The notes below the pieces were generated by a model, which ran no database searches, had not been told where the DNA came from, and worked only from the letters and a program-made list of their open reading frames with translations. A program made the position numbers and the translations under genes. Shown one piece after another: positions 1 through 64,000 of a stretch of 64,000 nucleotides of DNA (the first letter of the stretch is position 1; each line of letters starts with the position of its first letter). The stretch is from Rhizobium sp. NXC24 (GTDB lineage Bacteria; Pseudomonadota; Alphaproteobacteria; Rhizobiales; Rhizobiaceae). Location of the stretch: positions 372,001 through 436,000 of the forward strand of contig NZ_CP024313.1 of assembly GCF_002944315.1 (NCBI RefSeq). Reading direction: 5' to 3'.

Positions 1-989
1 TGATCAGCTTTACAGCGTGCCCACGCGATCCCATCGTCAAGTGATGTCGCCCTGTAAGCTAGATCTGTGCCACCCGAAAATGCGTCCATGAACCGGCGTA
101 TTTTGCCGTAGCTATTGTCTAGCACCGCATGGGGTCGCCCGAGCAGGATCGAGCAGATATGGACGTGAAGCCCGTCGGTTACGAGCGCACGACCGCGGGA
201 TATCTGGCGGATGCGGCGACCTAATCTGTTGTGTGCTGCTGCATCAAGCTTGCGCAGCCGCATTTCCGTGGGTTTGAGATCCAGCAAGGCCGTCGCTGCG
301 CCAAGCGCTTTTGCGATGCGCACGCGCCTTGCAGATTCGGTGATCCAGTCCTCTTTTGGGATATCGGGGTAGGCGGAGAGGTCGGCATCTCCCACCTTCT
401 CAAGATCGGATCTGAGCATGGCAAGGACGGGAAATTCCGGTTCTTTCGGCTGAATTGCTCCGATTGAAAAGGCCATGTCCGGGCAAAGGCGCACCTCGCA
501 GTCAAAGTGCTTAAGGGCAAATTCCTTCGACTGCTCGTCGCGCACCAGCAGTACGAAGCGCTTGTGGCGTCCGATGACGCGCGCACTTTGGGTGAGGCGA
601 GCCTGGGAGTTGTAATGGATGGACTGGGGGAACTGAATCACCAGACGATGGGGAAACTGCTCCAGGACCTTCTCGCGAAAGTCCTGATGCGCACCCCAGA
701 TGTCACCGAAATTGCCGCCGCCATGAATGAAGATCGGACCGGTTGGCATAGTGCGCTCGAGTTGCTCGGGCGAGAAATCATCAATCCGGGATACATAAGT
801 CGGCCGCTTACCGTATCGCCTTTTGAGATAGGCCATTTCGCCCAACCAGATGGCCGAGTCACCGCAATTGCGGATATCCGGAAAGTCGAGGATCGCCAAA
901 GGTTCATCACGGCAGATGTAGTCTTTCAGGCAATCGTGGATCATGTCGTCCAGCTTCGCGATCAAGACTCGATTTGATTGCAATGTCAT
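1..989 (-). CDS. Polysaccharide pyruvyl transferase family protein (3' end outside window)
   Basis: The reverse strand is open from an ATG at 989 to the window edge (329 codons), so the C-terminus is missing. A purine-rich AAGGGG lies about 10 nt before the ATG. Seen in the protein: NCGDSAIWLGE at residues 41-51, the glycine-rich HGGGNFGD near 89-96, FPQSIHY near 119-126, and TDGLHVHICSILLGRPH about 60 residues before the edge. These are hallmarks of the pyruvyl transferase family that adds ketal pyruvate to exopolysaccharide sugars (ExoV/CsaB type). The upstream neighbour on the same strand is a flippase, 56 nt away, so the two probably form an exopolysaccharide operon. The sugar substrate cannot be told from sequence. 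Confidence 0.85.
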   Translation of the reverse strand, partial: MTLQSNRVLIAKLDDMIHDCLKDYICRDEPLAILDFPDIRNCGDSAIWLGEMAYLKRRYGKRPTYVSRIDDFSPEQLERTMPTGPIFIHGGGNFGDIWGAHQDFREKVLEQFPHRLVIQFPQSIHYNSQARLTQSARVIGRHKRFVLLVRDEQSKEFALKHFDCEVRLCPDMAFSIGAIQPKEPEFPVLAMLRSDLEKVGDADLSAYPDIPKEDWITESARRVRIAKALGAATALLDLKPTEMRLRKLDAAAHNRLGRRIRQISRGRALVTDGLHVHICSILLGRPHAVLDNSYGKIRRFMDAFSGGTDLAYRATSLDDGIAWARCKAD

Positions 990-1045
990 TCCCCCATTTC
1001 CCCTTTGATGACAAGGCACTCCAGCCGACGTCGGCCGCACCTTCT

Positions 1046-2530
1046 TCAGACAAGACGTAGTCTCGGCAGCACTTTGCCGAGTATGATTCGAACCTCCGTT
1101 TCGGGGCCGGCCGGCCGTTTCATCAACATCCACAGCAGCAAGGTCGAGCCGCAGTAGAGCAGGCCTCCAAAAAGGATCAGCAACGACAGGTGCGTGACGA
1201 GCACGAGCTTGTCGTCGCTCGCCGCCAGCTGGCTTGAAGCGAGTGAGACGCCCGCCGCCATCACCGCGACGCTTGCGAGCGCCCGAAGGTTCACCGACAA
1301 TTGTTTCAATACGGAAATGCCGGTGAAGCGCCGTACGAGCATCATGTTGACAAGAGTGCTGAAGAGGCCGGTAAAGACGCGACCGAGGATGACGCCGGGA
1401 AGGCCATACAGCATCAGACCGGCAACCATGATCGGTACCCGCAGGCAGAACATCTGGGTATCGCGCACGAACAACACCCGCGTCTCACCCTTTGCCATTC
1501 CGAGCGGCTGAACCAGGGAGCCCAGTGTCTGCAGCGCGAAAACCGAGGCAAGCGACTGGATGATGAAAATGACCGGCGCCCACTTGTCACCCAATGCGAG
1601 TCGGACCAGCGGATCGGCGGTCACCGCGACGCCAATGCCGGCGGGAAGCGCAACGGCGGCAACGAGCGCCTGCACGCGCTGATAAGCGGCAGCGAGCCTC
1701 ACGGCGTCGTTGCGAATGCCTGCGAACGCAGGATAGATCGTCTGCGTGAGCGGCGCAGTCGCTTCCCGCGTCGGCATCATGGCGAGATTGCTGCCCACGG
1801 AATAATAGCCGAGCTGAACCCCGCCGAGCATCTTGCCGACCAGCAAGTAATCGAAACGCCAGTTGAGCGTGCTGACGATTTGGCCTGCGGTCAGCCAGGC
1901 GGAGAAGGAGAAGAACTCCCGCATATGCTGAAAGGTGATCCTCGGCCGGAAGGGCAATACGAGATAGGAGACAATGACGTTCGTCGCCTGGCTTATGAGC
2001 GTACCGGCGACCAGCGCCCAATAGCTTTGGTAGATGACCGCGATTGCGACGGAGACGAGGAAGCCGGCGAGCTTTTGTGAAGCGGCAAGCACGAACTCCT
2101 GCCAGAAGATCAGATCTCGCTGAAGCATGATCCGTCGCGGATTGGTGAGACCGCCCATCAGCATGCTGAGCCCGAGGGCCAGCATCACACCCGTCAATCT
2201 GGGCTCGTTGAACAGGACGGCGGTGGGATAGGCAAAGATCGCGAACAGTATGCAAATCGCCAGCCCGCGCGCGGCATTTAGGGTCCAAGCGGCGCTGAAA
2301 TGAGATTCGTCCGGTGCCGCATGACGGATCAATGCTTCGGAAAGTGAAAGCTCGGTAACAGTCGTGACGATCAGGAGGATCGTCATGCCGAGAGCGACTA
2401 CGCCGAAGTCAGACGGTGCCAGATATCGTGCCAGAACGAACGTGCTGAGGGTAGCAAGCCCGTTCACGATCGTCCGAGACAAGCTTAACCACATGCTTCC
2501 CTTGACAAGCCGTCCCGTGATGCTGGTCAT
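1046..2530 (-). CDS. Wzx/PST-type polysaccharide flippase
   Basis: 494 residues, almost entirely hydrophobic helices with short charged loops. The N-terminus (GRLVKGSMWLSLSR) is typical of O-antigen/exopolysaccharide exporters of the MATE-like PST family, and so is the length. Such proteins flip undecaprenyl-linked repeat units across the inner membrane. The pyruvyl transferase gene follows after 56 nt on the same strand, which supports a role in exopolysaccharide assembly. The ATG at 2530 opens the conserved N-terminal amphipathic stretch. The family is clear; the polymer exported is not. Confidence 0.85.
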   Translation of the reverse strand: MTSITGRLVKGSMWLSLSRTIVNGLATLSTFVLARYLAPSDFGVVALGMTILLIVTTVTELSLSEALIRHAAPDESHFSAAWTLNAARGLAICILFAIFAYPTAVLFNEPRLTGVMLALGLSMLMGGLTNPRRIMLQRDLIFWQEFVLAASQKLAGFLVSVAIAVIYQSYWALVAGTLISQATNVIVSYLVLPFRPRITFQHMREFFSFSAWLTAGQIVSTLNWRFDYLLVGKMLGGVQLGYYSVGSNLAMMPTREATAPLTQTIYPAFAGIRNDAVRLAAAYQRVQALVAAVALPAGIGVAVTADPLVRLALGDKWAPVIFIIQSLASVFALQTLGSLVQPLGMAKGETRVLFVRDTQMFCLRVPIMVAGLMLYGLPGVILGRVFTGLFSTLVNMMLVRRFTGISVLKQLSVNLRALASVAVMAAGVSLASSQLAASDDKLVLVTHLSLLILFGGLLYCGSTLLLWMLMKRPAGPETEVRIILGKVLPRLRLV

Positions 2531-2584
2531 GCGATACTGAAGCCCCCGTTACGCTATAGCGCGGCAGTTTCCGCGCAAAAATCC

Positions 2585-2611
2585 TGTCGTATCAACTACG
2601 TCGATACGACA
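2585..2611. repeat. 9-bp perfect inverted repeat upstream of flippase
   Basis: TGTCGTATC at 2585-2593 is repeated inverted as GATACGACA at 2603-2611 with a 9-nt spacer. It lies 55 bp upstream of the flippase start. Size and position suit a dimeric regulator's operator; there is no T-run for a terminator. Confidence 0.45.
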
Positions 2612-2692
2612 ATGCAGCATTGCCTGGTTGTAGGGCGGACCCCAGCCCAGCGGGGAATTAGTTCGAAGAAGCGGTATGTCAACGCTTCAAAA

Positions 2693-2729
2693 TTCATTTT
2701 TGCATCAGTTTCAGTTCATTTTCGCATCA
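2693..2729. repeat. 15-bp direct repeat with 22-bp period
   Basis: TTCATTTTTGCATCA at 2693-2707 recurs as TTCATTTTCGCATCA at 2715-2729 (14 of 15 identical). The 22-bp period is two helical turns, so both copies face the same side of the DNA, as in tandem regulator sites. It lies about 165 bp upstream of the flippase. Confidence 0.4.
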
Positions 2730-3559
2730 TCTTGGGATCATCATGTCAATGGATTTAGCCTTGGCGTGATGGAGGTCGTTTCAGGGCGAAATGACGGTAG
2801 GGGCTACTAAGGCATTCGGCGCGGAATGAATTCTTCGGCACACTGAATGCGTCGTCGAAGTCTTGTTTCGTGTCCCTATGCGCAAGGGCTATCGCCGGCT
2901 GCCGCTGTAGTGGAGCGGCGTTTCGCTTACAGATCTGCCAGTGATCCGTTCTCTCTCCCGGGGCGGCCTCTTTCATGCCACCTCCTTTGATAGTTCCGCT
3001 ACGTCCCGAGGCGCGGCATAGCCTCCCTTAGTCTCTCCGCGAAATTGATCGTTCCGATGGAAACACATTTGCGTAACGGATCGAAAGCTGGGCCGCGACC
3101 TTCCCACAATCAACTTTGCAGCGCGTGAAGTTCGGCAGATGGAGTGGTTGCCGTCCTCCCCTAAGCGTGTTCGAAGGACGCATTGGATTTCGATGACGCA
3201 TGCGCCAACATAGACGTATCGGTTTCGACATCGCTGGCAAGTTCATCTATTTGCGCATCGCGAGGCGTGCGGTCCCGCGGATCAGTGAGCGAGACAGTCG
3301 GTTGACTTTGGACGGCGCATGAACGGTCTTGCTGCTGGTCGCCTCCGCCTAGACCGGCGTAAGACGGATGGAATGCCCTGCCATCACCCCTTTCGCACGA
3401 TCTGGATGATTACCTCCAGAGGTCAGATCAATTTGAGGCGCACCGAACGTGGATGCATCCGTTATATCGATGTGTTTTATCCAAACAAACAATTACTCAA
3501 ACCGTCCGGCAAGACATATGAATGAGTCTGGTGGGGTTGTTTCATAAGGAGGATTGGCG

Positions 3560-4375
3560 ATGGAAAAAACAATTCTGGGCGGCCCCGGCAGCAACAATCT
3601 CTTTGGCAGCAATGGTGACGACATAATGGTCGATCCGACGGGAAATGACTGGATCGACGGCGGTCCGGGCAACGACTCCATCTCGGCTGGCGAGGGAAAT
3701 GACCGAGTATTCGGTGGCGCGGGCAATGACCACGTGTTTGGCGACGAGGGCAACGACTACCTTTACGGCGACAATGGCCTCGACAAACCCCGCATGCTCG
3801 CTACGGCCCTCCTCGGTGGGGACAACGACAAGCTCTACGGGGGCTCCGGCGATGACGTCCTGTTCGCGGGCGACGGTAGGGACTCTCTGACCGGTGATGC
3901 CGGCCACGACACCTTTGTATTCCAGTTCCACAACCCGATGGCGGGGTTCGATCCAAAGTACGAGCCAAAATCGGACCACACCAGCATTGTGGATTTCGAC
4001 CCAGTGCAGGATACCTTCGCTTTCGACGCGGTAGGCCTTGGCAGCGATGGTCTTGAGGCGAATTTCGTTAATCATGCGGCGCCTGGCAATCACGTGGATA
4101 CGTTCTATAGCGGCCCCGCCAATAGCGCGAACGGCGAGCATGTTGTCGTGATCACCGATCACAGCTTCGCCGATGGTTCAGCTGCAGCCAGGGATATCTC
4201 CGGCGAGGCAGCAGGTGATATCGTTGCCTATTTTAATTACAACACAATGACGGCGGATCTGGGTTATGTTACCTCCGAGAACCACGTGGACGACTTCGCG
4301 CATTTGGGCAACGTGCAAAGTTTGCTCCACTTGGCCGGCCTCGGTCTGACTGCGTCGGATTTCATGTTCTGCTAG
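3560..4375 (+). CDS. RTX-type hemolysin-like calcium-binding protein
   Basis: 271 residues from the ATG at 3560, which sits 7 nt after a strong AAGGAGG (3546-3552). A TTG two codons earlier is too close to that site. Residues about 8-120 carry repeated glycine/aspartate nonapeptides (GGPGNDSIS, GEGNDRVFG, GAGNDHVFG, GSGDDVLFA, GDAGHDTFV), the calcium-binding parallel beta-roll of RTX proteins. There is no N-terminal signal peptide. RTX proteins leave by type I secretion using a C-terminal signal, and the hydrophobic C-terminus (LTASDFMFC) fits this. No ABC exporter or membrane-fusion gene is nearby, so secretion would need a system encoded elsewhere. The function beyond calcium binding is unknown. 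Confidence 0.85.
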   Translation: MEKTILGGPGSNNLFGSNGDDIMVDPTGNDWIDGGPGNDSISAGEGNDRVFGGAGNDHVFGDEGNDYLYGDNGLDKPRMLATALLGGDNDKLYGGSGDDVLFAGDGRDSLTGDAGHDTFVFQFHNPMAGFDPKYEPKSDHTSIVDFDPVQDTFAFDAVGLGSDGLEANFVNHAAPGNHVDTFYSGPANSANGEHVVVITDHSFADGSAAARDISGEAAGDIVAYFNYNTMTADLGYVTSENHVDDFAHLGNVQSLLHLAGLGLTASDFMFC

Positions 4376-4565
4376 GGTTGATATCGATTGATGTTGTGGT
4401 CGAGGTGACTATCTGACTACTCGGGATCCGAACTAATTTGGATGGCAAAGGATTGCACGATCGAACCTTGCCATCCCCCCGATCTCAGACGAACACTGGT
4501 CGATGCCTCGTCGCGTGGCCTGCGAGTTGGACAAGGTCCTCGATGGTAGCGGCCCGAGGCAGGCT

Positions 4566-4857
4566 ACGAAGTCTTATCAGGAAGACCTCGACCTTTCGAC
4601 GATAAGCTATAAGGACGGCGCCTCTTCGCTCCTCAATGTTCTCGATGCGCAGCGTTCGATTTTGAATGCGCAGGAAAGCCTCGCTGAGGCCGTTCAGCAG
4701 AGCGCTCTCGACTAGTCTCTCTGCACGTCAATACCGGCGCCGGCTATATTCCTGCCGAACAGGCGACGCTTGCTGCAAAGCCGCCACGGTCCTCAAGGTC
4801 GCTGCCGAGACGGCATGGAATTTACCCGACCAATCGGCCTTGCGCTTGGTCGACTGA
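4566..4857 (+). pseudogene. Decayed 3' end of a NodT-type outer-membrane efflux gene
   Basis: This stretch matches the last ~100 codons of the intact efflux gene at 45674-47161. The intact frame reads KSYQQALDLSTVSYKDGASS and this copy KSYQEDLDLSTISYKDGASS. One 47-bp run (4668-4714) is identical to 46970-47016. The tyrosine codon after SALD has become TAG, and indels after it break the frame, yet the old stop at 4855-4857 is preserved. Similarity continues past the stop to about 4975. Nothing upstream of 4566 matches the rest of the gene, so only the tail is present. Confidence 0.8.
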
Positions 4858-4967
4858 ATTAGGAAGCTGTAGCCCCCTACTGAGCCCCAGCGCATCCGTT
4901 GCTTTTCACCACCGTTCTCTGGGTGAGCAGAAATGACTTGACTGCGGGTTTGACAACGGTGGGTGCG

Positions 4968-5425
4968 GCGCGCAGTCGGTGCGACAGGGGGCCCGCGAGC
5001 GTGGACGCTATGGCGATGACGAGCAAAGCGCGCTCCGGATCGGCAAGGTGGGCAACAATTGGTTCGAGCACCAACACTGCGGGGACGTTGCTGACGATAT
5101 TCGAGAGCACCGCCGTCAGGCTGGTCAGCACGCCGACATGGTCGAGACGCCAGTTTCCCACCCACGCGATGATATCCGGTGTAATCACTGCTTTTTCGAG
5201 ACCGGCGACGAGGATGAACAGGCCGGCGAAAATCACGAGAAGCGGCAAATCGATCTCGCGATAAATCTTGTCCGGCCGTACGCGCCGCGTGACCAGGAAA
5301 ACCGCTCGCGAGGATAGCGATCTTCGCCACCGAATAGCCAAGGAAGAACAGCAATATCATTACCGCCGCAACGGTGAGCGTCTTGAAAGCCAGGACGGAT
5401 GGAATCCGATCGGGTTGAGCATCAG
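4968..5425 (-). pseudogene. Remnant of ArsB/CitM-type anion transporter
   Basis: Two reverse frames together give one membrane-protein fragment: FKTLTVAAVMILLFFLGYSV in one frame, then LPLLVIFAGLFILVAGLEKA and AVLSNIVSNVPAVLVLEPIV in the next. SNIVSNVPA is the conserved core of the ArsB/citrate/anion transporter superfamily. A frameshift near 5310 joins the frames. The expected helix after STLAG is lost, and both gene ends are missing. It abuts the decayed efflux tail, so 4.56-5.43 kb looks like a scrap region. Confidence 0.7.
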
Positions 5426-5596
5426 CCTAAAGGTACCGCAACGATCTATTGAGGAAAAAAGAATGTCGTTAGGCACACTTCATTGCAGAGACCAATGAGC
5501 TGCCGCACTGGAAAGCTTGATTACAGCGCGATTTCCGTTCGCAGCGGCGGCAATCGCCGCCTCCTTTCAAGCCCATCACGCTCTCCGGTGAATTAG

Positions 5597-6106
5597 TCAG
5601 CGCTTGGCGGTCAGGCCCGCTTCGTCTCGCGACAGGAACTGCCGAGTGATGTCATCCATATGGTCAGACAGCCAGTCCGCCATGGCGATTTCCTCTGCCA
5701 GAATGCGTTCGCAAGCCGCTTTCGTTTGGGCATCACCGACGGCCTCGGCCGCCGCAATTAGTATGCGATAGCTTGCAATCTCCATATGCTCAAACGTGTA
5801 GCTGGCGAGCGAGCCCTTGACCACCTCGTCGCTGGCGAACACGCCGCTCATTCCCTGAGCCATCGCCGTCAATTTGCCGGCTGCGTCCTTTAGCGAAGAA
5901 GATCCGCCGCCAACTCGGTCTAAGCATGCCTGTAAGACTTGTTCCTGGCGCTTCGTCTCATCGATGTGCTGGCCGATCCTCGCTTTCAGTGCCGGATAGT
6001 GCTCCAGGCGCTTGAGCTGGGAATTTAGCATGGTGATCGCCTGCTCCTCCATCGCATGAGCGTCGCGAAGCCAAGCGACCAGGTTATCACGTGGGTCAGT
6101 TGCCAT
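5597..6106 (-). CDS. DUF892 (YciF-like) ferritin-like stress protein
   Basis: 169 residues from the ATG at 6106, preceded by GAGGAG 8 nt upstream. The open frame continues upstream but without family similarity. The protein is an all-helical four-helix bundle with evenly spaced acidic and histidine residues (AHAMEEQAITML, HIDETKRQEQVL, YTFEHMEIASY, LAEEIAMADWL), the layout of the DUF892/YciF family. These are ferritin-like proteins often induced by general stress; their reaction is not settled. An EcfG-type promoter lies just upstream at 6137-6161, so control by the rhizobial general stress sigma factor is likely. Confidence 0.88.
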   Translation of the reverse strand: MATDPRDNLVAWLRDAHAMEEQAITMLNSQLKRLEHYPALKARIGQHIDETKRQEQVLQACLDRVGGGSSSLKDAAGKLTAMAQGMSGVFASDEVVKGSLASYTFEHMEIASYRILIAAAEAVGDAQTKAACERILAEEIAMADWLSDHMDDITRQFLSRDEAGLTAKR

Positions 6107-6609
6107 TGTTGCTTCTCCTCTGTTAGTGAAATGCTCAACAGAGCACGTGGCAAATAGTTCCGGTGAGGGGCATTGGTCCAATGGTTGCCGAGTCGAACGG
6201 AGCCTTGAGAGCGAGAACTGGTCGAACTCCCGCCTGCCCTCCTCGGCGCGTCTCGCAGTAGCCGCCAGTACGCCCAGGGCCGTCCACATATAAGAAATAG
6301 GTGACGAATTGTACCGAAGACATGGCTCACACTTTTGCTTTTACCGAAGGACATGCAATACGCTGGGCAACACCATTGCCGCAGCGAGCCCGTAGGCGCC
6401 GTCCCGGCCGCGGTCCAGGATGTGAATTTGCTGCCTGAACCTTGCACACCGATGCGATTTCGGCTGGATCGGCGACGATCGCCCTGCGGCGCATCGATGA
6501 TGCGACTGCAGATGCCAATGGCTTGATGGCCGTCTGCATCGACGCGTCGGCCTGCGGAGTGGACGGGGGTATATCCCTCGCTTTTCCCTTTCTCTGTCGT
6601 TCTCTTGAA
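6107..6609. other. Divergent intergenic region between DUF892 and brnT
   Basis: About 500 bp. It holds the EcfG-type promoter of the DUF892 gene near its left end and the brnT promoter/operator at its right end. The short open frames between them have no recognisable content. Confidence 0.45.
6137..6161 (-). promoter_or_regulatory. EcfG/RpoE2-type promoter for the DUF892 gene
   Basis: On the minus strand GGAAC (6161-6157) is followed after exactly 16 nt by TGTT (6140-6137). The known rhizobial EcfG consensus is GGAAC-N16/17-CGTT, so this differs by one base in the -10. It lies about 30 bp upstream of the start codon. Confidence 0.6.
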
Positions 6610-6640
6610 ATCGATGTATATTATGGCAATATACATCGAT
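6610..6640. promoter_or_regulatory. 13-bp palindromic operator overlapping the brnT start
   Basis: ATCGATGTATATT (6610-6622) and AATATACATCGAT (6628-6640) are perfect inverted copies around a 5-nt centre. The right arm runs into the brnT ATG (6639-6641). A -35-like TTGAAA (6605-6610) precedes it, and a weak -10 (TATACA, 6630-6635) lies inside it. BrnA antitoxins are known to repress their own promoter, so this is the likely BrnA site. Confidence 0.75.
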
Positions 6641-6941
6641 GATTAGTTGGGACCAGATCACCGGCTTCGACTGGGACGCGGGAAGCGCCCGCAAAAGCGC
6701 TGAAAAGCATCACGTCGCCCAGGGCGAAGCGGAGCAGGTGTTTTTTAACGAGCCGCTACTGATGGTTCCCGACGCGAGGCATAGCGCGGAAGAGCGACGC
6801 ATCCACGCTCTCGGGCGCACCGACGATGGAAGACTGCTGCATATCACCTTCACGCTTCGGCATAACCAAACGAAGATACGGGTGATCTCGGCCCGGGATA
6901 TGAGCCGCAAGGAGCGAAGCTATTATGAGCAAGACGTTTAA
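6639..6941 (+). CDS. brnT: BrnT-family toxin (type II toxin-antitoxin)
   Basis: 100 residues, the usual BrnT length. It has the family's FDWDAGSARKSAEKHHV opening, the central HSAEERRIHALGRTDDGRLL, and ITFTLRHNQTKIRVISARDM near the end, then a basic RKERSYYE tail. BrnT is a RelE-fold ribonuclease that cuts RNA and halts translation until BrnA binds it. The start has no Shine-Dalgarno sequence and the predicted promoter is very close, so the transcript may be leaderless. The antitoxin gene overlaps its 3' end by 17 bp. Confidence 0.88.
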   Translation: MISWDQITGFDWDAGSARKSAEKHHVAQGEAEQVFFNEPLLMVPDARHSAEERRIHALGRTDDGRLLHITFTLRHNQTKIRVISARDMSRKERSYYEQDV

Positions 6942-7200
6942 GCCAGTACCGGAATTCAAGACGGAAGCGGAAGAACGCGCCTTTTGGGAAAGTCAGGATT
7001 CCGACGATCATGTAGACTGGAGCAAGGCTGAACGCGTGCGCATGCCGAACCTGAAACCATCTTCGACATCAATCTCGCTGCGGCTGCCGAACGCGCTGCT
7101 TGAACGGATCAAGGTCGCGGCGGGTAAACGGGACGTACCCTACCAATCGCTCATCAAGATCTGGCTTGCGGAAAAGGTCGACCCGGGCACGCAACGATGA
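6925..7200 (+). CDS. brnA: BrnA-family antitoxin with CopG/ribbon-helix-helix C-terminus
   Basis: 91 residues, translationally coupled to brnT by a 17-bp overlap. The N-terminal half (FKTEAEERAFWESQDSDDHV) is the toxin-binding part of BrnA proteins. The C-terminal half (SISLRLPNALLERIKVAAGK, then VPYQSLIKIWL) is a ribbon-helix-helix DNA-binding unit. BrnA neutralises BrnT and represses the operon; the palindrome at 6610-6640 is the likely target. Toxin-first order is usual for this family. Both genes appear intact. Confidence 0.88.
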   Translation: MSKTFKPVPEFKTEAEERAFWESQDSDDHVDWSKAERVRMPNLKPSSTSISLRLPNALLERIKVAAGKRDVPYQSLIKIWLAEKVDPGTQR

Positions 7201-7443
7201 CGTTTGCGTGATCGGCGCGCGAAGCCGGAGCATAACCGTCGACCTCGCCCGTTACTAATCATGACGATTGTGATGAAGGAATTCATGTCGGTAGCGACAT
7301 GGCCGCTCCAGGTGCGGCGCTTTAGTCACTGAACTGCGCACGGGCTATGACGCACTTGGCGAGCTACATGCAAATCCCGATGCGTTCTAAAAGAACGATC
7401 GATTTCGCGCGAAGCCATCAAACTGCGTTCCGCGCCTGTCTCT

Positions 7444-7468
7444 GGAACCTCCGAGAATGTCTCACGTT
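7444..7468 (+). promoter_or_regulatory. EcfG/RpoE2-type promoter for the BA14K gene
   Basis: GGAAC at 7444-7448, 16 nt, then CGTT at 7465-7468. This is a perfect match to the rhizobial general-stress consensus, 21 bp before the BA14K start codon and on the same strand. Confidence 0.75.
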
Positions 7469-7489
7469 TAGGGAAGTGAGGTAAACAAC

Positions 7490-7954
7490 ATGATCAGGCT
7501 CGCTATTGTAGCTTTGTCGTGTGTGACCGCGTTTAGCAGTGTTGTCACACCCGCCGAAGCCTTCCCAATTATCAACCTACGCCAGGCGCAAATGTCCGAC
7601 GTTCAGAATATCCAGTACCGAGGCGACCGTGGCAATATGCGCGGCGAATGGAACCGCGACTATTGGCACCGCCGGCATTACGGCGACCGCCATCGCGGAT
7701 ATTACGGCCGGGGTGGATACTATGGCCGTCGCTACTATCGCGATCACCATCATGACAATGCCGGCGCGATCATCGGCGGTCTCGCAGCCGGCGCCATCAT
7801 AGGCGGAATTATCGCCTCACAACAGCGCGCCTATGTTGGCAGAGGCGGGCACACCAGCTGGTGCTACTCGCGCTATAGATCATATCGGGCCTACGACAAT
7901 ACGTTCCAGCCTTATAACGGCCCCCGGCGGCAATGTTATTCGCCTTATCGGTGA
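7490..7954 (+). CDS. BA14K family secreted protein
   Basis: 154 residues. A signal peptide (about residues 1-24, ending TPAEA) is followed by a stretch rich in Tyr, Arg, Gly and His, a hydrophobic glycine segment ([19 protein letters not shown]), and a C-terminal [20 protein letters not shown] ending in two more Cys-Tyr pairs. That C-terminus is the BA14K domain, first described as an immunoreactive lectin-like protein in Brucella and widespread in rhizobia. It probably sits in the cell envelope. The start follows GTGAGGT by 7 nt, and a perfect EcfG promoter lies just upstream. Confidence 0.88.
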
Positions 7955-8657
7955 GTATGAGCGACGGCCAATCGGCTACAGCTGCGATATATGCTTACCC
8001 TGAACAGCTTCCTACACAGTCCTCCGTCCGAAGACCGAGGACGGATTGCCAAGTTAAGGAAAACTCCGGATCGATAAACGATAGATATTTCGCTAAAAGC
8101 AGTTGAACGGAGTCGGACCGTCAGCCCAGTTGGTAGCAAGCGTTCACGACGAACGCAACCTCGCCAGACCTGCCGGTGCATGGCCGCTTTCTGCGAACCC
8201 CTTCATGGTAAAATACTGGCCATTGATCCTCACGGAAATAAACATACCAAAACTGCTCGGAAAGAGTTTGTGACTCCCAGTTTTGCCTTTGATCATTCAT
8301 TCGCGCATTCTGCCATATTTCCTCCTCCCGCTGAAACGCAAGTAGCCGGGGGCTTTTTTGTGGAAAAGGCCTTGATCGCAGCCATTGGCTGCGCGGGAAA
8401 TGGGCTGTGAGAAAACACCATACCGACCAGACCGTGCATCATCGAACAGGTAGCGTTGCTGCTCTGGATGCAACGTACGACTTGGCTGGCGCGATCGGAG
8501 TCTTTCTTGATGAGCCGGCCGATCTGACGACTGCCATATGCGACGTTTCCGGCCGCGGGGTCTTGCTTTCGCGATAAAGATGGACCTCGACGCCGTAGCC
8601 TTCGAGGAACCTGTGAACGTTTAGGCCATTGGGTGATCTGTTCACCAGCAACCCTCC
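7955..8657. other. Intergenic stretch, no gene recognised
   Basis: About 700 bp. Open frames on both strands are short and overlap each other, with no domain I recognise. A GGGGGCTTTTTT stretch near 8350 looks terminator-like, but its stem is only 4 bp. Confidence 0.4.
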
Positions 8658-8682
8658 GGAACATTCCGTACTTCCGCCCGTT
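8658..8682 (+). promoter_or_regulatory. EcfG/RpoE2-type promoter for the DUF982 gene
   Basis: GGAAC at 8658-8662, 16 nt, CGTT at 8679-8682: a perfect consensus, 22 bp upstream of the DUF982 start. This is the third such site in 2.5 kb. Confidence 0.75.
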
Positions 8683-8704
8683 CACGACTGCAAGGAGAAT
8701 GCAC

Positions 8705-8977
8705 ATGGCCCACTGGTGGAAAAAGTCGGTGATAGTCGAAACGCGGCAGTCTGGCGCACGGCTCGTGATCTCGAATGTAGAGCGCGCCGCCGACTACATG
8801 CTGAACGGATGGCCGAGGTTTGAAGACGGCAAAGCCTTTCAAGCCGGCAAGAGCGCACTGCTGGCGGCGCATAACGGAAGGATGAATGCCGAGGAAGCGC
8901 GAATGGCATTCATTGCAGCGCTCGACGAAGGTGACGTCTATATCTTTGACGAGGCAGATCACGCCCGCCCCCCATGA
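8705..8977 (+). CDS. DUF982 family small protein
   Basis: 90 residues from the second of two close ATGs. AAGGAG (8692-8697) is 7 nt before the ATG at 8705 but only 1 nt before the one at 8699. The sequence has the DUF982 pattern: tryptophan and basic residues at the start, SNVERAADYMLNGWP in the middle, then a helix with EEARMAFIAALDEGDVYIF. DUF982 proteins are small, found almost only in Rhizobiales, and have no assigned role. A perfect EcfG promoter 22 bp upstream points to general-stress expression. Confidence 0.85.
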   Translation: MAHWWKKSVIVETRQSGARLVISNVERAADYMLNGWPRFEDGKAFQAGKSALLAAHNGRMNAEEARMAFIAALDEGDVYIFDEADHARPP

Positions 8978-9039
8978 TCGCGCGATAATCAGCATCGAGG
9001 TAATCACCGATCGGATCTGCAAGATCCGCGGCTTCCATC

Positions 9040-9185
9040 GGTTGCGCACGGCCGCTCAATGACAGCTCGTCGGTGCGCTCGTTTCCTTCAATGCTGACAT
9101 GGCCCTAACCCATGCGACCGTCAACGCCGTGCATTTGTTCAGCGCCTCGTCGATCGCCTTCCACAGATTGAGATCCTGATCTCGC
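9040..9185 (-). pseudogene. Remnant of ribonuclease HI (rnhA)
   Basis: The reverse strand reads DLNLWKAIDEALNKCTALTV then AWV. After a one-base loss near 9102 it continues as GHVSIEGNERTDELSLSGR. This matches the conserved C-terminal part of RNase HI (LW..ID.A....VKGH.G...NERADELA). The N-terminal catalytic half is absent. It is too short and frameshifted to work. Confidence 0.6.
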
Positions 9186-9248
9186 CTTCATCGCGCTTCG
9201 GAGGGTGCGGGCCAGCGAAATATCCGGTGCGTGATTGACCTTTTCTGC

Positions 9249-9977
9249 CTAATGGACATGTTGGAGGAAGTCCTTGAGGCGCGGGTTCTCCGGATTATCC
9301 AGCAGCACCTTCGGGTCACCATCGACCAAGATTCGACCACCCTCCATAAAGATCAGCCGGGTGCCAACCTTTCGGGCGAAGCCGATTTCATGGGTCACGA
9401 CGACCATCGTCATGCCCTCCTCCGCGAGAGACTGCATGACACGAAGGACCTCATGCCGGAGCTCCGGATCAAGAGCTGAGGTCGGTTCATCAAACAGCAT
9501 GATCTTCGGCTTGACGGCCAAAGCACGAGCGATGGCGACCCGCTGCTGCTGCCCACCGGATAGTTCCGCCGGGAAATGATTGGCCCTCTCAAGAAGACCG
9601 ACTTTTTCCAAAAGGTCACGGGCGAGTTCCTCGGCTTCGCGTTTCGCTACACCCCTGACCCACCGGGGACCGCATGCAACATTCTGTAGCGCCGTCAACT
9701 GCGGAAAGAGATTGAACTGCTGGAAAACCATTCCGGCTTCCTGCCTGATCAACCGCACCTTGTTCTTGCCGGCATGGACACTGATCCCGTCAACAATGAG
9801 ATCGCCGCCGTTTATTCTCTCCAAAGAATTGATACATCTCAGGAGGGTCGATTTTCCCGATCCCGAGGGGCCAATGAGAACCACGACCTCGCCCTTGCGA
9901 ATTTCCAGATCCACATTGGTCAGCACCTTGATGCTGCCAAACGCCTTGGTCACATTCTTGAACTGGACCATACTCAT
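9249..9977 (-). CDS. Polar amino acid ABC transporter, ATP-binding protein
   Basis: 242 residues, the usual GlnQ/HisP size. Walker [10 protein letters not shown] near residue 36, Q-loop in [10 protein letters not shown], signature LSGGQQQR, Walker [14 protein letters not shown], and switch histidine in [10 protein letters not shown]. The ATG at 9977 overlaps the permease stop as ATGA, so the two are translationally coupled. A second ATG two codons later is possible. It powers import with the permease and binding protein upstream on the same strand. The substrate is probably a polar amino acid such as glutamine, glutamate or aspartate, judging from family and neighbours only. Confidence 0.92.
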
Positions 9978-10630
9978 AGCACGCGCATCCTTTTTTCCGT
10001 GACCCGCAACAGAAACGACAACACACCGGTCATGATGAGATAGATGACCGCCACCGCGCTCCAGATTTCGACTGCTCTGAAATTGGTCGCCATGATTTCC
10101 TGGCCCGCCCGTGTAAGCTCGGCCACACCGATGACGATAAAGAGCGACGTGTCCTTGATGCTGACGATAAACTGGTTTCCGAGCGGTGCAAAGACACGCC
10201 GCAATGCCAACGGGCCGACAATGTTCGTGAGAACCTTCCAGCCCGGCATGCCGAGCGCCAAGCCGGCTTCCGTCAGTCCCTTGTTGATCGAAAGCAGAGC
10301 GCTGCGGAAAATCTCGGCGATGTAAGCGCCCGAATTGATGACGACCGCGATGACCGCTGCAAGGAAGGGGTCGATCCGGATATCGACCAGCAGCGGCAAG
10401 GCGAAGTAAATGAACATCACCTGCACCAGCATGGGCGTGCCACGGATCGCCTCGACATATACGAATGCGATCGCGTTCAGTACGATACCGCCATAAACGC
10501 GGCAGAGGCCCGCGAAGGCACCGACAGCGGATCCGCCGAAGAGGCCGATGAGTGCGATAACGATGGTAATCCGGGCGCCCGCCAGAAGCTCTGGCAAAGC
10601 TGTCGCTACGACAGACCAATCAAGTTCCAT
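9974..10630 (-). CDS. Polar amino acid ABC transporter, permease
   Basis: 218 residues with about five membrane helices, the size of GlnP/HisM permeases. The EAA loop contacting the ATPase is [20 protein letters not shown], near residues 125-145. [17 protein letters not shown] near residue 60 is also typical of the family. Only one permease gene is present, so a homodimer is likely. The upstream binding-protein gene is 88 nt away, with two stem-loops between; the ATPase gene overlaps its end by 4 bp. Confidence 0.92.
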
Positions 10631-10647
10631 TTGTCCCCCTGTGAAGC

Positions 10648-10715
10648 GTCATGCGGAGCCTTCTCCGCATGACATCTTCCTAGCTCCAGGAAATTCAGCG
10701 GCCTTAAGCCGCTGA
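10648..10715 (-). repeat. Two stem-loops between binding-protein and permease genes
   Basis: Hairpin 1: GTCATGCGGAG (10648-10658) pairs with CTCCGCATGAC (10663-10673), loop CCTT. Hairpin 2: TCAGCGGC (10695-10702) pairs with GCCGCTGA (10708-10715), loop 5 nt. Neither has a T-run. In ABC operons, stems placed after the binding-protein gene protect its mRNA 3' end and give extra binding protein; that role is inferred here. Confidence 0.65.
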
Positions 10716-10718
10716 CCT

Positions 10719-11450
10719 TCAGTTGAACCACTTCTTGTAGATTGCGTCGTAGGTTCCGTTGGCCTTCAGCTTGGCGAGCGAAACATTGACCTTGTCGCGA
10801 AGGTCACTGCCCTTGGGGAAGGTAATCCCATATTCCTCCGACTGCTTCGCATCGCCGATGGCTCTGACCTTGCCCTGGCCGTTGGTCTTGATGAAGTAGA
10901 GAATGTTCGGCTTGTCATGGAGTGCGGCGTCGGCCCTGCCGGTCACGACTTCCAAGAACATGTTGTCGCCATTCGGGAACTGCCGAAGCTGCGTTTTCGG
11001 CAGGTTCTTCTTGGCGTAGGCCTCGCTGGTCGTCCCCGTCTTGACGGCAAGAACCTTTCCTTCGAGGTCGGCGGGGCTGCTGACCTTGCTATTGATCGGC
11101 ACCATGAATGTCAGATCGCTGGTGTAGTAGCCGTCAGAAAAATCGATGACCTTTCCACGTTCCTTGGTGATCGTGATACCAGCAATGCCGACATCGACCT
11201 GTTTTGTCTGGAGCGCGGGCAGGATCCCGTTGAAGTCCATCGGCTGCAGCTTGTAGGTGATGCCGATATCCTTGGCGATGGCATCCCAAAGCTCGATATC
11301 GAAGCCCGTATATTTGTCGCCGTCCTTGAATTCGAACGGCACGAAGTCGGCGACGGTGGCGACGGTTACATCCTCGGCAAATGCCGGAACCGACAACGAC
11401 ATCAACGAAACGAACGCGCCGGTGCACAGCGCAGTAATGAAGCCCTTCAT
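10719..11450 (-). CDS. Polar amino acid ABC transporter, periplasmic binding protein
   Basis: 243 residues from the ATG at 11450, preceded by GGGAGGA 7 nt upstream. The open frame extends 34 codons further, but those are not a signal peptide. Residues 1-22 are a signal peptide ending SVPAFA, then mature [37 protein letters not shown] and [19 protein letters not shown] are the classic SBP family 3 motifs, including the ligand-binding region. Closest in style to glutamine-binding GlnH. First gene of a three-gene importer operon. Confidence 0.92.
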
Positions 11451-11635
11451 TTCAAATCCTCCCATTCGGTCAGGTTGGGTTGTGACGTGAGCACGCCCTC
11501 CAGTGTGCCCGGTATAAGAGGAGCGCCGACACAGCAGCCCTCCTCGCCGCAATTTGCGTTACGGCTGAGTTCGATAATTCAGGAATGTCGAGTGGTTCTG
11601 ACCACGGCCGTCCGGACAGCCTGGCTCGTCAGATA

Positions 11636-12976
11636 TCAGGCATCTTCAACGCCGCACCAGGCTGCTGCAAACAAGGCGATCGTCTTGGTGACGCGCTTGA
11701 GGGATGCGAGGCTGACGCGCTCGTCCACGGCATGGATGGCCTCGGCAACAGGTCCGTATACAAGACTGGTGATGCCGCCATGCCGGGCAAAGACGGACGC
11801 ATCGAGATAGCAGGGCATTACGAACCTTTCGAGAGACCGGCCCTCGCCATCAGCCGTACGATGGGCCGTCGCAAGGCAGCTTTCGGCCTGCGAACCCGGC
11901 TCAAGTACGAATCCACCTTGCTTGACACCGACCCATTCGATCTCGGGACGCGGACATCCAGCGAGAAACTCATCCGTCTGAAACGCGTTGTCGACGAATT
12001 CCTCGAACTCCTTCGCGCGCACCGAGACATCTTCGTCTGGATAAAATCCAATTCGGCCTTCGAAACGGCATTCGCTTGGTACCGATGCAAGCCATTCGCC
12101 GCCCGAGATCGTTCCGATGGTCAATGCGATGGGATTGTCGACGGCATCGAACAGATCGCCTGCTGACGCGTGCTGGCTTCTCCATCGGCTTTCCAGAGCG
12201 CGAAGCTGTTCTATCGCCCGATGAGCGACATCGATCGCGCTCCTACCCCGCGCAACCTCGAAGGGATGCGCTGGCACGCCTTGTACCGTGATTGCGAATT
12301 TCATCACCCCGGTATTGGCTGCAACCAGCTTTTCGTCCGTCGGTTCAGAGATCAGAACTGCATCGGCCCTGTAGCCTGCAGCCAGCACCATTGCGGCCCC
12401 GTTGCCCGTCACCTCCTCTTCGATCACGGACTGGATTTGAACCTGGCCTTTAAGCTTTAACCCGGCCGCCTCGAGTGCGTCTATCGCGAACAGGTTGGCA
12501 CAGAGCCCGGCCTTCATATCTCCGGCACCGCGACCATAAAGCCAGTCGCCTTCACGCGTCGCGGAATACGGCGGATACTTCCAACGTTTCTCCGGACCGG
12601 TAGGCACGACGTCGACATGGGCGTTGAGTGCCAGCGACCTGCCGCCACCACGCTCCGGCTCGTGTGTGCCGATAACGATCCCCGTATCCTCAAGCTGGGT
12701 GTTCATCGGTGAGAACGCTGGATCCACACCAATCAGCGCTTCATCAATAGCGAACCGGTGCACCCTGTAACCACGTTCAGACAATGCCTCTGCAACGATA
12801 TTCTGCACGCCCGCCTCGTTCCCCCGAAGAGAGGGCGACTGGACAATTTGCGTAAGGAAGGCCACTTGGCGGTCGAAACTCTCTTCAACGGCCTGCAGTA
12901 TCTTTTGCACTCGAGCTGCGTCCAACGCCGGAGAGGAGCCGTCCACACTGGTAAGCGAAACCGCGTTTCCCTGCAT
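11636..12976 (-). CDS. M20 family metallopeptidase / ArgE-DapE-type deacylase
   Basis: 446 residues from the ATG at 12976, with GGAGGAGG 10 nt before it. Metal ligands are visible in order: LALNAHVDVVPTG (His, Asp) near residue 120, YGRGAGDMKAG (Asp), IEEEVTGNG (catalytic Glu-Glu) near 185, and SEPTDE. A dimerisation insert follows (VQGVPAHPFEVARG). ArgE/DapE-type enzymes hydrolyse N-acyl amino acids or small amides with two zinc ions. It shares a promoter region with the divergent Lrp gene at 13121, a usual regulator-target layout, and lies beside the amino acid importer, suggesting use of acylated amino acids. Confidence 0.88.
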   Translation of the reverse strand: MQGNAVSLTSVDGSSPALDAARVQKILQAVEESFDRQVAFLTQIVQSPSLRGNEAGVQNIVAEALSERGYRVHRFAIDEALIGVDPAFSPMNTQLEDTGIVIGTHEPERGGGRSLALNAHVDVVPTGPEKRWKYPPYSATREGDWLYGRGAGDMKAGLCANLFAIDALEAAGLKLKGQVQIQSVIEEEVTGNGAAMVLAAGYRADAVLISEPTDEKLVAANTGVMKFAITVQGVPAHPFEVARGRSAIDVAHRAIEQLRALESRWRSQHASAGDLFDAVDNPIALTIGTISGGEWLASVPSECRFEGRIGFYPDEDVSVRAKEFEEFVDNAFQTDEFLAGCPRPEIEWVGVKQGGFVLEPGSQAESCLATAHRTADGEGRSLERFVMPCYLDASVFARHGGITSLVYGPVAEAIHAVDERVSLASLKRVTKTIALFAAAWCGVEDA

Positions 12977-13040
12977 TGTTACCAAGACCTCCTCCAATCC
13001 GTTGAAGACCAAGATAGCGCCTCGGTTTGCTGACCGTAAA

Positions 13041-13086
13041 GCACACATGTGCTCGCTAAAAGCTTCTTTTTTTGCGCATTATGCGC
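13041..13086. promoter_or_regulatory. Two short palindromes in the divergent peptidase/Lrp promoter region
   Basis: GCACA-CA-TGTGC at 13041-13052 and GCGCAT-T-ATGCGC at 13074-13086 are perfect small inverted repeats between two divergent genes. Lrp-family regulators usually bind such sites in series and control the divergent gene and themselves. Confidence 0.4.
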
Positions 13087-13120
13087 TACGATGACATACA
13101 AATTGCTGCATGGAGCTTGG

Positions 13121-13537
13121 ATGGACGACTTGGATAGAAAACTGATCGCGCAGCTCCGGCTGGACGGGCGGATGCCCGTAGCGATGCTGGCGGCCAAGCT
13201 CGACGTGTCGAGAGGCACCATTCAAAAGAGGCTGGATAAGCTCATCAGCTCGAACGCGATCCGCGGATTTACGGTCCGCACACGCGAGGAGGTCGACGCG
13301 AACGTTTTGCGTGCGATGATGAACATCAAGACGTCTGGCAAAAAGCCCGCAGCTCTCATAAAGGCGCTGAATGGCTTGCCGGAGGTCGTCGCGCTCTACA
13401 CGACAAATGGTGTGTGGGATTATGTAGCAGAACTCCGCGCGGAAACGCTGGCGGATTTTGACCGGGTACTGCGCGAAGTTCGAAGCATCGACGGCGTGGC
13501 GACAACCGAAACCAGCTTGCTGCTAGGTTCCGTTTGA
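13121..13537 (+). CDS. Lrp/AsnC family transcriptional regulator
   Basis: 138 residues from the ATG at 13121, 5 nt after GGAG. The frame is open 24 codons further upstream, but MDDLDRKLIAQLRLDGRMPV is the standard Lrp start. The N-terminal helix-turn-helix reads AMLAAKLDVSRGTIQKRLDK. The C-terminal RAM domain follows, with NGVWDYVAELRAETLADFD matching the effector-binding GxxD region. Lrp proteins sense amino acids and often control a divergent gene, here the M20 deacylase. Confidence 0.9.
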   Translation: MDDLDRKLIAQLRLDGRMPVAMLAAKLDVSRGTIQKRLDKLISSNAIRGFTVRTREEVDANVLRAMMNIKTSGKKPAALIKALNGLPEVVALYTTNGVWDYVAELRAETLADFDRVLREVRSIDGVATTETSLLLGSV

Positions 13538-13982
13538 GCCCGATCACCGATGTGATCGCCGCGATGCAAATTGTCCAGAAGGAGAGATTCGGATCCCAGG
13601 CGCCAATCATCCGGTATGGCGATGTCAACGAGCCGGTGTCTTTCCTGTTCTTTGTTTCCAATCGAACGCTGGCACGGCGCGTTGTGCGTGTGCTCAACGA
13701 AAACCAGGTGTATCGGTGCGAGCGATACGAAAGTATGGTCGGATGTCAGCGCTTTCAGTTGACTGACGGTGATCTACTAACCAGACGTCGTCGAGGCGCG
13801 GCCGAGATGAGAGAAGCGGCAATGAACAATAGCTGTCGACACATCGTCAAAGCGTGCCGCAATACGCCTCTGAGGCCATTTTTGGCGAAAAACTTCTCGA
13901 CCTTTCATCTGCCGACCATAGCCTTCCGCTTTATGTGTCGGGATTTAGCGCTTCATTGCTGCTGCGCGAAAGCTTGCAGTAT
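13538..13982. other. Intergenic stretch, no gene recognised
   Basis: About 445 bp. One forward frame is open across it, starting at a TTG that overlaps the Lrp stop, but it shows no domain, no good ribosome site and a Cys/Arg-rich tail typical of non-coding frames. A small hairpin (CGATCAC-CGAT-GTGATCG, 13541-13558) follows the Lrp stop and may end its transcript, though without a T-run. Confidence 0.4.
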
Positions 13983-15284
13983 TTAGCCCGTCAGCTTCTC
14001 CTTGACGAGCTCGGCCGCGGCTTCGTAGCCGATCGTTGTGACGAGTTCCGTTGCGAAGGCCGTGCTGCTTGTGAGGTTCGCTTCGCATCTGGCGGCGTTG
14101 GCCTGGACACCTTCAACACACGTCCGCGCGAAGCTGAGCACCGCGTTACCAAGGAGGCTCATGGCGTTGTGGATGCTGAATATGATCACGGGCTCCATGG
14201 CATTGAGCTGCAACTGTCCGGCCTCGGCGGCAATCCCGACGGTCGTGTCCATGCCATAGACGTAGAAGCAGACCTGGTTCAGCGCTTCGGCGGCAACGGG
14301 ATTGATCTTCCCCGGCATCAACGACGAGCCGGGCTGCAGGGCGGGCAGAATGATTTCGCCGATCCCGCCGCGCGGACCGCTCGACAGCAGCCGGAAGTCG
14401 TTGGCGATCTTGGACAGCTTGGCCGCGGCGCGCTTCAGCATCCCCATATGGAGCATGAAGGCTCCCATATCCCAGCTCGCCTCCAGCAGATCCTTGCTTC
14501 CGATGACCGGAAGGCCGGTGTTTTTGGCAAGGTGCCCGAGCGCGCGAGTGCGATAGGAGGAGGAGGCCGCGACGCCGGTCCCGATCGCCGTCCCGCCAAG
14601 ATTGACTTCGAGAAACAGGCGCTCGGTTTCGATCAGCCGTTCGCAATCTTCCAGAAGGGTCGTAGCGAATGCCGCGAATTCCTGGCCGAGTGTCATGGGG
14701 ACGGCGTCCTGCAACTGTGTGCGACCAAGCTTCCTGATATCGCGGAACTGCTCCGCCTTTTCGTTCAGGGCTGCGACAAGCAACGTGAGTGCGTCCCGCA
14801 GCGCAACGCTTGCCGGAATGATCGACAGGCGTACGGCCGTGGCATAGGCATCATTCGTTGACTGAGACCTGTTGACGTCGTCATTCGGGTGAACGAGCCG
14901 CCCCTCCCCTCTTGCGCCACCTAAAATCTCGCTCGCGCGGTTGGCAAGCACTTCATTCATGTTCATGTTCGTAGAGGTGCCGGCACCACCCTGGAACACA
15001 TCGACGAGAAATTCCTCGTCGTGTTCACCGGCAAGCACCTCTCGGCAGGCTTGAAGTATGGCGTCGCGCTTGGCTTCTGACAGCAAGCCCTCTTCGAAAT
15101 TGGCCTGCGCTGCCGCCATTTTGACGTGAGCCAGCGCTTCAATGACGAACGGCATGCTTCTGATCGCAATTCCTGAGATCGGAAAATTCCCGATCGCTCT
15201 TGCTGTCTGTGCTCCAAAATAGCGGTTCGATGGTACACTTATGGCACCCAGGGGATCATATTCAATACGACTGTCGTTAGACAT
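13983..15284 (-). CDS. aspA: Aspartate ammonia-lyase (aspartase), short C-terminus
   Basis: 433 residues from the ATG at 15284, 5 nt after GAGG. The aspartase/fumarase fold is clear. QGGAGTSTNMNMNEVLANR and NRSQSTNDAYATA are nearer aspartase than fumarase (which has QSSNDT). The signature GSSLMPGKINP is near residue 310. Aspartase splits L-aspartate into fumarate and ammonia. The chain stops at EAAAELVKEKLTG, roughly 30-40 residues before the usual family end, so the small C-terminal domain is mostly missing; the catalytic core is complete. The neighbouring aldehyde dehydrogenase and aminotransferase genes on the same strand suggest an amino acid degradation cluster. Confidence 0.85.
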   Translation of the reverse strand: MSNDSRIEYDPLGAISVPSNRYFGAQTARAIGNFPISGIAIRSMPFVIEALAHVKMAAAQANFEEGLLSEAKRDAILQACREVLAGEHDEEFLVDVFQGGAGTSTNMNMNEVLANRASEILGGARGEGRLVHPNDDVNRSQSTNDAYATAVRLSIIPASVALRDALTLLVAALNEKAEQFRDIRKLGRTQLQDAVPMTLGQEFAAFATTLLEDCERLIETERLFLEVNLGGTAIGTGVAASSSYRTRALGHLAKNTGLPVIGSKDLLEASWDMGAFMLHMGMLKRAAAKLSKIANDFRLLSSGPRGGIGEIILPALQPGSSLMPGKINPVAAEALNQVCFYVYGMDTTVGIAAEAGQLQLNAMEPVIIFSIHNAMSLLGNAVLSFARTCVEGVQANAARCEANLTSSTAFATELVTTIGYEAAAELVKEKLTG

Positions 15285-15384
15285 CTTATCCTCGACGACG
15301 TTGCACTCGTCGTCCACCGGATCAGCTAAACACCGATGCCGTCTGTCGCGAGCTGCAGTTGATGGAAAACCAGTTCGCGATCAC

Positions 15385-16794
15385 TCACCCGCGGTTGATG
15401 CAAACGACCTTCGGCTGCGTCATCTCCTCATAAGCGAAGCGCACGCCTTCCCGGCCCATGCTGCCGTATTTGGAGCCGCCGAATGGCATGGCATCGAAGC
15501 GGTAGTCTGAGCTATCGTTGATCATCACACCGCCTGCTTCAATCCTGCCTGCGGCGTCAAGTGCGACATTGAGGTTGCTTGTGAAGATGCCAGCATGCAG
15601 GCTGTATTCGGGTTCGTTGGCCAGCTCGACCGCTTCATCGAGCGTCTCGAACGGAGCAAGCATGACCACGGGGGCGAACACCTCCTCGTGCCACAGGCGG
15701 CAAGTGACCGGCGTGCCGTCAAGCACGGTCGGGTGATATAGCGATCCTTCGCGCTTGTGACCGCAGAGCAGCTTCGCGCCGGCGGCGATGGCGTCATTGA
15801 CGGCTGCTTCGGTGCATTCGGCGACCTTTTTCGCGATCATCGGACCGACATCGGTGTCCTCTCTCATGGGATCGCCAGCCTTGAGCTTCTTCGTCGCGGC
15901 CACGAAAGCGTCGCGGAAACGATCATAGATTCCGGCCTGCACGAGTACACGCTGGGCTCCGATGCAGTTTTGGCCTGCAGCCCAGAAGGCCCCGGAAACG
16001 CAAGCCTCGACAGCCTTATCGAAGTCGCAATCACCCATGACGATCACGGGCGCATTCCCGCCAAGTTCCATCGAAAGCTTCTTCAAGCCTGCCGTGCGGC
16101 TGATGGCTTCGCCAGTGGCAAAGCCGCCAGTGAACGACACCATACGTACCTCACGCGCAGCGACCAAGGCCCGGCCGAGGTCGGTTCCACCAACCGCCAC
16201 CGTGATGACCTCGTCGGGCAAGCCTGCCTCGCGAAGCGCGTTAACAAGGTTGATCGCAGACAGCGGCGTCAACTCCGACGGCTTCAACAGCACGGCATTA
16301 CCACCGGCGATGGCCGGGCCGAGCTTGTGAGCGACGAGGTTCAGCGGGTCGTTGTAGGGCGTGATGGCTGTTATGATGCCCAGCGGCTCACGGCTGAACC
16401 ACCCCTGCCGCTGCTCCGATCCCGCGTATGCGTCGAAGGGGACAATCTCCCCGGCGTTCCGCTTTGCCTCTTCCGCCGACAGCTTCAGAGTGTTGACGCA
16501 GCGAAGGACCTCCTTACGGGCCTGGACAATCGTCTTCCCAGCTTCACGGACAATCATTTCGGCAAACCGATCGCGGCTGCCTTCGATGATCTGCGCAGCA
16601 CCTTCGAGAATGCTCGCGCGCTGATGCCTTGCAAGCCCGCGCGACAGCTCGGCACCGCCACGGGCGCGCGCAAGAAGAGTTTCGACTTCGCTTTCGTCCG
16701 TCGCCTCAACCGTTCCGACGACGGATCCGTCGAAGGGGCTGTGGACGGTAATCGACATTTGGCTAGTCGTGACATGAAGTTTCGCAGCGGTCAT
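15385..16794 (-). CDS. NAD(P)-dependent aldehyde dehydrogenase
   Basis: 469 residues. Conserved parts: [20 protein letters not shown] (substrate tunnel), LLKPSELTP (cofactor lysine), [15 protein letters not shown], catalytic glutamate in [11 protein letters not shown], catalytic cysteine in [12 protein letters not shown], and [15 protein letters not shown] near the end. The style resembles phosphonoacetaldehyde, lactaldehyde and succinate-semialdehyde dehydrogenases. Its start (16794) lies 143 nt from the aminotransferase stop, so the aminotransferase may make the aldehyde it oxidises. An alternative start at [11 protein letters not shown] has no ribosome site. Confidence 0.88.
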
Positions 16795-16937
16795 GGCCGG
16801 CTCTCAATTCCCTTGGTACGCCTCCAGGCGGAGGACGAGTTCATCCATCAGGGCTGGCTCATTGAGCCAGCCCTGCCCCAGTTCAAATGATATCTGCACT
16901 GTCTGAATGGCGTCGCGGCCGTAGCGGCCGCGTTCAC

Positions 16938-18341
16938 TTAGATCTTCTGGCCGTCGCGCACCAGGTCGTCCATTACGGAGCGGACTGCCTTCTCAGCGAT
17001 AGAGACGATCTCGTCGACTTCTTCCTTGGTGATGACGAGCGGCGGTGCAAAGCCCAGGATGTCGCCATGCGGCATGGCGCGGGCGATGAGGCCGCGGTCG
17101 CGAGCCGCCTTGGAAACGCGGGCCCCGACCTTCAGCGACGGGTCAAAGCGCTTCTTGTTTTCGCGGTCGCCAACAAATTCGATCGCGCCCATCAGGCCAA
17201 CGCCGCGCACTTCACCGACGATCGCCAGCTGTGCGAACTTCTCCTTGAGCTGCGCCTGGAAATAGGCGCCGACTTCGCGGGCGTTGCCGGGCAGGTTTTC
17301 CTTCTCGACGATGTCGAGCACCGCATTGGCGGCGGCCGCGCCGATCGGATGGCCGGAATAGGTGTAGCCGTGCGAGAAGGCGCCGACCCTGTCGGCCCCT
17401 TCTTCCATGACCTTGTAGACCTTCTCACCGACGATCGAAGCCGATAACGGGAAGTAGGCCGAAGTCAGGCCCTTGGCGACTGTGATCAGGTCAGGTTCAA
17501 TGCCGTAATGCTGCGAGCCGAACATCGAGCCGGTGCGGCCGAAGCCGGTAATGACTTCATCGGCGATCAGCAGAACGTCGTGCTTTTTCAGCACGGCCTG
17601 GATAGCTTGCCAATAACCTTCCGGCGGTGGCGTGATGCCGCCAGTACCCAGCACTGGCTCGGCGATGAAGGCGCCGACATTGTCGGGTCCGAGCGTCTCA
17701 ATCATGTCGTCGAGCTCGGCGGCACGACGGGCCGAGAATTCCCGCTCGGTTTCGCCGGGATTGGCGCCCCAATAGTGGTGCGGAACACCGGTATGATCAA
17801 TCTGCGGCAGCGGCAGATCCATATGGTCGTGGTAGAAGCTCATCCCGGTCATCGAGCCGGAGACGACGCTGCAGCCGTGATAGCCGCGTTCGCGCGAAAT
17901 GATCTTCTTCTTCGTCGGCTTGCCGCGCAGATTGTTGTAGTACCAGACGAGCTTGGCCTGGGTTTCATTGGCGTCCGAACCGGACATGCCATAGAACACC
18001 TTGCTCATCTTGCCAGGCGCCATCTTGACGAGACGGTCGGAGAGGATCGCAAGCTCATCGGTCGTGTGCGCGGCGTAGGAATGGTAATAGGCCATACGAT
18101 ACGCCTGACGCGAAATCGCCTCGGCGACCTCGGTGCGACCATAACCGACGTTGACGCAATAGAGACCGGCAAAGCCGTCGATCAGCTGGTTGCCATGGGC
18201 ATCCTGGATGCGGATCCCCTTGCCGGTCTCGACGATCGTCGGGTCGCCAAGCTTGCCGGTGGCAAAATCCTTCAACTGCGTGAAGGGATGCAGGACCGAG
18301 TTGCGGTCCTTCTCGGCGATGTCTTTGATGTTGATGGTCAT
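16938..18341 (-). CDS. Class III PLP-dependent aminotransferase
   Basis: 467 residues from the ATG at 18341. The open frame upstream has no family similarity. Opens with HPFTQLKDFATGKLGDP and GIRIQDAHGNQLIDGFAGLY, typical of omega-amino acid or polyamine:pyruvate aminotransferases. GMSGSDANETQAKLVWYYNN binds the PLP phosphate, LLIADEVITGFGRTG carries the PLP aspartate, and TVAKGLTSAYFPLSA the PLP lysine. Likely substrates are omega-amines such as beta-alanine, putrescine or GABA; sequence alone does not choose. The product semialdehyde would suit the aldehyde dehydrogenase gene downstream. An Lrp regulator is divergent from it. Confidence 0.9.
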   Translation of the reverse strand: MTINIKDIAEKDRNSVLHPFTQLKDFATGKLGDPTIVETGKGIRIQDAHGNQLIDGFAGLYCVNVGYGRTEVAEAISRQAYRMAYYHSYAAHTTDELAILSDRLVKMAPGKMSKVFYGMSGSDANETQAKLVWYYNNLRGKPTKKKIISRERGYHGCSVVSGSMTGMSFYHDHMDLPLPQIDHTGVPHHYWGANPGETEREFSARRAAELDDMIETLGPDNVGAFIAEPVLGTGGITPPPEGYWQAIQAVLKKHDVLLIADEVITGFGRTGSMFGSQHYGIEPDLITVAKGLTSAYFPLSASIVGEKVYKVMEEGADRVGAFSHGYTYSGHPIGAAAANAVLDIVEKENLPGNAREVGAYFQAQLKEKFAQLAIVGEVRGVGLMGAIEFVGDRENKKRFDPSLKVGARVSKAARDRGLIARAMPHGDILGFAPPLVITKEEVDEIVSIAEKAVRSVMDDLVRDGQKI

Positions 18342-18513
18342 TGGTTGCCCTTTCCGTCGTCGCTTTCGGGATAAGAGGGATGTCCCGTGCTGCCGAGGTG
18401 GCGACGAGATGATGGCCACAGCTTAACCAGTTGAACGAGCCGTTTGACAGCGACATTCGTGCGCTGTACGCAGGATTCCTGCAATATTGGAACTCTTCGC
18501 GCAGGATGTCATC

Positions 18514-18981
18514 ATGATTGAACTCGACCGCGCAGATGCGGCCTTACTGGATGCCGTTCAAAAGAACAATCGCCAGACATCCGAAGAACTTTCTGAGTTG
18601 GTAAACCTGTCGCCCACGGCTTGCCAGCGCCGTTTGAAGCGGTTGCGGGCTGAAGGTGTTATCGAAGCAGACGTTTCGATCGTCTCACCCAAGGCGGTCG
18701 GCCGGTCCGTCACCATGATTGTTCTGGTTTCGCTCGAACGGGAGCGCGCAGATATCGTCGACCGATTCAAGGCTGCAATCCGCAGTACGCGTGAAGTGAT
18801 GATCGGCTACTACGTGACGGGCGATGCGGATTTTATTCTCGTTGTGACCGCCAAGGATATGGAGGGCTATGAGCAATTCACCCGGCGCTTCTTCTACGAG
18901 AACCACGACATCAAGGGGTTTAAGACGCTCGTGGTCATGGATAGGGTCAAGGCGAGCTTCGCCCTTCCGATCGACAACTAA
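18514..18981 (+). CDS. Lrp/AsnC family transcriptional regulator
   Basis: 155 residues from the ATG at 18514, with AGGAT 8 nt upstream. MIELDRADAALLDAVQKNNR opens the standard Lrp N-terminus. The helix-turn-helix is ELSELVNLSPTACQRRLKRL and the RAM domain contains GYYVTGDADFILVVTAKDME. It is divergent from the class III aminotransferase, its most likely target, and is the second Lrp regulator in this amino acid block. Confidence 0.92.
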   Translation: MIELDRADAALLDAVQKNNRQTSEELSELVNLSPTACQRRLKRLRAEGVIEADVSIVSPKAVGRSVTMIVLVSLERERADIVDRFKAAIRSTREVMIGYYVTGDADFILVVTAKDMEGYEQFTRRFFYENHDIKGFKTLVVMDRVKASFALPIDN

Positions 18982-19035
18982 TTATCGGCTTAACACCTGA
19001 TTTCGACGACATTGGGGCACTGGCTATCTTCCGCC

Positions 19036-20484
19036 TTACGATGAGGTGAGCGACGAACGCGCAGGCGCTTGACGGATCCATGGTGCATTGCGTTCGAAGC
19101 ACGAGACGATTTGCAGAAGTTCGCGGTCGGCCCTCGCTCGTCCAAGCAGTTGGATACCTATTGCTCGACCGCGTTCATCGAAGCCTGCAGGAACCGCGGC
19201 AACGGGATGGCCGGACAGACTGCCGGGGACGACAATTTCCATCCATCGATGATAGGTGTCCATCTGATGATCGTTTATAGAACGGGGCCATGTGATTTCA
19301 GCAGGAAACGCGAAGATTTGTGCTGTCGGGAGGGCGAGGACGTCAAACTGCGAGAACAGCTTTTGGAGGTACCGCACCCAATCGCTTCTAGTCACACTTG
19401 CCCTGTGTACGTCACCGGCGCTCAGCCGCAGGCCCTGCTCCAGTTCCCAGCGAGCTTCGGGTTTCAAAAGCTCGATTGATCCGTCACGGACAAGCAGTGG
19501 CTGCAGCCGTTGTGAAACGGCCCATTGCCGGAGCACCAGCCAGGCGTCCCACAGACGGTTGGCTTCGAACTCGGGCGTCAGGTCCTCGACCATTGCTCCC
19601 TGATCGGCGAGAGCTGCAAGCCCCGCTCGCGTCAATTCCAGCACGCCACACTCCGTCGGGTAGTAACCACCCCACGACCCAATCCAACCGATCCGCAAGT
19701 CCTTGACGTCACGGTCCAAGCCTTCGGCAAAGCTCGCTGGTTCGGCCTCCAGGGACAGAGGAGCCTCTGGCGCGTAGCCGGCAATGACATCCAGGAAGCG
19801 CGCCAGATCACGCGCAGTCTTTGCCATCGGTCCGTTGGTCGATAGTTGATGCAGGAAGACATCCGGACTTGGCGCGCTCGGGACACGTCCGAACGAGGGG
19901 CGGAAGCCAAAAACATTATTCCAGCCAGCCGGGTTGCGCAGGCTCCCCATCATGTCGCTACCATCGGCGATGGGAACCATGTCCAGGGCGAGCGCGACGG
20001 CCGCGCCGCCAGAAGAGCCTCCAGCACTGAGATTCGGATCGTAGGCGTTGCGAGTAACGCCGAAAATCGGATTATAGGTGTGAGAGCCAAGACCAAATTC
20101 AGGCGTGTTGGTTTTACCTATGATGATCGCACCAGCTTCGCGAATCCTTTTTACCATGAGGCCATCTTCGGCCGGCACGTTAGTTGCTTGCAGGGTCGAC
20201 CCATACGTCGTGCGGATCCCGGCGGTAGCGGATAGGTCCTTGATCGCAATCGGGAGCCCATGCATCCAGCCGCGTCGATCGCCACGTGACAGCGCCATAT
20301 CGGCGTTGCGCGCTTGCGCTAGGAGTTCATCTTCGGGCTGCAGGGACACAATTGCATTGACGGTAGGATTGAGCCTCGCGATACGATCGAGATGCTCCCG
20401 CATGATCTCTTCACATGTGACCTGCCTACTCGAAATCAGCTCCGAAAGCGCGGTGGCATCTGCGTGGGCGGAAAGAGGGGCCAT
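19036..20484 (-). CDS. Amidase (amidase signature family)
   Basis: 482 residues from the ATG at 20484; a start 12 codons earlier (20520) is possible. The Ser-cisSer-Lys triad is visible: Lys in LPIAIKDLSATAG near residue 80, and the two serines in LSAGGSSGGAAVALAL and VPIADGSDMMGSLRNPAG. These enzymes cleave carboxylic amides to acid and ammonia in the cytoplasm. It is convergent with the second Lrp gene, 54 bp apart. The substrate is unknown. Confidence 0.88.
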   Translation of the reverse strand: MAPLSAHADATALSELISSRQVTCEEIMREHLDRIARLNPTVNAIVSLQPEDELLAQARNADMALSRGDRRGWMHGLPIAIKDLSATAGIRTTYGSTLQATNVPAEDGLMVKRIREAGAIIIGKTNTPEFGLGSHTYNPIFGVTRNAYDPNLSAGGSSGGAAVALALDMVPIADGSDMMGSLRNPAGWNNVFGFRPSFGRVPSAPSPDVFLHQLSTNGPMAKTARDLARFLDVIAGYAPEAPLSLEAEPASFAEGLDRDVKDLRIGWIGSWGGYYPTECGVLELTRAGLAALADQGAMVEDLTPEFEANRLWDAWLVLRQWAVSQRLQPLLVRDGSIELLKPEARWELEQGLRLSAGDVHRASVTRSDWVRYLQKLFSQFDVLALPTAQIFAFPAEITWPRSINDHQMDTYHRWMEIVVPGSLSGHPVAAVPAGFDERGRAIGIQLLGRARADRELLQIVSCFERNAPWIRQAPARSSLTSS

Positions 20485-20768
20485 GAGAGGATCCAAATTC
20501 AAGATCAGTCGTCTTCGCATATTCGATGCCCCGGGTCGCGATACTTTAAATCGCCGCGCATCGACATTCTAAGGTTCCGGTGTGGGCAATAATTATATGA
20601 CTTGGCTAAACAGGGAAAATATCGCTCCTTCGTTGCAGCTTCCGGCGACTTCTTGCATGAAGTCGCAGCAATTCACCGATTTTCAAGAGATATTGCAAGA
20701 TTCCTGCGAAGGGCGTCGCCATAGCTGCTCCGTCTTCCAGTTCATGAGAATTAGGGAATCCCAGAGTC

Positions 20769-21070
20769 ATGTTCGCGCGGGGACGAGCGGCGCCCAGGAG
20801 CGGCTGGATCGGCGCGCTAACCAATCCGCGCCTCAGCGCGGCGTTTAACCGCATTCACCCAGAACCTGGGCGAAGCTGGACCGTACAAGCGCTTGCCGAA
20901 GTCGCCAGCATGTCGCGCACGTCCTTGCCGAAGCCTTCCATGCCGCGATCGGGCAGTCTCCGATTGGTTACGCCACCCGATGGCGGGTGCAGGTCGGCGA
21001 GGACCTAATTCATCATGGCCTGAGCGTCGCCGACGTCGCGGCATGCGTCACAAAGCGCGTTCTGTCGTGA
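20769..21070 (+). pseudogene. Remnant of AraC-family regulator (C-terminal HTH)
   Basis: The frame reads GWIGALTNPRLSAAF, then WTVQALAEVASMSRTS. After a one-base loss near 20926 it continues in another frame as AEAFHAAIGQSPIGYATRWR and VQVGEDLIHHGLSVADVAA before a TGA. This is the double helix-turn-helix of cupin-type AraC regulators. The sensor domain is missing and the frame is broken. Confidence 0.65.
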
Positions 21071-21169
21071 GCTTTTCGCCTTGAAGGATCAGAACTGGCG
21101 ATCCCGCTTTTAACTACGCAACAATAATGATCGATTGATCATGCGCAATCTCTCGCCTTCGTCCAAAGA

Positions 21170-21472
21170 TCATTCGTTCAGATGGCCAGCCAAGCGCTGC
21201 ATGAGATCCATTCGTTCATGAAAAATCAAGGCGGGCGCATCCTCGCGAAGCAGACAAAAGACGTAGTGATGTTCGCACCGCGCCATTCGTAACGCCGGAT
21301 GAAGCGCGCTCATATCCTTGAAAAGACCTTTGCCCTCGGTCAGGTTTGCGATACCTCGCTCCAAATCTGAGACGTAACGGCGTACCTGAGCGGTACCCTA
21401 TTGCGCACGTGTATAGCGGACTACCGAACGTAGATCCGATTCCGCCTCTGCGGTAAGAATGTAGGCCCTCAA
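21170..21472 (-). pseudogene. ParE-family toxin interrupted by an in-frame stop
   Basis: Read from a TTG at 21472 that overlaps the antitoxin's TGA, the frame gives LRAYILTAEAESDLRSVVRY, TRAQ, a TAG, then GTAQVRRYVSDLERGIANLT and LHPALRMARCEHHYVFCLLR to a TGA at 21170. ParE toxins normally have tryptophan where the TAG stands (Q-W-G), so a single TGG to TAG change explains it. The segment before FHERMDLMQRLAGHL also looks a few residues short. It is probably inactive, unless a suppressor tRNA reads the stop. Confidence 0.75.
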
Positions 21473-21720
21473 GCACGACCCTCGGCAATCTCCTCGTCGA
21501 GGATCTCACCTACGGTTTTGGTCGACAATTTTCCGGCGAGCCCGTCATTGATGCGCGTGTTCATCAACGTCTTCAACTCCTCCCAGGCTCGTTCTCCATC
21601 TGTGTCACCGGGAAAGAGGCGCTCAAGCGCGTACTGCTTGATTGTCTTGCCCTGCAAAGCGGCGAGCGCCTTTAGGCTTTGATGTTGCTGGTCTGTTATG
21701 TCGATTGTCAATCGGCTCAT
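21469..21720 (-). CDS. ParD-like antitoxin
   Basis: 83 residues. The N-terminal half (MSRLTIDITDQQHQSLKALA) is a ribbon-helix-helix DNA-binding unit as in ParD/CopG antitoxins. The acidic C-terminal tail (TKTVGEILDEEIAEG) would wrap the toxin. It overlaps the broken ParE toxin frame by 4 bp, the usual coupled arrangement. It is intact, so it may survive as an orphan antitoxin able to neutralise related toxins. Confidence 0.78.
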   Translation of the reverse strand: MSRLTIDITDQQHQSLKALAALQGKTIKQYALERLFPGDTDGERAWEELKTLMNTRINDGLAGKLSTKTVGEILDEEIAEGRA

Positions 21721-21968
21721 CTAACATGCTCCCGAACAGAGAAAACCATATTAGCACATATGTGGGTATGTGGCCACCACGATATCCCTGATCTTCCCAA
21801 TATCGCTTGATGTGCCGCTCTTGAACGGAATCGAACCTTTGGCACGATTCGTTGATTGCCGCGCCGCTTAAATTGATGATGTTCCTACTGGTCTGGTTTG
21901 TTGCTTTCGTTGTTTGCCCGGAAGCAACGCACTAAGCCCTGTTGCGGTACCTTAAACAACGGTTTTTC
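21721..21968. other. Intergenic region upstream of parD-like gene
   Basis: About 250 bp holding the presumed promoter of the antitoxin gene near 21721-21770. No gene is seen. Confidence 0.35.
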
Positions 21969-22718
21969 TCAGCTCAATAGAAGCTTGGTGCCGGATACCA
22001 ATAGTACGGCCGCGAGAATGAACCTGAGGGTGCGCGCGGAGAGGTACCAGCTACCTACAAGACTGCCAGCGACGCCACCTATGCCTACCGCGAGTAGCCA
22101 CAGCGGAAGTGCCGAGGGAATAGACTTGATCGAGGCATAGGCACCAGCGAGAGCTGCTGCCGAGTTCAGCAGATTGTATGCGGCGGTAGCGGCGGCGGTA
22201 CGCCGCGCGTTAACCCAGTTCATTGCGAGGATGATCGGCGCGAGGAAGATGCCTCCGCCTGTTCCTGTCGTTCCCGAGAGGAAGCCGATCACCGCTCCCG
22301 TCATCAGAGCGGGCAGCAAGGGAGGGGCATCGGCGGCTTCGACTGCAATCTTTTTCGTTATCGCCGAGCAAATCATCTGTACGCCCGACAGGATCAGAAT
22401 GATCCCGATGAGGGGATAATAGACATGCATCGGCAACTGCACTGATCCCCCAAGCAGCGAGAACGGAAAACCGAGCACGGCGAACGGATAGAAGGTGCGC
22501 CAGGAGAACAGCCCCGAACGACAGAACTGGAAGGTCCCAATCGCGGCGACAAGCAGGTTCAAGGCGAGTGCCGTGGGCTTTATCACCGTCGGTGCGAGCC
22601 CGAAGAGCCCCATAGCCGCCAGATATCCCGACGCGCCGGCCTGGCCGACCGCTGCATAGAGCGCCGCGACAATGAGGAACAGCACGGCGAGCCATGTGGC
22701 TTCGTCAAAGGCAGTCAA
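21969..22718 (-). CDS. TauE/SafE family sulfite/sulfonate exporter-like permease
   Basis: 249 residues with about eight membrane helices. Two internally related halves each carry the family's glycine-rich motif (AVGQAGASGYLAAMGL near residue 24; FLSGTTGTGGGIFLAP near residue 148). TauE/SafE proteins are inner-membrane carriers linked to sulfoacetate, sulfite or other organic anions. No sulfur genes lie nearby, so the cargo is open. An AraC regulator gene lies 209 bp upstream on the same strand. Confidence 0.88.
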   Translation of the reverse strand: MTAFDEATWLAVLFLIVAALYAAVGQAGASGYLAAMGLFGLAPTVIKPTALALNLLVAAIGTFQFCRSGLFSWRTFYPFAVLGFPFSLLGGSVQLPMHVYYPLIGIILILSGVQMICSAITKKIAVEAADAPPLLPALMTGAVIGFLSGTTGTGGGIFLAPIILAMNWVNARRTAAATAAYNLLNSAAALAGAYASIKSIPSALPLWLLAVGIGGVAGSLVGSWYLSARTLRFILAAVLLVSGTKLLLS

Positions 22719-22927
22719 GTTCCGTAGCCTCGCGATAGGTGAGGGAAGGATGGACTAGGTGCGTTGCGCGTGTAGAACCAACGCCTGCGACGTTGTCAGC
22801 GACTTTGGCGGTATCGAGATTGATGTATCCCGGATCGCCGACGAGCACCACGGTTTCTATGCCGCAAGTGATCGCCGTTTAGTGCAATGGTCCGACCAAG
22901 CAGCTTCCAAGGGATGATACCTGTGCT

Positions 22928-23923
22928 TTATGACGCCGCACGCCGAGTTTTCTCATAGCTGCGCCCGAGATCGTATTTTGGCAGGACGCCAAAAGCCGTA
23001 CGATATTCCTGAGAGAAACGGCCCAGATGTATAAACCCCCAGCGGCGCGCGATTTCACTGACCGTCGCAGACGGCGTCGCCGTCAACAAATCTTGGCGTG
23101 CGCCATCAAGACGGAGCTGCCTTAGGTAAGCCATTGGGGTGACATTCAAAAATCGTCGAAAATTGATCTGCAGCGCCCGCACGCTGACACCCGCTGCCGC
23201 TGCCATGTCCGTGATCGTGATCGGCATTGCGATATGTGCTCTCGCAAACTCCAGCGCTCTTCGAAGCTGGCGAGGGGCAATTGTCTGCACCCGCGATCCG
23301 GTGTTCGAAAGCGTATGGGGCAGATTCTGCACCATCAGCAGACAGAACATCTCCTGGAAGCTGGTCAAGGCAAGGGGAGAGACTACAAGGTTTTGATCCG
23401 CGCAGATCTCATCCCGGAAGAACCGCATGAGCTTGAAAAGATGCGCCGCCGGTCCCGCCGTCAGGTCCTGCCGGGGAACGAATTCGAAATCGACAGGCGG
23501 CAGACGTTCGAAGGTGCTGGTCAGGGCCGCGTGTACCGCGCTCCTCCGGACGCAAAATCCCTCCGCAACAGAGCCTGCGTGAATATTCACCGCGGAATAG
23601 CGGTCGGCCGTCGTCAGCAGTCCCGTGCAGGGCGTGATAGCATGCCTTATGCCGCCTGTTGCCAGATCGTAGCAGGTTCCATGCTCGAGGAAAAACATGA
23701 AGTCATCATTCTCGATCGTGACGGAAAAGGCGCGGTCCGTTGAGCTTGCCCCCACCCAGCCCACCATCTCGCCAGCGCCATGAACACCGAATGAGAAAAG
23801 ACCGCGGCTGTCGGTACTGAGAGGCCGATAGAAATTGTCCTGCTTTTCGCCAGTAAGCCATTCGGAGACTTCGCCGGTTGTGAGTGCCGTCGCCTCGAGT
23901 TTAAGCGTCAAAATTTCGGTCAA
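22928..23923 (-). CDS. AraC family transcriptional regulator
   Basis: 331 residues. The C-terminal ~100 residues hold the two helix-turn-helix units: ITITDMAAAAGVSVRALQIN and VSEIARRWGFIHLGRFSQEY, followed by RTAFGVLPKYDL. The N-terminal ~200 residues are an effector domain with no clear named fold, of the kind in feaR/oxidative-type AraC regulators. Intact, unlike the AraC remnant at 20.8 kb. Its target may be the TauE/SafE permease gene downstream on the same strand. Confidence 0.88.
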   Translation of the reverse strand: MTEILTLKLEATALTTGEVSEWLTGEKQDNFYRPLSTDSRGLFSFGVHGAGEMVGWVGASSTDRAFSVTIENDDFMFFLEHGTCYDLATGGIRHAITPCTGLLTTADRYSAVNIHAGSVAEGFCVRRSAVHAALTSTFERLPPVDFEFVPRQDLTAGPAAHLFKLMRFFRDEICADQNLVVSPLALTSFQEMFCLLMVQNLPHTLSNTGSRVQTIAPRQLRRALEFARAHIAMPITITDMAAAAGVSVRALQINFRRFLNVTPMAYLRQLRLDGARQDLLTATPSATVSEIARRWGFIHLGRFSQEYRTAFGVLPKYDLGRSYEKTRRAAS

Positions 23924-24518
23924 CTTGCCCTACCCAATTCACTGTTTTTTGTCGCGCGCGCTTGCAGTGACGGCAAACAACTGGCCCCCTCTCAGCTTCT
24001 AACGAAAAATTGATTGACCTCAATAGCCTTTTCAGACTCTTTCGCGCATGGCTTCTTCATCGCACGAAGCCATTTGACCTTTGAGCAAGCGCGCCGCTCA
24101 TGGCGCTATCAAAACGCGCCTCAGTGTTTCGATGGAGTCGTCCTTGCTCGGGGAGAACAGCCAGGCATGACAATGGATGCAGTTTCCACAATATGGCGCT
24201 CGATCCAAGTTTCCATGGCCGGAAACCATGTCCGGCTTCCTGGATCACCACTAGTGGGATCGAGCCTGTCCTTATGGCGCTCAGCTTCGTGGCGAAGGAT
24301 CGCATAGCATGAGAACAAACCGGCGATGTCTCTCCCTCTAGTATGGAGACACATCCTTTCGCTCCTAGGAACTAGCGGTACGATCCTGTGCGCTGCTCAT
24401 CGCGGGATCGAATCGATTGCTAGATCGTGCTGCCGCGCATCTGAAGAATGAAATCTTGCCCCTGTATACGCTTCACTCCTCTGGGACACGCCCGAGTGGC
24501 TGATACTGCAGGCAATGA
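23924..24518. other. Intergenic stretch, no gene recognised
   Basis: About 600 bp. The short frames on both strands show no domain and no good start context. Confidence 0.4.
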
Positions 24519-26555
24519 TCAGAATTCCTCCCAGGTATCCATGGCAACTGTGGTTGCTCCCTTGCTACCCAACGCACCGGCAAGCTTGCGGCCGAGCGCC
24601 CGGGCAGGAGAGGCGACTGGTTTGTTTTCGGCGTTGACAGCGCGCGGAGCCGATACCGACGCGTCGAGCCGGAAGCGAGCGACCAGTTCAGCGAGGTTCA
24701 CTGCCTCGTCGGCCAGCCGGCTAGACGCCGCCGTCGATTCCTCCACCATCGCGGCGTTCTGCTGCGTCACCTGGTCCATCTGGTTGACCGCGGTCGAGAC
24801 CTCGGAAAGCCCCGTCGACTGCTCCTTCGCTGCAGTGGCGATCGAATGCACGTGCTCGTTGATATTGAGCACGTGGCCCTGAATAAGCGACAGCGCTTCT
24901 CCGGTTGCTGTCACTAGCTTCACGCCGGAGTTCACCTCTTCGTACGAGCGCGAGATAAGAGCTTTGATATCCTTGGCCGCACCGGCCGAACGCTGCGCCA
25001 GCTCGCGAACCTCCTGGGCGACGACGGCAAAGCCCTTGCCGGCGTCACCGGCACGTGCGGCCTCCACACCGGCGTTGAGCGCCAAGAGGTTCGTCTGGAA
25101 GGCGATCTCGTCGATGACGTTGATGATTTGCCCGATCTCGCCCGAGGCTTGCTCGATCTTGCCCATCGCCAAGACGGCCTCCTTGACGACGACACTCGAC
25201 TGCTCAGTGCTTGTCCGCGCCTCGTCGACCATATGGCTAGCTTCGAGCGCTCGTTCGGTCGAGCTTTTCACCGCCGCAGCGATTTCTTCCAAGGCCGCGG
25301 AGGTTTCCTCAAGTGACGCAGCCTGCTGCTCGGTGCGCTTCGATAGGTCCCCCGAGGACATGCGCATTTCACCGGCGCCGCCATTGATCGTGTCGATTGC
25401 AGAACGGACCTCACCCAGGACAGAGCGGAGGTTCGCCATCGTGGCGTTGACGTTCTGCTGCAGCTCGCCGAAGGCACCCTGGAAGTCGCCACGCATGGTT
25501 TCCGTCAGGTCGCCCTCCGCCAAAGCCGAGATTACGCGGCGCGTCTCGGCGACGCCACGGTCGACTGAGGTCACCAGCTCGTTGACCTGGGCGGCAAAAT
25601 GGTTGAGTTCGCCACTGTCGTAATCCTTGCTGATGCGCTTCGTGAAGTCGCCGGCAACCGCTGCGCTGACGACTTCGCCGATGCTGGACTGGAGATCGGC
25701 GCTTTTCGCCTGTAAGGCGGCCTCCTGCGCATTCATATCCCGCACCTTGATGCCGTTCTGTTTGAACACTTCGACCGCGCGCGCCATTGCGCCAATCTCG
25801 TCCTGGCGGGTGGCGAAGGGGACGTCCGTCTTAAAATTGCCGTCGGCAAGAGTGCTCATGCTGCCCGTCAGCCGGCCGATCGGACGGGCGACCGAGCGAG
25901 TGCCGAACAGGGCGGATCCGATCAGCAGCAGCACCATGGTGAATGCCATGCCAATGTTGATGGTGCTCGTAAACGCCTGCACCCGGTGGCTCTCATTCAC
26001 GGCCTCGGTCGCAAGGTCCTTCGCGGCCTGGACGCCTTCGTCCAGCGTCTTTGTCATCGCTTCCGCAGTGGCAAGCAGGGACGTGCGAAGTTCTTCCTCC
26101 TTGGCATCGATCTCATTGGTCGATGCGCCGCCGGTCGATCTGGCTTCGATTGCCGTCGCCAAATCGCCGGCCATACCCGAATAGGTCTCGGCGAGATGCT
26201 TAACCGCCTGCACGCGATCCCTGTTGGCCGGGATCCACATCTGCGCCATCGCTTCGTCTAGATATTTTTGCACGGAGCGGTAGCGCTCCTGCACATTGGC
26301 CTTTGCCTTGATCGCATCATCGATTTTGCGGGCCAGGCGGAGATCGCGCACGCCGATCTGCATGCCTCGAACGGATGCCTTTGCATCGACAAGATCGCGG
26401 GAAATGGTCATTTGAGTGAATGCGCGTGCGTTCACTTCGTTGGCATCCTGAGCGAAGATCCAGCTGATCAAGCTCGTGAGGACCATAAGAAGGATGCCTG
26501 TCCCGGACATGAGCGCGAGCTTGGTACTGATGCGTGAGAAAATGCTTCTAGACAT
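24519..26555 (-). CDS. Methyl-accepting chemotaxis protein with C-terminal WEEF tether
   Basis: 678 residues from the ATG at 26555, which follows a strong AAGGAGG. First membrane helix about residues 13-34, a mostly helical periplasmic domain to about 190, second helix about 195-215, then HAMP (RPIGRLTGSMSTLADGNF) and a second HAMP-like stretch. The signalling hairpin tip reads NVIDEIAFQTNLLALNAGVE. The last residues are DTWEEF, matching the WxxF pentapeptide that docks CheR/CheB in major rhizobial chemoreceptors. The ligand domain is a four-helix bundle type; the ligand is unknown. Confidence 0.93.
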   Translation of the reverse strand: MSRSIFSRISTKLALMSGTGILLMVLTSLISWIFAQDANEVNARAFTQMTISRDLVDAKASVRGMQIGVRDLRLARKIDDAIKAKANVQERYRSVQKYLDEAMAQMWIPANRDRVQAVKHLAETYSGMAGDLATAIEARSTGGASTNEIDAKEEELRTSLLATAEAMTKTLDEGVQAAKDLATEAVNESHRVQAFTSTINIGMAFTMVLLLIGSALFGTRSVARPIGRLTGSMSTLADGNFKTDVPFATRQDEIGAMARAVEVFKQNGIKVRDMNAQEAALQAKSADLQSSIGEVVSAAVAGDFTKRISKDYDSGELNHFAAQVNELVTSVDRGVAETRRVISALAEGDLTETMRGDFQGAFGELQQNVNATMANLRSVLGEVRSAIDTINGGAGEMRMSSGDLSKRTEQQAASLEETSAALEEIAAAVKSSTERALEASHMVDEARTSTEQSSVVVKEAVLAMGKIEQASGEIGQIINVIDEIAFQTNLLALNAGVEAARAGDAGKGFAVVAQEVRELAQRSAGAAKDIKALISRSYEEVNSGVKLVTATGEALSLIQGHVLNINEHVHSIATAAKEQSTGLSEVSTAVNQMDQVTQQNAAMVEESTAASSRLADEAVNLAELVARFRLDASVSAPRAVNAENKPVASPARALGRKLAGALGSKGATTVAMDTWEEF

Positions 26556-27404
26556 TATTTCAAGTTCCTCCTTAGTAAAAATGTCCCGCTTATCAGGCTG
26601 AGCTTTAGGGGAAATGCCGCTCGAATCATTCGGCAGGCGATGGTCGGATGTCCTCAACGGGGCAGATGCCAGCTGTTTGTGTAGGCGTATCGTTGGCAGA
26701 CACTCGGGTCACTACTGACTTCAAATGGTTAAACTTAACAACGTCTAACCTGCGCGCCTCAGGATACTTAAAGATGCGCAATACGGACCGACTTTCGGAG
26801 ATTGGATATTTTGCGGTCTTTATTGGACTTGATCACCGTTCGTATTTTTACGTCGGATGGTCTTTCGCTATGGCCAATCGTCCGGAGCAAATCCATGGCA
26901 CATCAAGAGTGCATGTAACACAAAAGAAAAGCCGAACGCCCCATTCGCTCGTCCGGCTTCTCCCGCGACACCTACTACAACCAGGGCAAACGGTCGGGTA
27001 GCGGTCGCTAGTCAAGCGCCCACCATTTTTGGAATGTTATCAGTCGCACTCCGCGCATGCGAGCTAGCAGGGCAGGTAGGTTGCCAAGAGCGACTACCTG
27101 CTTCGCAGCGGTTTCGATCACTCGTGAACTTTCCGCAGGTTTGCCCCATACCCTGTGAGCGATGCCGCTGTTGTGGCCAGACAGAGCGACCATCAGCTCA
27201 GTCTGCACCGATGGCTCTCCCAATCAAGGAACGGACGAAAGTAATCCTCGATCACTGGTAGGCCTGCTGCAGACCTGCCGCCGCTTACCGTGTCAGCCAG
27301 CTGGCGTAAATTTGTTGCGAGCCTGCAGATTGATCTCAACGGTTTCTGATAGGGGTGCTTGCAAGCGGCGCCAATTAGCGTTTGGGCGCGCCCATTCGTG
27401 CCTT
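26556..27404. other. Intergenic stretch with one terminator
   Basis: About 850 bp. It holds a leftward terminator at 26921-26959. A 71-codon reverse frame (27008-27223, TTG start) ends about 50 nt before that terminator, but its protein matches nothing I recognise. A small RNA or small protein gene ending at the terminator is possible. Confidence 0.35.
26921..26959 (-). terminator. Rho-independent terminator, leftward
   Basis: On the minus strand AAGCCGGACG (26959-26950) pairs with CGTTCGGCTT (26938-26929): ten pairs including one G-U, loop 11 nt, followed by TTTCTTTTG. No T-run exists on the other strand, so it acts leftward only. No firm gene ends just upstream of it. Confidence 0.6.
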
Positions 27405-27620
27405 CTATCCATAACGAGTAACGCTCGTGCCCTGCCGCTGCAGCACCTTGTCATTCACGAGCCTCTCTAGGGCACGAGCGAAATCAGCCTTTGATAAGTC
27501 GGTGTTTGCACCCAGAAATTCAGGTAACATGTCCCAACTGTTCACATGACCGTTGCTGTCCTTCAGCTTATTGTAAGCGGCCATCACTGCTTGGGTTGAT
27601 TTAATCTTTCGGTATGGCAT
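27405..27620 (-). CDS. Small hypothetical protein, helix-rich
   Basis: 71 residues, ATG at 27620 with AAGGTGAGG about 7 nt upstream. The sequence (STQAVMAAYNKLKDSNGHVN, then LSKADFARALERLVNDKVLQ) looks like a small winged-helix fold, with alternating helices and a short C-terminal strand. I do not recognise a family. Base and residue composition look coding, unlike neighbouring short frames. Confidence 0.5.
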   Translation of the reverse strand: MPYRKIKSTQAVMAAYNKLKDSNGHVNSWDMLPEFLGANTDLSKADFARALERLVNDKVLQRQGTSVTRYG

Positions 27621-27980
27621 CTCCTTCCCTCACCTTGGAAAAAAGATGTGCGATGCATTTAGCGTGCCATGGACGCCGGGCGCCGCGTTGGTGAGGAGGT
27701 TTGAGGTAAGTCTGCAAGCAGGTGCATTGGCTATGAAGCCCTCAAGCGCGCCGTTTATCGGGATGAGCGAGTGCGTTATGCAGCATGAATCTAATCCCAA
27801 GCGGTTCGCCTTACCAGCCCCGATACGATCTTGCCACCCGATCAGCCGGTTAAACCGTGGTTGCTCATCGCGCCGTTTGGTGATCGCTGCGGATCGTCCA
27901 GCCTTCGCGCCACAAATGTAGCCTGGCGTTGCGCTGCGTGCCGGCGGCACTAGAACGGTTTTGATACGGCGAGAGAGACT
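27621..27980. other. Intergenic stretch, no gene recognised
   Basis: About 360 bp with no convincing frame on either strand. Confidence 0.35.
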
Positions 27981-29447
27981 TCAATTGCTTAGCGTCGATT
28001 GAATTGGCGTCCTTTGCGTCACTGTGGAGGAAATCTGCCTTACTCGCCCGACGATCCTTTCCGCTTGATCGACAATTTCGGGCACCGAGGTAAGTTCACC
28101 GAACGTCCCCCGGGCCAACGGGCCGGCAATGAATAGGTCCTCGACGGGTGTCCCGTCCCATGCCATGGCGCGATTCTCGCGATCACATTTGATGCCAAGA
28201 CCATGCAGATCCTTTGTGATCAAAGCGGCGCGCTCGAGGTCCAACAAACAGGCTTGGCTGCCGATTACATTCTCATGATCGGGGCCGGTTGCGAGGATCA
28301 GCCACTGTGCGCGATCTTTCTCTAAATTGCCGTGCGGCGCAGGTGCGACGTCGAGTAAAATGTCTTGGCTGCCGCATACGGCGGAAACGATTCTTCCCGC
28401 ACGAATGTGGAGGCGACCAGCTGCAGTCTCGCGCTCTACGAGTTCCTTGATTTGAGGTGGCATCCGGAACCGGTGGATGTCGTACATTCTACGAAGATGG
28501 CGCAAAAAACACCTTTGCTCCTCGGATGGCAGCGCTTGCCATATTGCCTGCCCCTGATGCCGTAGAGCATCGAAAACGATCTGCCACGGCAATCCTTTTT
28601 CCGTTGCCTCGTTGACAGCTAATCGCACCCGTCGCAGGAGGCAAAGTGCCGTCTTGGGAAAGCGTTTTAGCAGGTCATCCTCTACCGTGAAGCTGCCGGT
28701 CGCTTGGGGTCGCGGCAGAAGTCCTGAACGCGACAACAAAGTGATCTCCCCACTATGACCGCGAGCGCGCAAGGTTGCAAGCACGTCAAGCGCGGTCAAT
28801 CCGGCACCGATGATCCATATATTGTCCCTCTGCTGAATCCGTTGAAAAGCGCCCGAGGTAGAGGGGTTAGACACAAAACGTGGATGAAATTGCAGGGCAG
28901 AAGGAAATTGTACTGGCGTCCTTGGTGGCGGATGACCGGTAGCAACAACGACGATGTCGGTGTGAAGGATCGTCCCGGCATTTCCTTCGATGCGCCAGCT
29001 GCCATTCTGACGACGAATGCGCTCGACACGCTCGCACACATGTAAGATGCGGCGGTTTTCGAGAAGCGGCCGCATCTCATTGTCCATGAAGTCCGCAAAG
29101 TCACATCTCCGTGCATAGATTGCTCCCTCTGTTCCAGCCTCCGGATCTCTCCCAGACCGGCCGGTTTCACTAAACCAGCGGGCGAACCTCTGCGGGTCTC
29201 CGGGTATTGCCCGCATCCGGTGGGTCGCAACGTTTAAGCGAAGTGCTGGATCATTTGTGTCGTAAGCGACGCCGGCACCAAGGCGTGACCTTGGCTCGAA
29301 GACCACGATCTCCTCAGGCTCGAACAGGCCTGAGAGTGCGAGCAAGCGACTTATGGTCGCCCCACTGAACCCGCCTCCGACAATGGCCACGCGGCTCACG
29401 GTAGTCAAGGAAGGTAAGGGTTCTTGTGAGGACTGCATTGGTTTCAA
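27981..29447 (-). CDS. FAD/NAD(P)-binding protein (PF13454-type flavoprotein)
   Basis: 488 residues if started at the TTG at 29447 (9 nt after AGGAG), or 485 from the ATG at 29438. N-terminal Rossmann motif RVAIVGGGFSGATISRLLAL, then GVAYDTNDPALRLNVATHRM, a pattern of the FAD/NAD(P)-binding family in PF13454. A second nucleotide-binding motif IWIIGAGLTALDVLATLRAR lies near residue 215, and ATGP and FIAGPLARGTFGEL near the end close the FAD site. Probably an oxidoreductase or hydroxylase-like enzyme; no substrate can be named. A strong palindrome lies 50 bp upstream. Confidence 0.8.
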   Translation of the reverse strand: MKPMQSSQEPLPSLTTVSRVAIVGGGFSGATISRLLALSGLFEPEEIVVFEPRSRLGAGVAYDTNDPALRLNVATHRMRAIPGDPQRFARWFSETGRSGRDPEAGTEGAIYARRCDFADFMDNEMRPLLENRRILHVCERVERIRRQNGSWRIEGNAGTILHTDIVVVATGHPPPRTPVQFPSALQFHPRFVSNPSTSGAFQRIQQRDNIWIIGAGLTALDVLATLRARGHSGEITLLSRSGLLPRPQATGSFTVEDDLLKRFPKTALCLLRRVRLAVNEATEKGLPWQIVFDALRHQGQAIWQALPSEEQRCFLRHLRRMYDIHRFRMPPQIKELVERETAAGRLHIRAGRIVSAVCGSQDILLDVAPAPHGNLEKDRAQWLILATGPDHENVIGSQACLLDLERAALITKDLHGLGIKCDRENRAMAWDGTPVEDLFIAGPLARGTFGELTSVPEIVDQAERIVGRVRQISSTVTQRTPIQSTLSN

Positions 29448-30013
29448 TAAACCTGACTCCTTTCAGCTAACAGTGGCTGAAACAATGCACACTTATTTTA
29501 TAGATTCAATCTATAAATACGCTGCCCTGGGTCTGGCACTTGCCTCGAACCGCCGTGAGCACAATCTAAGGATCGAGACTTAATTGGGTTGACAATAATA
29601 TCGCCACGGCGGGACAGAGACGCGATAGGAAGATGTCGGCTATCGTAGCGGGTTTGCGATGCGTCGGAGATCCTTTGCCGCGCTCTTGCGCCGGACAACA
29701 ACTGACTCAGGTCTGGCGGCAAATTGCGGCCGTTCCGACAGCTCCCCATCGGGGGGCAAAGGCTTCGACGCCGAAAGCGGTCAACACGCGGCCAATCCCC
29801 GGGGATGGTCCGCACGCGTCGCGCCATATCCGCCTTCCGCTACCAGCGCCTCGATCTTCCGAGCGGGGATTGATGCGGGTCGTCTAATCGGCAATCTGCT
29901 CCAGCAAATCACGGCACTCCTCGCGCGTCAAATCGGGCAACGCGGTCAAGTGCATTCAGGATATCTTTAATCCCGTCGAGCTGACGATTTCCTTGTGAAA
30001 CAATATCCGCACC
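29448..30013. other. Intergenic region with palindromic operator
   Basis: About 570 bp. It holds the palindrome at 29497-29517. The rest has only short overlapping frames without recognisable content. Confidence 0.4.
29497..29517. promoter_or_regulatory. 21-bp perfect palindrome, likely operator of the flavoprotein gene
   Basis: TTTATAGATT (29497-29506) and AATCTATAAA (29508-29517) are perfect inverted copies around one base. It is AT-rich and 50 bp upstream of the flavoprotein start, a good place for a dimeric repressor. No regulator gene is adjacent. Confidence 0.6.
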
Positions 30014-30304
30014 CTAGATGCAGTCGACTACATCGGGTGCTGACATTTCCTCATAGGCAGGAAGCAGTGCGGCAAGCGCAGCCCTCTCAATAGCCGAGTT
30101 CACCGGCCACCAAACGGTATAGCGACTTTCGACCTTAGCACTTGGCGCGTAGACCCCTAGGATCCCTTCTGCATGCTTAACCAAATGGACACCGCTCACT
30201 CTCAATCCAAGGTCAGGCAACCATATGTCCCCCACCGCCAGGATTTCATAGTTGTGGCTACCATTGTCTCTCCATTTTCGAATGTACAAAACCTCAGCTT
30301 TCAT
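30014..30304 (-). CDS. Small hypothetical protein
   Basis: 96 residues from the ATG at 30304 (MKAEVLYIRKWRDNG). The frame is open further up to 30436. The middle (VGDIWLPDLGLRVSGVHLVK, then GILGVYAPSAK) has alternating strands and a loose resemblance to SpoVG-like small domains, too weak to name. Composition suggests a real protein. No clear ribosome site precedes this ATG. Confidence 0.4.
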   Translation of the reverse strand: MKAEVLYIRKWRDNGSHNYEILAVGDIWLPDLGLRVSGVHLVKHAEGILGVYAPSAKVESRYTVWWPVNSAIERAALAALLPAYEEMSAPDVVDCI

Positions 30305-30840
30305 ACCGGCGATCCCATCTGCGATAATGCAGGATCGCTGCGGGCAATGTGCGTGCTTGTTTTCTGAAACTCCCACATGGACAGCCCCCACTTCGCGGAT
30401 TTGGCATGCTGCTCGCCATCCGTCGTCAGCTTTCACAGCAGCTCGCGCTCACATTCATCTCGCCACCGCTGAAAACTTGGATCCTGTTCTGACTTCCACC
30501 AGAAGTTCCTGGATCCTTTGGTTGCCTTGGTGGCTCGGCGTTACACTGGCAAGACGGGCTCACTCGCAACACCCGCCGTTAGCTCACCGTTTCTACGATC
30601 ATAGCCTCTAAGAGGGACCGCCTATGCCGATATCCCGATATAGAGTGCGATCACCAGACTGGCTTTCGTGTGATCGCCGTCGACCGCAATCCGTCAAGGT
30701 AATTTGAGTCATCCTTTAAGCGCGTCAGAAGAAGCTTAGATGACGATCCGTCGATTGATCGTCGCCGATCTCAATAGACCTGGCTGAGCACGGTATACCC
30801 CCGACAGCTCCCAAAGGCTCTGTTTTAGTGCGGATTGGCT
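30305..30840. other. Intergenic stretch with small inverted repeats
   Basis: About 535 bp without a gene. GCGATCAC (30647-30654) / GTGATCGC (30670-30677) and GACGATC (30742-30748) / GATCGTC (30757-30763) are inverted repeats after the phasin gene's 3' end. No T-run follows either. Confidence 0.4.
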
Positions 30841-31296
30841 CTATCGGGCCTGGAGGTCCGTCAAAACTTTGTCAGATGCATCCCTGATCGGCTTTGAAAT
30901 CTGCGCCGCCGCCTTGGTAACCAGCGCGCCGAATTCCTTCGCGTTCTCAATACTTGCATCTACGCGCTTGTGCAGGAAGCTCGACTGCAGTTCGAAGACC
31001 TGCGATGGCGAAGCTGCGCTCAGTAGCGCTTGTAAATGCGAGAAGCCGGCCTCGGTATTGGCCTGCAACGCCGCGATCGCCTTTCGTGACAATTCGTACC
31101 CGACCTGTTTCGTAGTTTCGAAGATCGGGGTGAGTATTTTCTGGGTCTCTTCAGTGCTCGAGGCAAATTTCAAAAAGACCTCCGTCAACTGCTTGTTCCC
31201 CGTTTCTACGGCGGCCCCGATCTGATCGGCCACTTTGAGAGGCGACGATGCTAAATTTTCGATTGTTTCAAAGGATCTTTCTGGAACCTTGGTCAT
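30841..31296 (-). CDS. Phasin family protein (PHB granule-associated)
   Basis: 151 residues from the ATG at 31296, with GGAG 10 nt upstream. The open frame upstream is not phasin-like. Nearly all helical and amphipathic: FETIENLASSPLKVADQIGA, TKQVGYELSRKAIAALQANT, and LSAASPSQVFELQSSFLHKR, the Phasin_2 pattern. Phasins coat polyhydroxybutyrate granules and set their size. A PHB depolymerase gene lies 1.8 kb away on the other strand, which supports a PHB role here. Confidence 0.88.
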   Translation of the reverse strand: MTKVPERSFETIENLASSPLKVADQIGAAVETGNKQLTEVFLKFASSTEETQKILTPIFETTKQVGYELSRKAIAALQANTEAGFSHLQALLSAASPSQVFELQSSFLHKRVDASIENAKEFGALVTKAAAQISKPIRDASDKVLTDLQAR

Positions 31297-31599
31297 TGCG
31301 TTTTTTCTCCATCTTGACTTCGGTGTGACTGACGATGTCGACAGCAACCGCGACGATCTTCGTGAAGTTTGGGTTTGCACTGCCGCCCGCCGGCCATGCA
31401 TGGCTAGTTCGTGGGATGCGGATTTGAAAAATGTCTGGCATTCGCCCGCCGTTCTACTCATTTCATGACCCGCAACACATGGTCGTTGCTTCTAGTTGCC
31501 AACGAGGATAGGCAAGCTCCATGCCAACTTTGAGTACCCATCAAAGCGCGTTCCTGCTTGCGGTCCTGTGGCTTAAACGGGTGCCTGCAGGACAGAGGG

Positions 31600-31841
31600 C
31601 TGAACCACTCGTCGCGATCTCGACAAATGCGACAAAGGGCGGTGGCTGCCAGACATTTGCGAAAATAGGGGCAAGCTCTGTGCACCAAGGCGTTTCCGGT
31701 AAGCGGGATCAGAATGCGGCGCTGCGAGATGCCGATCCGCACATCGCGTTCGTCCATTGCATCAATGATCTGGTTGGCGTCAAAAGCGTAATTGGTAAGG
31801 ATCGCATGGAAAGTGAGGCTTTCGATCAGACGCGCCATGTC
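31600..31841 (-). pseudogene. Possible IS5-type transposase remnant
   Basis: The reverse frame contains MARLIESLTFHAILTNYAFD then ANQIIDAMDERDVRIGIS and CPYFRKCLAATALC. This resembles the C-terminal catalytic region of IS5-family transposases (DRAYDA..., then a late AA-x-cys/ile stretch), with the middle deleted and the key motifs degraded. No inverted repeats were found. Tentative. Confidence 0.35.
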
Positions 31842-32196
31842 AATCCCATCCTACGCTGTCGGCAGGAGTTCACGATGCACAAGCTTCTAAGCGCATTGGG
31901 CAGGGCGAGGATCTTTGCGTAAAGCCGCCTTTCGCTTTCCCTACTGCGTGATTTTGAGTCTCCTTACACGGCGTGGCACGCTTGAGACCTGCCGAAATCG
32001 CAAAACCAGGCGCTCGTGCTAAAACTTCCGAGCGCGCGCGAGACAATGTTCCGGGAAGCCATCGATGATGGGGCATCTCCGCGCAGGGATAAAGGATTCA
32101 CCTGTCATCCCACGCAATCTGGAGTCGCTTTGTGCCCACTCATTCGAACTTATTGTCGGATCCCGTTGAGATCTCGCCGCCGCTGCGAAGCCCCAC
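31842..32196. other. Intergenic stretch, no gene recognised
   Basis: About 355 bp between the transposase-like remnant and the DoxX gene; nothing recognisable. The segment 31297-31599, upstream of the phasin, likewise holds only its promoter region. Confidence 0.35.
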
Positions 32197-32601
32197 TCAT
32201 ATCCGTTTGAACTTGGCATCAAGGCTCCACGCTCCCGGACCGGCCAAGACCAGGTAGAGGAACACGAAGCAAAACAGGATCGCGGCATCGCCGCCGTTAA
32301 GCACGGGAAAGATGCTGTTGCCCGGAAAATGTATCATCCAATAGGCAACGGCCATTTGACCTGACAAAAGAAGGGCTACCGGTCTCGTCAGGACGCCAAC
32401 AAGAATAGCCAGGCCGCCGATCACCTCCAGAAGACCCGCCGTCAACATGAAGGGTGACAAACCACCTAAACCTCCTGTTCCGGCTACGCCGCCTGAAGGG
32501 AAGCTAAATAGCTTCATGGTGCCATGTTCGATGAATAGTAGCGCGGTAACGATCCTCAGCACGGCAAGTGCCGTCTGCGCGTGTTTCGAAACATCCTTCA
32601 A
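32197..32601 (-). CDS. DoxX family membrane protein
   Basis: 134 residues from a TTG at 32601, 6 nt after GGAG. The frame is open to 32769, but the extra residues are not DoxX-like and no ATG gives the family length. Four membrane helices: TALAVLRIVTALLFIEHGTM, then PFMLTAGLLEVIGGLAILVG, PVALLLSGQMAVAYWMIHF and AILFCFVFLYLVLAGPGAWS. DoxX proteins are small inner-membrane proteins linked to redox or stress in several bacteria; the function is unsettled. Monocistronic here. Confidence 0.82.
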   Translation of the reverse strand: MKDVSKHAQTALAVLRIVTALLFIEHGTMKLFSFPSGGVAGTGGLGGLSPFMLTAGLLEVIGGLAILVGVLTRPVALLLSGQMAVAYWMIHFPGNSIFPVLNGGDAAILFCFVFLYLVLAGPGAWSLDAKFKRI

Positions 32602-33070
32602 AGCAGTCTCCAGTTTTCCGTTGTGGCCGTTAAACACGGACCAGGGCGGATCATTCAACGCAAAAATCGTGCCAGAGGAACGGCGCGGAAGCGTACGATG
32701 GTTCCTGCGCAGGAAGGATATGCGAAATCGTGGCAAACAACTCTGAAGCTTTACAGGGTCAATATTCATAGGACCTCGTCGAGGGCGCCGTGTCTGTCAA
32801 TTTCTGCTGCGGTTATTTGGACGAACGCGCAGGCTTGATGGGTGAGCCGCCGATTCCTCGCCCGATAGGTAGTGTGGGCACGCAGCCCTGAGAGGTTAAG
32901 GAGAAAATCTACTCACAAAGCGTTGTCGAAGTGGTCGTCCATTCCGCTGAGTTTAAGCAAATACGCCATATTAGTAGGACAAAGCAGCCGAATTAGCGTA
33001 TTGTGCAATGCAGCACGAAGAGCATTCTGCTATATATCCAGATCGCCTCCGGCGACGATAAGGAGGCGAT
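32602..33070. other. Divergent intergenic region, DoxX / PHB depolymerase
   Basis: About 470 bp holding both promoters. A TTGTGCAATGCAGCA stretch near 33000 is rich in TGC/GCA, the sort of sequence bound by PhaR in other bacteria. No gene is seen. Confidence 0.4.
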
Positions 33071-34117
33071 ATGCGATTCCTTTCAGACGGATTTAAACGA
33101 CTTGCCAGATCTCATAAAGGAAGCGCCGCTCCGACAACGGCAACGCTATCCCGGCTGCAACGCTTCGGTTCAAACCCTGGAGCTTTGCAAGCATGGTACC
33201 ATGTTCCCGAAGGGCTGACGAAGGCACCGGCGTTGGTGGTGGTTCTTCATGGATGTACGCAGAATGCTGCGAGCTATGATCAAGCAGCCGGGTGGTTGAA
33301 AGTCGCGGAGGATTTCGGATTCGCCGTGCTTTACCCCGAACAAGTCCATACGAACAACCCCAGGTTATGTTTCAATTGGTTTAACCTGAGCGATATTCGC
33401 CGAGGTCAGGGAGAGGTGCACTCCATATGGCAGATGGTGGAGACCATGACCGCCGAACATGGCATCGACCGAGGCCGAATTTATATCACTGGACTGTCCG
33501 CGGGCGGTGCGATGGCGAACGCCGCACTTTGTGCCTATCCCGAGACCTTCGCCGGCGGCGCAATCATCGCTGGCCTTCCCTATGCCGTTGCTACATCGGT
33601 ACCGGCAGCCTTCGATCGCATGCGTGGTCATGGCATCCCCAATGAGGAATGCCTGCAAGAACGGCTGGCCGAAGCCTCGCCTCATATAGGTCCCTGGCCG
33701 ACGATTTCGGTGTGGCACGGCACAAGTGACGGGACGGTCGCACAAGCGAACGCCAGTGCGATCATAACTCAGTGGAGCCGCGTTCATGACGTCCCGCTCA
33801 ATCCCTCGTCCGTGAAAATCGTCGACGGGCACAAACGGCTGGCCTGGCGAGATCAATTTGGCAGGGACGCAATCGAGCTTTACCTGATAGAATGCATGGA
33901 TCATGGGACGCCACTCGACGTCGCATCGGGCTGCGGACAAATCGCGCCGTATATGCTGGACGCAGGAATCTCCTCTACCCTCCACGCTGCGCGCTCGTGG
34001 GGCCTGACGCATAGATTTCAACGACGGCCGAAAAGGATTGGCTACCTCCGGCCACCAAAGCCAGCTCAGGTAGCCGGCTATCTCAGCCGCACTGGTCGCA
34101 AGTCATTCAAGTTTTGA
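33071..34117 (+). CDS. Extracellular-type PHB depolymerase / feruloyl esterase-like hydrolase
   Basis: 348 residues, ATG 6 nt after AAGGAGG. An alpha/beta hydrolase of the esterase-PHB family: oxyanion region ALVVVLHGCTQNAASYD near residue 55-70, lipase box TGLSAGGAMAN with the nucleophile at Ser143, catalytic Asp in WHGTSDGTV, and catalytic His in CMDHGTP. The family includes short-chain PHB depolymerases and acetyl-xylan/feruloyl esterases. There is no clear signal peptide; the N-terminus is basic. The nearby phasin gene favours PHB turnover. Confidence 0.85.
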   Translation: MRFLSDGFKRLARSHKGSAAPTTATLSRLQRFGSNPGALQAWYHVPEGLTKAPALVVVLHGCTQNAASYDQAAGWLKVAEDFGFAVLYPEQVHTNNPRLCFNWFNLSDIRRGQGEVHSIWQMVETMTAEHGIDRGRIYITGLSAGGAMANAALCAYPETFAGGAIIAGLPYAVATSVPAAFDRMRGHGIPNEECLQERLAEASPHIGPWPTISVWHGTSDGTVAQANASAIITQWSRVHDVPLNPSSVKIVDGHKRLAWRDQFGRDAIELYLIECMDHGTPLDVASGCGQIAPYMLDAGISSTLHAARSWGLTHRFQRRPKRIGYLRPPKPAQVAGYLSRTGRKSFKF

Positions 34118-34137
34118 TCGAGAGGCAGATTAATTCA

Positions 34138-34293
34138 ATGACAGCACAGGACGCGGATAAGCCTGCTTTGGCCGACGCGTGCCGCATCATTGATTTGAAT
34201 GTCTACCGTCTTCGGAGGGTCGATGAGGAAGTCCTCACGGCAGTTCAGACGGTGCTGGACACGGCACTTCATAACCGTGTCAAACGGGTATGA
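34138..34293 (+). CDS. Small protein downstream of PHB depolymerase
   Basis: 51 residues: starts MTAQDADKPALADACRIIDL and ends LDTALHNRVKRV. The ATG is 20 nt after the depolymerase stop, with GAGAGGC 11-12 nt upstream. It is almost entirely predicted helix with regular Val/Leu spacing, like a short coiled segment. No family recognised. Same strand and tight spacing suggest co-transcription with the depolymerase. Confidence 0.4.
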   Translation: MTAQDADKPALADACRIIDLNVYRLRRVDEEVLTAVQTVLDTALHNRVKRV

Positions 34294-34638
34294 TCTCACC
34301 CCACGACTTACGACGACCCTGCCTGCTTTGTTCGCGGAGAACCTCCTTGCATAAACCTCATTCCGTTTTCCACCCAACCCGGGATCGACGCAGCTTGCCA
34401 AGCTTCGAATGCCTCCCACCGCTAGTTGAGTCACCCGACCCCGTGGATCTGCCGGCGCGCGGATGTGCAATGCTGACCAGATGCGGCTGAGGCGCCGCAC
34501 TTTTCAAATAGCACTGACACACATTGCAGAACGCGTGAAACGTCACTGCTTCTTTCTTCTTAATTCAGCCGTGCGACGATTGTGGAAGGCAAGGATTGCG
34601 CGGTTGCCGATTCCGAAGGTTCTAAGGTAACAACATTC
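34294..34638. other. Intergenic stretch, no gene recognised
   Basis: About 345 bp leading to the aldose epimerase gene; nothing recognised. Confidence 0.35.
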
Positions 34639-35517
34639 ATGAATGATGCTGTCGTTATTCGTTCCGGTATTGCACAGGCAGTTGTCAACCGAAAAGGAGC
34701 AGAGCTAATTGGGTGGCAGGTCGGTGCAAACGACCTCCTTTGGTCGCGGCGCCCTCCAGGTTGGAACCAAGCTTGTCCGCTGATGTTTCCTTCATGCGGA
34801 TGGAGTGACGCTTCGCTTGTCAAAATTAAAGGGCAATATTATCCAATGCCCGTTCACGGCTTTATTAGCATGCAGGAATTTGACGTGGTTTCCATCTCAG
34901 AGAGCGAGGTGACGTTAGAAACAACTGACGACGAATTCACGAAAACAATGTTTCCATTTTCTTTTATTTTCAGAATTACTTATAAAATTTTAGACAGAGC
35001 ACTGAACACCGATATTTCCGTAAAAAACAGCTCCCATAGTGAATTCCTGCCCTATGCAATCGGAATACATCCAGGATTTAGATGGCCGTTACTGTCTGCC
35101 CGCAAAGATACCTGGCGGCTGGAATTCGAGAAATTGGAATCTCCTCTCGTCCCATGCATATCTTCCGAAGGTCTAATTCGAAGCATTCAACGGAAGATTT
35201 CACTCAGCGGGCGATATCTTCATCTAAATGAAAGCCTTTTCCAAAATGAAGCCCTCTGTTTTTTGAATGCAAACAGTAGATGGCTGTCGCTGGTTGGGGA
35301 AGAGGCCTCCATTAGAATTGAGGCGCCAAGTGCACGTCACTGGGTTGTATGGTCTCTGCCACAGCAAGACTTTCTCGCGTTGGAACCCTGTACAGGTCAC
35401 GGTGACATAGAGGGCAGACGCATTCCATTTGACGAGCGAGACTATAATATCAACCTCGCCCCAGGAGAGGAGCAACTATTCCGAGTACGATTTGAGTATG
35501 TGCAGCATGAAGGCTAG
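34639..35517 (+). CDS. Aldose 1-epimerase family protein
   Basis: 292 residues from the ATG at 34639, 11 nt after AAGGT; a GTG at 34582 is in frame but less likely. The galactose mutarotase-like fold is visible: AVVNRKGAELIGWQVGANDL, then CPLMFPSCGWS, a first His in YYPMPVHGF, a second in AIGIHPGFRWP, and a glutamate in LALEPCTGHGD near the end. This LacX-type branch interconverts alpha and beta anomers of sugars or sugar phosphates. The gene is visibly AT-richer than its neighbours, with runs such as TTTTCTTTTATTTTC around 34960, suggesting recent transfer. Confidence 0.85.
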   Translation: MNDAVVIRSGIAQAVVNRKGAELIGWQVGANDLLWSRRPPGWNQACPLMFPSCGWSDASLVKIKGQYYPMPVHGFISMQEFDVVSISESEVTLETTDDEFTKTMFPFSFIFRITYKILDRALNTDISVKNSSHSEFLPYAIGIHPGFRWPLLSARKDTWRLEFEKLESPLVPCISSEGLIRSIQRKISLSGRYLHLNESLFQNEALCFLNANSRWLSLVGEEASIRIEAPSARHWVVWSLPQQDFLALEPCTGHGDIEGRRIPFDERDYNINLAPGEEQLFRVRFEYVQHEG

Positions 35518-35858
35518 TCTTAAAAGGCTTGCACTATAGGGCCTATCACGGGCATTGCGTTCACCCCTCATTCGACCACCTTGTCCGCTGAATCGATTAG
35601 TGTCGCAACAAAGCGCCATGCCAATGCCGAGCTTCTCCATATGTCGCCTCCTATCGAAGTTGCGGGAAGGCTCTGCATTTAACAAAGTTTGTAGGAGCAG
35701 CAGCGGAGACGTATTTCCATAACGGTTTGTCACCGTCTTGTGGGCGACGGTCTGCGGCGCAAAGTCCTGCAGATCAACGTGCCAACCAAAGCATTGTTTA
35801 AAAAATTATGAATTAAATACACTTATTTGTTTGCAAAATCAAACCGTTAGCTGCAACT
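35518..35858. other. AT-rich intergenic region upstream of AraC regulator
   Basis: About 340 bp. A reverse 54-codon frame (35476-35640) has a perfect AGGAGG 6 nt before its ATG, but overlaps the epimerase 3' end and resembles nothing. The rest is AT-rich promoter-like DNA. Confidence 0.35.
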
Positions 35859-36950
35859 ATGTCTCTTCCATTTGGGGAGGCACTTGTGCATACATCGGAC
35901 GAACTCACCTCTGCGACGAGCGGAGAAAGTACGGTCCCGAGCTTCCATTTTACCACGGCGGGTAGTCGCTTTCCGTTTGAGGCCTGGCGTTCTCTTCTCA
36001 TTGTACTGTTCGACAGTTTCCTGCCCGATACATCACCATCCGGCGCGTTCGAGGCCAATCTCATAGTCCATCACTTCGGCACGTTTCTGCTTTGCCGCAG
36101 CGTTGTCGACGGCGGCCGATATCGGCGGATGCCGGCGCGCCTTGCACGTGATGACATAGACCACATTGTCATTTCCTGCCTGCTGCGTGGCGTTGTCACG
36201 CTGGCCCCCCCTGCCGCCCGCAGGCTATGTCCGGGCGACGTGGCCGTGCTGGATCTCTCGGCGCCAATGGCTTTTGCCATGAAGGCGGCAGAGACGATGC
36301 ACCTGATCCTTCCGCGCACCTCGCTTCCATCGGCGGTTGCGCCGGTGCAGCCGATTCCTGGCCGGATTCTTACCAAGAACGCCGCGATGGGGATAATTCT
36401 GCGCAGTTTTCTGGAAGCGTTGTGCGAGGCCGCACGCAGCCTGTCCGCCGGCGAGTTGCTCGCTCTCGGAGCCTCCGTACCTGATCTCATCGCATCGTCG
36501 CTGGGACCGGTGTCTGCGGTTACGTCAAGGGAAGCAAGGGGCAAGCTTGGGCGCCGACTACGCCGTCACATCGAGGAAAACTTGCATCGTCGTGACTTGA
36601 GTCCAACCGGGTTGACCCGGGACCTGGGCATTTCCCGCAGCCAACTCTATCGCCAATTCGGGACAGAGGGCGGTGTTAAGACCTATATCCGTCGCCGCCG
36701 TCTCAGACGCTGCCTACTCGTTCTTTGCGATCCGCGCCATGCTGAGCGCCGCATCGCCGACATTGCCTATGAAATGGGCTTCGCAGACGAGGCCCATTTT
36801 AGCCGTCTGTTTCGCCGAACCTTTGGACTTTCTCCGAGAGCTGCCCGGACTGCCGCCCGGATGGGCGAGGGACCAGGGCTCGGCACATTGTTGCCGCCGC
36901 CGGGTTGCGCCTCTTTCGCACCTTGGCTGACCGGACTGGGCAGCAGCTGA
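35859..36950 (+). CDS. AraC family transcriptional regulator
   Basis: 363 residues. The N-terminal ~220 residues resemble the AraC-binding-like domain of cupin-type regulators (FHTTAGSRFPFEAWRSLLIV). The C-terminal HTH pair reads LHRRDLSPTGLTRDLGISRS then RRIADIAYEMGFADEAHFSR followed by FRRTFGLSPRAARTAA. It lies upstream of the RhiA-like gene on the same strand and could regulate it or the epimerase. The second helix-turn-helix is strongly conserved. Confidence 0.9.
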   Translation: MSLPFGEALVHTSDELTSATSGESTVPSFHFTTAGSRFPFEAWRSLLIVLFDSFLPDTSPSGAFEANLIVHHFGTFLLCRSVVDGGRYRRMPARLARDDIDHIVISCLLRGVVTLAPPAARRLCPGDVAVLDLSAPMAFAMKAAETMHLILPRTSLPSAVAPVQPIPGRILTKNAAMGIILRSFLEALCEAARSLSAGELLALGASVPDLIASSLGPVSAVTSREARGKLGRRLRRHIEENLHRRDLSPTGLTRDLGISRSQLYRQFGTEGGVKTYIRRRRLRRCLLVLCDPRHAERRIADIAYEMGFADEAHFSRLFRRTFGLSPRAARTAARMGEGPGLGTLLPPPGCASFAPWLTGLGSS

Positions 36951-37699
36951 CGTCCGGCTGCGAACTTCGGGACGCCGGTCCAAGTTTCTGGAACGCTAGC
37001 CCACTGACACCCCCCGGGTGGACCACATAGGATCATCTCACTCAAAAGGACAGCCGAGCGACGGCCTTCTGAAAGGAAGCGGATCAATGTTTGAACGGAC
37101 GGCAATCACCAACGCGCCCGACACACAGTATTTCAGCGTCTTTCCGCCGAAATTAAAAAGCGCCGCACGAAGATGGACGCAGATCATCATGACCCTCGTA
37201 TCCGGCCCGAGCACGTACAAGCGGAAGCGGGGCGCTGACCCTGCTGGCTTTTGGTGGCAAGGCGCCTGCCGCTTCGGGGAAAACCAAGCTTTCGCTGGGC
37301 GACGGCGTGAAGTGCCTTGAGCAACGGCACCGTCTCAATTCTCCGGAAAAAGGGAACCTCGACGTACGGTTTCATCGGCCCGACCGCCGACCTGCGCCGA
37401 TCCCTAGCTGATCCAGAAAGCCTTTGGCTCGCTCAGCCTTGAGCCTAACCAGTCGCCGACGGCTGCTGTGATTGTTGGCAGGCCCTTCAGTTCAAAAAGT
37501 CCGATCAATCGGACATGAGCCGCGCAATGAACGTATGTTTTATGAAGGGTTCGCAAAGCAGCAATCCTGCGACCAGCACGCAAATCACAGTGGGCCGGTG
37601 ACTTATCGTTCAAAGCGCCTGACACCGACCGACCTTCCCGGCCACACGTCGAGAGCCGGGTAGCCCTCGCCGCTTTTCCTTCACTCGCGGCGAGAAATA
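36951..37699. other. Intergenic stretch upstream of RhiA-like gene
   Basis: About 750 bp. One forward frame (37087-37320, 77 codons) has GAAAGGAAG about 10 nt before its ATG but ends in a sequence without domain character. Nothing else recognisable. The length fits a complex promoter region. Confidence 0.35.
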
Positions 37700-37733
37700 G
37701 ACCGGCACCGTTCCAGCCCCGGCGGTGCCGGTC
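37700..37733 (+). repeat. 11-bp perfect stem-loop before the RhiA-like gene
   Basis: GACCGGCACCG (37700-37710) pairs with CGGTGCCGGTC (37723-37733), loop 12 nt. It ends 43 bp before the RhiA-like start codon and lacks a T-run. It may be a 5'-leader stem that stabilises or controls the mRNA. Confidence 0.6.
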
Positions 37734-37776
37734 ACACTCTTAGAACCGGGCAGTACTCACACGAAAGGAAGTAAAG

Positions 37777-38385
37777 ATGACGAAATATTCCCTGACCTGC
37801 ATCAATAACTCGCAGCTTCATGGAAGCTTCGCAGTGTTCCAGAAAGCCCCGCCGAGTACGATTCCTGGCGACGTGTTTTCGCTCGCCTGGTTCGCCCGTG
37901 CGACCGCACCAGGAAGTCGAGTAGCGTTTACATGGGGCATCGACTACAGCTTCGTCTGGTCGGAGACCGGCCTGCTGCAGCCTGGCATCAATTTTTCCGC
38001 TACGCAGACCGTGCCTGCCGATCCGGATCGCCAGAACCTGATCCAACTGACAAAGGATCAGTATAGTGCGACAACCTTTGGCAAGCAAAGCGGCGGCGGC
38101 GCTCTCGGTTCGCTCACCATCCAGCAGTTGTCCAATGTGGAGCCCGACAAAACGTCCGTCGGTATCGGGATGTCGGGCTCGGGTACCTTTGCCGTCCAGG
38201 CGGCTCCAAACATGACGGCCGTCTTTACCCCACACCCGAATTACTGGATTGTGTTCGGTAATTATGAGACGGGCGATGTGATGGACATCCAAGATGTGAC
38301 CAACGCTGTCGAGGTCACCTATGGTGGCGCGCTCACGTCCCGCACGGCGGTGCTCGACATCGAAAATCTGATCAGGATTTCGTGA
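37777..38385 (+). CDS. RhiA-like protein
   Basis: 202 residues, ATG 6 nt after AAAGGAAG. The sequence YSLTCINNSQLHGSFAVFQK, then SLAWFARATAPGSRVAFTW, DYSFVWSETGLLQPGINF, SVGIGMSGSGTFAVQAAPNM and FTPHPNYWIVFGNYETGDVM matches my memory of RhiA, the abundant rhizosphere-expressed protein of Rhizobium leguminosarum made under quorum-sensing control. Its function is unknown. No rhiB, rhiC or rhiR gene is adjacent, so this is a stand-alone copy. No signal peptide is seen. Confidence 0.7.
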   Translation: MTKYSLTCINNSQLHGSFAVFQKAPPSTIPGDVFSLAWFARATAPGSRVAFTWGIDYSFVWSETGLLQPGINFSATQTVPADPDRQNLIQLTKDQYSATTFGKQSGGGALGSLTIQQLSNVEPDKTSVGIGMSGSGTFAVQAAPNMTAVFTPHPNYWIVFGNYETGDVMDIQDVTNAVEVTYGGALTSRTAVLDIENLIRIS

Positions 38386-38672
38386 TCATGGACCGACGGC
38401 GGCAGATAAGCCGCCGTCACCCCGGGTCGGCCGCAACTCCGGCCTGGAGCACGGCCCTCGAACCGCAACGGGTTGAGAGCACCCCTTCCCTCACACCAGC
38501 CACATCGACCCGGGCCCACCAGTTCTGGAGGCGACCAGCATTTGTCTCTCACAACAGCTCAAAAGGCGAAGGGCGGGGCTCCGCTACAACGCCTACCGAT
38601 CCGGCAGAACGCACCGGTCTTGCGTCTTCGTTAAAAGCGGAGCGTTTGCCAATTATCGTGAAAGGAACCGTT

Positions 38673-39212
38673 ATGAACAGCAACAATCAACGCCGCGACG
38701 TCATCGCAATCATGTTTGCAATTCTGGCAGTCCTCGCTGTAGGAAGTCCCGCCAGCGCCTATTCCGTCTATCGCGGAGTGGTGGCCAATCCGCTCCGCCA
38801 TGTAATCTGGGACGAAAAGAATTTTGGAGTGAGTGGCGCTACTCCAAACTTGTCTTTCTTCCATAATGCAGATGACGCGGCCGCAAGAGCCGCACTGTCT
38901 ACCTTCCAGTGCATCGTCAAGATCGATCTAGGCAACATCGTCCCACCGCCGGCATCAGGTCACCACTCTCTCATCGGAAATGCGGGTGTGGCGGTCGGTG
39001 CCTTCACCGTCGATCAACCCCGCGCCTTTCCCTGGCAGATCGATTTCGACAACAACCCAGCCGGTCACTGGAGCATTGCAAGAGGCGCAATTTCAAACGG
39101 CAATAACAACGCAGCTTCAAGGGTGGCCGCGGCCGGTATGGCTAATCTTGTCTTCGTCAACAATCCGAATATTGCCGTCATCAATGGGAACACAATTGGT
39201 TGTTCCCGGTAG
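38673..39212 (+). CDS. Secreted hypothetical protein
   Basis: 179 residues from the ATG at 38673, 6 nt after AAAGGA. A clear signal peptide covers residues 1-29 (IAIMFAILAVLAVGSPASA). The mature part has two cysteines, at CIVKIDLGN and the final NTIGCSR, probably a disulfide, and otherwise strand-rich sequence (NNPAGHWSIARGAISNGNNN). I recognise no family. It follows the RhiA-like gene by 287 bp on the same strand and could share its regulation. Confidence 0.65.
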   Translation: MNSNNQRRDVIAIMFAILAVLAVGSPASAYSVYRGVVANPLRHVIWDEKNFGVSGATPNLSFFHNADDAAARAALSTFQCIVKIDLGNIVPPPASGHHSLIGNAGVAVGAFTVDQPRAFPWQIDFDNNPAGHWSIARGAISNGNNNAASRVAAAGMANLVFVNNPNIAVINGNTIGCSR

Positions 39213-39298
39213 TTCGACCATAGGATGACCTTGGCCAGTCAATGAAGTGCCTCTGCTGCCGGATGCGCCCCGGCAGCATCTATCTCGATCTTAGACCA

Positions 39299-40648
39299 TC
39301 ATTTTTTGCGCCCTTCGAGCGGCGGTCCGACGATCATGACGGCGGGGTCGGCGGAGAGAAGCCGCCTCGCGGCGGAGCGGACGTCGTCACGGGTTACTGC
39401 CTGGATCAGCTGTTCCCGCCGCTCAATATAGTCGATTCCGAGATCTTCCAACTGGATCTCGACCAGAGTGGCGGTAATTGCTCTCGATGAGTTGAGGTTG
39501 TTAATCGCAAAACTGCCGATCGTATTTTTCTTTGCAGTTTCGAGTTCGTTTTCGCTGACCCCGTCCTTTGCCATCTGGCTCACTTCGGCTTGAATGAGGG
39601 AAAGCGTTTCTGCCGCCCGATCCGGGCGGGTCCTGGTGTCGATTGCGAGCGCCGCGGAATGGGCATTTGTCACGAGAGTAGATCCGATACCGTAGGCGAA
39701 CCCTCGCTTCTCGCGCACTTCGTTCCAGAGCCTGGACGTGAACGCCCCACCCCCCAAGGTTTGGTTCATAAGATAGGCCGCGAAGAACTGCGGATCCTGG
39801 CGGCTGATCCCCGGGTAGGCTAGGCGTAGCTGGACCTGAGGCAAGTCAAAGGCAATGCGAATTTCCTGCCCCAGCTTTGGTTCGGTTTCGATAACTGGCG
39901 TTAGGTGCGGTTCGGCCGGCAACTCGCCGAATATTTGATCCAGATCGCGCTTGAGTGCGCCTGCATCGATTGCTCCCGCCACGGCGATGACAAGGTTACC
40001 GCGGGCGAAAAGCCGCTTATGAAATGCCTTCAGATCTGAGATCTGGACAGCGGCCAAGGATTGCTCGGTGCCCTCTTCCCGCTTCGAATAGGGATGATCA
40101 CCGTAGATCGCCTTTGCCCATGCGACCTGTGCCGCCATGTCTGGATCTTTGGCTTCCGCCAAGATACCGGAGACGATCTGAGCGCGGATGCGATCTACGG
40201 GCACTTGATCGAAGCGCGGCTGTTCGATGGCTAGTCGAAGAAGATCGAACGCACTATCCTTTTTTTCGACAAGCGCACGCATGGAGCCATAGACTGTATC
40301 GCGGCTGGCGCTGAATCGCATCTCAGCGCCAGCGTCGTCAAGCCGTTCCTGAAATGTATCGCTGTCAAGGTCGCCGGCCCCCTCGTCGAACAACCCGGTC
40401 ATGAGATTGACGAGGCCTTCCTTGCCAGGAGGGTCTTGGGTGCTGCCACCTCCTCGGAACGCGAAACGGATGGTGACAATCGGAACTGTGTAATCTTCCA
40501 CGAGCCACGCTTTGATTCCACTCGCTGTCCTGACCTCCTGGATGACCATGGCCGCACGCGCAGGCGTCGCCGCAGCAATGCCTAGCAATACAAGCACGAA
40601 CAATAGCGGCTTGACTGCTCCGAGCGGTAGTCCGTTGAATGTCACCAT
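39299..40648 (-). CDS. M16 peptidase-like protein lacking the zinc site
   Basis: 449 residues from the ATG at 40648. A signal peptide (residues 1-31, ending AARA or similar) precedes an M16 fold. Where active M16 members have HxxEH, this one has [18 protein letters not shown], with no such motif, so it cannot bind zinc there. The C-terminal M16 domain is present ([35 protein letters not shown]). Such inactive partners pair with an active M16 protein, here the gene 7 bp upstream. Confidence 0.9.
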
Positions 40649-40655
40649 CGACTCT

Positions 40656-42041
40656 TTAATCTCCTGAAGAGGTGTTCTCGCGCGGCAGCAGGTATCCCGC
40701 CACTGATCGATCTGAGTTAAGATATTTTTCGGCAACTGCCTGCACCTGCGTCGTCGTTACCGCGCGCACTCTCTCCTGCCATTCCTGCACGTCCTTGACA
40801 GTACCGCCGGTCGCAACGGCAGCCCCGTAGATGATGGCCATTGTCGAGGGGTTGTCGCGTGCGAAGATCATCGAGCGCACAAGGCGATTTTTGGCCCTCG
40901 CAAGTTCCACATCCGAAACGCCGGCTCGTATGATTTTCCGAACTTCGGCGTCCATGGCGTCTTTCACGGCCTCGATCTTCCCCTTGCCTCGCGACGAGCC
41001 GTAAATTGTGAAACTGGATGGATCGAGCGATGTTCCCTGGAAATGGGCGCCGGCCGAGGAGGCTATTCCTTGTTTCACCACTAATTCTTGATAGGCCCGG
41101 CTGCGCATTCCTCCGCCTAGGACTTCTGCAAGAAGATCAAGGGCCTCCGCTTCGCCCGGCTTGGCCGTCCTGTAAGACGGCGCCACCCAGGACTCTTCGA
41201 AGCTCGGCACAGTCACCCTAGAGTCGGTGAGCACGACTGTCCGCTTGGTGTTTTGCTCCGGTTCTTGCGGCCTAATGCGCAAAGGAAGATCCGAGCCGCG
41301 CGGTACAGCCCCGTATGTTTCCTCCGCCATCTTGCGCACAGTCGTAGCGCTCACGTCGCCTGCCACGACCAACACTGCGTTATTCGGCGTATAGTAACGA
41401 TCGTAGAACCCTACTGCGTCTGCGCGATTGAGCCCTTCCATCTCGTGCATCCAGCCGATTACCGGTCGGCCGTAAGGGTGGTTCTGATAGAGGGTCGCTT
41501 GCATCTCCTCCTCGAGAAGTTCCTCGGGGTCGGCTTCGACGCGGGAGCGCCGCTCCTCGAGTATGACATCGCGCTCGGGCGCAATCACCGCATCGGTGAG
41601 TACGAGATTGCGCATCCGGTCTGCTTCGAATTCCATCATCGTTTCGAGCGCCGCTGGCGTGACAGTTTGAAAATAGCCGGTGTAGTCGGACCAAGTGAAG
41701 GCGTTCTCCTCACCGCCGATCTCCGCCACCTGTGTATCGAATGTGCCGGCCGAGTGCTTTTTCGTACCCTTGAACATCAGATGCTCCAGGAAATGAGCGA
41801 TGCCGGAGTTGCCGGGTGGCTCGTCGGCACTTCCGGCCTTGTAAAGGACCATATGCGTGACGATCGGCACGCGGTGATCGGGTATGACGACCACTTCCAA
41901 GCCATTGTTCAGCAAGAAGTCGCTGATATCGGATTGGCCCAGCGGAGCCCCGACCGCCGCTTCCCAGGTTGTCAGGCTCTGCAACGCAGCCAAGCTTAGG
42001 GCAAATGCACGAATACACGACTCCATCCTAGTACGAGTCAT
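40656..42041 (-). CDS. M16 family zinc metallopeptidase (active partner)
   Basis: 461 residues from the ATG at 42041, with AGGGA about 7 nt upstream; an ATG at 42026 is possible. A signal peptide covers about residues 1-30. The inverted zinc motif [10 protein letters not shown] is near residue 75 and the third ligand Glu follows in [16 protein letters not shown], as in pitrilysin/processing-peptidase-type enzymes. The C-terminal domain has [19 protein letters not shown]. It likely works in the periplasm as a heterodimer with the inactive M16 protein encoded 7 bp downstream. Confidence 0.92.
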
Positions 42042-42531
42042 TGGGCATCCCTGATGTTGCTGCTGGAGAAAGCGTCTTTCTGGAGTTGGAACGCCCTGCG
42101 CTAACAGCCTCGCGAGTGTCTTCCACTGGCATCTAGATATCTCCGCGTGATTTGTACCCATCAGCAGAGGATCTGAGGCAACATGCGTGCCGGACGAAAA
42201 TTCCTTTTTGATTTTAATAAAATAGGTCTAACCGAACCGGCTGATGTGTTCAGCATTGTCTGATATCGGACAAGGCGAAGTGCCATTACCGACTGTGTTG
42301 TCGGCATTTCCTAAGTCTTCACCAACTTAGCTTGGCGATGGATGTAGGTGGTGAGCCCGGTACCTTAAAACACCTGTTGAAATAGAAGGCATTGGACCGC
42401 TTAGTCGGGATGATGTTTGAGCGTCACACAGCACAGATGATAACGGCGGTGGGAAATGCGGGCGTGTTTTCGAATTGGGGTTTTCATCTCCATCGATTGC
42501 GTGCGGCACGCCGATCCTAGCTAAACGAGGC
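42042..42531. other. Intergenic stretch upstream of the M16 pair
   Basis: About 490 bp without a gene, ending at the IS target duplication. It contains the M16 promoter region and the palindrome at 42256-42273. Confidence 0.4.
42256..42273. promoter_or_regulatory. 18-bp near-perfect palindrome
   Basis: TTGTCTGATATCGGACAA is symmetric about the GATATC centre with one mismatched pair. It is about 215 bp upstream of the M16 start. A regulator site is possible; no regulator gene is adjacent. Confidence 0.35.
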
Positions 42532-42539
42532 GTTTGGCT
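42532..42539. repeat. Target-site duplication, left
   Basis: GTTTGGCT directly before the IS left end; the identical 8 bp lie directly after the right end at 45138-45145. Confidence 0.85.
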
Positions 42540-42544
42540 TGCCG

Positions 42545-42612
42545 ATTCCGATGAAGCCGCCCCTTTGTTCCGAGATAATTGCGCCCCTTGATTCCGGGAT
42601 GATCTCGCCCCC
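42545..42612. repeat. IS21 left-end repeats (3 copies)
   Basis: Three units: ATTCCGATGAAGCCGCCCC, TTCCGAGATAATTGCGCCCC and ATTCCGGGATGATCTCGCCC. They are the transposase-binding subterminal repeats. Confidence 0.75.
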
Positions 42613-42665
42613 TTTTTAGTGGGGTCTGCAGGCGATGATTGTTGTCAGTTCATTTAGGCAGGGTG

Positions 42666-43403
42666 TCAAGCTTTTCGGGGCAGGTTTCGGCGTAGGCTAT
42701 CGCCGCTCAATTCGATGCGATGAGCGTTGTGAACGAGGCGATCCAGTATGGCATCGGCATAAGTCGGGTCTCCTATGACGCCATGCCATGCCGATACGGG
42801 AAGTTGGCTGGTGATGATGGTTGATCGGCGGCCGTAGCGATCTTCGAGGATTTCGAGGAGGTCGTGCCGGGCTTGTTCGTTGAGCGGTTCGAGGCCCCAG
42901 TCATCTAGGATCAGGACTTGAACATGGCCCAAAGTCCGCTGCAGCCGGGCATACCTGCCATCGCCCCGAGCGAGCGCAAGCTGGGCAAATAGCCTTGGGA
43001 CACGCTGATAGAGAACGGAGCGATCGTCTCGGCAAGCCTTGTGGCCGAGAGCGCAGGCTAACCAGCTCTTTCCGACGCCCGAGGGTCCGCAAATGGCCAG
43101 ATTATCATGAGCATTGATCCAGTCGCCGCCGAGCAGCTTCATGAAGAGCGCGCGATCAAGGCCGCGCTCGCTGCGATAGTCGACATCTTCCGGGGTGGCC
43201 TGGTGGCGAAGCTTGGCAAACCTGAGGCGTGCGGCAAGCTTACGATCGTAGCGGGAACTCCACTCCCGTTCGAGCAGCAGTCCTAGCCACTCGGCGTGCG
43301 AGAGATGTTCGGCTTCGCCGTTGGTGACGAGCTCCCCGAAGGCCTTTGCCATGCCGGCCAGGCCCATGGAATTGAGTTTATCGAGTGTTGGATGCGCAAG
43401 CAT
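42666..43403 (-). CDS. istB: IS21 helper ATPase IstB
   Basis: 245 residues, full length. AAA+ Walker A GPSGVGKSWLACALGHKAC, Walker B LILDDWGLEPLN, then an arginine-rich RYGRRSTIITSQL. IstB assembles on target DNA and stimulates the transposase. Its start is 12 bp after the istA stop on the same strand. Confidence 0.93.
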   Translation of the reverse strand: MLAHPTLDKLNSMGLAGMAKAFGELVTNGEAEHLSHAEWLGLLLEREWSSRYDRKLAARLRFAKLRHQATPEDVDYRSERGLDRALFMKLLGGDWINAHDNLAICGPSGVGKSWLACALGHKACRDDRSVLYQRVPRLFAQLALARGDGRYARLQRTLGHVQVLILDDWGLEPLNEQARHDLLEILEDRYGRRSTIITSQLPVSAWHGVIGDPTYADAILDRLVHNAHRIELSGDSLRRNLPRKA

Positions 43404-43415
43404 TCTTCGTTCTCC

Positions 43416-44966
43416 TTAGTGGTAATAGCGAGGTCCGCGGATGTTTTCGTGATGGATCGGTTCATGCGAAGCCGGTCCATTGGTGGAAGCCGTTCGATCT
43501 AGATGATTGTCGAGGATGGAGCGCACCGAACCGTAGGTCCGGGCCCCGATCTCCAGTGCACGGCTGCAAGCAGCGTTCACTCTGTCGCGGCCAAAGCTTT
43601 TGTTCAGGCGGATAATTCCCATGCAGGCTCGAAAGCCCTGCTCCGGGTGCGGCCTGTCGGCGAGGATCTTCTCGCACAGCAACGCCACCTCCGGCCCGAT
43701 GGAAGAGGCCTCGCGTTGAATGCGTTCGATCGTCCAGTCGGCAAAGCGGCGATGGGCTGAGGGCATGTGATCGGGAATCGTCGTGTGTTTGCCATTGCCG
43801 CTGGAGCGACGATGGGCGGCTATTCGCTCGCCTTTGTGGAAGATCTCGATCGTATTGGCGGTGATGCGCGCCTCGACCTGCTCGCGAGCGAAGCGATAGG
43901 GAACGGAGTAATAGTGCCGCTCGATCTCGACGTGGTAATCCAGCCCGGCACGCCGGATACGCCATTCCGCAAAGACATAGCGTTCCACAGGCAATGGCCT
44001 TAAAGCGGGCCGGTCGAGCTCTTCGAACAATTGGCGGCGCGTGACGCCAACCCGGCGCAGGACACGCCTGTCGTTCAAATCATATAGCAAGTCGGCAATC
44101 GCCGCATTGACCTCGGCCAGGCTGTGGAAGGTGCGGTGGCGAAGGCGGCCCAGCAGCCAGCGCTCGACGATACGAACCGCAGCCTCTACTTTCGCCTTGT
44201 CGCGAGGACGGCGTGGCCGCGTCGGCAGGATGGCGCTGCCATAATGCGCTGCCATCGCACAATACGTCCGGTTGACTTGGGGATCGAAGTGGCACGCCTT
44301 GATGATCGCCACCTTGGCATTGTCGGGCACCAGCAAGGCTGGCGCACCGCCGAAGGACTCCAGCGCCTGGATATGGCATTCAATCCAGTCGGGAAGCGTC
44401 TCGCTCCAGCGCGCCTGCGCGAACGATAGGCTCGACGCTCCCAGAACTGCCACGAACAAGTGTGCTTGCCGTGTTTTGCCCGATAGCCGATCAACGACAA
44501 CCGTCACCGTGTCGCCGGCATAATCGACGAACAACTTGTCGCCCGCCATATGATCCTGCCGCATCGTCACCGGCAGCTTCAGTGCCCAACCCCGATAAAG
44601 GTCACAGTAGCGACTGTAACGATATCCCTCGGGATGAAGACCGATGTATTCGTCCCACAGGATCTGCAGCGTCATATGCTTGCGCTTGAGCTCGCGATGG
44701 ACCTGCGCCCAATCCGGCTCCGGAGCGCGACGGTGCCCAATCTTCGTTCCAGCCGCCTTGTAAAGCGTTGCCTCCAGGACTGTATCGTTGACGTCGTCGC
44801 CCAGAGGCCACGAAAGCCCGGCAACTGCCGCACGCCGAAGCGTCTCACGTACTGTCGAGGGCGCAGTCCCAACCCTCACCGCAATCGACTTGTGCCCAAG
44901 TCCTTGCTCAAAGCGATATCTCAATATCTCGCGGACACGCCGCATCTCCAATCTCTCCGCAGGCAT
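43416..44966 (-). CDS. istA: IS21 transposase IstA
   Basis: 516 residues, full length. N-terminal HTH (LGHKSIAVRVGTAPSTVRET), then the DDE catalytic core: Asp in KLFVDYAGDTVTV, Asp in ALLVPDNAKVAII, and Glu in RDKAKVEAAVRIVERW. The C-terminal beta domain (YYSVPYRFAREQVEARI) is present. No frameshift or stop was found, so the element looks able to move. Confidence 0.93.
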   Translation of the reverse strand: MPAERLEMRRVREILRYRFEQGLGHKSIAVRVGTAPSTVRETLRRAAVAGLSWPLGDDVNDTVLEATLYKAAGTKIGHRRAPEPDWAQVHRELKRKHMTLQILWDEYIGLHPEGYRYSRYCDLYRGWALKLPVTMRQDHMAGDKLFVDYAGDTVTVVVDRLSGKTRQAHLFVAVLGASSLSFAQARWSETLPDWIECHIQALESFGGAPALLVPDNAKVAIIKACHFDPQVNRTYCAMAAHYGSAILPTRPRRPRDKAKVEAAVRIVERWLLGRLRHRTFHSLAEVNAAIADLLYDLNDRRVLRRVGVTRRQLFEELDRPALRPLPVERYVFAEWRIRRAGLDYHVEIERHYYSVPYRFAREQVEARITANTIEIFHKGERIAAHRRSSGNGKHTTIPDHMPSAHRRFADWTIERIQREASSIGPEVALLCEKILADRPHPEQGFRACMGIIRLNKSFGRDRVNAACSRALEIGARTYGSVRSILDNHLDRTASTNGPASHEPIHHENIRGPRYYH

Positions 44967-45043
44967 CCCGTTCCTTCCTCGTCAACGTCGAAGGAAGAAA
45001 CTTCACACCTGCAGACCCACCCTTGCCAGACGCCTCCAAGGGG

Positions 45044-45137
45044 GCGGCATCATCTCGGAACAAGGGGGCGACTATTTCTCGGAATTGGGGGGCGACATCA
45101 TTTCGGAATCAGGGGGCGGATTGCCTCGGAATTTGCA
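45044..45137. repeat. IS21 right-end repeats (4 copies)
   Basis: Four units of the GGGGGCG...TCGGAA type, inverted relative to the left-end copies, at about 23-26 bp spacing. Confidence 0.75.
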
Positions 45138-45145
45138 GTTTGGCT
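45138..45145. repeat. Target-site duplication, right
   Basis: GTTTGGCT, identical to 42532-42539. Confidence 0.85.
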
Positions 45146-45673
45146 CGACTGTTTGTTTGCACACGTTGCCGGCAATCATCAAGCTTACTCTCAGTCTTGC
45201 TTTCGCCCGGGAGATTTCTGCTTCGGCACGAATAATGCTTGGCTCATCCGGAAACCCGCGTGAACGGAGAAAGATCTATGAGCCGCGCCAGTTCATCCGC
45301 AGCTTTCCTTATTACGGCTTCGGCCCCGCCTTTTGCATTCTACGCAATCCATGTGGAAGATTTTTCAAGTACTGGCGCGACTTGGAGCCCTTGGCAAAAT
45401 GAGCATGGATCCAGGTGAGTATGAACATTGGCTTCGTCCTGCGATGACGAGTTCGAATGCGGAGGCGAATTTCCACCATCAGTCCAAACGAACCCGCGCT
45501 GTTATCCGTGACGTAGATCAGTGTGATCCGAACAATCAATTTTTCCAATCAGTCGCCTGCCGTTATCAAGCGTAGAAAAACGAAGCTGTAAGTTAGGGAG
45601 CGTCGCCATCGAAGCGCCGAGTGTCACGTTTCCCCTAAGACAGTGATCATGTAATTCAATTGTAGGTAATGTG
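45146..45673. other. Intergenic stretch upstream of efflux gene
   Basis: About 530 bp. A 46-codon forward frame at 45278-45418 has GGAG 8 nt before its ATG (opening MSRASSSAAFLITASAPPF) but no recognised family. The IS insertion lies about 130 bp upstream of it. Confidence 0.35.
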
Positions 45674-47161
45674 ATGGTATCCATTCGTACTGCCGCCCCC
45701 GCCCTGCTTCTTCTTCTGGCAGGTTGCGTCAGCGGCCCCGATCATAAGCCACCGGAAATGCCACTCGCGGCCAAGTTCTCGGAGGGCGGTACGAAGATCA
45801 ACGGCGACGTCTCGAGTTCACAATGGTGGACCGCCTTCGGCGATAGGAAGCTGAACGGCTTGGTTGAGCAAGGACTTGCAGAAAACCTCAATATCCAGCA
45901 GGCGCTGGAGCGCATCAATCAGGCGCAGGCGCAGGTCGTCTCCGCCGCCGCCGGCGGAATGCCGAGCCTCCTCCTGTTAGGCGGTAATACGACCAGCGGC
46001 GAAAAGGGAAGCCAGCGCAACAAGAGGGAAACGGAAAACACCACCAGCGGCGATGTCACGGCTTCGTGGCTGCTCGACCTGTGGGGCCAATACCGTCGCG
46101 CCAAGGAAAGCGCCAACGCATCGCTGGATGCAGCCTATTCCAACGTCGACGTGGCTCGCCTGACCTATCTAGAGGATCTGGCAAACAGCTACGTCAACGT
46201 CCGCTACTATCAGGCCCGCGTCGCGATCGCACGGGATAACTTGAAGTCTCGCCGCGAAACGCTCGAACTCACCAAGTTCCAGCTTGATGCCGGCGCCGTT
46301 TCCCGACTCGACGTCGTCCAGGCCGAAGGTCTCGTCAACTCGACACTGTCTGAAATTCCAGGCCTCGAAATCAGCTACCGTCAGGCGGTGCATCATATCG
46401 CGACCCTACTCAACGTACCGTCGCAGACCATTATCGCCCAATTGCACGGTGGCGGCAGCCAGCCGGTATTCCGCGGTCGCGTTGATACGGGCGTCCCGGC
46501 GGATCTCATCCGCAACCGGCCAGACATCCGTAATGCCGAGCGTAACCTTGCCGCTGCGACCGCTCAGATCGGCGTGGCAGAAGCCCAGCTCTATCCGACG
46601 ATCACGCTTAGCGGTTCGATTTCGCCGTCCTACATCCACACGAAGTCCAACAGTGGCAGCCTGACGAAATGGTCGTTCGGCCCAAGCCTGTCGCTGCCGA
46701 TCTTCGACGGCGGCGCATTGCGTGCTAACGTCAAAAACGCCGAGTCCACCAGCCGCGAGCAGTATATCGTCTGGAAGCAGACAGTGCTGTCTGGTGTCGA
46801 ACAGGTCGAAAGCGCCCTGTCGGCCGTCAGACGCGATGATCAGACGGTTGCCGCATTGCGGGCACAGGTGAAGTCCTATCAGCAGGCCCTCGACCTTTCG
46901 ACGGTAAGCTATAAGGACGGCGCCTCTTCGCTGCTCGACGTTCTCGATGCGCAGCGTTCCGTTTCTAACGCGCAGGAAAGCCTCGCTGAGGCCGTTCAGC
47001 AGAGCGCTCTCGACTACATCTCTTTGAACGTCGCGATCGGCGCCGGATATATTCCCGCCGAACAGGCGACCGTTGCTGCAAAGCCGGCCACGGTCGTCAA
47101 GGTCGCTGCGGAGACGGCACGGAACTTACCCGACCAATCGGCCTTGCGTATGGTCGACTGA
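45674..47161 (+). CDS. NodT-family RND efflux outer-membrane lipoprotein
   Basis: 495 residues from the ATG at 45674 (AGG 7 nt upstream; a GTG is the preceding codon). Lipobox LLLLLAGC with the lipidated Cys at residue 18. Two repeated outer-membrane efflux domains follow: LNGLVEQGLAENLNIQQALE with LLDLWGQYRRAKESANASLD, then RPDIRNAERNLAAATAQIGV and SYKDGASSLLDVLDAQRSV. This is the TolC-like channel of tripartite RND pumps. No inner-membrane pump or fusion-protein gene is adjacent, so it must pair with a pump encoded elsewhere. A decayed copy of its 3' end lies at 4566-4857. Confidence 0.92.
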   Translation: MVSIRTAAPALLLLLAGCVSGPDHKPPEMPLAAKFSEGGTKINGDVSSSQWWTAFGDRKLNGLVEQGLAENLNIQQALERINQAQAQVVSAAAGGMPSLLLLGGNTTSGEKGSQRNKRETENTTSGDVTASWLLDLWGQYRRAKESANASLDAAYSNVDVARLTYLEDLANSYVNVRYYQARVAIARDNLKSRRETLELTKFQLDAGAVSRLDVVQAEGLVNSTLSEIPGLEISYRQAVHHIATLLNVPSQTIIAQLHGGGSQPVFRGRVDTGVPADLIRNRPDIRNAERNLAAATAQIGVAEAQLYPTITLSGSISPSYIHTKSNSGSLTKWSFGPSLSLPIFDGGALRANVKNAESTSREQYIVWKQTVLSGVEQVESALSAVRRDDQTVAALRAQVKSYQQALDLSTVSYKDGASSLLDVLDAQRSVSNAQESLAEAVQQSALDYISLNVAIGAGYIPAEQATVAAKPATVVKVAAETARNLPDQSALRMVD

Positions 47162-47374
47162 ATTAGGAAGCTGCAGCCCCTACTGAGCCCCAGTGCATCT
47201 GATGCTTTTCACCGGTCCCTGCGGCGACCAGAATTGACTGCAGGTTCGGCAAAGTGGGTGCGGCGAAGACCGCAAAGCCCAGCGCAGTTGGCCGACGCCG
47301 AACTCGATGAATTCGGGGCTTTCATTGCCCCAATGAGCTGCGGTCCCGACGTCGCGGCGCGATCTTTAGTTTAA
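47162..47374. other. 3' flank of efflux gene, shared with the decayed copy
   Basis: The first ~100 bp (GAATTAGGAAGCTG onward) match the sequence after the decayed copy at 4858-4975. No gene. Confidence 0.5.
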
Positions 47375-48145
47375 TTACCGTCGCACAACAATGAAGAGAC
47401 GAGGAAACGGCAGAAGCATCGTATCATCATCCATGACTGTGTAATGCTTTGAAAGCTCTTCCTCGTATGAAGCAAGATATTCCGCCTGCTGTGCTTCGTT
47501 CAGCCGGCTGAGGTAAGGGAGAAGACCGGTCCCCTTGAACCACTCGACAATCCCGTTCAGTCCCCGAAGCGGGTGGTAATAAGTGGTACGCCATACGTCG
47601 ACGCTCGATGCATGCGGTTTGAGGATAGACCAGTAGTCCGAAACCGAAAGGATCGAGGTCCGCTCGCCATCGGCATCCTTCAATGCATCAGACCAGCGCT
47701 TGTCCCCTGCTACCGTGCGCATGCCAACATGTGTCGGCTCGTCTAGATTGTCGGGCATCTGCAAGGCAAGCGTCCCGCCAGGCTTAAGGAATGACAGCAA
47801 TTTCGGAAAAAGCTCGTGGTGGTTTGGAACCCATTGAAGGACGGCGTTCGCGAATAGCAGGTCCTGCGGCACTTTCGGTTGCCACTGCGCGATATCGCCC
47901 AGCTGAAAATCGCAGTCGGGCAGGCGCTTCTTGGCCGCTTCGACCATCTTGGGTGATGAGTCCATGCCCGCAATTGCAGCCGAACCGAAACGATCGATGA
48001 GCAGCTCCGTGGAGTTGCCTGGTCCGCAGCCTATGTCTGTCACGGACTCGACAATATTCGCGACAACCCGTCCTAAAAGGTCAATTGCCGGACGCGTCCG
48101 TTGGTCTTCGAACTTGAGATATTGGTCTGGGGACCAAGTCGACAT
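47375..48145 (-). CDS. tam: Trans-aconitate 2-methyltransferase
   Basis: 256 residues from the ATG at 48145, 5 nt after AAGGAG. The SAM-binding motif TDIGCGPGNSTELLIDRFG lies near residue 35-52. NAVLQWVPNHHELFPKLLSF and MPDNLDEPTHVGMR are typical of Tam. It methylates trans-aconitate, a toxic isomer of the TCA intermediate that blocks aconitase. Divergent from the binding-protein-like gene at 48239, with an inverted TTGCATTT pair between them. Confidence 0.88.
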   Translation of the reverse strand: MSTWSPDQYLKFEDQRTRPAIDLLGRVVANIVESVTDIGCGPGNSTELLIDRFGSAAIAGMDSSPKMVEAAKKRLPDCDFQLGDIAQWQPKVPQDLLFANAVLQWVPNHHELFPKLLSFLKPGGTLALQMPDNLDEPTHVGMRTVAGDKRWSDALKDADGERTSILSVSDYWSILKPHASSVDVWRTTYYHPLRGLNGIVEWFKGTGLLPYLSRLNEAQQAEYLASYEEELSKHYTVMDDDTMLLPFPRLFIVVRR

Positions 48146-48175
48146 GGCGGCTCCTTCGATGAAATCACCTTTGAT

Positions 48176-48201
48176 TTGCATTTTTAATGACACAAATGCA
48201 A
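48176..48201. promoter_or_regulatory. Inverted TTGCATTT pair in divergent promoter region
   Basis: TTGCATTT (48176-48183) and AAATGCAA (48194-48201) with a 10-nt spacer, between tam and the binding-protein-like gene. The same octamer recurs at 50068, 52012 and 52188. Confidence 0.5.
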
Positions 48202-48238
48202 TACTGGCTGTTGGAGAAACACGCAACGGAACGAGTCT

Positions 48239-48985
48239 ATGTCTGTTAATGCATTTGAACTCTCGGGGAATGAAAAAGCTGAACTCGCCCCGACTGGCGT
48301 GCTGAAGGTTGCCGTAGCGGTTGGACCCGCCGCCTCGGCGGTCTGGTGTGTTCGCGACGAGATATCGGGGCAAGCAAGAGGGGTCACGATAACCCTTGCA
48401 AGGCAAATCGCACAACGCACCGGCCTTCCGCTCGAACTCGTCGAATTCTCCAGCTCGGGCGACATCGTGTCCAATGCCGAAAGCGGATCTTGGACCCTGT
48501 CGTTCGTCCCCGTTGATGATCAACGCCGAAAAGTGCTTGGTGTTGGCCCCAGCTATTACCTTGGCGTGAGCACCTATCTTGCTCGAAAGGACGCCTTCAA
48601 AACAGTGCAGGACGTTGACCAGGAAGGTGTCCGGGTTGCTGGTGTCGCGGGGACGGCGACGCTGCGAAGCGCCGAGAGGACGTTGAGAAATACCGACATC
48701 GTGGGATACGGCTCGCTCGATGAAGCAATGGCTAAATTCAAAGGCGGCGAACTAGACGCGATTGCTCTGGGCAAAGAGTCCATTATCAGCATGCTTTCCG
48801 GTTTAGACGGCTGTCACGCCGTTCAAGGCCATTTCCATGAGGCCGGTACGGCCATTGTGGTGCCTCCGGCAAATGTCCATGCGCTGGATGCAGCCGTTCG
48901 AATGATGGATGAAATGAAGGCCGACGGCACCATTCGCGCCGCATACGACCAAAACCAAATGAGCCATGCGGATGTTGCACCCTGA
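48239..48985 (+). CDS. SBP family 3-like solute-binding protein without signal peptide
   Basis: 248 residues. The fold is that of extracellular binding proteins family 3: GVLKVAVAVGPAASAVWCVR, ARGVTITLARQIAQRTGLPL, SYYLGVSTYLARKDAFKTVQ and LDEAMAKFKGGELDAIALG. The N-terminus (MSVNAFELSGNEKAELAPTG) is polar and is not a signal peptide, so it may act in the cytoplasm or the start may be misplaced. No permease or ATPase gene is adjacent. Start by ATG after GGAACGAG. It could be a sensor-like protein. Confidence 0.75.
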   Translation: MSVNAFELSGNEKAELAPTGVLKVAVAVGPAASAVWCVRDEISGQARGVTITLARQIAQRTGLPLELVEFSSSGDIVSNAESGSWTLSFVPVDDQRRKVLGVGPSYYLGVSTYLARKDAFKTVQDVDQEGVRVAGVAGTATLRSAERTLRNTDIVGYGSLDEAMAKFKGGELDAIALGKESIISMLSGLDGCHAVQGHFHEAGTAIVVPPANVHALDAAVRMMDEMKADGTIRAAYDQNQMSHADVAP

Positions 48986-49074
48986 TTGGCACAGGGATGG
49001 GGTCTTACCTTTGCGTTCCGCTCAATGAGACCTTAACTTAGGCGAAGACGATTCAGACCCATGAGTGCGCCAGG

Positions 49075-50019
49075 ATGCGAAACAGTAGCCAGTTGACTGC
49101 AAATATTGCGAAAGAGATCAGCCAACTGATCCGGTCCGGTGATTTGAAGCCAGACGATCACCTGAGCACTCAGGGCTTGGCTGACAAATTCGGAGTTTCG
49201 CGTTCCCCCGTCCGTGAGGCCATGCAGCTGCTCTTCGAACAGGGCTTCCTTGAGCAAAAGCCCAATCGCGGCTTTTTCGTATCGACGAAGGTGATCGATG
49301 AGGCCGTTGAGGCTCCGGGCGACCAATTGCAAGAGACGATGAGCGATTACCACCGCCTGGCGGAAGATTGGCTGACGGACCGCATTCCTGCCGATATCAC
49401 CGAACAAATGCTTCGAGACCGATATGGCTTCACGAAGGCGCAGGTCAGCGACATTCTGATGCGTGCTGCCAGAGAAGGATGGGCGGAACGAAAGCAGGGT
49501 TACGGCTGGCGGTTTCTGCCGGTCGCGAAAACGGCTGAAGCCTTCGAGCAGATTTACCGCTTCCGAATGCTTATCGAACCTGCCGCGATGCTCGAACCAA
49601 CATTCGCCTTGGACCGGAAGATCATCGATGAGCAACGTCGCATACAGTCCCGGATGCTCGAAACCGATATCCGTACGTTACCGGCCGAGAGGTTGCTCTA
49701 TAACGGGTCACTGTTTCATGAAGAGCTGATCAAGATGAGCGGCAATCCGTTCTTCCACCTGTCCTTGGTTCGAGTGAACCGGATGCGGCGCCTCCTGGAA
49801 TATCGCTCAAACGTCGACCGCGAACGATTGCACGTTCAGTGCGAGGATCATCTCGCAATCCTGTCCCTCCTCGAACGCGGTGAAATCGTCGAGGCCTCTT
49901 ACGCCATGCGCAGGCATCTTGGCGGAGCACTGACTCGAAAGTCGCCCTTGCTCTGGTCTCAAGAGGTTGCAGGAGTGAGGCAGGCTGAATATCTCAGTCC
50001 CGCCGCGGTCGAGAATTGA
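49075..50019 (+). CDS. GntR family transcriptional regulator with two winged HTH and FCD domain
   Basis: 314 residues; the start ATG has only a weak ribosome site (CCAGG). N-terminal GntR winged helix: SGDLKPDDHLSTQGLADKFG with SRSPVREAMQLLFEQGFLEQ. Residues ~95-150 look like a second winged helix of the same plan (TEQMLRDRYGFTKAQVSDIL then MRAAREGWAERKQGYGWRF). The rest is a helical FCD-type ligand domain (IYRFRMLIEPAAMLEPTFAL; HEELIKMSGNPFFHLSL; CEDHLAILSLLERGEIVEAS). FCD regulators often bind small carboxylates. It is convergent with the chemoreceptor gene and near the acid-sugar operon, its best candidate target. Confidence 0.85.
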   Translation: MRNSSQLTANIAKEISQLIRSGDLKPDDHLSTQGLADKFGVSRSPVREAMQLLFEQGFLEQKPNRGFFVSTKVIDEAVEAPGDQLQETMSDYHRLAEDWLTDRIPADITEQMLRDRYGFTKAQVSDILMRAAREGWAERKQGYGWRFLPVAKTAEAFEQIYRFRMLIEPAAMLEPTFALDRKIIDEQRRIQSRMLETDIRTLPAERLLYNGSLFHEELIKMSGNPFFHLSLVRVNRMRRLLEYRSNVDRERLHVQCEDHLAILSLLERGEIVEASYAMRRHLGGALTRKSPLLWSQEVAGVRQAEYLSPAAVEN

Positions 50020-50067
50020 TGTCGATTAGCCATATGTTCAAGATTAAGCGGCCTTGATTTTTGAGTT

Positions 50068-50075
50068 AAATGCAA
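50068..50075. promoter_or_regulatory. AAATGCAA motif copy
   Basis: The same octamer as at 48176, 52012 and 52188 (reverse complement orientation). It lies between the convergent GntR and chemoreceptor genes, so its role here is doubtful. Confidence 0.3.
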
Positions 50076-50148
50076 TTCCATGATCAGCAATTCGATTTCA
50101 TCATCTAATAAACTTGAGGAAACGATAGCCACTCTCCCAATAGCAGCA

Positions 50149-51975
50149 TTACGCTGCTCGCGAGTAGGAAGCCGAGGTATGATTATCAGAAGAGATGATG
50201 AATTGCCGCAGGAGCTGATTTAGCGCGGCGATATCGCTGGCAAGGCCGTGGCTGGCGGCGGTCGATTCCTCGACCATCGCAGCGTTTCGTTGCGTCGCCT
50301 GATCGATTATTATGATCGCGCGATTGATCTCGTGCAAGCCGACGACTTGTTCTCGGGCGGCTGTGTTGATGGATTGTACCCGGTTGTTGATCTCTTCGAC
50401 GTGGCTGACAATTTCCTGTAGGGCTTTGCCCGTCCGTCCGACCAGATCGACACCGGATTTGACCTGCTCCCCAGAGGTCGTGATAAGCGATTTTATTTCC
50501 CTCGCCGCGTGTGCGGACCGCTGCGCCAATTCGCGGACCTCCTGTGCGACAACGGCGAACCCCTTGCCAGCTTCCCCGGCTCTCGCCGCTTCCACCCCTG
50601 CGTTCAGCGCAAGTAGGTTGGTCTGGAACGCGATATCGTCGATCACACCGATGATGTTGTTGATCTCGCCCGATGAGGTGGCAATGGCCTGCATCGCGCT
50701 GACAGCCTCGCCAACGACTGCACCCGATGTTTGAGCTGCCTGGTGCGCCTTTCGAACGAGGTCCTCTGCCTCTTGTGCTCGCAGCGTCGCATCGCGTGTC
50801 GTGGTCGTGATCTGCTCAAGAGCGGCTGCCGTCTCTTCGACAGAAGCGGCCTGCTGTTCCGTGCGCTGGGCAAGGTCATCGGCAGCAGAGCGGATCTCAG
50901 CTGCGCTTGCCGAGATGGAACGAGCATTAAGCGTGACGGCGCTCAGCGTGTTCTCCAGCTTTTCGACGCTTGCGTTGAAATCCTGCCGGATTCTGTCGAA
51001 GTTACCAGCAAAGGGCGTTGAGATTCGGTAGGTGACGTCGCCGGTCGCGAGCGCGTTGAGTGCAGTTGCCAGGGTATTTACGGCGAAGTCGGTCTCCGCA
51101 TCGTGTCTAGCCTTGTCGGCAGCACGGCTACGCTGGGCCTCTTCGTTTGCGCAATCCGTCGCCTGTGCCTCTTTCTCCAGTCTCAAGCGATGCATTGCAT
51201 TCTCCTTAAAGCTGATGACACTCTTTGCCATCTCGCCCACTTCGTCGCCGCGAGCCGCTTCTTCCACGTCAATGCTAAGGTCTCCTTCAGCAAGCCGCAT
51301 CATCTGCTGCCGCAGCCGCGCGATAGGCCTCAAGATTCCGAAAGACGCCAGTGCCGTTGACGCAGCGATTGCCAAAGCGATGGCGAGTGCTAGCAGAGTA
51401 GCGCTCTGGCGAATGGTAGAATGGTTCGCTTCCGAGAGGTCGCGAATGCCGTCCGCAACCTGCTTTTCCATTTTTTCATTCCACTCTCGAAGGCTCGTAG
51501 CCAGTTCGTCAATCTTCGGGTCAACAGCCCCGAGAACCGCCAAGGCGTTCATGTCGCGGTTGCCTTTGGCAGCAACAATGGCCTTATCGAGACCAACCTT
51601 TATCGCGGTGGCTTTTGCCAGAAACGCTTCCAGTTCCGGTTTTGCGTCCGGGTAAGCAGTAATTGCAGCATTGAGGCGGTCAAACATCCTCTGTGCGTTT
51701 TTGTCATAGCTGCTCGCCACATCGTCGAAATCTTTGGCGTCTGGCGAATAAGCGGTGAGCTGATAGGCACGATAAGCCACCGATTGCATATGGCGCGCGG
51801 CTGCCACCACATCAGTGTTTGCCATTCCCTCAGAGTTGACAAACCGAGTGTAGCGATCGTCTGCCTGCCGAAAGCGTAGCGACGTGTAAGCGAGGCTGCC
51901 GGCCGCGAGCACGCTGATACCGGCCGTGATTGCCAGAATTTTCAGCCCGATGCTGCTGTTCTTCAAGAATGACAT
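50149..51975 (-). CDS. Methyl-accepting chemotaxis protein
   Basis: 608 residues from the ATG at 51975, with GGAGGAG 6 nt upstream. Membrane helix about residues 10-30, a helical periplasmic domain to about 190 (RYTRFVNSEGMANTDVVAAA), second helix about 195-218, HAMP (RPIARLRQQMMRLAEGDLSI), and the signalling tip NIIGVIDDIAFQTNLLALNA. No C-terminal CheR-docking pentapeptide. It is divergent from the acid-sugar operon and shares a ~300-bp promoter region with it, so it may sense that operon's substrate. Confidence 0.93.
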   Translation of the reverse strand: MSFLKNSSIGLKILAITAGISVLAAGSLAYTSLRFRQADDRYTRFVNSEGMANTDVVAAARHMQSVAYRAYQLTAYSPDAKDFDDVASSYDKNAQRMFDRLNAAITAYPDAKPELEAFLAKATAIKVGLDKAIVAAKGNRDMNALAVLGAVDPKIDELATSLREWNEKMEKQVADGIRDLSEANHSTIRQSATLLALAIALAIAASTALASFGILRPIARLRQQMMRLAEGDLSIDVEEAARGDEVGEMAKSVISFKENAMHRLRLEKEAQATDCANEEAQRSRAADKARHDAETDFAVNTLATALNALATGDVTYRISTPFAGNFDRIRQDFNASVEKLENTLSAVTLNARSISASAAEIRSAADDLAQRTEQQAASVEETAAALEQITTTTRDATLRAQEAEDLVRKAHQAAQTSGAVVGEAVSAMQAIATSSGEINNIIGVIDDIAFQTNLLALNAGVEAARAGEAGKGFAVVAQEVRELAQRSAHAAREIKSLITTSGEQVKSGVDLVGRTGKALQEIVSHVEEINNRVQSINTAAREQVVGLHEINRAIIIIDQATQRNAAMVEESTAASHGLASDIAALNQLLRQFIISSDNHTSASYSRAA

Positions 51976-52274
51976 CAAAACTCCTCCGCTGGGGCAAATA
52001 TCTAGCAAATCTTGCATTTAGATATTTAAAAAACCAATAATGCATCTGTTTGTGTCGCCGTTCGCCAGCAGCGATTGGTTTTTCGAAGAAATCGAATCTC
52101 TTCGCAATCTCGTCCCGGGAAAAACGGTTCTCACCGCCCGCATTTGCGTCGAGGTCGTAGAAAATAATTGCTTTCTCCAAAACGTATTTGCATTTTGATG
52201 CGTAAAAAGCCAATATCAGGCCGTGGTGATGAGCGGCGGAAAAATGCTTTCGCCTTCTAGGGAGATTAGATCAC
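51976..52274. promoter_or_regulatory. Divergent promoter region of chemoreceptor and acid-sugar operon
   Basis: About 300 bp, AT-rich. It contains TTGCATTT at 52012-52019 (near the chemoreceptor) and TTGCATTT at 52188-52195 (80 bp before the operon's first gene). The operon's first ATG follows GGGAG by 11 nt. Confidence 0.5.
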
Positions 52275-53369
52275 ATGAAAATTTCGGTCACAGAGTGCGA
52301 CGGCATTGGCCCGGAAATCACTGCTGCAACGTTGGAAGTGCTGAAGGCCACCGATAAAGCCTTTGGTCTCGGGTTGGAGTATGAATTCGAAGATACTGGC
52401 TTCACGAGCTTGGAAAAATACGGCACCACCCTGCGCGATGAGGTTCTGGAGCGTGCTCGCAAGGCTGACGGTATCATCCTTGGTCCGCAGTCGCACATGG
52501 ACTACCCCGCACGCGACAAGGGCGGGGTGAACGTCTCCGCCGGTTACCGCGTCAAGCTTGATCTTTATGCAAACGTCCGCCCCGCTCGTTCGCGAACGTT
52601 CCTGAACAATTCGAAAACCATGGACCTCGTCATTATGCGCGAGGCGACCGAGGGCTTCTACCCGGACCGTAACATGGTCAAGGGGACCGGCGAATTCATG
52701 CCCACCGACGATGTCGCGCTCTCTGTTCGCAAGATCACGGCGAAGGCATGTGAGCGTATTGCTCGTCAGGCTTTCGTGCTCGCAATGAAGCGCGACAAGC
52801 GCGTAACCGCAGTCCATAAGGCAAACAACTTCATCCTGACCGACGGTCTGTTCCTGGAGCAGGTCCGAAAGGTTGCTCAGGACTTCCCTGAAGTGAAGGT
52901 CAACGATTTCATCATCGACGCTATGGCCGCACACCTCGTTCGCGATCCTTCGCGCTTCGACGTTATCGTGACCACGAACTTCTACGCTGACATCCTGTCG
53001 GATCTCGCCAGCGAACTTTCGGGCAGTCTTGGCCTTGCCGGCTCCATCAATGCCAATGCTGAACTTGGCCTTGTATGCGCCCAGGCGCAGCATGGTTCCG
53101 CCCCGGACATCCAGGGTCAGAATATTGCCAACCCGACGTCGCTCATTCTTTCCACAGCAATGATGCTCAGCTGGCTCGGCGAACAGCGGAAGCTTCCGCA
53201 TTTCGAAGCTGCAGGCGCGGAGATCGAGCGTGCCGTGGATGAAGTTCTCGCTGATCCGGCCAAGCGCACCCGCGATCTCGGCGGCAACACGAACACCGAC
53301 ACGTTCGGCAGGTTCGTCGCGCAGGCGGTGAACAACGGAGGTTCCGCCAAGAAGGTCGCCAACGCTTAG
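52275..53369 (+). CDS. Isocitrate/isopropylmalate dehydrogenase family (beta-decarboxylating) enzyme
   Basis: 364 residues. Family marks: MKISVTECDGIGPEITAATL start, LDLYANVRPARSR, VIMREATEGFYPDRN (catalytic Tyr), TAVHKANNFILTDGLF (catalytic Lys), DAMAAHLVRDPSRFDVIVTT with NFYADILSDLASELSGSLGL (metal-binding aspartates), and the C-terminal DLGGNTNTDTFGRFVAQAV. It oxidises a 2-hydroxy acid with a neighbouring carboxylate and usually loses CO2, using NAD(P). It heads the operon, 120 bp before the binding protein. Family relatives act on isopropylmalate, isocitrate, tartrate and 3-carboxy-hydroxy acids. Here it may supply or use the oxo-acid handled by the kinase and decarboxylase downstream. 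Confidence 0.88.
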   Translation: MKISVTECDGIGPEITAATLEVLKATDKAFGLGLEYEFEDTGFTSLEKYGTTLRDEVLERARKADGIILGPQSHMDYPARDKGGVNVSAGYRVKLDLYANVRPARSRTFLNNSKTMDLVIMREATEGFYPDRNMVKGTGEFMPTDDVALSVRKITAKACERIARQAFVLAMKRDKRVTAVHKANNFILTDGLFLEQVRKVAQDFPEVKVNDFIIDAMAAHLVRDPSRFDVIVTTNFYADILSDLASELSGSLGLAGSINANAELGLVCAQAQHGSAPDIQGQNIANPTSLILSTAMMLSWLGEQRKLPHFEAAGAEIERAVDEVLADPAKRTRDLGGNTNTDTFGRFVAQAVNNGGSAKKVANA

Positions 53370-53488
53370 CAGCAATTGGCTTTCTGGCCTCTGGCTGGCC
53401 AGTTTGGATTTCCCGGGGACGCACGGTGCGCCCTCGGGTTCGCCCGCCCGGAGGAGATTGCTCGGGCGCATCTTTGGGAGAAGAACAA

Positions 53489-54586
53489 ATGAACTCTTTT
53501 ATCGGCCCGAAAGGGCTCGCGACGGCTGCCGTGCTGTCCCTCCTCACTTCCGCAGCTTTCGCCCAGGAGGTCCCCGCCGGGTACCCGGCCGATTACAGCG
53601 CCATCATCGAAGCTGCCAAGAAGGAAGGCACCGTTTCAGTCTACACCTCGACCGACTCTGAACAGTCGCAGAAGCTTCAGGACGCATTTACGAAAAAGTA
53701 TGGCATCAAGATCGCTTACAACGACCTTGGTACCAACGGTGCATATAACCAGGTCATTTCAGAAGCTGCAGCAGGTCAAACCACGGCAGACGTGGTGTGG
53801 AGTTCCGCAATGGACCTGCAGATGACGCTCGTACAGGACGGCTACGCCGACGAGTACGCTTCCCCTGAAGCTGGCAAGCTCCCGAGCTGGGCAAACTACA
53901 AGAACGTGCTTTACGCAACGACGGTCGAGCCAATCGGCGTGATCTTCAACACCAAGGCACTGACGGAAGACAAGCTTCCGAAGACCTACGCCGATATGAT
54001 CACCTTCCTGAAGGACAACAAGTCCACACTTCAGGGCAAAGTTGCCACCTTCGATCCGGAAAAGAGCGGCTCGGGCTTCCTGCATCATTCTAACGATGCG
54101 CGCAACCGCAAGGACTTTTGGGACCTCGCCAAGGCAATGGGCGATGATGGTGCCAAGATCTACTCCAGCTCGGGCGGCATGAAGGAAACCGTGGTTTCCG
54201 GCGAGAACGTCATCGCGATCAACATCATCGGTTCCTATGCCCTTAAGTGGGCCAAGGAAAGCCCGAACCTCGGTGTTCACTTCGCCACCGATTACACGCC
54301 AGCCTTCTCCCGCCTTATCATGAAGACGAAGGAAGCTCCGCATCCGAATGCCGCGAAGCTCTTCATTGACTTCATGCTGTCCGCCGAAGGCCAGGCTCTC
54401 CTTTCTGAAAGCGGCCTGCCGTCGGTCCGCGAGGATGTCACTGCCGGTCTGAACATCAAGACCCTGAACGAGCGTGTCGGCGGTGGTTTGAAGCCAATCG
54501 CTGTGGACGAAGGCGTTCTTGAATACATGGATCAAATGAAGCGCGTCCAGTTTCTTAACGACTGGAAGGCCGCGCTCGGTCGCTAA
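53489..54586 (+). CDS. ABC transporter substrate-binding protein, family 1 (Fe3+/2-AEP type)
   Basis: 365 residues from the ATG at 53489, 9 nt after GGGAG. Signal peptide about residues 1-25 (LSLLTSAAFA). The mature part begins like family-1 binding proteins: YSAIIEAAKKEGTVSVYTST, TADVVWSSAMDLQMTLVQDG, and LPKTYADMITFLKDNKSTLQ. Relatives bind iron, 2-aminoethylphosphonate, thiamine or carboxylates; the metal tyrosines of iron-binding members are not evident, so an organic anion is more likely. A strong stem-loop follows its stop at 54595-54620. Confidence 0.9.
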   Translation: MNSFIGPKGLATAAVLSLLTSAAFAQEVPAGYPADYSAIIEAAKKEGTVSVYTSTDSEQSQKLQDAFTKKYGIKIAYNDLGTNGAYNQVISEAAAGQTTADVVWSSAMDLQMTLVQDGYADEYASPEAGKLPSWANYKNVLYATTVEPIGVIFNTKALTEDKLPKTYADMITFLKDNKSTLQGKVATFDPEKSGSGFLHHSNDARNRKDFWDLAKAMGDDGAKIYSSSGGMKETVVSGENVIAINIIGSYALKWAKESPNLGVHFATDYTPAFSRLIMKTKEAPHPNAAKLFIDFMLSAEGQALLSESGLPSVREDVTAGLNIKTLNERVGGGLKPIAVDEGVLEYMDQMKRVQFLNDWKAALGR

Positions 54587-54594
54587 TGCCCATC

Positions 54595-54620
54595 GGCTGC
54601 GGCGCGCTCGCGCCGCAGCC
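54595..54620 (+). repeat. 11-bp GC-rich stem-loop after binding-protein gene
   Basis: GGCTGCGGCGC (54595-54605) pairs with GCGCCGCAGCC (54610-54620), loop GCTC. No T-run. Placed between the binding protein and permease genes, it probably stabilises the binding-protein mRNA. Compare 10648-10715. Confidence 0.65.
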
Positions 54621-54644
54621 TCTCAGACCAGTTGAGAGGCAACA

Positions 54645-56411
54645 ATGTCTACACACGCACAGGCTCCGAGCGCACTTGCGGCCACCACAAAGTCAGCGCC
54701 AGCCGAGAAGAAATATCCGCCGAAAATGCCACGGGTGGGGAATGCTAACGCTTACCGCGTTGTCGTAATCACTCTCCTTGCCGTTGCCGTTCTCGCCCCT
54801 GTCGGCCTGATCGTGTATCAGAGCTTCCTCAGTGCACCGTTCTTCAGCGCTCGCGCCCGCTTTGGCTTCGATGCCTATCGCTATGTTTTCACGGACAAAG
54901 CCTTTTACCGGGCTCTGGGCACTACCGCCGTATTTTCGTTCGGCCTGGTCGCCATCGCCGTTCCTCTCGGCGGGGTGCTGGCTTTCCTGATCACTCGAAC
55001 GGACATTCGTTTCAAGCGCATACTTGAGATTCTGGTGCTCGTGCCAATGTTCATTTCGTCTATCGTTCTGGCGTTCGGCTACACCGTTTCGGTCGGTCCC
55101 GCAGGCTTTGTCTCGATCTTCATTCGTGATCTGATCGGCTTCGTCCCGTGGAATATCTACAGCCTCTCGGGGATGATCCTAATCGCGGGGCTCAGCCACG
55201 TTCCGAACGTCTATCTTTACGTATCGGCCGCAATGCGCAATTTGCCGTCGGACCTCGAAGAAGCCGCTCGCACGACTGGTGCATCGGTATGGCGCGTGTC
55301 CCGGGACGTAACTCTGCCAATGGTACTTCCGTCGCTGATCTTCGCGGTTGCCCTGAATATCCTGCTCGGCTTTGAGACCTTTGGCATTCCGCTCGTCCTG
55401 GGTGATCCGAACGGCATCATGGTCCTGACGACCTACATATACAAGCTCACCACCTTGTTCGGCACTCCGACCTACCAGCTGATGGCGGTTGTCGCCGTCG
55501 TCCTGGTGCTCATCACGCTGCCGCTCGTTGCGATCCAGCGCCGACTGCTGCGCAACGCCCGGCGTTATGCCGCTCTTGGTGGTAAGGGTGCCCGCGTTGC
55601 CACCCTTAAGCTCGGCACCAGTGGACAGGCCATCGCACTTGCCATCATCGGGCTGTGGCTGTTCATTTCGGTCGTCCTGCCTATCGGTGGGATCGTCGTC
55701 CGTGCGTTCGTCGATGCATGGGGCGAGGGCGTTAACCTTTTTGACCAGTTCACGCTGGCAAACTTCGCCCACTTGATGGACGTTCCGGCGCTTAAGAACG
55801 GCATCGTTAACACGATCCTTCTTTCGGTCGTCGGCGGCGCTCTTGCGGTGTTCATCTACCTGCTCGTTGGACTGGCTGGTCACCGCAACTGGGGCATGTC
55901 GAACACGGTTCTGGATTACATCGTCCTCCTGCCGCGAGCACTTCCAGGTCTCGTCGTCGGCCTGGCATTCTTCTGGGTCTTTCTGTTCGTGCCATTCCTG
56001 ACGCCGCTGCGTCCGACCCTCGTCAGCTTGTTCGTCGCCTACGTTGTCGTTGGCTTGTCCTATGGACTGCGTCTCCTTCAAGGCACGCTGCTGCAGGTCG
56101 CTCCTGAACTCGAAGAATCCGCTCGCACGACGGGTGCGACGATTGGCCGGACGTGGAAAGACGTCGTAATCCCCATCGTTCGTCCCGGCCTTGCAGGCGC
56201 GTGGGCTCTCATCATGATCATCTTCCTGCGTGAGTACGCGACAGGTGTTTATCTCATGGGCGCTGGCACCGAAGTCATCGGTTCGCTCATGGTTTCGCTG
56301 CTGCAGACCGGCGCGATGAATACCATTGCCGCACTTTCTCTCATCAGCATCGTCCTGACAGGTGCGGGCCTTGCCCTTGCCCTGCGACTTGGAGCAAAAA
56401 TCCATGACTGA
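54645..56411 (+). CDS. ABC transporter permease, fused double domain (Fe3+/2-AEP type)
   Basis: 588 residues with about twelve membrane helices in two halves. Each half has an EAA loop for the ATPase: DLEEAARTTGASVWRVSRDV near residue 200 and ELEESARTTGATIGRTWKDV near residue 495. This is the fused SfuB/AfuB type used by iron, phosphonate and similar importers. The ATPase gene starts inside its stop codon region, overlapping by 8 bp. Confidence 0.92.
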   Translation: MSTHAQAPSALAATTKSAPAEKKYPPKMPRVGNANAYRVVVITLLAVAVLAPVGLIVYQSFLSAPFFSARARFGFDAYRYVFTDKAFYRALGTTAVFSFGLVAIAVPLGGVLAFLITRTDIRFKRILEILVLVPMFISSIVLAFGYTVSVGPAGFVSIFIRDLIGFVPWNIYSLSGMILIAGLSHVPNVYLYVSAAMRNLPSDLEEAARTTGASVWRVSRDVTLPMVLPSLIFAVALNILLGFETFGIPLVLGDPNGIMVLTTYIYKLTTLFGTPTYQLMAVVAVVLVLITLPLVAIQRRLLRNARRYAALGGKGARVATLKLGTSGQAIALAIIGLWLFISVVLPIGGIVVRAFVDAWGEGVNLFDQFTLANFAHLMDVPALKNGIVNTILLSVVGGALAVFIYLLVGLAGHRNWGMSNTVLDYIVLLPRALPGLVVGLAFFWVFLFVPFLTPLRPTLVSLFVAYVVVGLSYGLRLLQGTLLQVAPELEESARTTGATIGRTWKDVVIPIVRPGLAGAWALIMIIFLREYATGVYLMGAGTEVIGSLMVSLLQTGAMNTIAALSLISIVLTGAGLALALRLGAKIHD

Positions 56412-57480
56412 ACTCGTTGTAAACAATGTCCAGAAATGGCTGGGCGGCCTGCAAATCCTCAAGGGTGCATCCTTTACCGCGGAGCGTGGAAGCATCGTTG
56501 CGCTCCTTGGAGCCTCTGGCAGTGGGAAAACCACCCTGCTTCGCTGCATCGCTGGTCTCGAACAGCCCGAGATCGGGACAATCGTAATTGGCGGGAAGAC
56601 TGTACTCGATGGCGAAAAGAAGCTAATTTTGCCGCCTGAACAGCGCAACATCGGCCTTGTGTTCCAGTCTTACGCGCTCTGGCCACACCGCACCGTCAAG
56701 GAAAACGTCGGTTATGGTCTGAAACTGCGCGGCATCAATCCGACCGAGATCGGCATCAGAGTTCAAGCGATCCTTGAGCGCCTCGGTCTCGGCCATCTCG
56801 CGGACCGGTATCCGTCGCAGTTGTCCGGCGGTCAGCAGCAGCGCGTCGCGATCTGCCGCGCCCTGGTCTACGAACCGCGCGTTCTTTTGCTTGACGAACC
56901 GCTGTCCAATCTGGACGCCAAGCTGCGCGAAGAGGCTCGCTACTGGATTCGTAAGCTGATCCTCGATCTGGAAATCTGTGCAATCCTGGTTACGCATGAC
57001 CAAAGCGAAGCCTTGGCTGCGGCCGACAACATTCTCCTGCTGCAGGACGGCCGTATCGTTCAGCAAGGCGGTCCGCAGGAGATTTACTCCAACCCGAACA
57101 GCTTCTATTCGGCGGACTTCCTGGGCGCTAACAACATCGTCAAAGGCAAGGTTCATACCGTCGATGGCAAGGCTGCCGTGATCGGCGGTGACGGCTGGAC
57201 GCTCAATGGAACGGTTCGCGAAATGTCAGGCCTTGGAGCGGCGCAGGATGCGCGAGCTGTCATTCGTGTCGAACAGATCAAGGTTGCCGATGCTCCTTTA
57301 AACGATGGTATCGAGATGGACCTTGATGACAGCATCTACCTTGGTGATCGTTGGGAATACCGGCTGCGGCGCGGTGATTTCGTGGCGAAGGCGCATGGAA
57401 CGAAACGGATGCCAACTGGAAAGGTGTGGGCCCAAATCCCGCCTGAAAGTGTCTGGCTGTTCTCCGGCGCGCAAAAGTAG
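56404..57480 (+). CDS. ABC transporter ATP-binding protein
   Basis: 358 residues from the ATG at 56404, overlapping the permease by 8 bp. Walker A LLGASGSGKTTLLRCIAG near residue 35, Q-loop LVFQSYALWPH, signature [15 protein letters not shown], Walker B VLLLDEPLSNLDAKL, switch His ILVTHDQSEALAAAD, then a C-terminal OB/TOBE-type domain from about residue 240 (GANNIVKGKVHTVDGKAAVI). CUT/iron-type importers have this layout. A stem-loop follows at 57491-57517 before the racemase-like gene. Confidence 0.92.
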   Translation: MTELVVNNVQKWLGGLQILKGASFTAERGSIVALLGASGSGKTTLLRCIAGLEQPEIGTIVIGGKTVLDGEKKLILPPEQRNIGLVFQSYALWPHRTVKENVGYGLKLRGINPTEIGIRVQAILERLGLGHLADRYPSQLSGGQQQRVAICRALVYEPRVLLLDEPLSNLDAKLREEARYWIRKLILDLEICAILVTHDQSEALAAADNILLLQDGRIVQQGGPQEIYSNPNSFYSADFLGANNIVKGKVHTVDGKAAVIGGDGWTLNGTVREMSGLGAAQDARAVIRVEQIKVADAPLNDGIEMDLDDSIYLGDRWEYRLRRGDFVAKAHGTKRMPTGKVWAQIPPESVWLFSGAQK

Positions 57481-57490
57481 GCCACCTCGG

Positions 57491-57517
57491 GCGGCCGCCC
57501 TCCTCCCGGGCGGCCGC
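57491..57517 (+). repeat. 10-bp GC-rich stem-loop after ATPase gene
   Basis: GCGGCCGCCC (57491-57500) pairs with GGGCGGCCGC (57508-57517), loop TCCTCCC. No T-run; 30 bp before the next start codon. It may separate transport from enzyme expression. Confidence 0.6.
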
Positions 57518-57547
57518 TGACTTCATAGTTCAGATCAGAGGTCAAAA

Positions 57548-58204
57548 ATGTCCGCCCCCCGTATTGCCCTGATCCACGCGACGCCCGTCGCGATGGAGCC
57601 GATCAAGGCCTCCTTTGCCTCCGCCTGGCCGGAAGCGGAAACTGTCAATCTTCTTGAAGATAGCCTTTCACCGGATCGAGCCAAGACTGATGAAATCACG
57701 CCGGAGTTGGCGGAACGGATATTCAGTCTCGCAGAATATGCCTTGAAAGCGAAATGCGATGCTGTCCTCTTTACCTGTTCAGCTTTCGGTACCGCAGTTG
57801 AGGCGGCCGCCGCCAAGCTTCCCATTCCGGTTCTGAAGCCCAACCAAGCAATGTTTGAAGCAGCTATCAACCAAGGCGGTCGAACGGCGATGCTCTACAC
57901 GTTTCCTCCAGCTCGCGAGGGCATGGAGGAGGAATTTCACGAAGAGGCAAAGCGGCTGAACCCTGAGGCAAGTATTCAAAGTTTTCTTGTCGAGGGGGCA
58001 ATCGAGGCTGTGAGAAGCGGCGATGCCGAGACCCACAACCGTCTTGTGAAGGAAGCAGCCGCGTCTCTCCGTGACTTCGACGCAATCATGCTTGCGCACT
58101 TTTCAACCGCTCGCGCTCTTTCGCCAGTCCGCGAAGTCACCTCTATCCCAGTTTTCAGCAGCCCAGACGCTGCGGTCGTGAAGTTGAAGAAGTTGCTCCG
58201 GTAG
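57548..58204 (+). CDS. Asp/Glu racemase-like protein with one catalytic cysteine
   Basis: 218 residues. The Asp/Glu racemase family fold is seen: PRIALIHATPVAMEPIKASF start, AVLFTCSAFGTAVEAAAAKL with Cys77, PIPVLKPNQAMFEAAINQG, and DAIMLAHFSTARALSPVREV. Two-base racemases carry a second cysteine where this has His184-Phe-Ser, so a standard racemase mechanism is unlikely. One-cysteine members include arylmalonate decarboxylase and maleate isomerase-like enzymes, which act on malonates or maleate. It sits in the operon 67 bp after the ATPase gene. Confidence 0.78.
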   Translation: MSAPRIALIHATPVAMEPIKASFASAWPEAETVNLLEDSLSPDRAKTDEITPELAERIFSLAEYALKAKCDAVLFTCSAFGTAVEAAAAKLPIPVLKPNQAMFEAAINQGGRTAMLYTFPPAREGMEEEFHEEAKRLNPEASIQSFLVEGAIEAVRSGDAETHNRLVKEAAASLRDFDAIMLAHFSTARALSPVREVTSIPVFSSPDAAVVKLKKLLR

Positions 58205-58240
58205 GGCAACGCGAGCGGAAAAATAGGAGGAGTAACGCAT

Positions 58241-59173
58241 ATGCAATTGACGAGACGGGATTTCATGGTGGGCGCCCTTGGAGCTGCTGCCGTTGCTTGT
58301 TCAACGGCTGCAAATAGCGCCGACACGATTCCTTATTCATCCGGGGACAACAATCCGAAGTTCAAAGCGCCTGCTCATACATGCGACGCCCATTTCCATA
58401 TCTATGACAATCGTTTTCCGGCTGCGCCAAACGCAAGCCTGATACCGCCGAATGCCCTTATTGCAGATTATGAAAAGCTCCGCTCTCGATTGGGATTCGA
58501 GCGCAGCGTGATTGTGCAGCCGTCGACATACGGGACCGACAACTCCTGCCTGCTGGAATCCCTTAAAATTCTGGGATCGCGTGGCCGAGGGATTGCCGTC
58601 GTCGATACATCGGTAACCGATGAGCAGCTCAAGGAATTGAACGCCGCTGGGATACGGGGCATCCGTTTCAATCTAGGAAGGGCTGGTGCAACGACGGTCG
58701 AGATGATCGAGCCGCTGTCCAAGCGGGTTGCCGACCTCGGCTGGCATATCCAGGTTCACATGTCCGGCAACGACATAGCCAAGAATGCCGATCTGTTCGC
58801 ACGTCTTCCCTTGACCGTCGTCTTTGATCACCTTGGGCGAATTCCCCAGCCCGATGGCATCAAGCACCCGGCATTTGCCGTGATCAGCGCTCTGCTCGAA
58901 CAGGGAAAGGCCTACACGAAGCTATCAAGCATCTACCAAGACACGGTTGTCGGGCCACCGACATACGAAGACATGGGAGCGGTCGCACGGGCTTACCTTA
59001 AGATTGCGCCCGAGCGGGTGCTGTGGGGGTCCGATTGGCCCCATCCTTCTCCTGGAAAATTCGGCAAGCCCAACGATGCGACGCTGATGGATCTTTGCGC
59101 GGAGTGGGCGGGCGATGACGGGACCCGCCAGAAGATTTTTGCTGATAATGCGGCCACGCTTTACGGCTTTTGA
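58241..59173 (+). CDS. Amidohydrolase-family lactonase-like protein with Tat signal
   Basis: 310 residues, ATG after GGAGGAG. The first 30 residues are a Tat signal (LTRRDFMVGALGAAAVACST), so the protein goes to the periplasm folded. The core resembles the PDC hydrolase / galactarolactone isomerase branch of the amidohydrolases: HTCDAHFHIYDNRFP start, GIRGIRFNLGRAG, WHIQVHMSGND, TVVFDHLGRIP and VLWGSDWPHPS. These usually hydrolyse or isomerise lactones. A periplasmic lactonase would open a lactone before the importer takes up the acid. Confidence 0.82.
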   Translation: MQLTRRDFMVGALGAAAVACSTAANSADTIPYSSGDNNPKFKAPAHTCDAHFHIYDNRFPAAPNASLIPPNALIADYEKLRSRLGFERSVIVQPSTYGTDNSCLLESLKILGSRGRGIAVVDTSVTDEQLKELNAAGIRGIRFNLGRAGATTVEMIEPLSKRVADLGWHIQVHMSGNDIAKNADLFARLPLTVVFDHLGRIPQPDGIKHPAFAVISALLEQGKAYTKLSSIYQDTVVGPPTYEDMGAVARAYLKIAPERVLWGSDWPHPSPGKFGKPNDATLMDLCAEWAGDDGTRQKIFADNAATLYGF

Positions 59174-59196
59174 AGATCGCGGGAAGGAAGTGCACA

Positions 59197-60465
59197 ATGT
59201 TACTCGGGGTAATCGCAGACGACTTCACGGGCGCAAGCGACATAGCAAATACTATCGCCAAAGGCTTGCCTTCCCACGGAGGTCTAAGAACGGCGCAATT
59301 CCTGGGGGTACCTTCAGCAGCTGCTCCGCAAGAGGTCGAAGCTGGCGTTGTAGCCTTGAAGAGCAGGTCCATTCCGGTAGCTAACGCCGTCCAACAATCG
59401 CTTGCCGCCTTAAACTGGCTGCTTGCACAGGGATGTCAGCAGATCGTGTTCAAATACTGCTCGACATTCGATTCAACGAAAGAGGGCAACATTGGTCCGG
59501 TTGGTGAAGCACTCGCGGAGGCGCTAGGCGCTAGAGGTGTCGTCGTTTGCCCTGCATTCCCCGGAGCGGGTCGTACCGTCTACATGGGACATCTGTTTGT
59601 CAATGACCGTCCGCTCAATGAGTCTGGCATGCAAAACCACCCGCTGACTCCAATGACGGATTCCGACATTCGGCGTTGGCTCGGCTATCAGACGAAGACC
59701 CCGGTTGGTCTGGTGCCTACCCCAGTGGTCAGGCAAGGCGAAGCTGCGATAAAAGAAGCGCTCGCTAACGCTGAAGGCACCATGGTCATCGTCGACGCCA
59801 CATCGGACGACGAGTTGGCGATCATCGGCGCCGCAATTGCCGACCATAAGTTGGTGACCGGAGGCTCCGGCATCGCAATCGGCCTGCCCGCCAACTTCAT
59901 TCGACGCGGATTGGCGAAAGGATCCCACGGCAACTCCATCGGTACGACGGGGCCGGAAGCCATTCTTGCCGGAAGCTGCTCTGGCGCGACCCGGGGCCAG
60001 ATTGACCTTCATAAGGCGAGCCATCCGACGCTGCCTATTGATGTAGACAAGGTCATGAGCGGTGAGACGACTGCCGACGATATCGTCAAGTTCATCCAGG
60101 CAAATCACGGAAAAGCACCACTTGCCTACTCTTCCGGAACTCCTGAAGACGTTCGCCGGATGCAGGATAAGTACGGCCGCGATGAAGTCGCACATAAGCT
60201 TGACGGGTTATTCGCCGAGACTGCGCAGAAACTCGTGGCTGCTGGTGTAACCAGATTGGTGGTCGCAGGCGGCGAGACCTCGGGAGCCGTAGTCTCCGCC
60301 CTTGATCTTGGTGCGCTCACCATCGGCCAGGAAATTGACCCTGGCGTACCAGTCCTCTTGTCGCTCGGTGACAAGCCGATAGCTCTCGCGCTGAAGTCTG
60401 GAAACTTCGGTGCGCAGGATTTCTTCACGAAAGCATTGAACAGGCTGACATCACATGAGCAATGA
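59197..60465 (+). CDS. otnK: Four-carbon acid sugar kinase (OtnK family, DUF1537)
   Basis: 422 residues from the ATG at 59197, preceded by GGGAAGGAAG. The N-terminal domain begins MLLGVIADDFTGASDIANTI, the OtnK signature, with KYCSTFDSTKEGNIGPVGEA later in it. The C-terminal nucleotide domain has VTRLVVAGGETSGAVVSAL and GVPVLLSLGDKPIALALKSG. This family phosphorylates four-carbon sugar acids such as 3-oxo-tetronate, threonate and erythronate (established for its members). It overlaps the next gene, an OtnC-type aldolase, by 11 bp, the typical pairing. Confidence 0.9.
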   Translation: MLLGVIADDFTGASDIANTIAKGLPSHGGLRTAQFLGVPSAAAPQEVEAGVVALKSRSIPVANAVQQSLAALNWLLAQGCQQIVFKYCSTFDSTKEGNIGPVGEALAEALGARGVVVCPAFPGAGRTVYMGHLFVNDRPLNESGMQNHPLTPMTDSDIRRWLGYQTKTPVGLVPTPVVRQGEAAIKEALANAEGTMVIVDATSDDELAIIGAAIADHKLVTGGSGIAIGLPANFIRRGLAKGSHGNSIGTTGPEAILAGSCSGATRGQIDLHKASHPTLPIDVDKVMSGETTADDIVKFIQANHGKAPLAYSSGTPEDVRRMQDKYGRDEVAHKLDGLFAETAQKLVAAGVTRLVVAGGETSGAVVSALDLGALTIGQEIDPGVPVLLSLGDKPIALALKSGNFGAQDFFTKALNRLTSHEQ

Positions 60466-61093
60466 ATCGACGGTTCGCGAGGAAATCGTGCGCCTGTCAC
60501 GGTCGCTTTTCGAACGAGGGTACTCAGTCGGTACAGCGGGAAACATCAGTGCCGCCGTCGATGACGGCATCCTCATGACACCAACGAATTCATCATTGGG
60601 TTTTCTTGATCCCGCTCGGATCAGCAAGCTTAGCCGAGATGGTCGGCATCTTTCCGGGGATAAGCCTTCCAAGGAAATATTCCTCCATCACGCATTCTAT
60701 GAGACACGACCGCAGACCGGGGCCGTTGTGCATCTGCATTCGACCTTCGCGACCGCTCTCTCATGCCTGACAGATATCGATCCGGACGACTGCATTCCTC
60801 CGGTGACCCCTTACGTGGTGATGCGGGTTGGCCAGGTGAAACTCGTTCGTTATGTGCGACCGGGGGACGAGAAGGCCGGTGATCTGATCCGTGAACTAAA
60901 AGGACGTTATGCGGCAGTCTTATTGGCAAACCATGGACCCGTGGTGACCGGCAAGGATATCGGATCAGCTGTCTATGCGGCAGAAGAACTTGAGGAGACG
61001 TCAAAGCTTCTCGTGCTCCTACGTGGCGCACCAACGCGGATGCTGACCGAAGAAAACGTGGCCGAGTTGAGAGCTGTATTCGGCGCATACTGA
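60455..61093 (+). CDS. otnC: Class II aldolase, OtnC-type oxo-tetronate phosphate decarboxylase
   Basis: 212 residues. Class II aldolase fold: GTAGNISAAVDDGILMTPTN, PSKEIFLHHAFYETRPQTGA with a catalytic Glu, zinc ligands in VVHLHSTFATAL (His93, His95), and a third His in LLANHGPVVTGKD. Kinase-linked members decarboxylate 3-oxo-tetronate 4-phosphate to dihydroxyacetone phosphate. The 11-bp overlap with otnK and the tpiA gene that follows fit this. Confidence 0.9.
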   Translation: MSNESTVREEIVRLSRSLFERGYSVGTAGNISAAVDDGILMTPTNSSLGFLDPARISKLSRDGRHLSGDKPSKEIFLHHAFYETRPQTGAVVHLHSTFATALSCLTDIDPDDCIPPVTPYVVMRVGQVKLVRYVRPGDEKAGDLIRELKGRYAAVLLANHGPVVTGKDIGSAVYAAEELEETSKLLVLLRGAPTRMLTEENVAELRAVFGAY

Positions 61094-61126
61094 GAAAAGT
61101 CAGCAACTTGTACGACAGGAGAAGCG

Positions 61127-61894
61127 ATGACCGGTCCCTATCTCATCGCAGGCAATTGGAAAATGAATGGCCTGAACAGCTCCTTGGCTGTTCTTGAAGA
61201 GACAGCCCGCTCTTGTGAGCGCATGGACGGTGACGTCGAAGTCGTCATGTTTTTGCCTGCAACGCTGCTGGCAGTCTCATCGATTGTGATCAAGGACACG
61301 AAACTGCAGTTGGGCGGCCAGGACTGTAGCTCTGAAAGATCGGGAGCGTTCACCGGCGAGATATCTGCCGAAATGTTGAAAGACGCGGGAGCAAGATTCG
61401 TCATGATTGGCCACTCGGAGCGCCGTCTGCGTCACGCTGAGGGTGACGATCTGGTTCGCCAAAAGGCGATTCAGGCGATAGAGGTCGGTCTCACGGCCCT
61501 CATCTGCATCGGCGAAAGCGGTCAGGAAAAGGCAGAAGGCAAAACCCTCGCGGTTCTGTCTAGCCAACTGACCTATTCCGTTCCGCGCGTTTCCTCTATC
61601 GACCAGATCGTTATCGCCTATGAACCGACGTGGGTTACCGGAACCTGTGTCACTCCGACCCTGGATGAAATCGCTCACGTGCACCGGCATATCCGGTCAG
61701 AGCTTCTGGCGCATTGGGGCGACAGTGGCCAGCAAATTCGTATCCTTTATGGAGGGTCAGTCCAGCCATCGAATGCAGCGGAGATTCTAGCAATCGCTGA
61801 AGTGGGCGGACTGCTGGTAGGTGGCGCAAGCCTCGATGCAAAACAGTTCTCAGCTATATGCGAGCACGGTCGGTCTGTAAGAGCCGCAGCATGA
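61127..61894 (+). CDS. tpiA: Triose-phosphate isomerase
   Basis: 255 residues. Catalytic residues are all visible: Lys12 in GNWKMNG, His96 in MIGHSERR, Glu166 in AYEPTWVTGT, and the phosphate-binding loop ILYGGSVQPSNA. It converts dihydroxyacetone phosphate to glyceraldehyde 3-phosphate. In this operon it would feed the OtnC product into glycolysis. Probably an operon-specific second copy, as cells also need a housekeeping one (inference). Confidence 0.93.
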   Translation: MTGPYLIAGNWKMNGLNSSLAVLEETARSCERMDGDVEVVMFLPATLLAVSSIVIKDTKLQLGGQDCSSERSGAFTGEISAEMLKDAGARFVMIGHSERRLRHAEGDDLVRQKAIQAIEVGLTALICIGESGQEKAEGKTLAVLSSQLTYSVPRVSSIDQIVIAYEPTWVTGTCVTPTLDEIAHVHRHIRSELLAHWGDSGQQIRILYGGSVQPSNAAEILAIAEVGGLLVGGASLDAKQFSAICEHGRSVRAAA

Positions 61895-61953
61895 CCAGGG
61901 ACATCACCTCGCAGTCTCATGTCTTACAGTCAAGCAAGCCCAGGGAGGCAAAC

Positions 61954-63327
61954 GTGCTCACCTCGATCAATCCAGCGACCGGAAAAGAGATTGCAACCTA
62001 TGAGTTGCATACCGATGAATACATAGACGCCGCGCTGACTGCGGCCGATAATGCTCAGCGAAAATGGCGTGAGGTTCCGATCAGCGAACGTGTAGGCCTC
62101 CTGACGCGAATGGCGGCTGTCCTTCGCCAAGGCAAGTCGACATATGCCAAGATGATCACCCGCGAAATGGGCAAGCCTATCGCGGAGGCAGAGGCTGAAA
62201 TCGAAAAATGTGCGTACAATTGCGAATTCTATGCTGAGCACGCCGTGCAGTATCTTGCCGACGAGCCTGTCGCCTCCAATGCCACCGAGAGCGTAGTGGC
62301 GTTTGCTCCGTTGGGTGTGGTCCTTGCGATTATGCCCTGGAACTATCCGTTTTGGCAGTTCTTCCGCTTCGCGGCACCGGCGCTAGCTGCGGGCAATGGC
62401 GCGATCCTCAAACACGCCAACAACGTTCCGGAGTGCGCACTCGCCGTTGAGGACATCATGCGGAAGGCAGGTTGCCTGGACGGCCTATTCGGGACCCTCC
62501 TCATCGATGCGTCAAAGGTCGCCGGATTGATAGCCGATGACCGGATTGCCGCCGTCACGCTCACGGGATCCACCGAGGTTGGTGCCATCGTTGCCGGGCA
62601 AGCGGGCAAGGCCCTGAAGAAACAGGTTCTGGAGCTTGGCGGTTCGGATCCTTTTATTGTGCTTGCCGACGCAGATCTGGAGCAAGCTGCCGCCGTGGCC
62701 GTCAAGGCCCGCTATATCAACGTTGGTCAGTCGTGTGTGAATGCAAAGCGCTTCATCGTCGAGGAGCCGGTGGCAGAGCGCTTCGTTGAGCTGTTCTGCG
62801 AAGGCGTCGCCAAGCTCAAGATCGGCGATCCCACCGAGCGCGACACGAACATCGGTCCAATGGCGCGAGCAAACCTGCTTGCGGCTCTTCATGCGCAAGT
62901 CGAGAAGACCGTTGCTGCCGGGGCTACCGTCCGTGCAGGGGGTAAACCCATTGAAGGCGATGGCTTCTACTATCCTCCGACCGTTCTCGACAATGTCTCG
63001 CCAGATATGGTGGCGTTCTGCGAGGAAACCTTCGGCCCTGTCGCCGCTATTATCCGAGCCAAGGACGCCGACGAAGCCATTCGGCTGGCCAATCAGACGG
63101 AGTTTGGTCTCGGTTCTGCCCTTTGGTCACGCGACACCGAAAGGGCAAAGCAGCTTGCTCGCAAAATCGAGGCCGGAGCAGTTTTCATCAATGGAATGGT
63201 GGCATCGGACCCCCGTTACCCCTTTGGGGGCATCAAGCGGTCGGGATACGGCCGTGAGCTTGGTCTCTACGGCATCCGGGAATTCGTGAACATCAAAACG
63301 GTCTGGGTCGGCCCGACTAAAGCCTAA
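61954..63327 (+). CDS. NAD-dependent aldehyde dehydrogenase (succinate-semialdehyde type)
   Basis: 457 residues from the GTG at 61954, 5 nt after a strong GGGAGG; the family start LTSINPATGKEIATYEL fits. An ATG at 61891 overlapping the tpiA stop (ATGA) is the alternative. Features: VLAIMPWNYPFWQFFRFAAP, cofactor region VTLTGSTEVGAIVAGQAGKA, catalytic Glu in LELGGSDPFIV, catalytic Cys in NVGQSCVNAKRFIV, and a closing YPFGGIKRSGYGRELGLYG. Oxidises an aldehyde intermediate, such as a semialdehyde or glyceraldehyde-like product. Which one is not clear. Confidence 0.88.
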   Translation: MLTSINPATGKEIATYELHTDEYIDAALTAADNAQRKWREVPISERVGLLTRMAAVLRQGKSTYAKMITREMGKPIAEAEAEIEKCAYNCEFYAEHAVQYLADEPVASNATESVVAFAPLGVVLAIMPWNYPFWQFFRFAAPALAAGNGAILKHANNVPECALAVEDIMRKAGCLDGLFGTLLIDASKVAGLIADDRIAAVTLTGSTEVGAIVAGQAGKALKKQVLELGGSDPFIVLADADLEQAAAVAVKARYINVGQSCVNAKRFIVEEPVAERFVELFCEGVAKLKIGDPTERDTNIGPMARANLLAALHAQVEKTVAAGATVRAGGKPIEGDGFYYPPTVLDNVSPDMVAFCEETFGPVAAIIRAKDADEAIRLANQTEFGLGSALWSRDTERAKQLARKIEAGAVFINGMVASDPRYPFGGIKRSGYGRELGLYGIREFVNIKTVWVGPTKA

Positions 63328-63342
63328 GCAGGAGGAAACGAG

Positions 63343-63759
63343 ATGGCTGAGGCGGCGATACTTCGTCCAAAAGAACTGAAGACAAATGACCGTGGCGGCG
63401 GAGCGAAGACTACGCCGTTGGTCACCCGCAAGTGCGGCTCGACGAGCATGATCAATGGCATCACGGCTTTCGATCCAGGCGCTTCGATTGGGCTCCACAA
63501 GCATAATTGTGAGGAAAGCGTGATGATCCTCGATGGTGAAGCCATAGCAGAAATCAACGGCGTCCAGCACCGGCTTGCAGCGAACGACACCACATGGATT
63601 CCCGCCAACGTCCCACACCGCTTCATCAACGCCTCGGATAGCCAGCCGATGCGCATTTTCTGGATATACGCTTCGATTGATGCGACTCGCACGATGTTGG
63701 CCACCGGAGAGGAAAGGGCAATCGATGCCGAGCATGGTCACTCCGGTGGGGCCGCCTGA
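63343..63759 (+). CDS. Cupin domain protein
   Basis: 138 residues, ATG after AGGAGGAAAC. The single cupin barrel shows metal-ligand residues IGLHKHNCEESVMILDGEA (His-His-Glu) and a second histidine in ANVPHRFINASDS. Small cupins near sugar-acid genes are often isomerases, mutarotases or regulators of flux; no named family stands out. The next frame starts inside its stop codon (TGATG). Confidence 0.82.
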   Translation: MAEAAILRPKELKTNDRGGGAKTTPLVTRKCGSTSMINGITAFDPGASIGLHKHNCEESVMILDGEAIAEINGVQHRLAANDTTWIPANVPHRFINASDSQPMRIFWIYASIDATRTMLATGEERAIDAEHGHSGGAA

Positions 63760-63950
63760 TGTTTATCGAAGTTGCCGCAAATTACGGTCTGGATCGTCAA
63801 ACCCGCCAGTTGAGGGCGGCGTCTCGAAAGCTGCGCCTTTATTCCTCCGCGCGTGAGGGTGTCACGGGCTCGCCTTCAGCCTCGGGATCTCGTCAGCAAA
63901 TTGGCCGCCTGCGTTTCAGCCCCACCCCGGAATACGAGCTCGATGGCTAA
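63759..63950 (+). CDS. Short frame at operon end, uncertain
   Basis: 63 codons, ATG overlapping the cupin TGA. Sequence MFIEVAANYGLDRQTRQLRA then a Ser/Arg-rich stretch; no family seen. It may be a real small gene, a frameshifted piece, or chance. A second frame opens at 63943 and leaves the window. Confidence 0.25.
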   Translation: MFIEVAANYGLDRQTRQLRAASRKLRLYSSAREGVTGSPSASGSRQQIGRLRFSPTPEYELDG

Positions 63951-64000
63951 AAATGTGTCGACTGACGGCTGGACAATCCTTGTTCATACCGTCAGGCGTG

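Follow-up and report, generated by a model that had tools for sequence, protein, structure and literature searches.

Gene content and layout of the operon

The window, i.e. the whole stretch of 64,000 nucleotides that was analysed, was searched with Pfam and NCBIfam profiles. The following genes and features were found:

47378..48145, minus strand: tam-like trans-aconitate 2-methyltransferase (NF002463, 362.3 bits, cut-off 297)
48239..48985, plus strand: SBP_bac_3-type solute-binding protein (PF00497; signal peptide not evident by eye)
49075..50019, plus strand: GntR-FCD regulator (PF00392 and PF07729), outside the range of the preliminary description
50149..51975, minus strand: methyl-accepting chemotaxis protein (PF00015, PF00672; start as in CB3060)
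52188..52216, plus strand: putative promoter-like stretch TTGCAT-N17-CAATAT, 58 bases 5' of the first operon gene
52275..63759, plus strand: operon run of 11 genes with intergenic gaps of -11 to 119 bases (four gene starts adopted from the CB3060 annotation)
52275..53369, plus strand: isopropylmalate dehydrogenase (IPMDH)/isocitrate-type beta-decarboxylating dehydrogenase of a divergent subfamily (PF00180, 280.3 bits, cut-off 27)
53489..54586, plus strand: ABC importer, solute-binding protein (PF13416; start as in CB3060)
54645..56411, plus strand: ABC importer, fused double permease (two PF00528 stretches)
56404..57480, plus strand: ABC importer, ATPase (PF00005; start as in CB3060)
57548..58204, plus strand: Rac, a one-Cys Asp/Glu-racemase-fold protein (PF01177, 60.7 bits, cut-off 31)
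58241..59173, plus strand: amidohydrolase-2 protein with a Tat-type N-terminus (PF04909, 171.8 bits)
59197..60465, plus strand: OtnK, predicted 3-oxo-tetronate kinase (NF043035, 537.3 bits, cut-off 350; start as in CB3060)
60455..61093, plus strand: OtnC, 3-oxo-tetronate 4-phosphate decarboxylase (NF043034, 319.4 bits, cut-off 250)
61127..61894, plus strand: TpiA, triose-phosphate isomerase (TIGR00419, 146.2 bits, cut-off 130.6)
61954..63327, plus strand: aldehyde dehydrogenase (PF00171; start as in CB3060)
63343..63759, plus strand: cupin, the final gene of the run (PF07883)

The preliminary description of this DNA had proposed a system that senses, imports and degrades a C4 or related sugar acid. 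All genes it named were recovered in the order it gave, and an import-and-degrade operon is supported. Its three-part importer is present, with the correction that the permease is one fused gene holding two transport domains. The best solved sequences for the solute-binding protein of this importer were 7f6s/7f6e and 3c9h. Along its entire length (100%), the operon stretch matches plasmid pCB3060_2 of Rhizobium sp. CB3060 with 98.7% identity, and the record of that plasmid carries the names otnK, otnC and tpiA.

The operon is likely to be a single transcript: terminator-like sites were not in excess (17, against a mean of 16.3 in shuffled sequence), and promoter-like sites were fewer than in shuffled sequence (3 against 6.6). 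No Rfam match was found anywhere in the 64-kb window. The stretch TTGCAT-N17-CAATAT was not called by the promoter scan; it is identical in 5 of 6 aligned Rhizobium upstream regions, the sixth (L026) having CAATAA instead.

Flanking genes

A GntR-FCD gene lies 5' of the dehydrogenase gene in loci L026, L032-L035, L041 and L154-L159, and this conserved gene is likely to encode the regulator of the operon. The chemoreceptor gene sits between the two in the window, in L032 and in L154. It is 95% identical in CB3060 and 86% in R. mongolense L032, and was not found in the flanking DNA searched for L033, L034, L035, L026 and the plasmid loci L155-L159. The sensing part of the earlier proposal is therefore not supported: the chemoreceptor is lineage-specific, and as a general component of the system it was ruled out. 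The SBP_bac_3 gene is also present in L032-L035 and L041, with divergent copies in L080, L082, L092 and L104. The tam-like gene, whose counterpart in CB3060 is named tam, is found near the SBP_bac_3 and GntR genes in L033-L035 and L146 and downstream of OtnC in L041; as a neighbour in several relatives it would be a candidate pathway member at most.

Lower pathway and proposed entry enzymes

Because OtnK and OtnC pass the NCBI curated cut-offs, the lower half of the pathway, from 3-oxo-tetronate to dihydroxyacetone phosphate (DHAP) and then through TpiA, is by sequence the known tetronate route. This agrees with the preliminary description. Each of the three proteins passes at least one curated cut-off; TpiA falls under those of the remaining triose-phosphate isomerase models. 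The front end is unlike the classical one, as had also been suggested. Queries for LtnD, OtnI, DRL, FMN oxidase, Ldh2 and aconitase gave no tblastn match in the window. The LtnD query was that of the same genome (NF043037, 448.3 bits against 350), and four OtnI-type queries were used, one of which passes NF043033 (370.7 against 325). No DenD-type dehydrogenase was seen among the genes scanned, judged by Pfam match alone. Elsewhere the same genome carries a classical LtnD-OtnI-OtnK-OtnC operon with LtnD and OtnI over cut-off.

With those queries unmatched, the IPMDH-like dehydrogenase is the natural choice of entry oxidant; besides it, the operon encodes no oxidoreductase but the aldehyde dehydrogenase. 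The enzyme belongs to the beta-decarboxylating dehydrogenase superfamily, as it passes PF00180 and keeps the catalytic Arg/Tyr/Lys/Asp set. It matched 18 NCBIfam models, each with a score under the cut-off (best TIGR02088, 275.9 against 409.8 bits; tartrate dehydrogenase, 214.2 against 470.4), and the PDB entries that score highest against it carry the name homoisocitrate or isocitrate dehydrogenase. In what we take to be T. thermophilus IPMDH numbering, all 23 readable rows keep the equivalents of R94, R104, R132, Y139, K185, D217 and D241, and 20 of 23 keep that of D245; the L054 row was badly extracted and was treated as a gap.

The amidohydrolase is possibly a lactonase. The earlier term 'lactonase-like' holds at the level of the fold, lactonase function being a guess, as the sole NCBIfam match, 4-sulfomuconolactone hydrolase NF042924, misses its cut-off (168.6 against 500 bits). 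Solved sequences gave 11 matches up to E 10. Those to 4mup, to four rows of 2-pyrone-4,6-dicarboxylate hydrolase and to 4i6k are strong; 6uvz comes next at 4.5e-6, and the remaining four lie at E 0.7-1.8. None of the 11 is known to be a fuconolactonase, and a fuconolactonase-like assignment found no support. The gene was not found in four of the five plasmid loci L155-L159. The aldehyde dehydrogenase is below the cut-offs of the 25 listed of 43 NCBIfam models matched, with 576.3 against 730 bits for the best succinate-semialdehyde dehydrogenase model.

Rac and its genomic contexts

Rac matches no NCBIfam model. Both the PF01177 cut-off and a fold match place it in the Asp/Glu/hydantoin racemase superfamily, and its structure model (pLDDT 93) has the racemase fold. 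The start annotated in CB3060 lies 45 bases further in, and conserved residues precede that point. Of the 'racemase-like enzyme' described earlier, the fold and the single Cys are confirmed, and a racemase function is a guess at fold level. Rac has Cys77 only; the second catalytic Cys of two-Cys amino-acid racemases was not found, and the C-lobe Cys site, according to our own mapping, is His in 60 and Gln in 13 of 73 readable rows.

Relatives of Rac were collected with six short peptide patterns of the protein, a set biased to close kin, and come from many Proteobacteria and a few other groups. As gene calls were rough, with several wrong-strand frames, neighbourhoods were counted by tblastn with chosen queries. 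L024 and L025 duplicate the genomes and region of L034 and L035; L027-L031, with Rac at 25-30%, were excluded from the counts.

Rac adjoins at least three different oxidising enzymes across loci. In 22 of 73 loci, Rac has an IPMDH-type gene no more than 9.5 kb away (identity 36% in one locus and about 50% in three); those of L047, L072 and L089 (48-50%) and L044 (36%) may be functionally different. An ABC, TTT or TRAP importer was matched in 19 of these 22, L044, L079 and L104 giving none. An FMN 2-hydroxyacid oxidase is near Rac in 23 of 73 loci, and a DRL-type protein, which presumably resembles the oxidoisomerase of the D-apionate / 3-oxo-isoapionate pathway, in 8. The Ldh2 context was treated separately, because OtnK is adjacent in 0/7 of its loci and Gln replaces the His in 7/7. 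A second IPMDH-type subfamily occurs near OtnK in L117, L119 and L134.

OtnK was over cut-off in 24 of 26 genomes of mixed classes that were sampled since a Rac there has no adjoining OtnK, against a background of 36 of 318 genomes, alphaproteobacteria only. Of 50 loci with no OtnK nearby, 27 went into the former count; one genome, G362, also holds a Rac beside OtnK (L036), so that 23/25 is cleaner. As Rac genomes nearly always hold OtnK while the oxidising neighbours differ, we infer that Rac acts at the oxo-tetronate node common to its contexts, and propose it as an oxo-tetronate racemase or isomerase.

A simple replacement of OtnI by Rac was rejected as a rule: OtnI is over cut-off in 17 of 23 genomes with Rac beside OtnK (G367, G372 and G378 giving no match above 95 bits), an OtnI-like gene is near Rac in 23/73 loci, and the Ensifer operon L156 holds both, its OtnI/hydroxypyruvate-isomerase-like gene being below both cut-offs. 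That OtnK loci need either OtnI or Rac was likewise rejected, as the 36 alphaproteobacterial loci gave an OtnI-like gene in 11, Rac in one (L111, 42%) and neither in 24, within the DNA searched and partly on short contigs.

The new core is GntR, the divergent isopropylmalate/isocitrate-type dehydrogenase, the ABC importer, Rac, OtnK and usually OtnC. It was found on plasmids of Rhizobium, Sinorhizobium, Ensifer, Agrobacterium and Shinella, and in part, with other transporters, in Halomonas, Vibrio, Ancylobacter and others.

Proposed pathway and alternatives

In the proposed scheme, the ABC importer would take up a hydroxylated acid that carries two or more carboxylates and whose lactone, in Rhizobium, the exported amidohydrolase perhaps first opens. 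The IPMDH-like enzyme would oxidise it with NAD, probably with loss of one CO2, to an oxo-tetronate. Rac would shift or invert the centre adjoining the ketone, bringing all material into the form accepted by OtnK; phosphorylation by OtnK and decarboxylation by OtnC would give DHAP, and TpiA glyceraldehyde 3-phosphate. The order of steps, the substrate class and the role of Rac we infer around the observed OtnK, OtnC and TpiA families, conserved gene set and dehydrogenase residues. We hold the whole scheme, together with a plasmid-borne, catabolic operon, tentatively, with doubt slightly outweighing belief.

Several related operons have AcnA-type aconitase and trans-aconitate methyltransferase genes beside them, and a hydroxylated di- or tricarboxylic acid may accordingly be the substrate. 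These neighbours, the dehydrogenase residues and the best solved sequences weaken the earlier suggestion of a plain C4 sugar acid. As the simplest single substrate compatible with the known lower half we would guess a C5 aldarate, which would yield 3-oxo-tetronate directly once it is oxidised at C3 and loses a carboxylate. A pentarate has no malate moiety of the kind that this dehydrogenase family usually binds, which counts against the scheme. So do several further observations: no aconitase-type product convertible to 3-oxo-tetronate could be drawn, OtnC was not found in L026 and L155, the aldehyde dehydrogenase and cupin have no place, most OtnK operons have no Rac, and the OtnI-like gene of L156 hints that the product is a 2-oxo and not a 3-oxo acid.

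The operon might instead serve plain tetronates, with erythronate or threonate imported, the IPMDH-like enzyme replacing LtnD/DenD without decarboxylation, and Rac or OtnI forming 3-oxo-tetronate. OtnK and OtnC match the known route, the Ensifer operon has its OtnI-like gene, the FMN 2-hydroxyacid oxidase found near Rac in those 23 loci would yield a 2-oxo acid, and a member of the dehydrogenase's own family, tartrate dehydrogenase, oxidises L-tartrate and releases no CO2. We consider this rather unlikely, as the dehydrogenase keeps its dicarboxylate-binding residues, the aconitase and methyltransferase neighbours are left unexplained and the genome already owns a classical tetronate operon. 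Also improbable, and much more so, is that Rac is an arylmalonate-decarboxylase-like enzyme whose substrate is a geminal diacid, with this step preceding the oxidation. Its one-Cys active site and the presence of arylmalonate decarboxylase among its fold neighbours (2vlb, TM 0.70; the Gly74Cys/Cys188Ser mutant 3ixl is also listed) would allow this, but glutamate racemases are better fold matches by E-value, the nearest sequence profile is hydantoin racemase (E 0.00021, against 0.77 for arylmalonate decarboxylase), and there is no known geminal diacid substrate here.

Isomerase and decarboxylating-dehydrogenase pairs are known for isocitrate, isopropylmalate and homoisocitrate, and the aconitase AcnA2 with the IPMDH-like enzyme could be such a pair for a citrate-like substrate, OtnK and OtnC processing the product or another part of the molecule. 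In the flanks searched, AcnA2 was matched in 8 of 23 IPMDH loci (L090 and L092 at 45-47% identity, the ordinary AcnA level) against 0 of 51 other Rac loci. It precedes the same cluster in the L032 and L033 genomes (as L146 and L147) and occurs in 4 of 6 plasmid loci; Tam is over cut-off, and a PrpF-like gene, below cut-off, is near Rac in L090. The orthologue in the window's genome (87%), however, sits on a different contig, next to GntR, lactonase-like and transporter genes of its own, homologues (61-68%) occur in G362, G363 and G370 despite other Rac contexts, AcnA2 was not found in the DNA searched for 13 of 23 IPMDH loci (L146 and L147 counted as finds), and no OtnK-usable product could be drawn. 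We regard a citrate-like substrate as unlikely.

Returning to the proposed scheme, it is conceivable, if still somewhat doubtful, that a new pathway uses an isocitrate/isopropylmalate-type dehydrogenase, sometimes with aconitase, to convert a hydroxylated di- or tricarboxylic acid of plant or fungal origin to oxo-tetronate, Rac being the link through which this front end, and two or more further oxidising ones, reach OtnK/OtnC. If true, this would be a new entry into the tetronate pathway, would provide a function for a racemase-fold family left unnamed by the NCBIfam models, and predicts that rhizobia consume such a hydroxy acid. With OtnK in nearly every Rac genome checked, Rac offers a handle, its substrate being approachable with four purified enzymes.

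Comparison with known systems

The operon takes up a hydroxy acid and most likely converts it to a sugar phosphate for energy. Its kinase and decarboxylase are known, the steps ahead of them depart from the known route, and the operon thus points to a further food source. The dehydrogenase shares family and catalytic residues with isopropylmalate, homoisocitrate, isocitrate and tartrate dehydrogenases; it differs in its own conserved PDRNM loop after the catalytic Tyr and in Asn86/Ser88 at the expected substituent site, as mapped to structures by us. Rac has the fold and N-lobe Cys of the Asp/Glu/hydantoin racemases and arylmalonate decarboxylase, with His or Gln at the mapped C-lobe Cys site. 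In the D-threonate kinase and PdxA2 route a kinase likewise works together with a decarboxylating dehydrogenase. The kinase superfamily is shared, but the window kinase scores 135.4 bits against a cut-off of 450 for the D-threonate kinase model, and the window has a separate decarboxylase. The superfamily is also shared with OiaK of the D-apionate / 3-oxo-isoapionate pathway (135.2 bits, model cut-off 700). The classical L-threonate/D-erythronate pathway, reportedly described in the DUF1537 work of Zhang et al. 2016, uses LtnD or DenD, OtnI, OtnK and OtnC. The window has OtnK, OtnC and the endpoint DHAP in common with it, and carries the IPMDH-like enzyme, Rac and the amidohydrolase in place of LtnD/OtnI.

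Operon layout and genomic setting

The genome carrying the operon comprises 7.3 Mb in four contigs, and its closest named relatives are Rhizobium. The operon consists of eleven genes with intergenic gaps of -11 to 119 bases, and the first gene downstream lies on the opposite strand. The features used in the analysis are the following:

52275-63759, + strand: operon, in the order isopropylmalate/isocitrate-type beta-decarboxylating (IPMDH-like) dehydrogenase (52275-53369), binding protein, fused permease, ATPase, one-Cys Asp/Glu-racemase-fold protein (Rac, 57548-58204), amidohydrolase, 3-oxo-tetronate kinase (OtnK), 3-oxo-tetronate 4-phosphate decarboxylase (OtnC), TpiA, aldehyde dehydrogenase, cupin
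47378-48145, - strand: trans-aconitate 2-methyltransferase (Tam), 362.3 bits against a cut-off of 297
48239-48985, + strand: SBP3-type protein without signal, beside Tam

Rhizobium sp. CB3060 carries a plasmid, pCB3060_2 (typed as conjugative), that matches the operon stretch over its full length with 98.7% identity, and the operon is thus plasmid-borne, at least in CB3060. Since Rac was found in only three of 24 same-genus genomes searched (G002, G007 and G019, at 69-77%), the operon is accessory. Two adjoining genes on the minus strand (42666-44966) look, by their sequence, like an IS21-type transposase pair IstA/IstB, and an efflux outer-membrane gene lies between this putative pair and the Tam gene.

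A GntR-FCD gene (49075-50019) upstream of the dehydrogenase is also present in L026, L032-L035, L041 and six plasmid loci (L154-L159). The promoter-like element TTGCAT-N17-CAATAT at 52188-52216 of the window, which we take to resemble rhizobial promoters, is kept in five of six Rhizobium upstream regions (L026 has CAATAA). A promoter scan did not call this element and gave fewer sites than in shuffled sequence.

Lower half of the route

OtnK (537.3 bits) and OtnC (319.4 bits) exceed their NCBIfam cut-offs of 350 and 250, and TpiA reaches 146.2 bits against 130.6. Together they are the end part of the tetronate pathway, which is already known. Three more members of the kinase superfamily are encoded in the same genome; one of them, at G000:C4:1932716, belongs to a classical set that comprises a LacI-type regulator, a transporter, LtnD (448.3 bits, cut-off 350), OtnI (370.7 bits, cut-off 325), OtnK and OtnC. 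The genome thus has two OtnK operons, and the one in the window differs from the classical set. Queries with LtnD, OtnI, DRL-type oxidoreductase, FMN 2-hydroxyacid oxidase, Ldh2 and the aconitase AcnA2 gave no match across the whole 64 kb window at E 1e-5.

Genes of the RraA family, whose members can act as oxaloacetate decarboxylases or aldolases, follow OtnK or OtnC in three loci (L026:11625-12098, L156:11578-12066, L157:11582-12067), all above the NF006875 cut-off; the one in L026 occupies the place of the missing OtnC.

Distribution and gene contexts of Rac

Searching a collection of 84,980 species for Rac yielded 73 loci. Within 9.5 kb of Rac, OtnK was found in 23, OtnC in 25, an IPMDH-type gene in 22 and an OtnI-like gene in 23 of the 73 loci, Rac-OtnK-OtnC being the most frequent order where OtnK is present. 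Other oxidising enzymes within the same distance were FMN 2-hydroxyacid oxidase (23/73), DRL-type oxidoreductase (8/73), Ldh2 (8/73) and an LtnD match (2/73). Of 318 alphaproteobacterial genomes sampled, 36 have an OtnK above the cut-off. Among 26 genomes chosen for holding a sampled Rac without OtnK close by, 24 have one (23/25 if G362 is set aside, since an adjacent Rac-OtnK pair occurs there as well); the two lacking it are metagenome-assembled. Rac thus accompanies OtnK even where the genes are unlinked. The converse fails, however: only one of the 36 alphaproteobacterial OtnK loci has a Rac match (L111, 42%), while an OtnI-like gene is present in 11 and neither in 24. As the OtnK partner is constant while the adjoining oxidising enzyme varies, Rac would most simply act at oxo-tetronate, the node common to these changing enzymes. 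On a quick Rac tree, in which several forks are weak, the four labelled contexts require five changes (minimum three).

The DRL-type oxidoreductase (domains PF21135 and SAF, tested on L083) adjoins Rac-OtnK-OtnC and a GntP or TTT transporter in L045, L053, L059, L061, L065, L083, L084 and L091, and is possibly a one-step tetronate oxidoisomerase. In Methylobacterium loci, e.g. L052, Rac stays together with FMN 2-hydroxyacid oxidase, a LacI-type regulator and an OtnI-like gene, and OtnK was found above the cut-off elsewhere in all eight Methylobacterium genomes searched. The most compact set occurs in L080 and L082 (Billgrantia and Halomonas), with aconitase, SBP3, a membrane protein that looks AbrB-like, Rac, IPMDH, TTT transporter, GntR, OtnK and OtnC.

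Protein features

Rac matches PF01177 with 60.7 bits (cut-off 31) and no NCBIfam model. Its AlphaFold model (30 sequences, mean pLDDT 93.2) is best matched by glutamate racemases, followed by aspartate, hydantoin and allantoin racemases and arylmalonate decarboxylase. Cys77 is found in 74 of 75 alignment rows, the remaining row having a gap, and His163 is invariant in all 73 readable rows. By our mapping, which goes by position after the equivalent strand, His184 corresponds to the C-lobe catalytic Cys that two-Cys racemases have; here 60 of 73 readable rows have His and 13 have Gln. The Gln speaks against a strict two-base racemase in those rows.

The dehydrogenase matches PF00180 (280.3 bits) and stays under the cut-off in all 18 NCBIfam models matched, and among solved sequences homoisocitrate and isocitrate dehydrogenases score best. 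R92, R102, R122, Y129, K182, D215 and D239 are kept in all 23 readable rows, and D243 is replaced by Asn in L047, L072 and L089. The enzyme has a loop of its own, PDRNM, and Asn86 and Ser88 presumably lie at the expected place of the substrate substituent (mapped from known motifs). A second, distant IPMDH-type subfamily (34-36% identity to the window enzyme) lies near OtnK and OtnC in L117, L119 and L134, so the coupling of dehydrogenase and OtnK arose or was kept more than once. Clustering revealed further neighbours common to these three loci.

The amidohydrolase family stands directly beside IPMDH in L054, L062 and L079 and farther along the DNA in L041 (36%), and was not found in the 23 FMN-oxidase loci or the eight DRL loci. 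Its best solved sequences are 4mup, which we take to be galactarolactone isomerase, and 2-pyrone-4,6-dicarboxylate hydrolases. The window copy has a twin-arginine start, as do five of nine further rows; these five all belong to Rhizobium or the same genus.

Candidate substrates and comparison with known pathways

An AcnA-type aconitase was matched in eight of 23 IPMDH loci (the 22 and L026), two of them with identity at the ordinary AcnA level, versus none of the 51 Rac loci of other kinds, as far as the flanks examined reach. It also occurs in four of the six plasmid loci, and the L032 and L033 genomes carry it on the upstream side of the same cluster (as L146 and L147). In the window's genome the AcnA2 orthologue (87%) is on another contig, beside GntR, a propeller lactonase-like gene and a transporter. 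An ABC, TTT or TRAP importer match was found in 19 of 22 IPMDH loci. The neighbour genes make a plain sugar acid less likely as the substrate; the preliminary description proposed a C4 or related sugar acid.

This module of GntR, propeller lactonase-like gene, transporter and aconitase is L145 (G000:C4:1810000-1829900) in the window's genome; in L034 and L035 the same module follows the operon directly on its downstream side. Several relatives also have the pair of Tam and the signal-less SBP3-type protein close to their copy of the operon.

In the route we propose, a hydroxylated acid bearing at least two carboxylates would be imported and oxidised by the IPMDH-like enzyme, probably with release of CO2; Rac would then act on the oxo-tetronate, followed by OtnK, OtnC and TpiA in that order. 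A C5 aldarate, which is a guess, would need one step to 3-oxo-tetronate but leaves the aconitase unexplained. Processing of the substrate by an aconitase-dehydrogenase pair would account for the neighbour genes, yet it gives no OtnK substrate that we can draw. The OtnI/hydroxypyruvate-isomerase-like gene of the Ensifer operon (205.6 and 207 bits, under both cut-offs) weakly favours a 2-oxo product.

For the dehydrogenase, Rac and the amidohydrolase no NCBIfam model reached its cut-off, and the CB3060 record gives these three proteins generic names only; the lower half of the proposed route is known.
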